The notes below the pieces were generated by a model. It saw nothing but the letters and a program-made list of their open reading frames with translations, ran no database searches and was not told where the DNA came from. This document shows, piece after piece, positions 1-33,140 of a DNA stretch of 33,140 bases. The translations under genes and the position numbers were made by a program. Numbering within the stretch: position 1 is the first letter of the stretch; each line of letters starts with the position of its first letter. This DNA is from an uncultured Desulfobacterales bacterium (GTDB taxonomy: Bacteria; Desulfobacterota; Desulfobacteria; Desulfobacterales; SpSt-501), in NCBI GenBank assembly GCA_938048455.1, contig CALIUY010000020.1, positions 1 through 33,140 on the forward strand. The letters are read 5' to 3'.

Positions 1-78
1 TGGCGTCCCCAAGGGGATTTGAACCCCTGTTGCCGGCGTGAAAGGCCGGTGTCCTGGACCTGGCTAGACGATGGGGAC
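1..78 (-). tRNA. tRNA-Glu (anticodon TTC)
   Basis: The reverse complement folds as a complete cloverleaf: acceptor GTCCCCA pairs with TGGGGAC, a G discriminator is followed by an encoded CCA, the T arm contains GGTTCAAATCC, and the anticodon loop CTTTCAC reads TTC. The gene ends exactly at the window edge with its CCA (plus-strand TGG at 1-3). It lies 21 bp downstream of tRNA-Lys and is probably cotranscribed with it. Confidence 0.95.
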
Positions 79-99
79 GGAACCTGCGACCCGGTAGCC

Positions 100-175
100 T
101 GGTGGGCCGTGCTGGACTCGAACCAGCGACTCTCTGCTTAAAAGGCAGATACTCTACCGCCTGAGTTAACGGCCC
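100..175 (-). tRNA. tRNA-Lys (anticodon TTT)
   Basis: The reverse complement begins GGGCCGT, pairs with ACGGCCC at the 3' end, has discriminator A and an encoded CCA, and carries anticodon loop CTTTTAA (TTT, lysine). D arm and T arm (GGTTCGAGTCC) are normal. It is the first gene of a two-tRNA unit with tRNA-Glu and sits directly behind a strong promoter at 196-224. Confidence 0.95.
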
Positions 176-195
176 CGTAGCGAAGAAATCGGCTT

Positions 196-224
196 TTTAT
201 AGGGGTGGGCCTCGCCTTTGTCAA
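196..224 (-). promoter_or_regulatory. sigma70 promoter of the tRNA-Lys/tRNA-Glu unit
   Basis: On the minus strand TTGACA (224-219) is followed by a 17-base spacer and TATAAA (201-196), nearly a consensus housekeeping promoter. Transcription would start near 189, about 14 bases before tRNA-Lys. It separates the tRNAs from the bio operon that ends at 251. Confidence 0.85.
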
Positions 225-250
225 CAGCAAATGACTCCGGAAACCAAGGA

Positions 251-1012
251 TCAGAAAACCTGAACGACGGCCGCCCAGACCAGCCCGGCGGCAAGGACCC
301 TTCGATCCTGCCGACAAACCCGCATCGGACGCGGAGTGCGCTCGTCGCAGTAGCAGCGCGCCTCCATGGCCAGGGCGAGCCTCTCGGCCCGCAGGACGGT
401 GCGCCGCAGGGCGCAAACGGCAAGAAAGAAAATCCGCCGCACGGGGTTGCGCCGTCGCTCCACGCCCCTCGCCGCCTGGGCTTCGCGCAGCGCCGTTACC
501 TCGGCGAAGACCAGCGGAACGAAGCGCACCATGAGGCCGAGCAAGGTCCCGATGCGCGCCGCCGGAACCCCGGGCAGCGGCCGAAGAAACCATTCGACCG
601 CCGCCTTGACCTCGGCCGCGGGCGTCGTGGCGACCAGCATCGCCCCCAAGAGAAAAACGAAAAGCAGCCGCAGGGCGACCTCCGCCCCCGAAATCAGCCC
701 CTCGCGGCTGAGGGGAAACCCGAAAAGCCGAACATACGTCTCGCCCTCGATCGACAGCGCCCGGGCGGAGAAGACGAGCAAAAGCAGGACGCCGAAGGCA
801 AGGCTCGGTCTCCCCTCCAGGCCGCGTAAAGCGCCGTCCCTCCAGCCAAGCACGATCCCGGGAAGACCGAAAAGGAACAGCGCGCGAAGCCCAAGCGGAA
901 TGACGGCGATCGACCAGCCGGCCAGCAGGACAAGTTTCACCCGCGGATCAAGAAGCCGAAGCCTCGTCCCCACACGGGGCGCAGGCCGCTCGGCACCGCT
1001 CACGATAGCCAT
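251..1012 (-). CDS. bioN: Energy-coupling factor transmembrane protein EcfT/BioN
   Basis: This 253-residue membrane protein of the EcfT/CbiQ family is the transmembrane coupling subunit of an ECF vitamin transporter. It has hydrophobic segments around residues 25-55, 72-85, 112-130, 155-172 and 237-252. The cytoplasmic coupling helices normally carry two Ala-Arg-Gly motifs: the first is intact (ARG, residues 181-183) and the second reads ARC (218-220). The ATG at 1012 was chosen because it overlaps the end of the ATPase gene by 13 bases, giving translational coupling; an upstream extension in this frame only shadows the ATPase gene. As the last gene after birA, bioY and the ATPase gene, it is most likely the T subunit of a biotin transporter. 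Confidence 0.88.
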   Translation of the reverse strand: MAIVSGAERPAPRVGTRLRLLDPRVKLVLLAGWSIAVIPLGLRALFLFGLPGIVLGWRDGALRGLEGRPSLAFGVLLLLVFSARALSIEGETYVRLFGFPLSREGLISGAEVALRLLFVFLLGAMLVATTPAAEVKAAVEWFLRPLPGVPAARIGTLLGLMVRFVPLVFAEVTALREAQAARGVERRRNPVRRIFFLAVCALRRTVLRAERLALAMEARCYCDERTPRPMRVCRQDRRVLAAGLVWAAVVQVF

Positions 1013-1752
1013 GTGAGCCCCCCGATGCCTCGGCCGTCGGTCGCCGGCCGTCTTACGCCGCACGCCTCGGCGGAGGCGAGCGTCTCCCCCGGATTTCCTT
1101 CGCGGAGGATTCTTCCGTTCTTCATCAGCACCAGGCGGTCGGCGTGGGCGAGCACCTTGTCGAGATCGTGCGTGGTCACGATCACCGTGCGCCCCTGACG
1201 GTGAAGCGTGACGAGGGCCGCGAGCACCCCGCGCACGCCGGGGTAATCGAGGCTGGCGAAGGGCTCGTCGCCGACCACGACTCGAGGCTCCATGGCCAGC
1301 ACGCCGGCAAGCGTCAGCCTTCGTTTTTCGCCGCCGGAGAGCAGATGCGAGCGGCGGTCGGCGAGAGGGGCAAGGCCGGTCTGCGCGAGCGCGGCGTGGA
1401 CGCGCCGTTCGATCTCCGGCCGCGGAAGCCCCAGGTTTTCGGGCCCGAAGGCCACGTCCTCCCAAACGGTTTCGCCCACAATCTGGCTTTCCGCATCCTG
1501 GAAAAGCATGCCCACCAGCCGCCGCGCCCGCAGCGGTTCCCGTGCCGCATCGACGCCGCAAACGCGCACCCGCCCCGAAGTCGGCCGGAGCAGGCCGTTC
1601 AGGTGGCGGAGCAGCGTCGTCTTTCCCGAGCCGTTTTCGCCCGCGATGACGACGAATTCCCCCTCCGCCACGGTGAGCGAAACCTCGCGCAGGGCCCAGG
1701 TCCCGTCTGCGAAGCGGTGGCTCAGGCGATCGATTTCGATCGCGGCGGACAT
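1000..1752 (-). CDS. bioM: ECF transporter ATP-binding protein (BioM/EcfA)
   Basis: This 250-residue ABC ATPase energises biotin uptake with EcfT and the substrate-binding protein BioY. Walker A is GENGSGKT (residues 38-45), the Q-loop region is FQDAESQ (84-90), the signature is LSGGEKRR (138-145), Walker B ends VVVGDEP (158-164) and the H-loop histidine is 195. Length and motif spacing match CbiO/EcfA proteins. Only one ATPase gene is present, so the protein probably works as a homodimer, as in BioMNY systems. It starts 10 bp after bioY and its 3' end overlaps bioN. Confidence 0.9.
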   Translation of the reverse strand: MSAAIEIDRLSHRFADGTWALREVSLTVAEGEFVVIAGENGSGKTTLLRHLNGLLRPTSGRVRVCGVDAAREPLRARRLVGMLFQDAESQIVGETVWEDVAFGPENLGLPRPEIERRVHAALAQTGLAPLADRRSHLLSGGEKRRLTLAGVLAMEPRVVVGDEPFASLDYPGVRGVLAALVTLHRQGRTVIVTTHDLDKVLAHADRLVLMKNGRILREGNPGETLASAEACGVRRPATDGRGIGGLTWLS

Positions 1753-1762
1753 CGGCCCGCGT

Positions 1763-2344
1763 TCAGGAACCGGCAGGGACGGCCGCTTCGCGTTGCAGCA
1801 ACGGGCGGATCGAGCGCGCGGCGAGCGCCGCCGCCGCGATCTTCAGGCCGTCCCCCGGCAGAAAGGGCAGCATCCCCGCGGCGATCGCCTTGGAGAGGCT
1901 CATGCCGGTCACCATCTTGAGCCAGCTCACCCCGCAGAGGTAGAGCAGAAGCGATCCCAGAACGAGCGCGGCGACGTCACGCCACAGCCGCGGCGGGCGG
2001 CCCTCGACGATCTTGCCCACAAGAAAGACGACCGGGAGGTAGCCCAGGAGGAATCCGCCCGTCGGTCCGGCGAAGCGGGCGAGCCCGCCCGTTCCACCGG
2101 CGAACACCGGAAGGCCGACCGCACCGGCAAGAAGGTAGATCCCGACCGCGATCAGCCCCCAGCGGCTGCCGAGAAGAATTCCGGCCAGCAGGACGAAGAA
2201 GTTCTGCAGCACGATCGGCACCGGCCCGATCGGAACGGCGATGTAGGCGCCGACCGCCGTGAGCGCGGCAAAGAGAGCCGCCAAGACCATGGGGCGCAGG
2301 GAGGCCGCCTGGACCGCCGTCGTCGTCGATTTCGACTCCTCCAT
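1763..2344 (-). CDS. bioY: Biotin transporter substrate-binding subunit BioY
   Basis: BioY is the integral-membrane, biotin-binding S component of ECF transporters. The 193-residue protein has about six membrane segments and the family's conserved run around residues 38-100 (VPIGPVPIVLQNFFVLLAG, GLPVFAGGTGG, GPTGGFLLGY). It is cotranscribed between birA (24 bp upstream) and the ATPase gene (10 bp downstream). With BioM and BioN it forms a complete importer. No biotin synthesis gene is seen in the window, so this locus serves uptake and use rather than synthesis. Confidence 0.95.
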   Translation of the reverse strand: MEESKSTTTAVQAASLRPMVLAALFAALTAVGAYIAVPIGPVPIVLQNFFVLLAGILLGSRWGLIAVGIYLLAGAVGLPVFAGGTGGLARFAGPTGGFLLGYLPVVFLVGKIVEGRPPRLWRDVAALVLGSLLLYLCGVSWLKMVTGMSLSKAIAAGMLPFLPGDGLKIAAAALAARSIRPLLQREAAVPAGS

Positions 2345-2368
2345 CGTTTGCTCCTTTCCCTTTCCGAT

Positions 2369-3286
2369 TCAGAGGAAACAGTCACCGTGCAAAACCGTGC
2401 GCATCCTCCCGTCCGGCTCTTCCACGAGCAGCGCCCCGAAGGGGTCGATGTCCCGCGCGATCCCCCGGATTTCCTCTTTTCCGGTCGCTACACGCACGTT
2501 TTGGTTCAGCGTGACCGTATGCTTCTTCCAGCGCGCGATGATCCCCTCCCAAGGGGCGGCGTCCGCTTCCCTTTCGAGGTCGTCGAGCAGCCGCGCGAGG
2601 ATCTCGTTGCGGGAAATCCTTCTTCCCAGAAGCTGCGAGAGCGAAACCGCGGGCGGCCGAATCCGGGGCGGCTCGTGGTTCACATTCAGCCCGATGCCCA
2701 CGTTCACGAAGGCCGTTTCTTCCCCCTCGGCTTCCATCTCGGAGAGCAGCCCGCAGAGTTTCCGCCCCGCCACCAAAATGTCGTTCGGCCACTTGACGCC
2801 GGCCGCGATGCCGAAGTCGCGCCGCAGCAACGTGACCAGCGTGAGGGAGACGAGAAAGTTGACCCGCGGACTGAAGAGGACCGGTATCCGCGGCCGCAGG
2901 ACGATCGTGACGTAGAGCCCCCCCTCGGGCGAAACCCAGGGCCGACGCAGCCGGCCGCGGCCCGCGGTCTGCCGCTCGGCGACCACGGCGGTGAAGGCCG
3001 GGCAGCCCTGCCGGGCGAGATCGCGCGCCACGTCCATGGTCGATCCGACCTCATCGCGGTAGACGATCCGCTCTTCGCGGCCGGGAAACTCCCAGGGAAA
3101 GGGGCGATCGGGGCTCGAAAGAAGCCGGTAGCCGCGCGGGCCGGCCTCGATTTGGTAGCCCAGCGCGATCAGGCGCTGGATGTGTTTCCAGACGGCGACC
3201 CGCGAAGCCCCCAGCCGCTCGCAGAGATGAGCGCCGGACACCGGAAGCTCGTTTTGACGCAGAATGCTCAGGATCGCGGACTTCAT
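2369..3286 (-). CDS. birA: Bifunctional biotin-[acetyl-CoA-carboxylase] ligase/biotin operon repressor BirA
   Basis: BirA activates biotin to biotinyl-AMP, attaches it to carboxylase carrier proteins and, as the biotinyl-AMP complex, represses biotin genes. The 305-residue protein has an N-terminal winged helix (about residues 1-60, with SRVAVWKHIQRL as recognition helix), the biotinyl-AMP loop GRGRLRRPW (109-117), the catalytic KWPND (165-169), a K176 region GRKLCGLL and a C-terminal SH3-like domain. The DNA-binding domain makes it the repressor type. A matching operator lies a few bases upstream of its own start, so it probably autoregulates the whole birA-bioYMN operon. An SD sequence is not obvious. 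Confidence 0.95.
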   Translation of the reverse strand: MKSAILSILRQNELPVSGAHLCERLGASRVAVWKHIQRLIALGYQIEAGPRGYRLLSSPDRPFPWEFPGREERIVYRDEVGSTMDVARDLARQGCPAFTAVVAERQTAGRGRLRRPWVSPEGGLYVTIVLRPRIPVLFSPRVNFLVSLTLVTLLRRDFGIAAGVKWPNDILVAGRKLCGLLSEMEAEGEETAFVNVGIGLNVNHEPPRIRPPAVSLSQLLGRRISRNEILARLLDDLEREADAAPWEGIIARWKKHTVTLNQNVRVATGKEEIRGIARDIDPFGALLVEEPDGRMRTVLHGDCFL

Positions 3287-3291
3287 CTTTG

Positions 3292-3319
3292 GTTAACCTT
3301 AATCGACATTATGGTTAAC
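3292..3319 (-). promoter_or_regulatory. BirA operator of the birA-bioYMN operon
   Basis: GTTAACC (3292-3298, plus strand) and GGTTAAC (3313-3319) form a perfect inverted repeat with a 14-base spacer. This is the architecture of bacterial biotin operators (TTnACC-N14/15-GGTnAA class). It ends 5 bp upstream of the birA start codon. A TTGACA on the minus strand at 3340-3335 could be the -35 element, in which case the operator covers the -10 and start site. No consensus -10 at 17 bases is evident. Confidence 0.85.
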
Positions 3320-3412
3320 GGAAAGGGCCATCGATGTCAACAAAGCCGCTGACGCGGGAATGGCGATAGCCGGCGAAGGGCGCGGGCGGCGACGGACGGC
3401 GGCGCGAAAAGC

Positions 3413-4834
3413 TCAGAGAGCGGCGAGAAGACGCTCGTGGAGGTTGTCAAAGCCGCCGTTGGACATGATCAGCACGACATCCCCCGGCCGCGCGAAGCCC
3501 ACGAGGTGCTCGAGGATTCCGTCGGTGTCGGCGAAGCGCACGGCCTCTTTCCCCTGCGCGCGAAGCTCGCGGGCCAGCCTCTCCGCGCTGAAGCGCTCGG
3601 CTTCCGGGACCTTCTCCGGCAGGGCGACGTCGCGCAGAAGGATGCAATCGGCCCTGTGGAAGGCCTGGGGGTAGATCTCCTGGAAGACGTTGCGCATGCT
3701 GGTGTTCGAGCGCGGCTCGAAGACGGCGACGATCCGCCTCCCCGGGTAGGCCTCGGCCACGGCGGCGATCGTCTCGCGCACGGCGGTCGGGTGGTGGGCG
3801 AAGTCGTCGATCACGAGCACACCGCGCTTTTCGCCGCGCACCTCCTGGCGGCGCTTGACCCCGCGGAAGCTCTCGAGCGCACCGCGGACGGCGGGCGGAT
3901 CGATCCCCAGGCTCTCGGCGAGCGCGATCGCGGCCAGGGCGTTCAAGAGGTTGTGCCGTCCGATCAGCCGCGTGCGGAAACGACCGTAGCGGGACTTCCC
4001 CTTGAGGATCTCGAAACGGCGGAAGCCGTCTTGGGGAGGAAGGATTTCCATCCGCCACTCGGAACCGGGCCTCGTGCCGTAGCGCGATACCGCGGCGGGG
4101 GTGGCGCCCAGCAGCCGCTCCATGGCGGGCTCGCCGTCCCAGGCGAAAAGCCTGCAGTCGGGGGAGAGCCGCTCGAGGAGCCGGCCGAAGGCGCACTCGA
4201 CCGCGGCCAGGTCGCGGTAGATGTCGGCGTGGTCGAATTCGAGGCTCGTCCAGATGAGCCGCGCCGGCTCGTAGTGCAGGAACTTCGGACCCTTGTCGAA
4301 GAAGGCCGTATCGTACTCGTCGCCTTCGAGCACGATCTCCCCTCCCCCGCCCAAGCGGTAGTTGGCGGCGAAGTCGATGAGGATGCCCCCGATCAAAAAG
4401 GAAGGGTCCCGCCCCGCCGTATGGAGGATCCAGGCGCAAAGCGCCGCGGTCGTGGTCTTGCCGTGGGTGCCGACCACGACGAGCGCCCGCTTGCCGCGGG
4501 CGGCGAAGTGGTTCACCGCCTGAGGAAGCGAGCAAAAAGGAATGCCGCGGCGGGCGCACTCGACGGCCTCGGGGTTTTCGGCCGTGACCGCGTTGCCGAT
4601 GACCACAAGATCGGGAGCCGGATCGAGGTGTTCGGGGCGGAAGCCTTCGAGGACGGGAATGCCGCGCGCGGCGAGAAAACCGCTCATCGGGGGATAGATC
4701 TTGCGATCCGAGCCGCGCACATCGCAGCCGCGATCGTGCAACAGGCAGGCGAGCGCTCCCATGGCGGTCCCGCCGACGGCGATCAGGTGAACGCGGCGGA
4801 CGTCCTGCGGGATGCGGTTCAGACGGAGATCCAT
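3413..4834 (-). CDS. mpl: UDP-N-acetylmuramate:L-alanyl-gamma-D-glutamyl-meso-diaminopimelate ligase
   Basis: Mpl is the cytoplasmic Mur-ligase that rejoins recycled murein tripeptide to UDP-MurNAc using ATP. The 473-residue protein shows the UDP-binding GGTAMGALA (residues 21-29), ATP-binding GTHGKTTT (122-129), EGDEYDTAFFDK (170-181), the RHNLLNALAA helix and the C-terminal DDFAHHPTAV and FEPRSNTSMR motifs. EGDEYDTAFFDK and the FEPRSNTSMR-like end distinguish Mpl from MurC. The ATG at 4834 was chosen because the sequence upstream in this frame is not Mpl-like and would run into hemL; the SD is weak. It follows hemL by 34 bp and is probably cotranscribed. It implies a diderm meso-DAP wall. 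Confidence 0.93.
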   Translation of the reverse strand: MDLRLNRIPQDVRRVHLIAVGGTAMGALACLLHDRGCDVRGSDRKIYPPMSGFLAARGIPVLEGFRPEHLDPAPDLVVIGNAVTAENPEAVECARRGIPFCSLPQAVNHFAARGKRALVVVGTHGKTTTAALCAWILHTAGRDPSFLIGGILIDFAANYRLGGGGEIVLEGDEYDTAFFDKGPKFLHYEPARLIWTSLEFDHADIYRDLAAVECAFGRLLERLSPDCRLFAWDGEPAMERLLGATPAAVSRYGTRPGSEWRMEILPPQDGFRRFEILKGKSRYGRFRTRLIGRHNLLNALAAIALAESLGIDPPAVRGALESFRGVKRRQEVRGEKRGVLVIDDFAHHPTAVRETIAAVAEAYPGRRIVAVFEPRSNTSMRNVFQEIYPQAFHRADCILLRDVALPEKVPEAERFSAERLARELRAQGKEAVRFADTDGILEHLVGFARPGDVVLIMSNGGFDNLHERLLAAL

Positions 4835-4868
4835 CACTGATCGGGACGCCTGCGCGCCTGCCCTCGTT

Positions 4869-6161
4869 TCACGCGGCGATCTCCCGGAAGACTTTGGCCG
4901 CAGCCGCGATCGTGCGCTCGATCTCCTCGCGGCCGTGCGCGCTCGAGACGAAGAGCGCCTCGAACTGCGAGGGGGCGAGATAGACGCCCTCGCGGCGCAT
5001 GCCCTGGTAGAAGCGCGCATAACGGCCGAGATCGCTTTGCTTCGCCGCCTCGAAGTCGCCGACCGGGCCGGGGTGGAAGAAAAGCCCGATCATCGAACCC
5101 ACGTGATCGACGCTGACGGCGACGCCCGCCGCCTCCGCGGCTTTCTTCAGCCCGGTGCAGAGCTTGGCGCTCTTCTTTTCGAGCCGCTCGTAAAAGCCCT
5201 TTTTCCGCAGCTGCTTCAAGGTCGCGATTCCGGCCGCCATGGCAAGCGGGTTCCCCGACAGGGTCCCCGCCTGGTAAACCGGCCCTTCGGGGGCGATGTG
5301 GGACATGATCTTCTTCTTGCCGCCGTAAGCACCGACCGGGAGCCCCCCGCCGATGATCTTGCCGAAACAGCTGAGGTCGGGGCGGATCCCGTAGCGGGCC
5401 TGCGCGCCCCCGTAGGCGACACGAAAGCCGGTCATGACCTCGTCGAAAATGAGGATCGTCCCGTGCCGAGCGGTCTGCCGGCGCAGGGTCTCCAGAAAGC
5501 CGGGCCGCGGGGGCACAAGCCCCATGTTGCCGGCCACGGGCTCGACGATCACGCAGGCCACCTCGCTCCCCCGCTCGCCCATGAGCGCTTCGAAGGCGGC
5601 CGTGTCGTTGTACGGAAGCGAAAGGGTATGCCGGGCCGTCGGGGCGGGAACGCCGGGGCTGCCGGGGATGCCGAGGGTCGCCACCCCGGATCCCGCGGCG
5701 ACGAGCAGCGTGTCGGCATGGCCGTGGTAGCAGCCGTCGAACTTGACGACCAGCTCGCGGCCGGTCACCCCCCGGGCGAGCCGGATCGCGCTCATCGCCG
5801 CCTCGGTCCCGGAATTCACCATGCGCACCATCTCGACCGTGGGCACGGCCTCGATCACCCTCTCGGCCAGTTCGATCTCGAGATCGGTCGGCGCCCCGAA
5901 GCTCGTGCCCCGCTCGAGCACCCCGGAGATCGCCTTGACGACCGCGGGGTGCCGGTGGCCGAGAATCATCGGGCCCCAGGAGCCCACGTAGTCGATGTAG
6001 CGGTTTCCGTCCGCATCCTCGATCCAGGCACCCTCGGCACGGCGGATGAAGAGCGGCTCGGCCCCGACCGACTTGCAGGCGCGTACCGGGCTGTTCACCC
6101 CGCCGGGGATCACGCGCACGGCGCGCTCGTAGAGGCGGCAGGATTGGACGGGCGGCTTCAT
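4869..6161 (-). CDS. hemL: Glutamate-1-semialdehyde 2,1-aminomutase
   Basis: HemL converts glutamate-1-semialdehyde to 5-aminolevulinate, the last step of the C5 route to haem and other tetrapyrroles. The 430-residue PLP enzyme has full family length. It carries GGVNSPVRA (20-28), MVNSGTEA (114-121), the DGCYHGH segment (142-148), FDEVMTGFR (239-247) and the PLP-binding lysine K268 in [18 protein letters not shown] good SD (AAGGAAGGA) precedes the ATG. It leads a probable hemL-mpl unit. Confidence 0.97.
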
Positions 6162-6281
6162 GGCAACGATCCTTCCTTGATCTTTTAAGCGTTAAGGCGG
6201 CGCGATTGCGCGGGGCAGGTTAGCAGAGGCCCCGAAGGGAATCAAGAAAAGGACGCATCGCGGAAGGCCGAAAAAAAAGAC

Positions 6282-6310
6282 TTGATTTCGCCGCCCCGGG
6301 TTAATAGAAA
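6282..6310 (+). promoter_or_regulatory. Probable promoter of tRNA-Val
   Basis: TTGATT (6282-6287), a 17-base spacer and TAGAAA (6305-6310) give a moderate sigma70 promoter. Transcription would start near 6317, about 17 bases before the tRNA. The 6162-6281 stretch otherwise holds only the divergent leader of hemL. Confidence 0.5.
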
Positions 6311-6333
6311 AGAAGCTCGGAATAAGAGGCCTC

Positions 6334-6408
6334 GGGCGCTTAGCTCAGCGGGAGAGCGCTACCCTCACACGGTAGAAGTCGCTGGTTCAAATCCAGCAGC
6401 GCCTACCA
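6334..6408 (+). tRNA. tRNA-Val (anticodon CAC)
   Basis: The sequence folds as a cloverleaf with acceptor GGGCGCT/AGCGCCT (the terminal pair is a G-U wobble), D arm TAGCTCAGCGGGAGAG, anticodon stem CTACC/GGTAG with loop CTCACAC (CAC, valine), T arm GGTTCAAATCC and an encoded CCA. It is a single-gene unit with its own promoter and terminator. Confidence 0.93.
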
Positions 6409-6415
6409 AGTAAAA

Positions 6416-6460
6416 TCAGGCGGTTGGGCGATGTCGGCCCAGCCGCCTGAACCGTTTTCT
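6416..6460 (+). terminator. Rho-independent terminator after tRNA-Val
   Basis: TCAGGCGGTTGGGC (6416-6429) pairs with GCCCAGCCGCCTGA (6437-6450) with one T/A-flanked junction and a 7-base loop, followed by accgttttct. The stem begins 8 bases after the tRNA CCA end. Confidence 0.8.
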
Positions 6461-6811
6461 TGGCTATATGTATAGTCAGCAGGCTAACACTCGAGCTGTG
6501 GCCAACGCCAGGTGGCCGGTTATTTTCTGAGGAACTCAATTTCCCCGTTTTGTAACCCCGGCTTCCCGTTTTTGCCGTTCCTCTTTCTCCAACCTTTTCG
6601 GCCGCAAAACGCCCATTCGGTCTTCAAGCCCGGAATCAGCGCTTTTAGACGAACCGCCCATGCGGCCTGGACGAAATGCACGTTTTTTGCTAATGGTTTG
6701 AAAGCTGAGAGTGAAGGCTGGCAGAACGCCGAAAGCCGTCGCGGCCGATCAGGGTTTCAGAAGGAAACACCGGCCACGCAAAACGCGCTTTGCGGCGCTT
6801 TTTTCTTGGCC
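6461..6811. other. Gene-poor stretch downstream of tRNA-Val
   Basis: About 350 bases with no convincing gene. Composition is less GC-rich than the neighbours, and open frames on both strands (plus-strand frame from 6512; a minus-strand frame ending near 6530) encode low-complexity or arginine/lysine-rich peptides without family features. Position directly behind a tRNA gene is typical of integration scars, but no integrase, att duplication or transposase remnant could be seen. A hairpin at 6777-6804 ends the stretch. Confidence 0.5.
6777..6804 (+). terminator. Terminator-like hairpin just before the MglA-like gene
   Basis: CGCAAA (6777-6782) and TTTGCG (6789-6794) form a stem, then GCGC and a run of six T. 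Flanking GGCC boxes (6772-6775 and 6808-6811) could extend pairing. It ends only 8 bases before the chosen ATG at 6812, where an SD would be expected, so it may attenuate or may mark an older transcript end. Whether it functions is not known. Confidence 0.4.
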
Positions 6812-7651
6812 ATGGCCTTCGTCAACCGCAAAACCCGCGAAATCCAGCTCAAGATCGTCTATGCCGGCCCGGCCCGTGCCGGGAAAAGCGCTTCGCTGGC
6901 ATGGATCCACCGCCGCTTTCCCGCAGCATTTTCAAGCCGCCTGGTGCGGGTGCGGGCGGGCGAAGGCCGAACCGTCTTCTTCGACTTTCTCGCCCTGGTC
7001 CTGCCCTTGCCGTCAGGCATGCGGCTGCACGTCCGCCTTTACACGCTGCCGGGCGATGAGCGCTTCGAAGAGGCGGCGAAGCTCGTCCTGCGCGGGGTGG
7101 ACGGGATCCTTTTCGTCGCCGACGCCTCGGCGATGCGCAAGACGAACATCCTGGCGCTCAGACGGATCGAGTCCATGCTTGCCGCGACGGGAAGAAATCT
7201 GCAGCGACTCCCGCTGGTCTTTCAATTCAACAAATATGATCTGCTCGCCTCCGGTTCGCTTTTGCTTCCCCCCGCGACGCTCGCCGCCGATCTGAACCGC
7301 ACCCTCCGCCGACCCTGCTGGGCGGCGAGCGCGGCCCAGGGCAAAAACCTGCTGGCCCCGTTCTGCAAGATCATCACCCTGTGCGCCGCCGCGCTGGAGG
7401 AGCAGGCGCGCAGGCGAATCCCCGATCTGCCGCTCGAAGGGTTCGCCGCCGCCGTCGCGGAGAGCCTGGAAGAGCGGTTTTCCGAGAAAAGCCCGCCACG
7501 GCGCAAGCCGCCGCGCGCCCCGACCGGCCAAGCTTTCTACCTGATCCCGATCGATCGCTTCGAGGAATTGCTCGCTCAGGTCCAAAGCGGCGTCAGCGCC
7601 CTCGAGCGCATCGCCGCCGTCCTGCGCCGCAAGGACCCGCGGCAACCCTGA
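6812..7651 (+). CDS. MglA-family small Ras-like GTPase with C-terminal extension
   Basis: MglA proteins are cytoplasmic GTPase switches that set cell polarity and motility in bacteria. This 279-residue protein has P-loop GPARAGKS (residues 19-26), R53 followed by VFFDFL as in MglA, the switch II segment LYTLPGDERF (76-85), KLVLRGVDGILFVAD (90-104) and the G4 motif NKYD (140-143). MglA normally has TVPGQ here, and the catalytic Gln82 is replaced by Asp82, while the intrinsic arginine equivalent R53 is kept. Typical MglA ends near 195 residues; this one adds about 80, including RIPDLPLEGFAAAVAESL. No MglB (Roadblock) partner is adjacent. The start has no clear SD and follows a hairpin; the upstream in-frame sequence does not look coding. 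Confidence 0.8.
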   Translation: MAFVNRKTREIQLKIVYAGPARAGKSASLAWIHRRFPAAFSSRLVRVRAGEGRTVFFDFLALVLPLPSGMRLHVRLYTLPGDERFEEAAKLVLRGVDGILFVADASAMRKTNILALRRIESMLAATGRNLQRLPLVFQFNKYDLLASGSLLLPPATLAADLNRTLRRPCWAASAAQGKNLLAPFCKIITLCAAALEEQARRRIPDLPLEGFAAAVAESLEERFSEKSPPRRKPPRAPTGQAFYLIPIDRFEELLAQVQSGVSALERIAAVLRRKDPRQP

Positions 7652-7687
7652 GCCGAAGCGAAGCACCAATGGCCGCTCCCTTGGGCT

Positions 7688-8551
7688 TCAACGGCGTCTT
7701 GCGGCCCACGGCTCCGGATCCGGCCTTTCGAGCCCGCCCGTGAGGTAATCTTCGGGAAGTCTTCCTTCGACGAGCGGCAGATCTTCGAGGGCCGGGGGGG
7801 AAAAGGAAAAGCAGGTCTGCAGGAAGGCCAGCGTGATGCGGAAGGTCACCCCCCAAAGGATCTCCTCCCCCGCCGGGGTGCGGAAGCGAAAGGCGGGGAC
7901 GTCCCGTACCCGGTTTGCGGTCACCTGCGGAGCGGCGATCCGATAGTGAACGTAGTTTGCGGGATCGAGCAGCGCGGCAAGCGGGATCCACACGATGCGC
8001 TCCACTTCCCAGTTCGGTCGAAAGCGCGGCTTTCCCCGCAACCAGGCGGCCATCGGGTAAAGAAGGCGGCGGAAGAGAACGAGCCGCTGCGGCGGAAGCG
8101 GGCCGAGGAAGGTGATCCGGCAGGGGTTCAGACGCATCTCCTCGAAGGCCTCGCGCAGCGCGGTTGCCGCATAAAGAGCGACCCAACGCCAGAGCGCCTC
8201 GTTTTCCCGTTGCCAGCGCACCCGGTGCGGCCAGCGGCCGAGGGGCCCGAAGGGAAGCCTCAACAAGCGGGCGAAGAGGCTGTCGAAGCGCCGGGTCACG
8301 CCGCCGCCGGCAAAGCAGAGGTCGCCCGGCTGGCGGACCGCCCGCGAGCGCTTGTTGAAAATCAGACAGGGCGTGCCGGCGGCATTTCCCGATTGCGGCG
8401 GGGCCCCTCCCAGAAGAACGAGAACGGCCGAGGTGGCCGCAAGGTCCGAGGGTTCGGGCACGTAGCCGGGGGCCTTCATTTTCTGAAGCCCCAATGCATC
8501 GCGGATGCGGGCAAGGAGAACCGGGGTCGGAGGCAGGCGTTCCGTGTCCAT
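7688..8551 (-). CDS. Nudix hydrolase, CoA diphosphatase-like
   Basis: This 287-residue protein resembles the YeaB/NUDT7 branch of Nudix hydrolases, which cleave CoA and its derivatives to 4'-phosphopantetheine and 3',5'-ADP. The upstream CoA-type signature is present as NKRSRAVRQPGDLCFAGGG (residues 66-84; family form RSxxLRxHxGxxxFPGG). The catalytic half of the Nudix box is TALREAFEE (130-138). Between them lies an insertion of roughly 40 residues (about 86-128), and the glycine after EE is replaced (EEMRL), so the standard Gx5Ex7REUXEEXGU spacing is broken. The fold and metal-binding acidic residues may be kept, but activity and substrate are uncertain. It converges with the MglA-like gene with a 36 bp gap and starts at an ATG whose upstream 375 bp are shared with the divergent NEW3 operon. 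Confidence 0.75.
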   Translation of the reverse strand: MDTERLPPTPVLLARIRDALGLQKMKAPGYVPEPSDLAATSAVLVLLGGAPPQSGNAAGTPCLIFNKRSRAVRQPGDLCFAGGGVTRRFDSLFARLLRLPFGPLGRWPHRVRWQRENEALWRWVALYAATALREAFEEMRLNPCRITFLGPLPPQRLVLFRRLLYPMAAWLRGKPRFRPNWEVERIVWIPLAALLDPANYVHYRIAAPQVTANRVRDVPAFRFRTPAGEEILWGVTFRITLAFLQTCFSFSPPALEDLPLVEGRLPEDYLTGGLERPDPEPWAARRR

Positions 8552-8674
8552 GGGGAAGCAAACCGGAAATGGGCCTTCGCCGGAAGCGAGGCGAACTTTT
8601 CCCGCCGATCGATAACAGGACGCGGCGGATCCCGCAAGCGTCCCCCCGCGTCGTCCCCCTTCTTGACAAACGCC

Positions 8675-8704
8675 TTGACGGCATTAGGTTTTCTCCGCTA
8701 TACG
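8675..8704 (+). promoter_or_regulatory. Candidate promoter of the NEW3-ABC operon
   Basis: TTGACG (8675-8680), an 18-base spacer and TATACG (8699-8704) are the best promoter-like pair in the intergenic region; a second TTGACA lies at 8663-8668 without a matching -10. The resulting leader would be about 215 bases. Confidence 0.45.
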
Positions 8705-8926
8705 CTCCTTCCTCAACTGTAGTTTCCACCCTGCGCCGGGGTCGCCCAAGGACCCAACGCCAGGGTCGCAGGGAAATCGGACCGGCGGAAGCGCGACTTC
8801 CGGGGTCCGTCCTGATGTTTCCGGGATGAACGCAGCGCGGAGAGGTTATCGACTTCCAGGGTGCCAATCGAACACCCGGCCGCAACACCCCGTCGGCCGG
8901 TGACCTCGCAGGAGGATGTGGAGACC
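8705..8926 (+). other. Structured leader upstream of the NEW3 protein gene
   Basis: No gene is seen here. Several perfect stems occur: CGGAAG/CTTCCG around 8785-8801, GGGTG (8859-8863)/CACCC (8873-8877), and CCGGCCG (8876-8882)/CGGCCGG (8894-8900). The last two share bases and would be alternative, and the last ends 10 bases before the SD GGAGG at 8911. No known riboswitch consensus was recognised. Confidence 0.35.
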
Positions 8927-10141
8927 ATGAAGAGACGCATCGGTTTCGGCGGAATCGCAATCACCCTGCTCGTTTTTCTCCTTTCGGCCGCGGCGCCGGC
9001 GTTTGCGGCCGAAAAGTCGGATGCGGGACCCAAACCCGAGCGGCTGCTCGTCCTGGCACCGGAATATCCGGGCATCATCAGCACCCCGGGAAAAGAGATC
9101 AGCATGGATTTGAACCTCATCAACCGTGGCCGGACCGACGAGCTGGTCGATCTGAAGGTGACCCAGACCCCACCCGGCTGGAAGGCGAAGATCAAAACCT
9201 ACCGCTACACGGTCAGCGGGGTCCACGTCCCCGCCGACGACAAGCGCAGCCTCACCTTCGAGGCCGTCCCGGACAAGGAGACCGGCCCGGGCGAATATGC
9301 CTTCCAGGTCGAGGCGGTGACCCGCGACGGCCGCTTCCGGCTCTCCCAGAAAATCGTCATTACCCTTCAGGGCGACCAGGAGGCGAAGGAGCAGGACACC
9401 GGCGTCAAGCTCACGACCTCCTATCCCGTGATCCGCGGCCCCTCGGATGCGACCTTTGAATTCTCGGTCGAGGTGGACAGTCGCCTCGACAAGGAGGCGG
9501 TCTTCGATCTCTTCGGCCAGGGTCCCAAGGGCTGGGAGGTGAACTTCAAGCCCTCCTACGAGACGAAATTCATCTCCAGCCTGCGCCTCAAGGCGAATCA
9601 GAGCCAGTCGATCGCCGTGCAGGTGAAGCCCGCGCCCAACCAGCCCGCAGGCGAATACCCGATCGCCGTGCGCGTCGCCTCGGGCGACGCCAAGGCCGAG
9701 GCGAACCTGACCGTGGTCCTGACCGGAACCTACGAAATCGAGGCCGGAACGACCTCCGGGCTGCTCTCGCTCGAGGCGCGCCCCGGCAAGGCCGCCAACG
9801 TCTCCTTCTACGTCAAGAACACGGGCTCGGCCCCCAACACGAACATCCGCTTCATGACCTTCAAGCCCGAGAACTGGAAAGTGGAGTTCAAGCCGGAGAA
9901 GATCGACGCGATCGAGCCCGGCGCGCTCAAGCAGGTCGAGATGATCGTCACCCCTTACGAGGAGGCGCTCGTCGGCGACTACTCGGTGGCGGTCAAGATC
10001 GACGGCGAGAAAACCAGCCGCAACCTCGAGTTCCGGGTGAGCGTCAAGGCCTCGGCCGCCTGGGCCTGGGTGGGGATCGCGATCATCGTGGCCGTCATCG
10101 CCGGGCTGTTGTTCCTGTTCCGCAAGCTGGGAAGACGTTGA
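8927..10141 (+). CDS. Membrane-anchored NEW3/CARDB-type protein of an ABC transporter locus
   Basis: The 404-residue protein has a Sec signal peptide (residues 1-27, cleavage near AFA-AEK), an extracytoplasmic region of three Ig-like repeats (about 35-130, 140-240, 245-375) and a C-terminal membrane anchor (about 378-398) ending in KLGRR. Repeats share the pattern of a Pro-Gly segment, an asparagine-rich turn and PPGWKAKI, GPKGWEVNF or KPENWKVEF, which is the NEW3 (alpha-galactosidase-associated) signature. Such proteins often precede an ABC ATPase and ABC-2 permease and are thought to be their periplasmic or surface partner; the cargo is unknown. The ATG at 8927 is set by GGAG and GGAGG upstream and by the signal peptide. 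It is separated by 7 bp from the ATPase gene. Confidence 0.82.
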   Translation: MKRRIGFGGIAITLLVFLLSAAAPAFAAEKSDAGPKPERLLVLAPEYPGIISTPGKEISMDLNLINRGRTDELVDLKVTQTPPGWKAKIKTYRYTVSGVHVPADDKRSLTFEAVPDKETGPGEYAFQVEAVTRDGRFRLSQKIVITLQGDQEAKEQDTGVKLTTSYPVIRGPSDATFEFSVEVDSRLDKEAVFDLFGQGPKGWEVNFKPSYETKFISSLRLKANQSQSIAVQVKPAPNQPAGEYPIAVRVASGDAKAEANLTVVLTGTYEIEAGTTSGLLSLEARPGKAANVSFYVKNTGSAPNTNIRFMTFKPENWKVEFKPEKIDAIEPGALKQVEMIVTPYEEALVGDYSVAVKIDGEKTSRNLEFRVSVKASAAWAWVGIAIIVAVIAGLLFLFRKLGRR

Positions 10142-10148
10142 GGTCGAG

Positions 10149-10904
10149 ATGGAAACCGCACCCGTCGTCCTCTCCACCGAAGAGCTGACCAAGGTCTACA
10201 AGAACCAAACGGCCGTCGACCGGCTGACCTTCGAGGTGCGCGAGGGGGAGATCTTCGGCTTCCTCGGGCCGAACGGCGCCGGCAAGACGACCACCATCCT
10301 CATGCTGCTCGGCCTGACCGAGCCGACGAGCGGAAAGCTCCAAGTGCTCGGCTTGAATCCCACGCGCGAGCCGATCAAGGTGAAGCGGAAGGTCGGCTAC
10401 CTGCAGGAGAACATGGGATTTTATTCCGACCTGACCGGCCGGCAGATGCTCTCTTTCGTGGCCGACCTGAACGGGATCGCCCCGGCCGAGGCCGAAGGCC
10501 GGATCCAAAAAGCGCTCGAAACCGTGGGGCTCGCCGACGACGCCGAGAAAAAGATCGGCGCCTACTCCCGCGGCATGCGCCAGCGGCTGGGGATCGCCGA
10601 GCTGTTGATCAAAGACTCGCGCGTCGCCTTTCTCGACGAACCCACCCTCGGGCTCGACCCCGATGCGACCCAGAGGATCATGGAGCTCATCCAGAACCTC
10701 GCCCGCACGAAAGGGATGACCATTCTGCTCTCCAGCCACCAGCTGCACCAGGTGCAGAAGGTCTGCGACCGGGTGGGAATCATGATCCGCGGGCGCATGG
10801 TCGCCCACGGGCCGCTCGAGGAGCTCGCCCGCGCGAAGTTCGGGGTCGACCACGAGGAGTACACGCTCGAAGAAATCTACATGAAGTATTTCCTGGAGGC
10901 CTGA
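10149..10904 (+). CDS. ABC transporter ATP-binding protein
   Basis: This 251-residue ATPase is of the CcmA/NatA type, which drives ABC-2 exporters. Walker A is GPNGAGKT (residues 40-47), the Q-loop is around Q86, the signature is the variant YSRGMRQR (139-146), Walker B is VAFLDEPTLGLD (159-170) and the H-loop is SSH (195-197). The C-terminal tail (about 205-251) is short and acidic, ending EEIYMKYFLEA, as in exporters without a regulatory domain. It begins 7 bp after the NEW3 gene and the permease GTG follows its stop by one base, so the three genes form one operon. Confidence 0.92.
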   Translation: METAPVVLSTEELTKVYKNQTAVDRLTFEVREGEIFGFLGPNGAGKTTTILMLLGLTEPTSGKLQVLGLNPTREPIKVKRKVGYLQENMGFYSDLTGRQMLSFVADLNGIAPAEAEGRIQKALETVGLADDAEKKIGAYSRGMRQRLGIAELLIKDSRVAFLDEPTLGLDPDATQRIMELIQNLARTKGMTILLSSHQLHQVQKVCDRVGIMIRGRMVAHGPLEELARAKFGVDHEEYTLEEIYMKYFLEA

Positions 10905-10905
10905 C

Positions 10906-11859
10906 GTGAACGGACTCGCTGCGATCGTCCGCAAGGAGCTCGCCGACCACTTCAGCAGCTACCGCTTCGTGATCCTCTTCGCCCTGATCGCCATGGTGAG
11001 CCTGATCACGGCTTACATGGTGGGCCTGCGGATCCGCGGGGCCGAAGGCGAGCTCAAGCCGCAATTTGTCTTTCTCATGATTTTCGCCGAGCGGGGGGCG
11101 ATGTTCTCGCTGGTCGAGTTCGTGGCCTTCTTCGGCCCGCTGGTCGGCCTGGTGCTCGGCTTCGATGCGATCAACCGCGAGCGCAACGAGGGAACGCTGA
11201 GCAAGATCCTCGCCCAGCCGATTTTCCGCGACGTCGTGATCAACGGCAAATTCCTGGCCGGGGTGATCATGATCGCGGTGCTGCTCACGGCGATCGTGCT
11301 GGTGATCACGGGACTCGGACTCGCCGTGGTCGGGGTCGTCCCGGGGCCCGAGGAGCTGTTGCGCGTTGCGGTCTATCTCGTCGTGAGCATCGTCTACGTG
11401 GCCTTGTGGCTCGGGGTGGCGATCCTCTTTTCGATCCTCTTCCGCAGTACGGCGACCTCGGCGCTCGCCTCGCTTGCGGTGTGGATCTTCTTCTCCTTCT
11501 TCGTCACCATCGGGGCGAGCATCCTCGCCAACGCCCTGCTCGGTCAGGCGACGGATCTCCGGCCCGAGCAGGCGATGCGCAAGATCGCCGCCGTACGCCA
11601 GGTGGCCCTCGTTTCGCCCATGGAGCTTTACTCCGAGGCGACGGCGACGGTGATCGACCCCATGCGCCGCTCGGCCCGCTCCTTCATCCCCGGCGGCCCC
11701 CTCGAAGCGCTTTCCATGACCCGGTTCTCGGGGCCGCTCGCCTTCGGGCAAAGCCTGCTCGTGGTCATGCCCCACATCATCACGCTCCTTGCCGTGACGG
11801 TGGTCTGCTTCGCCATTTCCTACACCGTTTTCATGCGCCAGGAGATCCGCTCGCTCTGA
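10906..11859 (+). CDS. ABC-2 type transporter permease
   Basis: The 317-residue protein has about six membrane segments (near residues 22-42, 72-88, 107-138, 142-168, 182-208 and 280-310) and an extracytoplasmic loop between the fifth and sixth. The start KELADHFSSYRF and INRERNEGTLSKILAQPI (coupling region) are typical of ABC2 permeases related to NosY. It starts at GTG with an SD GGAGG about 7 bases before, one base after the ATPase stop. The exporter would consist of this permease as a homodimer plus the ATPase and the NEW3 protein. Substrate cannot be read from the sequence. Confidence 0.88.
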   Translation: MNGLAAIVRKELADHFSSYRFVILFALIAMVSLITAYMVGLRIRGAEGELKPQFVFLMIFAERGAMFSLVEFVAFFGPLVGLVLGFDAINRERNEGTLSKILAQPIFRDVVINGKFLAGVIMIAVLLTAIVLVITGLGLAVVGVVPGPEELLRVAVYLVVSIVYVALWLGVAILFSILFRSTATSALASLAVWIFFSFFVTIGASILANALLGQATDLRPEQAMRKIAAVRQVALVSPMELYSEATATVIDPMRRSARSFIPGGPLEALSMTRFSGPLAFGQSLLVVMPHIITLLAVTVVCFAISYTVFMRQEIRSL

Positions 11860-11900
11860 CCCCACAGGGCACCGCCGCCCATCCGCTTCTCTTCGGGCGA

Positions 11901-11943
11901 CAAAACAAAGAGGGGGCCGACCCCGCAGGGCCGGCCCCCTCTT
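11901..11943 (-). terminator. Terminator of groES-groEL (possibly bidirectional)
   Basis: AAGAGGGGGCCG (11908-11919) pairs perfectly with CGGCCCCCTCTT (11932-11943). On the minus strand the stem is followed by TTTGTTTTG, a good T-rich tract. The convergent ABC operon ends at 11859 and may use the same hairpin, though its plus-strand tail (cttgtgg) is weak. Confidence 0.85.
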
Positions 11944-11995
11944 GTGGGGTGAAACGGGCCGGGCCGTTTCCGCCCCGCGCCCCGGAAGCCGAGGA

Positions 11996-13642
<1,647 letters not shown>

Positions 13643-13930
13643 TTATTCCAGAATTCCGAGAACGTCGTCTTCGCGCATGAAGATGTGCTCGACACCGTCG
13701 ATTTTGATTTCGTTTCCGGCGTACTTGGAGAAGAGAATGCGGTCTCCCTTTTTCACCTCCATGGGGATGCGTTTGCCGTCCTCGCCCATCTTGCCCGGCC
13801 CCACGGCGACGACTTTGCCTTCCTGCGGCTTTTCTTTCGCCGTGTCCGGGATGATGATGCCGCCGGCGGTCTTCTTCTCCTCTTCGACGCGCACGACCAA
13901 GATTCTGTCGTTCATGGGCCTGATCTTCAT
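13643..13930 (-). CDS. groS: Co-chaperonin GroES (10 kDa)
   Basis: The 95-residue protein is full length and caps the GroEL ring. It has the N-terminal [12 protein letters not shown], the mobile loop [20 protein letters not shown] (about 16-35), GKVVAVGPG, and the end [22 protein letters not shown] very strong SD (AAGGAGGG) precedes the ATG. It is the first gene of groES-groEL. Confidence 0.97.
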
Positions 13931-14105
13931 GAGCAGCTCCCTCCTTAAAGATAAGTGTCGGGACCGGGGATCGGATCCCGCGGCAATGGGTTCCGGCTCA
14001 AGCCGGTTGTGAGCGAGGGGGACAGGATCGAGTCTAAGGAGTGAATAATTTGCATTAAAATCAGTATTTTAACCGTGGAGTTCAAAATTCGCAAAAATAG
14101 TAATC

Positions 14106-14124
14106 ACAAGCATGCGCTTGTCAA
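14106..14124 (-). promoter_or_regulatory. Candidate groES promoter with overlapping palindrome
   Basis: In the 224-base gap before groES, ACAAGC (14106-14111) and GCTTGT (14116-14121) form an inverted repeat around ATGC. It overlaps a minus-strand TTGACA (14124-14119). A -10 is unclear (ACTATT at 17 bases or TATTTT at 19). No CIRCE element (TTAGCACTC-N9-GAGTGCTAA) was found, so a HrcA-type control is not supported here. The remaining 14000-14105 is AT-rich leader. Confidence 0.4.
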
Positions 14125-14154
14125 GGTGGAAGAGCGCCGTACAGGGGGGAATTT

Positions 14155-15504
14155 TCAGACCACGCCCTGGTCGAGCATGGCGCGGGCGACTTTTTCGAAG
14201 GCGGCGAGGTTCGCCCCGCGCAGGAGTTCGCCCGGGGAGCCGTAGGATTCCGCCGCCTCAAGGCAGGTGCGGTGGATCCCCTTCATGAGAAGCCGCAGCC
14301 GGGCGTCGATTTCCTCCCCGGCCCAGGAAAGCCGCATGCTGTTCTGCACGAGCTCGAGCCCGCTCACGGCGACTCCGCCCGCGTTCGCGGCCTTGCCGGG
14401 GGCGAAGAGGACGTTCTTGCCGGTGAAGAGCTGGACGGCCTCGGGCGTGCAGGGCATGTTCGCCGCCTCGCAGACGAGTTTGACGGGATGGTTGATCAGG
14501 CGGTAGGCGTCCTGCTCGCCGATCTCGTTTTCGGTCGCGCAAGGGAAGGCGCAATCGGCGCGGTGCGCCCAGAGGGGATTGTGATCGCCGGCCGGGTCGA
14601 CCGGGACGAAGACGGCGGAGCGGTATTTCTCGGCGTACTCGTGGATACGGCCGCGGCGCACGTTTTTCAGATGTTTGACGAAAGCGAGCTTTTCCTCGTC
14701 GATTCCGTCGCGGTCGTAGATGTGGCCCGAAGAGTCGGAGAGGGTGACCACGCGCGCCCCGGCCTGGATCAGTTTTTCGGCCGTGTGCTGGGCGACGTTG
14801 CCGGAGCCGGAAACCAGGCAGACCTGTCCCTCCAAGCCGAGCCCGTGCGCGGCGAGCAGCTCGGAGGCGAAATAGACGCAGCCGTAGCCTGCGGCCTCGG
14901 CGCGGAAGAGGCTTCCGCCCCAGGCAAGACCCTTGCCCGTGAGCGCCCCCTCGAAGCGGTTGGCCATCCGCCGGTAGGCACCGAAGAGAAAGCCGATCTC
15001 ACGCGCCCCGACGCCGATGTCCCCGCCGGGGATATCGACGCGGGACCCGACGTGACGGTAAAGTTCGCGCATGAAGCTCGTGCAGAAACGCATCACTTCG
15101 GCGTCGGATTTGCCCTTGGGATCGAAATCCGCCCCGCCCGCTCCGCCGCCGAGGGGAAGGCCGGTCAAGGCGTTTTTGAAGACCTGCTGAAAGGCGAGAA
15201 ACTTGAGGATGCTCTGCGTGACCGAAGGGTGAAAGCGCAGCCCGCCCTTGAAGGGGCCGAGCGCGTTGTTCATTTCCACGAGAAAGCCGCGGTTCACGCA
15301 GGTACGGCCGCGGTCGTCCACCCAGGGGACGCGGAAGGAAATGACACGCTCGGGCTCGACGATCCGCGCGAGCAACCCCTCGGCAACCGCCTGCGGCAGC
15401 CGGGCGAGAAACGGCTCCACACTTTCCAACACCTCGCGCACGGCCTGCTGAAATTCGCGTTCCCCGGCATCCCGCGCCAGAAACCTTTCGATCGTCTCCC
15501 GCAT
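14155..15504 (-). CDS. gdhA: NADP-type glutamate dehydrogenase homologue lacking the catalytic lysine
   Basis: Hexameric GdhA reversibly aminates 2-oxoglutarate to glutamate with NADPH. The 449-residue protein is full length and aligns with an offset of -3 to Clostridium symbiosum GDH: K86 in GPFKGGLRF and K110 in VFKNALTG match substrate-binding K89 and K113, D162 in PGGDIGVG matches D165, and the nucleotide-binding GSGNVAQHTAEKL is kept. The usual GGGKGG segment instead reads GGGAGG, so the catalytic lysine (K125 equivalent) is alanine at 122, codon GCG at 15141-15139. All else is well conserved and the frame is intact, so it looks functional in fold but altered in catalysis. It is transcribed toward groES and stands alone. 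Confidence 0.88.
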   Translation of the reverse strand: MRETIERFLARDAGEREFQQAVREVLESVEPFLARLPQAVAEGLLARIVEPERVISFRVPWVDDRGRTCVNRGFLVEMNNALGPFKGGLRFHPSVTQSILKFLAFQQVFKNALTGLPLGGGAGGADFDPKGKSDAEVMRFCTSFMRELYRHVGSRVDIPGGDIGVGAREIGFLFGAYRRMANRFEGALTGKGLAWGGSLFRAEAAGYGCVYFASELLAAHGLGLEGQVCLVSGSGNVAQHTAEKLIQAGARVVTLSDSSGHIYDRDGIDEEKLAFVKHLKNVRRGRIHEYAEKYRSAVFVPVDPAGDHNPLWAHRADCAFPCATENEIGEQDAYRLINHPVKLVCEAANMPCTPEAVQLFTGKNVLFAPGKAANAGGVAVSGLELVQNSMRLSWAGEEIDARLRLLMKGIHRTCLEAAESYGSPGELLRGANLAAFEKVARAMLDQGVV

Positions 15505-15606
15505 GCGGGTTGCTTAGAGATTTGCCCCCCCGCTGTCAACATAAAAAAAGGGACGTTGTTGCAGAAATTGCTTTATTCGGCGTCGGAAAAGGGCTACAAT
15601 GTCCTT

Positions 15607-16638
15607 ATGCCGCGCGCAGCCCGGATCGACGCCCCCGGGGCCCTGCATCATGTCATCGCCCGCGGGATCGAGGGGCGCCCCCTCTTTCACGACGACCAAG
15701 ACCGTGCGGATCTGGTGTCCCGCCTCGGTCGGCTCGCCGCGGAAGGGGCCTTTTCCATCTACGCTTGGGCGCTCCTTCCGAACCACTTTCACCTGCTGTG
15801 CGAGACGGCGGCGCTCTCCCTCTCCACGGCCATGCAGCGGCTGCTCACCGGCTATGCGGTCACGTTCAACAAACGTCACGGCCGTCGCGGCCATCTCTTC
15901 CAAAACCGCTTCCGTTCGCTTCTGTGCCAGAAGGAGTCCTATCTGCGGGAACTCGTACGCTACATCCATCTCAACCCGTTGCGCGCGGGCGTGCTGCGAA
16001 ATCTCCGAGAACTCGGGGACTGGCCCTGGAGCGGCCACAGCGCGCTTCTCGGCCGCATCCCCCGGCCCTGGCAGGAAACCGGGCGTGTGCTCTCTTTTTT
16101 CGCACGCTCGCCGCAAGCGGCGCGCTCCGCCTACAGCCGTTTCCTCGCCGCCGGGGTCGACCGCACAACTCAGGATCTCGGCCTCGAGCGGCTTCCGCTT
16201 CCCTCCTCGGGCAACTGGTCCGAGGTGATTCCCCGGCGGCACCGGGGGGAGTTCCGCTCGACCGTGGAACGGTGCATTTTGGGGGACCGGCGTTTCGTGG
16301 CCGAAACGGTCGGACGAATGGAGAGGCGGCAGCAACGCAGTTTTCGGCTCGATGCCGCCCGCCCCGACATGGCGGCGGTCTGCCGCCGCGCCTGCGAGGC
16401 TTGGGGCCTCTCCACGGGCGAGCTTTGCGCCGGAAGTCGCCGCCGCCCCGTGGTCGAAGCCCGCACGGCCCTCTCGTGGCTGGCCGTGCGCGAACTGGGT
16501 TACTCAGGCGCCGAAGTGGCAAGATTCCTGGGGGTGAGCACCTCGTGCATCACCCGGGCGGCCTCACACCCGATGCCGGACGGCGTGGAAAGGCTCCGCC
16601 GCGGCATGGGGATCGAAAAAAACCTCACCGGGAGATGA
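15607..16638 (+). mobile_element. RayT/REP-type Y1 (HUH) transposase with DnaA-like C-terminal domain
   Basis: The 343-residue protein belongs to the TnpA-REP group of single-strand HUH endonucleases that process palindromic repeats. The N-terminal Y1 domain has the HUH motif NHFHLL (residues 59-64), RRGHLFQNRFRS (93-104) and the catalytic tyrosine region RYIHLNPLRAGVL (118-130, Y119). Residues about 265-335 resemble the DnaA C-terminal helix-turn-helix (AAVCRRACEAWGLSTGEL, then GAEVARFLGVSTSCIT), a known fusion. The ATG at 15607 has a TACAAT box ending 6 bases before it, so the message could be leaderless. No clear REP palindrome pairs or insertion ends were found nearby. Its stop is 4 bp before the PBP gene. 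Confidence 0.85.
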
Positions 16639-16642
16639 TCGC

Positions 16643-18046
16643 ATGTACCAGGTGCGCTGCCTGACGCTGCCGCCCCTTCGGCAAGCTTCGCGGAGCCTGC
16701 CCCTTCGCCCCGATCCCCCGGGACGGCCGGCGCGGAAAAGCAGGACCGCCGTCGCTCTCCTCTGCGCCGGGATCGCCTTCGCCCTCCTGCACACCGGCTG
16801 GCGGCTCCATGCCGCACGAAGCCTTCCGGGAACGCGCCCCGCCCCTGCCGTCCCGGCGCTTGCCCGCCCCGCCGCCGAGAACCCCATCCCGCGGCCCCCG
16901 CTCAAGCCCTTCTCGAAGGTCGAACTTCAGGCTCTCACGGCCGGCTCCCCTTTTCTCAACCGTGCCGAGGAAGAAATCGAAGTCCGCCAAGGGAGCCGTT
17001 GCTTCACCCTGCGGACCACGCTCGATCCTCGCCTCCAGGAGGCGCTCGTCGGTCATCTCGACCGCCGCCACGCCCGCTCCATCGCCGTTGTGGCGGTCGA
17101 CCCCGCCGACGGCCGCGTGCTCGCCATGGCCGGCTACGACCGGCAACGGCCGGACGTGAACCCCTGCCTCGAGAGCCGCTTTCCGGCGGCCAGCGTCTTC
17201 AAGATCATCACCGCCGCGGCCGCCGTGGAAACCGCCCGACTCCAGCCCGGCAGCCTGATCCCCTTCTCGGGGGGCAAGTACACCCTCTACAAATCCCAGA
17301 TCGCACCGACTCCCTCGCGGCGTGACCAGCAGATCACCCTGCGGGACTCCTTTGCCCAGTCGGTGAATCCGGTCTTCGGCAAACTCGGGGCGAACCTTCT
17401 GGGCCGCGAGCGGATCGAAGGCTATGCCGAGGCCTTCGGCTTCAACCGCGACATCGAGTTCGAGCTTCCGTTGCGGCCGAGTATCGTCGAGATCAGCCGC
17501 GCCGACCGCTACGAGCTCGCCGAGGTGGCCAGCGGCTTCAACCGCACCACACGCATCTCCCCCCTTCACGGCGCCCTGATCGCGGCGGCGATCGTGAACC
17601 GCGGCCGTTGGGTCGAACCCACGATCGTGGACTGGGTGATCGGCCCCGAGGGCCGCGTGCTCTACCAGGGCCGCGCCGTCACGCGCGAGCCCATCATCGA
17701 CCCGTCGACCGCCCTCACTCTGCGTGAGCTCATGCGCGAGACCGTGCAGTCGGGCACAGCGCATCGGGAGTTCCAGAAACACAGCGGGGATCGGTTTCTC
17801 GCGGGGCTGGAGATCGGAGGCAAGACGGGGTCGATCGGCGACGGCTCCGGAGAGTCGCGATACGATTGGTTCGTGGGCTATGCGGTGGATCCCCGAAGCG
17901 GAGAGAAGCTCGCCGTCGCCGCGGTCGTGGCCCACGGCGAGCTGATCGGCACGCGTGCGGCGACCTATGCGGCGCTCGCCTTTCGGGAGCACTTCCGCGG
18001 CACAGCCGAGCGGACCGCCGCCCACGGCACGCCGCGACATTCCTGA
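16643..18046 (+). CDS. Penicillin-binding protein, transpeptidase
   Basis: The 467-residue protein is a D,D-transpeptidase that crosslinks peptidoglycan in the periplasm. After a cytoplasmic arginine/proline-rich N-terminus it has one membrane anchor (about residues 35-52), a short linker and a transpeptidase domain with SVFK (184-187, active-site serine S184), SVN (240-242) and KTG (394-396). It lacks a class A glycosyltransferase and a recognisable PBP dimerisation domain, so it is a short class B-like enzyme. The ATG at 16643 has GGGAG within the end of the transposase gene 4 bp upstream, suggesting coupled expression. Its exact role (division, elongation or accessory) is unclear. Confidence 0.85.
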   Translation: MYQVRCLTLPPLRQASRSLPLRPDPPGRPARKSRTAVALLCAGIAFALLHTGWRLHAARSLPGTRPAPAVPALARPAAENPIPRPPLKPFSKVELQALTAGSPFLNRAEEEIEVRQGSRCFTLRTTLDPRLQEALVGHLDRRHARSIAVVAVDPADGRVLAMAGYDRQRPDVNPCLESRFPAASVFKIITAAAAVETARLQPGSLIPFSGGKYTLYKSQIAPTPSRRDQQITLRDSFAQSVNPVFGKLGANLLGRERIEGYAEAFGFNRDIEFELPLRPSIVEISRADRYELAEVASGFNRTTRISPLHGALIAAAIVNRGRWVEPTIVDWVIGPEGRVLYQGRAVTREPIIDPSTALTLRELMRETVQSGTAHREFQKHSGDRFLAGLEIGGKTGSIGDGSGESRYDWFVGYAVDPRSGEKLAVAAVVAHGELIGTRAATYAALAFREHFRGTAERTAAHGTPRHS

Positions 18047-18083
18047 AAGAAAAAGGCGGGAGGCCCAAGGCGGGCCGCCCGCC
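18047..18083 (-). terminator. Terminator of the tctCBA-icd operon
   Basis: GGCGGG-A-GGCCC (18055-18066) pairs with GGGCC-G-CCCGCC (18072-18083), loop AAGGC. On the minus strand it is followed by a T-rich tract (complement of gaaagaaaaa). It lies between convergent icd and the PBP gene, 18 bases beyond the icd stop. Confidence 0.8.
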
Positions 18084-18101
18084 CGGCGAGGACCAAGGGG
18101 C

Positions 18102-19301
18102 TTAAACCATGCGGGAGGCGACGGCCTCGATGAAGCCCTCGGTCGTCTGCCAGTGGGCGGGCCGCGGCTCCATCAGGGGCACGAGATCCCGGGTCACGAT
18201 TCCCGCCTCGATGCACCCCAGCACCGCCCCCTCCAGCCGATCGGCGAAAGCGACGACCTCGGGGGTACCGTCCAGCTCGCCGCGTTTGCGCAGCGCCCCG
18301 CTCCAGGCGAAGATCGAGGCGACCGAGTTCGTGCTCGTCGGGTTGCCCTTCAGGTGCTCGTAGTAGTGGCGGCGCACCGTACCGTGGGCGGCCTCGAACT
18401 CGAACTTCCCCTCGGGGCTGACCAAAACCGAAGTCATCATCCCGAGACTGCCGAACCCCGCCGCCACCACATCCGAAAAGACGTCTCCGTCGTAGTTGCT
18501 CAAGGCCCAGAGAAAGCCCCCCTCGTGCTTGAGCGCCTGGGCCGCCGCATCGTCGATCAACAGATACCGGTAGCCGATCCCCGCCCGGGCGAACTCCTCC
18601 TGGCGCGCCGCGGTCTCCTCGGCGAAGATCTCCTTGAAGCGGCCCTGGTAGATCTTGCTGATCGTATCTTTGGTCGAAAACCAGAGGTCGATCTTTTCGC
18701 TCAGCGCAAGCGCGATGCAAGCGCGCGCAAAGGAGCGGATCGAGCCCTCCAGGTTGTGGATCCCCATCACGATCCCCGGCCCGTTGAACTCGTGCACGGG
18801 AAGCCGCCGCTCCTCGCCTCCGCCCTCCGGCCGGAAAACGATCTCCACGCGCCCGGGCCGGTCGACCGCCATCTCCACCCCTCGATAGAGATCACCGTAA
18901 GCGTGCCGACCCACGACGATCGGCTTCTTCCAGCTCCGCACCGCGGGCCGGATGTTGGACACCAGGATCGGCTTGCGGAAAACCGTTCCGTCGAGGATGG
19001 AGCGGATCCGGCCGTTCGGCGAGGGCCAGGCTTTTTTCAACCCGTACTCGGCGACCCGCTCGGCATCCGGCGTGATCGTCGCGCACTTGACCCCCACACC
19101 GTATTCGCGGATGGCGTGCGCCGCCTCCTCGGTGACCCGGTCATCGGTCGCATCCCGCGCGCGGATGCCCAAGTCATAGTATCGGAGCTCGACCTCGAGG
19201 TAGGGCAGGATGAGCTTTTCCTTGATCAGCGCCCAGATGATCCGTGTCATCTCGTCGCCGTCGAGTTCGACGAGCGGGGTCTTGACCCGGATTTTCGCCA
19301 T
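18102..19301 (-). CDS. icd: NADP-dependent isocitrate dehydrogenase (homodimeric, eukaryote-like type)
   Basis: This enzyme oxidises and decarboxylates isocitrate to 2-oxoglutarate. The 399-residue protein is of the eukaryote-like subfamily: [12 protein letters not shown] near the start, [39 protein letters not shown], the metal-binding NYDGDVFSD and [13 protein letters not shown]. The RH pair in GTVRRH matches the NADP-phosphate-binding residues of human IDH1 (R314, H315), so NADP is expected. The ATG at 19301 has a strong SD (AGGAAGGG). It sits 35 bp after tctA in the same direction, which couples tricarboxylate uptake to its oxidation. A second, distinct decarboxylating dehydrogenase is encoded at 25900-26982. 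Confidence 0.92.
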
Positions 19302-19336
19302 ACGGCCCTTCCTCCCCTCTCTCCGGCGAGCCCTGC

Positions 19337-20830
19337 TCAGGAAGCCCCGAGCATCTTCGGCTTCTTGATCAGGGGGTAGACGATCGAAACGAGCGCCCCG
19401 AGCAGCAACACGGCGCTGATCGGGCCGGAAACCAGCCCGAGCGGGCTTCCCCCCGCAAGCAGGAGCGCCCGCCGCAGCGAAAGCTCGGCGAGATCCCCGA
19501 GTACCAGCGCCAGGATGCAGGGAGCGACCGGAACCCCGAACTTGCGCATGAAGTAGCCGATCAGCGAGAAGACGAACATGAGCATCATGTCGTCCACGCT
19601 GTTGTTGATCCCGAACGCCCCGACCACGCAAAGAATCAGGATCGCGGCCGAAAACACCGAGTAGGGCAGCCGGTTCAGCTGCAGGAAAAGCCGAATCGCC
19701 GTCCCCGCCACCACGAGCAAGAGCAGGTTGATCACGATCATCGCCACGAAGATGCCGTAGATGACATCGGGCCGCTGGGAAAGAAGCAGCGGCCCGGGCT
19801 GCATGCCGTGGATCATGAAGGCCGCCACCAGCATGGCCGTGGTGTTGCTCCCGGGGATCCCGAGGGAGAGCAGGATCGTCATCGAGCCGCCGGTCGAGGC
19901 GTTGTTGGCGCTCTCGGCCGCCATCAGCCCCTCGATCGCCCCCTTGCCGAACTTCTGCGGCTCGTGCTTCGCCGTGCGCGCGGCCTCGCCGTAAGCGAGA
20001 AAGGCCGCGATCGTCGCCCCGGCCCCCGGCAGCGCCCCCACGATCGTGCCGATGATCGGCGAGCGGATCATCGTCAGCCAGTACTTCCGGAAAAGCGAAA
20101 ACCGCGGCAACTCTTGCAGCAGCCCGCGGTACTCGACCATCCCTTTGTATTCTTTGAAGGGCTCCTCGGCCTCGATCATGATCTCCGAGACGGCAAGAAG
20201 CCCGACCATCGCCACCACGAAATTCACCCCTCCGAGAAGCGTCACCGTTCCGAAGGTAAACCGCTCCTCGCCGGTGATGCCGTCGGTGCCGATGGTCGCG
20301 AGAAACAACCCGAAGAAGCAGGAGAGAAACCCTTTAAGCATCGAGCCGCCCGAGAGCCCTGAGACGACGCTCAACCCCAGAATGGTGAGCGCGAAGTATT
20401 CCGCAGGCCCGAAGCGCAGCGCGAAATCGGCGATCAGGGGGGTGGCGACGATCATGAACAGCACGCTGAAAAGGCCGCCGAAGATCGAGCACAAGAGATA
20501 GGTCCACATGGCGGCCGCGGCCTTGCCTTGCTTGGCGAGCGCATGGCCTTCGATCACCGTCGGCACCGAGGAGGGCTCACCGGGAATACCGAAAAGGATG
20601 GAGGTGATCCCGCCTCCCGTGATGCCGCCCAGGTATGCCCCGACCAGAAGCACGAAAGCCGTCATGGGCGAAAGCGTGTAGGTGAAGGAGAGGATGAGGA
20701 CGACCCCCATCGAGGTGCTGATGCCGGGCAGCGCCCCCGCGAGCAACCCCCAGAGCGCGCCCAGGACCATGGCAAGCAGGTTCGGCGGCAGGAGCACCGT
20801 GGCGAAGGCCTGCGCATAGATTTCGAGCAT
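19337..20830 (-). CDS. tctA: Tripartite tricarboxylate transporter, large membrane subunit TctA
   Basis: TctA is the large channel subunit of the proton- or sodium-driven TTT importer. The 497-residue protein has about twelve membrane segments and both TctA signature regions: [20 protein letters not shown] (from residue 32) with [11 protein letters not shown], and the repeat [19 protein letters not shown] with [14 protein letters not shown]. These PGxS/PGxG hairpins are typical. It follows tctB by 23 bp. The substrate is set by TctC and not readable here, but tricarballylate, citrate or aconitate fits the neighbours. Confidence 0.95.
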
Positions 20831-20853
20831 TACGCCCTCCCCGCACCTGGGAC

Positions 20854-21360
20854 TTAGTAAAATAGGCGGCTGAACGCGGCGAAGATCCCGATCCCTTTGG
20901 GAAAGGGGATCGAGAGAAATTTAAGGAATACGGCGCTCATGACCGTGGTGAGCACCAAGGGCGCCGTGACGAGAACCTTGACCCGGCGCTCCCCCAGGGC
21001 GAAGGCGAAGGCCGGAATAAACAGCAGCGTCGCCAGGATAAAGCCGATCAAGGAAACGGCCCAGAGATAGACGAAGAAGCAGGCCGTGCTCAAAGCCACG
21101 GCCTGCCGTCTTCTGCGGCTTTCATCCCCCTCGTCCCGGTCGGCCGCTTGCGCCGCCGCAGCCCGCCGCGGGGATCGCACGGCCCGGACCAGCAACACCA
21201 CGCTGAACCCCAGGGAGGCCGCAAGCGCAATCAGCGGCCAAAGGGCGCTTCCGATCTCGCCCGCCCGCCCCTCGCCCATCAGGGCGAGCGCCTGCACGCC
21301 CATGAAGCCGAAAAAGGCGACGCAGACGGCAAAAAAGAAAACCTCCCCTTTCGTTTTCAT
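20854..21360 (-). CDS. tctB: Tripartite tricarboxylate transporter, small membrane subunit TctB
   Basis: The 168-residue protein has four predicted membrane segments, the TctB pattern: EVFFFAVCVAFFGFMG (about 5-20), LIALAASLGFSVVLLV, a cytoplasmic arginine/alanine/acidic loop (about 62-92) and two C-terminal hydrophobic hairpins ending FPKGIGIFAAFSRLFY. The ATG at 21360 is favoured (MKTKGEV start, GGAGAGG upstream); an in-frame GTG at 21402 would add 14 polar residues. It lies between tctC (61 bp) and tctA (23 bp). Confidence 0.85.
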   Translation of the reverse strand: MKTKGEVFFFAVCVAFFGFMGVQALALMGEGRAGEIGSALWPLIALAASLGFSVVLLVRAVRSPRRAAAAQAADRDEGDESRRRRQAVALSTACFFVYLWAVSLIGFILATLLFIPAFAFALGERRVKVLVTAPLVLTTVMSAVFLKFLSIPFPKGIGIFAAFSRLFY

Positions 21361-21421
21361 GCGGGCACCCGCCTCTCCTTCGCCTTCTCGTTCTCGACCC
21401 ACGCGGCCTCGCGGCCGAGGT

Positions 21422-22405
21422 CTATTTTACGTATCCCAGATCTTTCAGCACCTCGGCGAAGAAGGCGATCTCCTCTTCCCAGTATTTGCGGGTCTCCTCC
21501 GGGCCGAGGTAGCCGGGACGCACATCGAGGTGGTTGTCTTTGATGTACTTCACATAGGTCGGGTTCTCGAGCGCTTTGCGGATCACCTCGAGCAGGAACT
21601 TTTGCCGCTCGGGCGGGGTGCCTTTTCGCACCGCCCAGGCGCGCATGAGGCCGTGGGTGTAGTTGATGCCGCGCTCCACAGCGGAGGGCACATCGGGCAA
21701 CGCCGGATGCCGCTTGTCCATGATCACGCAAAGGGCCCGGAGCTTGCCCGCGTTGATGAGCGGAAGCGTCTCGGCCAGTTCCTCGACCGCCCCGTGGATG
21801 TGGCCGCCCAGGATCGCGGCTTTGATCTCGGCCCCGGAGTCGAAGGGCACGAAGGTCACCTGCACGCCCACGGTCTTGAAAAAAGCGACGGTCTGGATCT
21901 CGGACCAGCCGCCCGGGGAGGTGCCGGCGAATTTCAGCATCTTCGGATTCTTTTTCCCGTAGTCGATCAGCTCTTCGATCGTCTTGAACTTGGATTCTCC
22001 GGAGACGATGACCCCGGAGGTGTCCCATTGGATGCGGCACAGAGGATCGAAGTCGTTCAGAATGTGCGCCCGGGTTTTGGGTTTGACGGCATCGATCAAA
22101 TGGGAGGTCGTCACCGCGAGGACCGTGTAGCCGTCGGCGGGCTGTTGGCTTACGTGCAGCATGCCCTTGGTCGCCCCGCCGCCCGGCATGTTGGTCACCA
22201 CCAGACCGTGTTTGAGCAGGGGCTTCATTCCCTCGGCCACAGCGCGCGCCGCCGTGTCGCTTCCGCCGCCCGCTCCGAAGGGAACGACGATCTCGATCGC
22301 CCGCTCGGGAAAATCCGCCGCCTGCGCCGTGCTGATCCTAAAGCCGCCACCCAGGAGAAGCGCAAGGGAAAGCGTAAGGGAAAGGCAAACCATCTTTTTT
22401 TTCAT
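21422..22405 (-). CDS. tctC: Tripartite tricarboxylate transporter, periplasmic binding protein TctC
   Basis: This 327-residue extracytoplasmic receptor of the TctC/Bug family has a signal peptide (residues 1-29, TAQA-ADF). The family's IEIVVPFGAGGGSDTAARAVAEGM follows at about 37-60, then NMPGGGATKGMLHV and a C-terminal PTY/YWEEEIAFFAEV end. It delivers the tricarboxylate to TctBA. SD GGAGGA precedes the ATG. As first gene of tctC-tctB-tctA-icd it is divergent from the PrpR-type activator, 267 bp away. Bug proteins are widely duplicated, so the ligand is uncertain. Confidence 0.93.
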   Translation of the reverse strand: MKKKMVCLSLTLSLALLLGGGFRISTAQAADFPERAIEIVVPFGAGGGSDTAARAVAEGMKPLLKHGLVVTNMPGGGATKGMLHVSQQPADGYTVLAVTTSHLIDAVKPKTRAHILNDFDPLCRIQWDTSGVIVSGESKFKTIEELIDYGKKNPKMLKFAGTSPGGWSEIQTVAFFKTVGVQVTFVPFDSGAEIKAAILGGHIHGAVEELAETLPLINAGKLRALCVIMDKRHPALPDVPSAVERGINYTHGLMRAWAVRKGTPPERQKFLLEVIRKALENPTYVKYIKDNHLDVRPGYLGPEETRKYWEEEIAFFAEVLKDLGYVK

Positions 22406-22487
22406 CGTTTTCCTCCTTCCTCAAAAAGTAGGCTGAGCGCATGGCAAGGCATTACCTCCGGTCGAACGACACCGTCGGCTTGGAGGG

Positions 22488-22548
22488 TATCCGGGAACGC
22501 CGGGAGTATCCGGAATGCGGCGATCTTTGTCAATCATTCACCGATTGA
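22488..22548. repeat. Direct and inverted repeats in the tctC/activator intergenic region
   Basis: TATCCGG occurs at 22488-22494 and 22507-22513, 19 bp apart (about two helical turns). TCAATC (22530-22535) and GATTGA (22543-22548) form an inverted repeat with a 7-base spacer. Both lie between the divergent genes and could be operators, but no assignment is possible. Most of 22406-22672 has no other recognised element apart from the sigma54-like sequence and the operator listed separately. Confidence 0.3.
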
Positions 22549-22566
22549 ACTCCGATTCGCTCACTA

Positions 22567-22582
22567 TACAGAATTCATGCCA
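22567..22582 (-). promoter_or_regulatory. Weak sigma54-like promoter candidate for tctC
   Basis: The minus strand reads TGGCATGAATTCTGTA, with GG at -24 exact and -12 reading GT instead of GC (consensus TGGCACG-N4-TTGCA). It would start near 22556, leaving a 150-base leader to tctC. The operator at 22680-22706 then lies about 130 bp upstream, the usual enhancer distance for a sigma54 activator. The mismatch at -12 keeps confidence low. Confidence 0.3.
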
Positions 22583-22672
22583 GCGATACGGAACATCGGC
22601 CGCGGGCACGAAGGACTGCACAATCCCCGGCTCCGCTCCTTGCTCCGGGGAAGTCCGGGTTGACTTTGGGCA

Positions 22673-24658
22673 ATGCATCTGAAACATAATGTTTCTGTGG
22701 TGAAACCATCTTTCATCTCCTCCGGCCGTAGGGTGCGCATCGGCGTTTTCGCCTCGAGTCCTTCGCTGGTCGAGCGCATCCGCGCGCTGGGCGAGCGGCG
22801 CCACATCGAACTCTCCCTCAGCACCTGCGGCCTCGAAGAGGCCCTGCCCGCCGCCCGGGCGATGGAGGAGCAGGGCATCGAGGTCGTGGTCGGCCGCCGG
22901 GGGACGGCCCATCTCCTGCGCGAAAGCCTGCGCATTCCTGTCCTTTCCTTCCCGCACCGCTCGCTCGATCTTCTCGTGAGCCTGAAGCAGGCGGCCGCCC
23001 GCGGCCGGAAAATCCTGCTTCCCGTCTTCCGCCGCCCGTTCTCGGGAATCGACATCCTCGAGGAGATCCTCGGTCTCGAGATCCACCAGGGCCTTTACAG
23101 CGGCCGGGCCAGCCTCGCGAAGGCGATCGCCGCGGGCGCGCGGCGCGGCTGCGCGGCCGTGGTGGGAGGCGGGGTGACGCAGCGGATCGCCGCCCGCCAC
23201 GGGCTTCCCTTCTTCGAGATCCGCACCTCGGATGAGGATCTTGCGGCAACGCTCGACAACGCCATTTCGGTCGCCCTCGCCGGCCGCGAGCAGCGCGCCG
23301 TCGCCCGCCGCTACCAGGCGGTGATCGATGCCGCATCCGACGGGATCCTCGCCTTCGATGCCGCCGGGTGCGCCATCGTTGCGAACGCCGCGGCCTGCCG
23401 GGCGCTGCGGCTTCCTCAGGAAAAGATCCTCGGCCGCACCGTCTCCGAGCTTCTCGCGCAGAGCCCCGTGCCGCATATTCTCCAGAACCCCGTCCCCGTC
23501 CAGGACCGTATCGACCAGGTCCACGGCGAGCGCTTCGTGTTCAGCGATCGCCCCATTCTGCTCGACGGGGAGACGATCGGCGCGGTTTCGACCTTCCGCG
23601 ACATCGGCGGCGTGATGCGCACGGAGCACGCCGTGCGCCGCACGCTCTCCTTGGGGCTGACCGCGAAGTACGGCCTTGAGCTGCTCGTGCACAAAAGCCC
23701 TTCGATGCAGCGCACGGTGGAGCGCGCCCGGCAGTACGGCCGCACGGATTCGACCGTGCTCCTGATCGGCGAAACCGGAACGGGAAAGGAAATCTTCGCC
23801 CACGGCATCCACCGGCTGAGCCGCAGAAGCCGCCATCCCTTCGTCTCGATCAACTGCGCGGCGCTTCCCGAGCCGCTGCTCGAAAGCGAGCTCTTCGGTC
23901 ACGAGGAAGGCGCCTTCACCGGCTCACGGCGCGGCGGCAAACCCGGCCGTTTCGAACTCGCGCACCAGGGGACGATCTTTCTGGACGAGATCGACTCCAC
24001 CTCGGAGGCGATGCAGCTCCGGCTGCTCCGGGTGCTGCAGGAAGGCGAAGTGATGCGGGTCGGCGGCGACCGCGTCATCCCGGTCGATGTGCGCGTCATC
24101 GCCGCCGCAAGCCGCGAGCTCGAGGCCCCGCTGCGCGAGGGGCGCTTCCGGCCCGATCTCTTCTTCCGCCTGAACGTTCTGCGGCTGCACATCCCGCCGC
24201 TTCGGGAGCGCCGCGAGGACATCGGGCTGCTGCTCTCCCATTTCATCCGCGACTTCTGCAACCGCGAGGGCATCCGGCCGATCCCGATCCCCCGCGCCTA
24301 CTTGGCGAAGCTCGCCGACTACCCCTGGCCGGGAAACGTGCGCCAGCTGAAAAACTTCGCCGAGCGGCTTGTTCTGAACTGCAACCTCTCCTGCGACCCC
24401 GGAATGCTCGACACGCTCTATGCGGAGCTGTTGCGCATCGACGCGCCCCGGTCTCCGCAACCCCCGGCGGCGGGCCGAAGCCCCGCCGCCTCTCCCGCGA
24501 CGGCGAAGCCGCCTTCCGCTGCGGGCGACGAGGCGGCCCATCTCCTCGAGACGCTGCAGCGCAACCGCTTTCACCGCGGCCGCGCGGCGGCCGATCTGGG
24601 GATCAGCCGCACGACCCTCTGGCGCCGCATGCGGGCGCTCGGCCTCGATTGCGCCTGA
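22673..24658 (+). CDS. PrpR-type sigma54-dependent transcriptional activator
   Basis: This 661-residue regulator has a PrpR N-terminal effector domain (about residues 21-200), a PAS domain (about 212-310), a sigma54 AAA+ domain (about 340-570) and a C-terminal Fis-type helix-turn-helix (about 615-660). Walker A is GETGTGKE (366-373), the sigma54-contact loop is GAFTGS (413-418, the serine form is usual in PrpR), and Walker B is TIFLDEID (434-441). PrpR domains bind carboxylate metabolites such as 2-methylcitrate, which fits a tricarboxylate inducer. Target candidates are the sigma54 promoter at 24674 and tct/tcu. The start has a weak SD; GTGs at 22697 or 22733 are alternatives. The operator motif lies at its first codons. 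Confidence 0.9.
   Translation: MHLKHNVSVVKPSFISSGRRVRIGVFASSPSLVERIRALGERRHIELSLSTCGLEEALPAARAMEEQGIEVVVGRRGTAHLLRESLRIPVLSFPHRSLDLLVSLKQAAARGRKILLPVFRRPFSGIDILEEILGLEIHQGLYSGRASLAKAIAAGARRGCAAVVGGGVTQRIAARHGLPFFEIRTSDEDLAATLDNAISVALAGREQRAVARRYQAVIDAASDGILAFDAAGCAIVANAAACRALRLPQEKILGRTVSELLAQSPVPHILQNPVPVQDRIDQVHGERFVFSDRPILLDGETIGAVSTFRDIGGVMRTEHAVRRTLSLGLTAKYGLELLVHKSPSMQRTVERARQYGRTDSTVLLIGETGTGKEIFAHGIHRLSRRSRHPFVSINCAALPEPLLESELFGHEEGAFTGSRRGGKPGRFELAHQGTIFLDEIDSTSEAMQLRLLRVLQEGEVMRVGGDRVIPVDVRVIAAASRELEAPLREGRFRPDLFFRLNVLRLHIPPLRERREDIGLLLSHFIRDFCNREGIRPIPIPRAYLAKLADYPWPGNVRQLKNFAERLVLNCNLSCDPGMLDTLYAELLRIDAPRSPQPPAAGRSPAASPATAKPPSAAGDEAAHLLETLQRNRFHRGRAAADLGISRTTLWRRMRALGLDCA
22680..22706. 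promoter_or_regulatory. Shared inverted-repeat operator, copy A (tctC/activator region)
   Basis: TGAAACATAATGTTTCT (22680-22696) contains GAAAC-N5-GTTTC, followed after 6 bases by a third half-site GAAAC (22702-22706). The same arrangement occurs upstream of tcuA at 29644-29668. It overlaps the annotated start of the activator gene, so it may mean that the true start is downstream, or the site may lie in the coding start. It is the probable binding site of the PrpR-type activator. Confidence 0.5.
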
Positions 24659-24673
24659 GGCGGAAAGCGGCGC

Positions 24674-24689
24674 TGGCATCGCTTTTGCT
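24674..24689 (+). promoter_or_regulatory. Sigma54 (-24/-12) promoter of prpF and the dehydrogenase
   Basis: TGGCATCGCTTTTGCT has GG (24675-24676) and GC (24687-24688) separated by exactly 10 bases, matching TGGCACG-N4-TTGCW except in one position. It lies 16 bp after the stop of the sigma54 activator and 63 bp before prpF. Transcription would start near 24700. This is strong evidence that the neighbouring activator drives the downstream pair. Confidence 0.8.
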
Positions 24690-24736
24690 CTCCGCTGATT
24701 TTACGTTTCCCCGGATCCCGGAGAGAGGAGGACGTT

Positions 24737-25903
24737 ATGGTGAGACGCATTCCCGCCGTCCTGATGCGCGGCGGAACCAGCCGCGGGCTCTTTTTTCACG
24801 ATCGGGATCTCCCGCGGGAAGCGAAGCTCGTCGAACAAATGGTCCTCGCCGCCTACGGCAGCCCCGACCCCTTCGGCCGGCAGACCGACGGCGTGGGCGG
24901 CGGAACGAGCCTGACGAGCAAAGTGGCGATCATCCGCCCCGCCGACGAGGAAGGCTTCGATGTCGTCTACCGCTTCGGCCAAGTGGCGATCGACCGCCCC
25001 GAGGTCGACTTCCGCGGCAACTGCGGCAATCTCTCCGCGGCCGTCGGCCCCTTCGCCGTGGACGAGGGCCTTGTCCCCGCCGTGGAGCCGGTCACCCGGG
25101 TGCGCATCCACCAGGAGAACACGAACACGCTCATCGTATCCGAGGTTCCCGTGCGCGACGGCCGCTTCCTCGAAACGGGCGATTACCGGATCGACGGGAT
25201 CCCCTTCCCCGGCTCCCGGATCCGGCTGCATTTCGTGCGGCCCGAGGGGGCGGTCACCGCCGCGCTCTTTCCCACGGGTGCACGAAAGGACCGTTTCACG
25301 CTTCCCGGCGGGAAAACGATCGCCGCCACCTGTCTCGACGCCGCCAACCCCTTCGTTTTCGTGCGCGCCGATGCGCTCGGTCTGAGGGGGGTGGAGATCG
25401 AAGCCTTCGAGAGCAGCGCGGAATTGCGCGAGGAGCTGGAAGCCGTGCGCCGCCAGGCCGCGGTGGCCATGGGGATCGCCCCCTCGGTTGCCGAAGCCGC
25501 CCGCCGAAATCAGGCCGTCCCCAAGATCGCGGTCGTCGCAGCGCCCGCCGCTTACCGCGCGGTGAACGGCCGCGAGGTCGCCGCGGAGGAGATCACGCTC
25601 GTCGCCCGCATGATGTCCATGGGGGCGCTCCACCGCGCCTACGCGGTCAGCGGAGCGATCGCCACCGCCGGGGCGGCGCGCATCCCGGGTACGGTGGTGA
25701 GCGAGGTGGCGAGGCTTGCGGTCGAGGAGCCGGCGCGCGTCGTGATCGGGCATCCGAGCGGCCGGATCGAGGCCGAGGCGGAGATCGCGGAAAAGGACGG
25801 CGGGATCGTCTACGAGGAGGGCATCGTGGGAAGGACGGCCAGGCGCCTGATGGAGGGTTTCGTCCTCATCCCGGAGCGGATCTCCGAGGGGGACCGGTTG
25901 TGA
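24737..25903 (+). CDS. prpF: PrpF-family aconitate/methylaconitate isomerase
   Basis: PrpF proteins move or isomerise the double bond of aconitate-type acids (2-methyl-cis/trans-aconitate, trans-aconitate) and related isomerases act on methylitaconate or oxalomesaconate. The 388-residue protein has the family start AVLMRGGTSRGLFF (7-20), the catalytic lysine region GGTSLTSKVAII (55-66, K62) and the cysteine in DFRGNCGNLSAAVG (91-104, C96), matching the PrpF lysine/cysteine pair. SD AGAGGAGG precedes the ATG. It is the first gene behind the sigma54 promoter and overlaps the following dehydrogenase by 4 bases. No prpC/prpD is present, so aconitate rather than methylcitrate metabolism is likely here. 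Exact substrate is inferred. Confidence 0.88.
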   Translation: MVRRIPAVLMRGGTSRGLFFHDRDLPREAKLVEQMVLAAYGSPDPFGRQTDGVGGGTSLTSKVAIIRPADEEGFDVVYRFGQVAIDRPEVDFRGNCGNLSAAVGPFAVDEGLVPAVEPVTRVRIHQENTNTLIVSEVPVRDGRFLETGDYRIDGIPFPGSRIRLHFVRPEGAVTAALFPTGARKDRFTLPGGKTIAATCLDAANPFVFVRADALGLRGVEIEAFESSAELREELEAVRRQAAVAMGIAPSVAEAARRNQAVPKIAVVAAPAAYRAVNGREVAAEEITLVARMMSMGALHRAYAVSGAIATAGAARIPGTVVSEVARLAVEEPARVVIGHPSGRIEAEAEIAEKDGGIVYEEGIVGRTARRLMEGFVLIPERISEGDRL

Positions 25904-26982
25904 GGCGCACGCATCGCATCGTCGTGTTCCCCGGCGACGGGATCGGCCCGGAGATCGTCGACGCCGCTCTCGAGGTGATGCGGGAGCTCGAGGAGCACCC
26001 GGGGGGATTTCGGCTCGAGCTCGAGTTTCACCGCGCCGGAGCCGCGCTTTACCGCGAAACCGGGGCGGCGATCCTGCCCGACGGGCTCGAGGCCTTCCGC
26101 CGTGCGGGCTGCGCCCTCAAGGGCCCGGTCGGGCTGCCCGAGGTCAGAGGCCCCGACGGGACCGAGGCGGGGCTGCTCGGCGGCATCCTTCGCGGCGGCT
26201 TCGATCTCTTTGCGAATGTACGGCCGATCGCCCTTCTGCCCGGCGTCCCCTGCCCGCTTGCCGGCCACCGACCCGGAGGGATCGATTACGTGATCGTGCG
26301 CGAGAACACCGAAGGGCTTTACCTCTCGCGCGGCCTGGGGCTCGTGACCCGCCAGGCGGCCGCCGACACGCTTCTGCTCACCGCCGCCGGCTGCGAGCGG
26401 ATTTCGCGCTTCGCCTTCAAGACCGCCCTTTCCCGGCCCGCGGGCGCGCCCGCAGACGGCAAGCGCCGCGTCACCCTGGTCGAAAAGAGCAACGTCCTTC
26501 GCTCCTTCGCCTTTTTCCGGCGCATCTTTCTCGAGGTCGCCTCCGAGTTTCCCGAGATCGAGGCCGACTGCCTCTACGTCGATGCCGCCGCGGCCGCTCT
26601 GGTCTCCCGGCCGCAGCACTTCCAGGTGATCGTGACCGAAAACCTCTTCGGCGACATCCTGAGCGATCTGGGGGCGGCGACCGTGGGCGGTCTGGGATTC
26701 TGCGCCGCCGCGAACATCGGCGAGGCCGCGGCCTACTTCGAGCCGATCCACGGCTCGGCCCCCTCGATCGCGGGCCGGGGCCTGGCGAATCCCCTTTCGC
26801 AGATCCGCGCGGGGGCACTCCTGCTCGATTATTTAGGGGAAAAGCAAGCGGCCACCGCGCTCGAGCTGGCCGTGCGCCGCGCCTGCGCGGAAGGAAAGCT
26901 CCGCTTCACGCCGGAGGGGCGCGTGGAGGGCGGAGCGCAAGCCGCCGCCGCCGCGGTGAGGCAGGCCCTGCGCGCCGCCTGA
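25900..26982 (+). CDS. Isocitrate/isopropylmalate dehydrogenase family protein, substrate unknown
   Basis: This 360-residue beta-decarboxylating dehydrogenase oxidises a 2-hydroxy acid and decarboxylates the product. It has FPGDGIGPEIVDAALEV (10-26), the substrate arginines in LRGGFDLFANVRP (97-109; R98, R108), VRENTEGLYL (133-142, R134, Y141), EKSNVLRS (195-202, K196) and the metal-site DILSDLGAATVGGLGF (252-267; D252, D256). It resembles the LeuB/homoisocitrate/tartrate branch more than Icd at 18102-19301. At the substrate-specifying turn before R98 the residues are LLGGIL: Gly94-Gly95 replace the residues that set specificity in LeuB, Icd and homoisocitrate dehydrogenase. It starts at GTG overlapping the prpF stop (GTGA), so translation is coupled. 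The natural substrate is unknown. Confidence 0.85.
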   Translation: MRRTHRIVVFPGDGIGPEIVDAALEVMRELEEHPGGFRLELEFHRAGAALYRETGAAILPDGLEAFRRAGCALKGPVGLPEVRGPDGTEAGLLGGILRGGFDLFANVRPIALLPGVPCPLAGHRPGGIDYVIVRENTEGLYLSRGLGLVTRQAAADTLLLTAAGCERISRFAFKTALSRPAGAPADGKRRVTLVEKSNVLRSFAFFRRIFLEVASEFPEIEADCLYVDAAAAALVSRPQHFQVIVTENLFGDILSDLGAATVGGLGFCAAANIGEAAAYFEPIHGSAPSIAGRGLANPLSQIRAGALLLDYLGEKQAATALELAVRRACAEGKLRFTPEGRVEGGAQAAAAAVRQALRAA

Positions 26983-26992
26983 ACGGGAAGGC

Positions 26993-28105
26993 TCAACCCG
27001 CCGGATCCCGCTCGGCCGCGCTCTGCTCGGCGGCGTTTTTGACGAGCGCCGCCCAGCGGTAGAGCGCGTGCACGAACTTGCTGTAAGGAAGCAGCGCGAA
27101 GAAGGCCGCAACCGCCGCAAGGTGCAGCGCGAGGAGAAGCCCCATGGCCGCGGTGGCGCGCAGGAAGAGCAAAAGCAGCCCCGTCACGTTCACCGCGAGA
27201 AGAAGCCCGAGAAACCCAAGCTCCATCCCCCGCCCGCCTTCGTCTGCGGGCTCGCGGTCCATGCGCGCTTTCAGATAGAGAAGCCCCGCAAGGCCCGCGG
27301 TCATCGCCAGCCCCCCCCCAAGCCCCAGCAGAACGGGAAGGCTTCCCCACGGGTAAGGGGCGGGAAGTCCGAGCCCATGATCGTAAAAAGCGGCGACCGT
27401 GGTCGAGGCCAGCGCCGCCAGGAAACCGTAAAAGACCAAGTGATGGAGCCTCCGTCGCCCGTGGCGGAAGCGCTCGTCGGGGTAGTTGCAGCCGTGGCCC
27501 CCGCCCTCGAGATAGGTGAGCCGCAGCGCATCGAGCAGACCGCGGCGCTGGTTCTTCAGGGCGAAGAACTCGCGGGTCCGGGTGCCCGTCTGCCGGAGAA
27601 AGGAGATCAGGCCCGCCCCGAGCGCGCCAAGCGCGGCGAGGGCAAGAGCCGAGAAGACCCCCACCATCGCCCCGTAGGGGATCATGCGGTAGAACGCCCC
27701 TGCGCCCTCCTGCCGCACCCAGAGTCCGTCCGCGGCGGAGAAGGCCGCCCACAGAAGGAAAACGGCGGCGGCGATCAGGCCTGCCGCCCCCACGGTGCGG
27801 CCGTTTCGCGTGAATAACCCCGCCAAGCCTTTCGGCCGTGCGAATCCCCGCCAGCTCGCGCGCCGCAGTTCCGCAAGCGCGCGCGGCACGTTCACGGCGA
27901 ACTCGTGCGGCGGCGCGTACTGGCAGGCGTACCAGCAGCCGCGACAGTTGTGGCAGAGGTTGGCGAGGTAGCGCAGGTCCGCGGCGGTGAAGGTGCGCCG
28001 CAGCTCCATCGCCGGGAACACGGCGCAGAAGCCCTCGCAATAGCGGCAGGCGTTGCAAATGGTCATCACGCGCTCCGCTTCCCGCAACGGCTCACCCCCG
28101 GACAT
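26993..28105 (-). CDS. tcuB: Tricarballylate utilisation protein TcuB (CitB-like electron-transfer protein)
   Basis: In Salmonella TcuB reoxidises the flavin of TcuA and passes electrons to the membrane. The 370-residue protein has two ferredoxin-like clusters with cysteines 17, 20, 23, 27 (CNACRYCEGFC) and 51, 54, 57, 61 (CHNCRGCWYAC), then five or six membrane segments from about residue 105. Histidines in RHGRRRLHHLVFYGF may be haem ligands. Length is near that of Salmonella TcuB. Its ATG overlaps the tcuA stop by 14 bases. It ends 10 bp from the convergent dehydrogenase gene, with no terminator between them. Confidence 0.92.
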   Translation of the reverse strand: MSGGEPLREAERVMTICNACRYCEGFCAVFPAMELRRTFTAADLRYLANLCHNCRGCWYACQYAPPHEFAVNVPRALAELRRASWRGFARPKGLAGLFTRNGRTVGAAGLIAAAVFLLWAAFSAADGLWVRQEGAGAFYRMIPYGAMVGVFSALALAALGALGAGLISFLRQTGTRTREFFALKNQRRGLLDALRLTYLEGGGHGCNYPDERFRHGRRRLHHLVFYGFLAALASTTVAAFYDHGLGLPAPYPWGSLPVLLGLGGGLAMTAGLAGLLYLKARMDREPADEGGRGMELGFLGLLLAVNVTGLLLLFLRATAAMGLLLALHLAAVAAFFALLPYSKFVHALYRWAALVKNAAEQSAAERDPAG

Positions 28106-29501
28106 GGCGCGCGGCCTCCCTTCCTGCGATGCGCCCGAAGACGGTCCCGATCGTCATCCCGAAACCGGCCATGTAGCCCTGGCCGAGGATGTTCCCGGAC
28201 ATGATCTCGCCTGCGGCGAAGAGGTTCTCAAAGGGCCTCCCGTCTTCGCCGAGGACATGTGCCGTTTCATCGACTCCGACCCCGAGGTAGGTGAAGGTGA
28301 TCCCCGGGCGGAGCGGGTAGCCGTAGAAAGGCGGGGTGTCGAGCGGTCGCGCCCAGTGGCTCTTCGGCGGTTCGAGACTTTCGGTGCGGCAGTCATCGAG
28401 GCTTGCCGGGTCGAAATTCCCGGGCCGCACGGCGCGGTTGAAGGCCGCAACCGTCTCTTCGACCGCACGCACCGGAAGGCCGAAACGGCGGGCGAGTTCG
28501 CCGATCGTGCGCCCCTCGAGCGGCGGGAAGACCGAGGGCATGAAAAGCGACAGCGCTTTCGCGTCGATCAGGCAGAAGGCCTCTTGGCCGGGCTGACCGG
28601 CGACGAGCCGGCCCCAGATGGCGTAACGCTTGGGCCAGAAGTTTTCGCCCTCGTCGTAGAAGCGCTTTCCCTCGCGGTTGACCACGATCCCGAAGGGGAT
28701 GCAATCGAGCCGGGTGACGATCCCGCCGTCGTAGCGCGGCGCGCGGCCGTCGACGGCGACCGCATGGCACTGGCGCGGATCGCCGACGGCCTTCGCCCCG
28801 CGCGCCAGCAGCGTACGGAGCACGCGGCCCGTATCGTAAGGGCTGCCGCGAATGACAAAACGCTCGGCCGCCTCCCCCCAGATCTCCTTGAGCCAGGCGA
28901 GATCGGCCTGAAAGCCGCCTGCGGCGCAGACGCAGGCCGCCGCCGCAATGCGCCGTTCGCCTCCCTGCTCGCGCACGAGTGCGGCGCGGAAGCGGCCGTT
29001 TTCGATCTCGAGGTCGACCGCCTCGGCCTCGTAGCGGATTTCGACCCCCAGCCGCGCGGCGGTCGCGTAATAAGCGTTGACCAGCGCCTTGCCTCCGCCC
29101 AGAAAATGGGCGTTGGTCCGCGCCAGATGCAGTGTGCCCCGAAGCGGGGGCTGGAACTTCGCCCCGTGGGCCTCCATCCAGGCGCCCACGTCCTCGGAGC
29201 CGCGGATGACGAGCCGTGCGAGCGCCTCGGTCGTCTTCCCGCCGGTCACCAGCACGAGATCGTCCCAAAACTCCTCTTCGAGGTAAGCGCCCTGGAGGTA
29301 AGGGGTGGGCTTGCGGTGCAGAAAGCGCAGGTTCCGCGTGTGGCGGCTGTTTCCGCCGCGGAAGGCCTTGGGGGAACTTTCGAGCAGGATCACCCGCGCA
29401 CCGGCCTCGGCTGCGCTCATCGCCGCGCACAGGGCCGCATTTCCGCCGCCGATTACGAGGACGTCGCAGGAATCGCCCTGAGAAACATGGGTACGGCTCA
29501 T
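28092..29501 (-). CDS. tcuA: FAD-dependent tricarballylate dehydrogenase TcuA
   Basis: TcuA oxidises tricarballylate to cis-aconitate. The 469-residue flavoprotein is of the succinate dehydrogenase/fumarate reductase family. It starts with the dinucleotide motif DVLVIGGGNAALCAAMSA (13-30, GGGNAA), E41 for ribose, then FRGGNSRHTRNLRF (47-60), the TcuA hallmark. The C-terminal part has TYLGVGVDETAHVL and NLFAAGEIMSGNILGQGYM. The ATG at 29501 fits an SD (GAAGGGG) and the Salmonella length; a longer upstream frame has no family sequence. It leads tcuA-tcuB. A GAAAC/GTTTC operator lies 143-167 bp upstream. Unlike Salmonella the neighbours lack TcuR (LysR type) and TcuC (MFS); a PrpR-type activator and TctABC replace them. 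Confidence 0.93.
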   Translation of the reverse strand: MSRTHVSQGDSCDVLVIGGGNAALCAAMSAAEAGARVILLESSPKAFRGGNSRHTRNLRFLHRKPTPYLQGAYLEEEFWDDLVLVTGGKTTEALARLVIRGSEDVGAWMEAHGAKFQPPLRGTLHLARTNAHFLGGGKALVNAYYATAARLGVEIRYEAEAVDLEIENGRFRAALVREQGGERRIAAAACVCAAGGFQADLAWLKEIWGEAAERFVIRGSPYDTGRVLRTLLARGAKAVGDPRQCHAVAVDGRAPRYDGGIVTRLDCIPFGIVVNREGKRFYDEGENFWPKRYAIWGRLVAGQPGQEAFCLIDAKALSLFMPSVFPPLEGRTIGELARRFGLPVRAVEETVAAFNRAVRPGNFDPASLDDCRTESLEPPKSHWARPLDTPPFYGYPLRPGITFTYLGVGVDETAHVLGEDGRPFENLFAAGEIMSGNILGQGYMAGFGMTIGTVFGRIAGREAARHVRG

Positions 29502-29855
29502 GAAAAACAGCCCCTTCGCCCGTTTGCGCCGAAGACCGGCCGAGGCTGTTCCGGCAAAGATCAAAAAGCATACCAAGAGAGCACAGGGACCGCAATCACG
29601 CGCGGGGCGCGAGGTTTATTGCTCTTGCGGCGTTTCCCGGGGGGTTTCGCTTGAAACAACCTGTTTCAGAAGCCGCCGCTTTGCAGGTTTTCGCTCCGCT
29701 TTTGGCGGCAAAGCCGGATCCCGCCCGCGATGATTTACCGGGAATCGTTCTTGACGGCCGCGGGCGGTCTCGGTTAAGTAGACAAATCCCTGTTGAACCG
29801 GCCCTGGCGCAGGCTGAAGGGTTAGCGCTTTCGAGTCGCTCAAAGGGATGGGCCC
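29502..29855. other. Divergent regulatory region of tcuA and the PAS-LuxR gene
   Basis: These 354 bases hold no gene. Seen are the inverted-repeat operator at 29644-29668 and two overlapping inverted repeats: GCCGCC (29672-29677) with GGCGGC (29704-29709), and GCTTTGC (29678-29684) with GCAAAGC (29708-29714). A weak sigma70-like pair TTGACG-N17-TTAAGT occurs near 29751-29779, plus strand. I found no acceptable sigma54 site for tcuA: the best minus-strand candidate near 29528-29541 matches only the GG and GC dinucleotides. Confidence 0.45.
29644..29668. promoter_or_regulatory. Shared inverted-repeat operator, copy B (upstream of tcuA)
   Basis: TGAAACAACCTGTTTCA (29652-29668) is a perfect 7+7 inverted repeat around ACC. 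With GTTTC at 29644-29648 it reads GTTTC-N4-GAAAC-N5-GTTTC. Read toward tcuA (minus strand) this is GAAAC-N5-GTTTC-N4-GAAAC, nearly identical in layout to the copy at 22680-22706 (GAAAC-N5-GTTTC-N6-GAAAC). It is a probable enhancer for the activator of the tricarboxylate island. Confidence 0.6.
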
Positions 29856-31331
29856 ATGCCGCAGGATACCCGCGCCGGCAGCCGTCGATTCTCAGCCGAA
29901 AAGGAATTGCCCGGCGCGATCGTGTCCCCGAAAAACGCCGGGACGGCTCGATCCGTCCTCTCCGCCTCCCCCGCCGTTACGATCGCCGACCTCACGGCCG
30001 AGGCCGGATCCGCCCTCCTCGGTCTCCTCCAGGCGAGCCCCATCGGTCTTGCCATCACGACCTTCGACGAGGGCCGCTACATCGAGGTGAGCGCAAGCGA
30101 AACCCCGCTGACCGGCTATACGCGCGAAGAGATGCTCGGCCGGCGCGCGCTTGATCTCGGCTTCTACGATGACCCCGAAGACGCCCAAGAGGTGCGCCGT
30201 TTGCTCATCGCCCGAGGCACGGTGCAGAACTACCCGTTTCGTTTCCGGAAAAAATCGGGCGAGCTGCGCTGGGGCCTCATTTCGGCGAACTTGATCGAAT
30301 TTGCGGGCAAAAGCTGCCTGCTCTCGACCGTGGTCGACGTAACCGATCTGCGCACCATGGAGAGGGCGCACAAGCTGAACGAGGCGCGCATCCTTCTTGC
30401 CTCGCAAAGCTCGACGGTCGGCTGGTGGGAATGGGAGATCGGCGAAGGGATCGTCCGCTGCAACGACTATTACTTCACCATGCTCGGCTACGCCCCGCAG
30501 GAGTTTCCCGTCACCTACGAAGCCTGGAAGGATCTGCTGCACCCCGAAGACCGGCAGTTGTCGATTGCCGTCGTCGAGGAGATGCTCGCCGGGTCCCGGG
30601 AGGCCTTTGACCTGGAATGCCGGCTGCGTCGTCGCGACGGCGGCTACCACTGGGTGCGGGGCATCGGGCGCGTTCTCTCGCAAAGCCCCGAAGGCTTGCC
30701 GCTTCAGGCCTTCGGCCTGCATGTCGACATTCACGACCGCAAAACCTCCGAGGAACGCCTGCGGCGTTTCAACGAGGAACTCGAACGTCTCGTGCACGAG
30801 CGCACGGCCGAGCTCGAGCGCTCCAACGAGGATTTGCGCCGCGAAACCGAGGCGCGCCGTGCCGCCGAGGCCGAACTGCGCGCGCTGACCGAGGAGTTAA
30901 CCCAGATCAACAACGCCCTCCAGGTGGTGCTGCGCAAGAGCCGCGAGGAAAGCGATCAACAGATACGCCGTATCGTGAACACGTTGCACGAGCTGGTGCT
31001 CCCCCATATCGAAAGTTTGCATAACAGCGGTCTAAGCCACCGGCAGGCGGTGCACCTCGATCTTCTTCAGGAAACCCTGCGCGGCATTTCCTTTAGCGAA
31101 ATTCAACTCTTGGAGGAAGTCCAGCGCCGCCTCACCCCGGCCGAGTTCAGGATCGCCCGCTTGATCCGGTCAGGTAAAACATCAAAAGAAATTGCAGAGT
31201 TGTTGTCTGTTTCGCCGCGCACCGTCGAAACCCACCGCAAGCATATCCGCCGCAAGTTGAAACTTCAGGAGCGATCAAAGAATCTCAATAGTTTCCTCGC
31301 CTCCCTAGCGGAACCCAAAAATAACTGCTAA
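29856..31331 (+). CDS. PAS-domain LuxR-type transcriptional regulator
   Basis: The 491-residue cytoplasmic protein has two PAS domains (about residues 50-165, with LTGYTREEMLGR and a PAC end VVDVTDLRTME, and about 180-300, with NDYYFTMLGYAPQEF and GLHVDIHDRKTSEERLRR). A long coiled coil (about 300-390, NEELERLVHERTAELERSNE) follows, then a LuxR helix-turn-helix (LTPAEFRIARLIRSGKTSKEIAELLSVSPRTVETHRKHI, about 425-470). No receiver or kinase domain is present, so it is a one-component sensor whose ligand is unknown. PAS-LuxR families are numerous in Desulfobacterota. Start ATG at 29856 with AAGGGA upstream. It may control tcuA, from which it is divergent, or the LuxR gene downstream. Confidence 0.85.
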   Translation: MPQDTRAGSRRFSAEKELPGAIVSPKNAGTARSVLSASPAVTIADLTAEAGSALLGLLQASPIGLAITTFDEGRYIEVSASETPLTGYTREEMLGRRALDLGFYDDPEDAQEVRRLLIARGTVQNYPFRFRKKSGELRWGLISANLIEFAGKSCLLSTVVDVTDLRTMERAHKLNEARILLASQSSTVGWWEWEIGEGIVRCNDYYFTMLGYAPQEFPVTYEAWKDLLHPEDRQLSIAVVEEMLAGSREAFDLECRLRRRDGGYHWVRGIGRVLSQSPEGLPLQAFGLHVDIHDRKTSEERLRRFNEELERLVHERTAELERSNEDLRRETEARRAAEAELRALTEELTQINNALQVVLRKSREESDQQIRRIVNTLHELVLPHIESLHNSGLSHRQAVHLDLLQETLRGISFSEIQLLEEVQRRLTPAEFRIARLIRSGKTSKEIAELLSVSPRTVETHRKHIRRKLKLQERSKNLNSFLASLAEPKNNC

Positions 31332-31345
31332 TCGGTATTTTTTGT

Positions 31346-31373
31346 ACCCATTTTATACCCTATCAATATGGGT
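31346..31373. promoter_or_regulatory. Inverted repeat between the two LuxR genes
   Basis: ACCCAT (31346-31351) and ATGGGT (31368-31373) form an inverted repeat with a 16-base AT-rich spacer; TACCC is repeated inside it. It lies 15 bp after the PAS-LuxR stop and 70 bp before the next gene, where a promoter would be expected. It could be an operator for either LuxR protein or a weak stem. Function is not known. Confidence 0.3.
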
Positions 31374-31442
31374 TGAATTGCTTTCTACTTCTTCGTAGAT
31401 TGCCGATCGTTGTCGATCGGCATCAGCGGAGGGAGGGCTGGG

Positions 31443-32759
31443 ATGACCCGATTGGCGGAAGCCGCGCGTGCGCTCTTCGCAGGCCTGCAACCGGATCCCG
31501 AGCGCAACCTCCGTCTGATCGTCCAGCACACCGCCAAATGGCTCGGCTGCGAATGCGCCGCGCTCGGCTGGGTCGAAGACTCCGCCGCCGGTCCACGCTT
31601 CCGGGCCGCCTTCCGCCTCGATCCTTCGCCATCCCCTGTCCGCGAGGCGGCGCGCGAGATCTGTCGAGCGCTCCTCGATAACGCCGACATTTGTGCCGAA
31701 AGCGGCTTCTGCCCGCCGAACCCGCGGTTTCGAAGCTTTCTCGCTCACCCCGTCCTGCTCGATGGACGCACCCGCGGCGCGCTCCTCGCGCTCGACGGTC
31801 GCGAGCGTCGCTTCGGCCAAGAGGAGTTCTCCCTGATCGGGTTCCTGGCGAACCTCGCTGCGGCCGAGGAAGGAAAGCGCCTCGCCGAAGCGACGGGTGC
31901 GCAACTCGCCGCTCTCGAAGCCGTCTTCGAGGCCGTCATCACCGCCCGCCGGCTCGCCGCCTCCTGCGAGGAGTTTCTCGACCGCTGCCTTGCATCCCTC
32001 TGCGCTGTGCTCGGGCTGGAAGGAGCCTTCTTTGTCGGCGAGCAATCGGACGGAAATCCTCCGCTGGGCAGCCGCTTTCATCCCCTCCGCGCCGATAAAG
32101 GCTGGACGAAGATCGACCCGGCCATGCCTCTTTTCGCCAACCCGCAGCTTGCCTCACTTCCGGAGGGCCCCTTCCTCATCGAAGCCGACCCCGCCCTGCC
32201 GCGGCCGCCTTTCTCCCGTCGTGGAGTCAACGGCTGGATCATTTGCCCTGTCCGCAGCAACGGGACCAGACTGGGAGTGCTTGGCTTCGAGCTTCAGAGA
32301 AAAAAGAAGTGTCCCGATTCCGCGTTGTTCAAAAACGCCGCCGTCGCCGCCCGCCTGTTCGAGATGGGCCTCGAGGAATTTATCCTGCGCGAAGGGATCG
32401 CCTCTCTTCAGCGGGTGGTGCGGGAGATCTCCGTTCTCATCGATCCGCAGCCGGCAACAGAGGCCTCCGGCGCGACCGCCGCCGCGGGGAAGGAGAACCC
32501 GCTTCGGGATCTCGAGCGCTCCCTTCTTGACCTTGGCGAGCGTATCCGGGTGAAAAGGCGCTTCGCCTACCGTAACCTGAGTCCGACCGAGATCCAAATC
32601 GCAAACCTCATCCGCGAGGGCCGCTCGAGCAAAGACATCGCCGATAGGCTCCATCTCTCCCCGCGCACGGTCCACACCCACCGTTATAACATTCGCAAAA
32701 AACTGAACCTCTCCGGGGGAGGGAAAAACCTCCGCGCACATCTTGCCGCCATGGAGTGA
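31443..32759 (+). CDS. LuxR-type regulator with GAF-like sensor region
   Basis: The 438-residue protein has no membrane segment. Residues about 10-160 have the pattern of a GAF domain (LFAGLQPDPERNLRLIVQHTAKWLGCECAALGWV, then HPVLLDGRTRGALLALDG and FSLIGFLANLAA). A second GAF-like region follows (about 170-310). The C-terminus has the LuxR helix-turn-helix LSPTEIQIANLIREGRSSKDIADRLHLSPRTVHTHRYNI (about 383-421) and a tail GGGKNLRAHLAAME. The previous regulator ends in a similar tail, so the two are likely paralogues. ATG at 31443 is chosen for GGAGGGAGGG upstream; a TTG 33 bases earlier is possible. It is followed 9 bp later by a small STAS-like gene. Confidence 0.78.
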   Translation: MTRLAEAARALFAGLQPDPERNLRLIVQHTAKWLGCECAALGWVEDSAAGPRFRAAFRLDPSPSPVREAAREICRALLDNADICAESGFCPPNPRFRSFLAHPVLLDGRTRGALLALDGRERRFGQEEFSLIGFLANLAAAEEGKRLAEATGAQLAALEAVFEAVITARRLAASCEEFLDRCLASLCAVLGLEGAFFVGEQSDGNPPLGSRFHPLRADKGWTKIDPAMPLFANPQLASLPEGPFLIEADPALPRPPFSRRGVNGWIICPVRSNGTRLGVLGFELQRKKKCPDSALFKNAAVAARLFEMGLEEFILREGIASLQRVVREISVLIDPQPATEASGATAAAGKENPLRDLERSLLDLGERIRVKRRFAYRNLSPTEIQIANLIREGRSSKDIADRLHLSPRTVHTHRYNIRKKLNLSGGGKNLRAHLAAME

Positions 32760-32768
32760 GCGCCGGAC

Positions 32769-33140
32769 ATGAGCGTCAAGGATCCTTTCCCCGGCTCCCT
32801 GGTCCAACGCTCGCTTGAAGGCCCTATCGACGGCGAGGCCTTCAGCCATACGCTGCGGGAGATCCTCTGCTGCCTGTGTTTTCAAGGCGCCCGCAGCATC
32901 CTGCTCGACTGCAGCAAGGCCAACCTTTGCTTCTGCAGCACGGGCGATCTTCTCGACATCGCAATGAAAATCGCCCCTTTCCGCCCGAGCCGCATCGTGC
33001 GCATCGCCCATATCGTCAACGCCTCCGACCCCGAGCAACTGCGCACCTGGCGCATGCTCGAGACCGTCCTCGAAATGGAAGGCTTCCGCTACCGGTTCTT
33101 TTTCGATCCCCAGGAAGCTCAGGCTTGGCTTGAGGAGTAA
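32769..33140 (+). CDS. Small STAS/SpoIIAA-like protein (tentative)
   Basis: This 123-residue protein is complete: its TAA stop is the last codon of the window. It lies 9 bp after the GAF-LuxR gene and is probably cotranscribed. The pattern (GAFSHTLREIL-like helix, ILLDCSKANLCF strand, RIVRIAHIV, then MEGFRYRFFFDPQEAQAWL) resembles the SpoIIAA-like/STAS family of stress and anti-sigma-partner domains, often found with PAS/GAF sensors. There are five cysteines in the first 60 residues (CCLC around 34-37). No catalytic motif is recognised and the family call is uncertain. Confidence 0.55.
   Translation: MSVKDPFPGSLVQRSLEGPIDGEAFSHTLREILCCLCFQGARSILLDCSKANLCFCSTGDLLDIAMKIAPFRPSRIVRIAHIVNASDPEQLRTWRMLETVLEMEGFRYRFFFDPQEAQAWLEE

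Follow-up and report, generated by a model that had tools for sequence, protein, structure and literature searches.

A conserved glutamate dehydrogenase paralogue lacking the catalytic lysine, and a candidate regulatory subunit, in the Desulfobacterales

Glutamate dehydrogenase (GDH) connects the metabolism of carbon with that of nitrogen, and the lysine of its active site is regarded as indispensable. Excerpts of published work assign roles to the surrounding residues. In E. coli GDH, K92 binds the substrate gamma-carboxylate and K116 the alpha-carboxylate (PMC8784811, in part). In Arabidopsis GDH1, Lys102 primes water, and Thr185 and Asn216 help to shape the nicotinamide site; Thr185 lies within reach of the nicotinamide and was judged not to be placed for a hydrogen bond (PMC7326016, in part). 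The equivalent lysine of leucine dehydrogenase (LeuDH), K80, is the general base and had to stay in enzyme engineering, and Km values were measured for the K80A and K80Q variants, with some activity left (PMC6033044, in part).

Regulators derived from enzymes that have lost activity are already known as a kind. The GDH of Thermus thermophilus is a heterohexamer of GdhA and GdhB in which GdhA is inactive and regulatory, showing that a GDH can work as catalytic and regulatory subunits (PMC9570180, in part). In trypanosomatids, a dead paralogue of deoxyhypusine synthase raises activity 3000-fold; the enzyme family is unrelated, but the logic of a dead paralogue and an impaired enzyme forming an active complex is like the one considered here (PMC3663545, in part).

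The gene studied here, gdhA-A, lies in a stretch of 33,140 nucleotides from an uncultured Desulfobacterales bacterium (assembly GCA_938048455.1, contig CALIUY010000020.1), the whole of which we refer to as the window. The open reading frame (positions 14155–15504, minus strand, stop codon included) begins with ATG and encodes a protein of 449 amino acids, P0001. Both Pfam domains of the family, ELFV_dehydrog and ELFV_dehydrog_N, are found in P0001, and homology to the curated GDH model NCBIfam NF006929 is full-length (659.7 bits; cut-off 536). Compared with canonical hexameric GdhA (NF006929; E. coli, Corynebacterium glutamicum, Clostridium symbiosum), P0001 is alike in length, in both domains, in K89, K113, S380 and D165, and in the GSGNVA motif. 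It differs in having Ala for the catalytic Lys and for the nicotinamide-site Thr, in L97Q, and in the motif EAANMP.

The catalytic lysine (K125 in C. symbiosum numbering) falls at codon 122 (15139–15141, minus strand). This codon is GCG, encoding Ala, and the motif GGGKGG is accordingly absent: P0001 reads PLGGGAGG, where E. coli GDH has PMGGGKGG and Corynebacterium GDH has PIGGGKGG. Codon reading and alignment thus agree with the preliminary description of this DNA, which had placed Ala at this position. Among 28 named GDH loci, 27 have Lys at residue 122; the exception is the copy of genome G003 that belongs with P0001 in what we call clade A. The description had also held a read error to be unlikely. 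A change from a Lys codon to GCG takes two substitutions (AAG) or three (AAA), and Ala is found at the same site in 23 other genomes of the order. While the window's own genome is a 64-contig assembly, those 23 include assemblies of one or two contigs (G273, G279, G324, G327). A sequencing or assembly error at codon 122 is refuted by these orthologues, and we give it practically no weight.

Like Thermus GdhA, P0001 shares its cell with a catalytic GDH of which it is a paralogue; P0001 is presumed to be inactive, and its hexamer type is a prediction. The Thermus chains (PDB 3AOE) match P0001 far more weakly (E values 1.5e-58 and 8.8e-38) than does the E. coli type (5e-150), so its origin is separate from that of Thermus GdhA. 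The replacement of the lysine by Ala, and by Gln in other lineages discussed below, is the same as in LeuDH K80A and K80Q; those changes were engineered, whereas the ones described here are natural and conserved (PMC6033044, in part).

We examined the remaining active-site residues of P0001 and of its relatives in clade A. The equivalents of K89, K113 and D165, described earlier as kept, are indeed present as K86 (15247–15249), K110 (15175–15177) and D162 (15019–15021), all on the minus strand. K86, the lysine for the substrate gamma-carboxylate, is found in 16 of 17 clade-A rows (Ser in genome G154), while K110, for the alpha-carboxylate, and the catalytic aspartate D162 are found in 17 of 17. 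S381, equivalent to S380, and R201 are in place in P0001, and S381 is present in 16 of the 17 rows. The Rossmann coenzyme motif GSGNVA (14791–14808, minus strand) is kept in P0001 and is whole in most clade-A rows; in the copies of genomes G071 and G058 its Asn is replaced by Lys, and the G071 copy also lacks S381.

The further statement that all other motifs were intact therefore stands for K86, K110, D162 and GSGNVA, but not for three other sites. EGANMP has become EAANMP in the window copy and in that of G003. Residue 160, equivalent to A163, is Gly in P0001, and this pocket position varies within clade A (Gly, Ala, Glu or Thr). Codon 205 (14890–14892, minus strand) encodes Ala, whereas canonical GDH has here the Thr of its R-x-E-A-T-G motif, a residue that lines the nicotinamide site. 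Judging by equal spacing from the lysine (83 and 114 residues), residues 205 and 236 would correspond to Thr185 and Asn216 of Arabidopsis GDH1. Across the order, 82 of 83 Lys-bearing rows have Thr205, whereas 29 of 36 Lys-less rows have lost it; in the other clade-A rows the residue is Ala (22 of 23) or Pro (one). Since Thr185 was judged not to hydrogen-bond the nicotinamide, T205A may matter less than it seems. A third clade-wide change, Gln for Leu at codon 97 (15214–15216, minus strand), is shared by 23 of 23 other clade-A rows.

As a baseline for conservation, we used 179 columns that are at least 98% conserved in 74 canonical rows; these rows were picked by the signature KKKDTNS, so that the presence of Lys122 and Thr205 follows from the selection itself. 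Kept out of this set were a 305-residue fragment from G013 (L139; A-like where readable and without residue 122), five distant GDH types (L004, L213, L217, L074, L211) and four copies that keep the lysine with other catalytic or binding residues changed (L183, L146, L148, L073). Clade A keeps a mean of 91% of the baseline columns over residues 1–195, 93% over 196–380 and 94% over 381–449. Nine of the columns are changed in at least half of the clade-A rows; changes in 22 or more of the 23 are confined to columns 97, 122 and 205. No position has gained Lys, Arg or His in 80% or more of the clade-A rows, so there is no clade-wide compensating basic residue, and the neighbouring lysine that the preliminary description named as a possible substitute was not found as a conserved feature. 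This bears on whether P0001 could still work as a glutamate dehydrogenase, with the role of the lysine taken over by a bound ion or a different residue. The fold expected from homology, D165 and both carboxylate lysines are intact, and LeuDH K80A kept measurable kinetics (PMC6033044, in part). With no basic residue gained, the nicotinamide-site Thr also gone and a full-signature copy usually present in the same genome, we consider a working GDH improbable. An AlphaFold monomer, built from a 24-row alignment, had a mean pLDDT of 74.4 and was poor at residues 76–126 and 155–166; because pLDDT was below 50 over most of the active-site region, pocket geometry was left out of the argument.

Searching 58 genomes (the window's own and 57 relatives) identified an orthologue with 90% identity in G003 (DYEU01000021.1) and same-genus orthologues with 70–73% identity in G001, G002, G004 and G005, all with Ala at residue 122. 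Across the order, a search with the clade-A alignment detected a GDH at E ≤ 1e-200 in 229 of 389 genomes. The A form (Ala at 122) was found as 24 genes in 24 genomes, window included; the other 23 answer the preliminary description's suggestion to look for further Ala-122 members. These genes belong to six families: six in f1, which contains this genus, four in f8, three in f29, nine in f30, and one each in f53 and f66. As residue 122 was read in fetched loci, which were the best matches to Lys-less profiles or came from multi-copy genomes, these clade sizes are lower bounds and the proportions do not equal frequencies in the order. A search of 395 genomes of the phylum gave 13 places at E ≤ 1e-238. 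Among these 13, Ala is confined to the window and G058, which both belong to this order, whereas Lys occurs at all three places from outside it.

In a 69-row tree, the 17 clade-A rows form one clade (ultrafast bootstrap/SH-aLRT 100/98), which persists when ten trait columns are removed (98/95). Pairwise dN/dS (NG86) is 0.112, 0.062, 0.168 and 0.146 for four clade-A pairs and 0.054 and 0.086 for two canonical pairs. The clade-A protein is kept by purifying selection in the tested pairs, slightly more loosely than the enzyme. The question of whether gdhA-A is a decaying duplicate on its way to becoming a pseudogene turns on these values. In the G000/G003 pair the A gene has roughly double the dN/dS of the canonical copy (0.112 against 0.054), as decay would predict, and the A gene of G154 (L089/L152) has an in-frame TGA at codon 54 together with K89S, and is probably decaying. 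That gene is the sole broken one: 23 of 24 A genes are free of stop codons, dN/dS is far below 1, and the A form extends over six families. A simple pseudogene is rejected by the orthologues, dN/dS and the tree, and we regard ongoing decay of gdhA-A as very improbable.

Selection on the protein would also be expected if it were an active enzyme with changed chemistry, reducing or oxidising a dicarboxylate via a preformed imine, an N-substituted amine or a hydroxy acid, without lysine-activated water. The amine and water side of the pocket is emptied (K125A, T205A), both carboxylate clamps and D165 are kept at the frequencies given above, residue 160 varies as a change of substrate would have it, and the Rossmann motif is whole in most rows. 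The Km values of LeuDH K80A and K80Q indicate that exchanging the lysine for Ala need not abolish turnover (PMC6033044, in part). Set against this, the nicotinamide-site Thr is gone as well, and no metabolic partner gene is common to the families examined. Moreover, two other lineages have replaced the lysine by Gln or His, one of them also without D165, which looks like loss and not redesign. We therefore consider changed chemistry unlikely, although the retention of D165 in clade A makes it possible and argues against a pure binder, which would not need that residue.

The preliminary description had proposed looking for a second, canonical gdhA in the same genome, and one is present. In addition to gdhA-A, the genome carries three GDH genes: L002 on contig 19 (canonical, 65% identical to P0001), L003 on contig 22 (64% identical, with His for Lys in GGAHGG) and L004 on contig 4 (36% identical, a distant type with a canonical motif). 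The canonical gene and gdhA-A sit on different contigs, which counts against a regulatory partnership. In 20 of the 24 A-form genomes there is also a GdhA that has the lysine and the complete active-site signature. Genomes G002 and G004 have only contig-end GDH fragments, 80–86% identical to L002, and G255 has only a divergent copy with the full signature, sharing 51% identity with P0001, and a second copy that carries K89M/K113N. Genome G071 (one contig, 92% complete; L159, L202) combines the A form with a Lys-bearing copy without Asp165 (D165G). A search of G071 with L002 at E ≤ 1e-10 found no canonical GDH, the only other match being one of 69 residues at the N-terminus. Elsewhere in the collection, a contig of G085 carries a facing pair of GDH genes separated by about 3 kb (G085:C97:13344-19184), of which the one read, L144, is canonical, and L073 (G047:C7) is a divergent GDH paralogue with K89Q, K113R and S380A that keeps Lys125.

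Taken together, the lysine and the nicotinamide-site Thr have been lost, and the carboxylate residues and Rossmann motif are kept under purifying selection. We tentatively favour, at somewhat short of even confidence, the interpretation that gdhA-A encodes a conserved, catalytically disabled GDH paralogue that serves as a ligand-sensing regulatory subunit, most likely in mixed hexamers with canonical GdhA. The lost lysine would have activated water and stabilised the carbinolamine. With both it and the nicotinamide-site Thr gone, glutamate dehydrogenation would be slight and overall turnover little or none. P0001 may still bind 2-oxoglutarate or glutamate, and perhaps NAD(P)(H), and would act as a ligand-sensing regulatory subunit, most likely joining mixed hexamers with the canonical GdhA of the same genome and tuning its activity. 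Such a subunit fits the data because the carboxylate clamps are kept, selection holds and a working paralogue is present in 20 of the 24 genomes. Regulator, binder and enzyme with a new substrate had all been put forward in the preliminary description; the first two make up the best-fitting class, and a new substrate is still conceivable. The absence of a canonical GDH from the G071 search, and the presence of only a divergent one in G255, argue against a fixed partnership with canonical GDH.

We also considered the genes around gdhA-A. The next gene downstream on the same strand, after a gap of about 225 bases, is groES (13643–13930, minus strand; Pfam Cpn10), followed by groEL (11996–13621, minus strand; Pfam Cpn60_TCP1). 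groES is near the A gene at all six loci of this genus and at none of the 11 clade-A loci examined in other families. Divergent from gdhA-A, and upstream of it, is a gene resembling REP-associated tyrosine transposases (15607–16638, plus strand; Pfam Y1_Tnp), which scores 75.7 bits against NF047646, just below the cut-off of 80. An ABC-2 exporter cassette comprising a NEW3 protein, an ATPase and a permease also lies near gdhA-A (8861–11859, plus strand), and an ABC-2 permease is found at eight of 17 clade-A loci examined, in families f1, f8 and f29. Locus L158, from f30, has a gene of the TamB type and one for a hybrid histidine kinase next to the A gene. No operon partner is common to the clade-A families at the loci examined, the neighbours in f1, f8 and f29 differing from those in f30 and f66.

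Several other features of the region were noted. A gene of the DUF6866/Sfum_1244 family lies between gdhA-A and groES in four same-genus genomes (L077:11474-12565 and its equivalents L079-L081), but not in the window or in G003. A NUDIX-like neighbour is a weak call (Pfam E value 2e-4 in the window), and its relative in L149 has no Pfam match. Positions 18102–24658 of the window hold a tricarboxylate uptake block near gdhA-A, with NADP isocitrate dehydrogenase, TctA, TctB, TctC and a PrpR_N sigma-54 activator. Long open reading frames at 1292–6188, 6512–7651 and 28053–29654 have no Pfam match at E ≤ 0.001; relatives of those at 4812–6188 and 6512–7651 exist in G003.

The variation of neighbours by family, from groESL to the ABC-2/NEW3 cassette to the genes at L158, would suit a free-standing sensor, that is, a moonlighting homohexamer that binds 2-oxoglutarate or glutamate and a nucleotide and has a target other than canonical GDH. 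Such a protein would also account for G071, where the A form occurs with no canonical GDH found. As a full-signature GDH is also present in 20 of 24 genomes and no single target gene is tied to the A genes across families, a free-standing sensor seems to us rather unlikely.

Clade A is not the only Lys-less lineage in the order. A second, the Q line (K125Q and D165G), forms one clade of seven rows (100/99) in families f8, f29 and f63. A third, the Q/H line, forms one clade of six rows (100/100) and is limited to this genus. With the ten trait columns removed, support is 100/97 and 100/100, respectively. K125Q and D165G occur in seven of seven Q-line rows (L133, L138, L136, L132, L070, L145, L029), together with N349D. 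Three Q/H pairs have dN/dS (NG86) of 0.091, 0.041 and 0.109. A single clade of all 30 Lys-less rows was rejected (p-AU 0.0013, trait columns left in). On this tree the lysine must have changed three times, with at least two of the changes forced by well-supported branches. Two copies that have lost D165 and kept the lysine, L146 and L148, join the Q line at 99/92; because they group with it, D165 may have gone first in that line. Joining both Q lines with L146 and L148 as one group reached only 76/75, and 42/0 when the ten trait columns were dropped. Having lost both catalytic residues, the Q line presents a stronger case for a non-enzyme than clade A does.

The Q and Q/H genes share a genomic context. 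All 13 of those read sit directly behind a co-oriented glutamate-synthase-like (GltS-like) gene encoding about 527 amino acids (L071:7250-10216; L166:4548-7514; L160-L165; L167; L168; L029; L110; L112), with a gap of 36–59 bases where both ends were read. The GltS-like protein has an N-terminal cysteine cluster; in G068 its gene is cut by the contig end. It matches the glutamate synthase domain PF01645 with E values of 1e-13 to 2e-15 in the three tested, whereas searches of the PDB (E ≤ 0.001) and of NCBIfam gave no match. One pair of a GltS-like gene and a Lys-less GDH is found in the genome of the window itself, on contig 22 (L003). A GltS-like gene also lies upstream of the Lys-bearing L128 (the same copy as L183), of L148 and of L120 (about 370 bases off), about 3 kb upstream in L181, and divergently in L184. 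Neither the window nor the fetched flanks of 16 other clade-A loci contain such a gene. The L183 copy (L183:3690-5036, G255:C470) keeps Lys125 beside the GltS-like gene, with K89M and K113N and the Rossmann Asn lost, and may represent another way of losing function.

The clade-wide and recurrent nature of the lysine loss lay beyond the view of the preliminary description. We propose as a possibility, in which our confidence is low, that duplicated GDHs in one order were retained after repeated losses of the catalytic lysine, on the simplest count three. The A form would have become either a regulatory subunit or a sensor of 2-oxoglutarate/NAD(P)H that acts on its own, and the Q (D165G) and Q/H forms would have become partners of the GltS-like protein encoded upstream, in a glutamate-forming or glutamate-sensing two-component system. 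No open-access title or opening of an abstract describing Lys-less GDH paralogues in bacteria was found, and the recurrence of these lineages and their link to the GltS-like gene were likewise absent from the open-access titles and abstract openings searched. While pseudoenzyme regulators are a known kind, these Lys-less GDH lineages are apparently new.

These lineages matter for annotation. The NF006929 equivalog model scores P0001, L003, L133 and L141 far over its cut-off and names them "NADP-specific glutamate dehydrogenase", so that a Lys-less copy alone could lead to a GDH being attributed to a genome. Going by sequence, P0001 belongs to the GDH family; going by the defining lysine, it is not a GDH in function, pending assay. 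A natural loss of this lysine that is both clade-wide and recurrent offers direct material for studying the conversion of a central enzyme to another role, probably that of a regulator.
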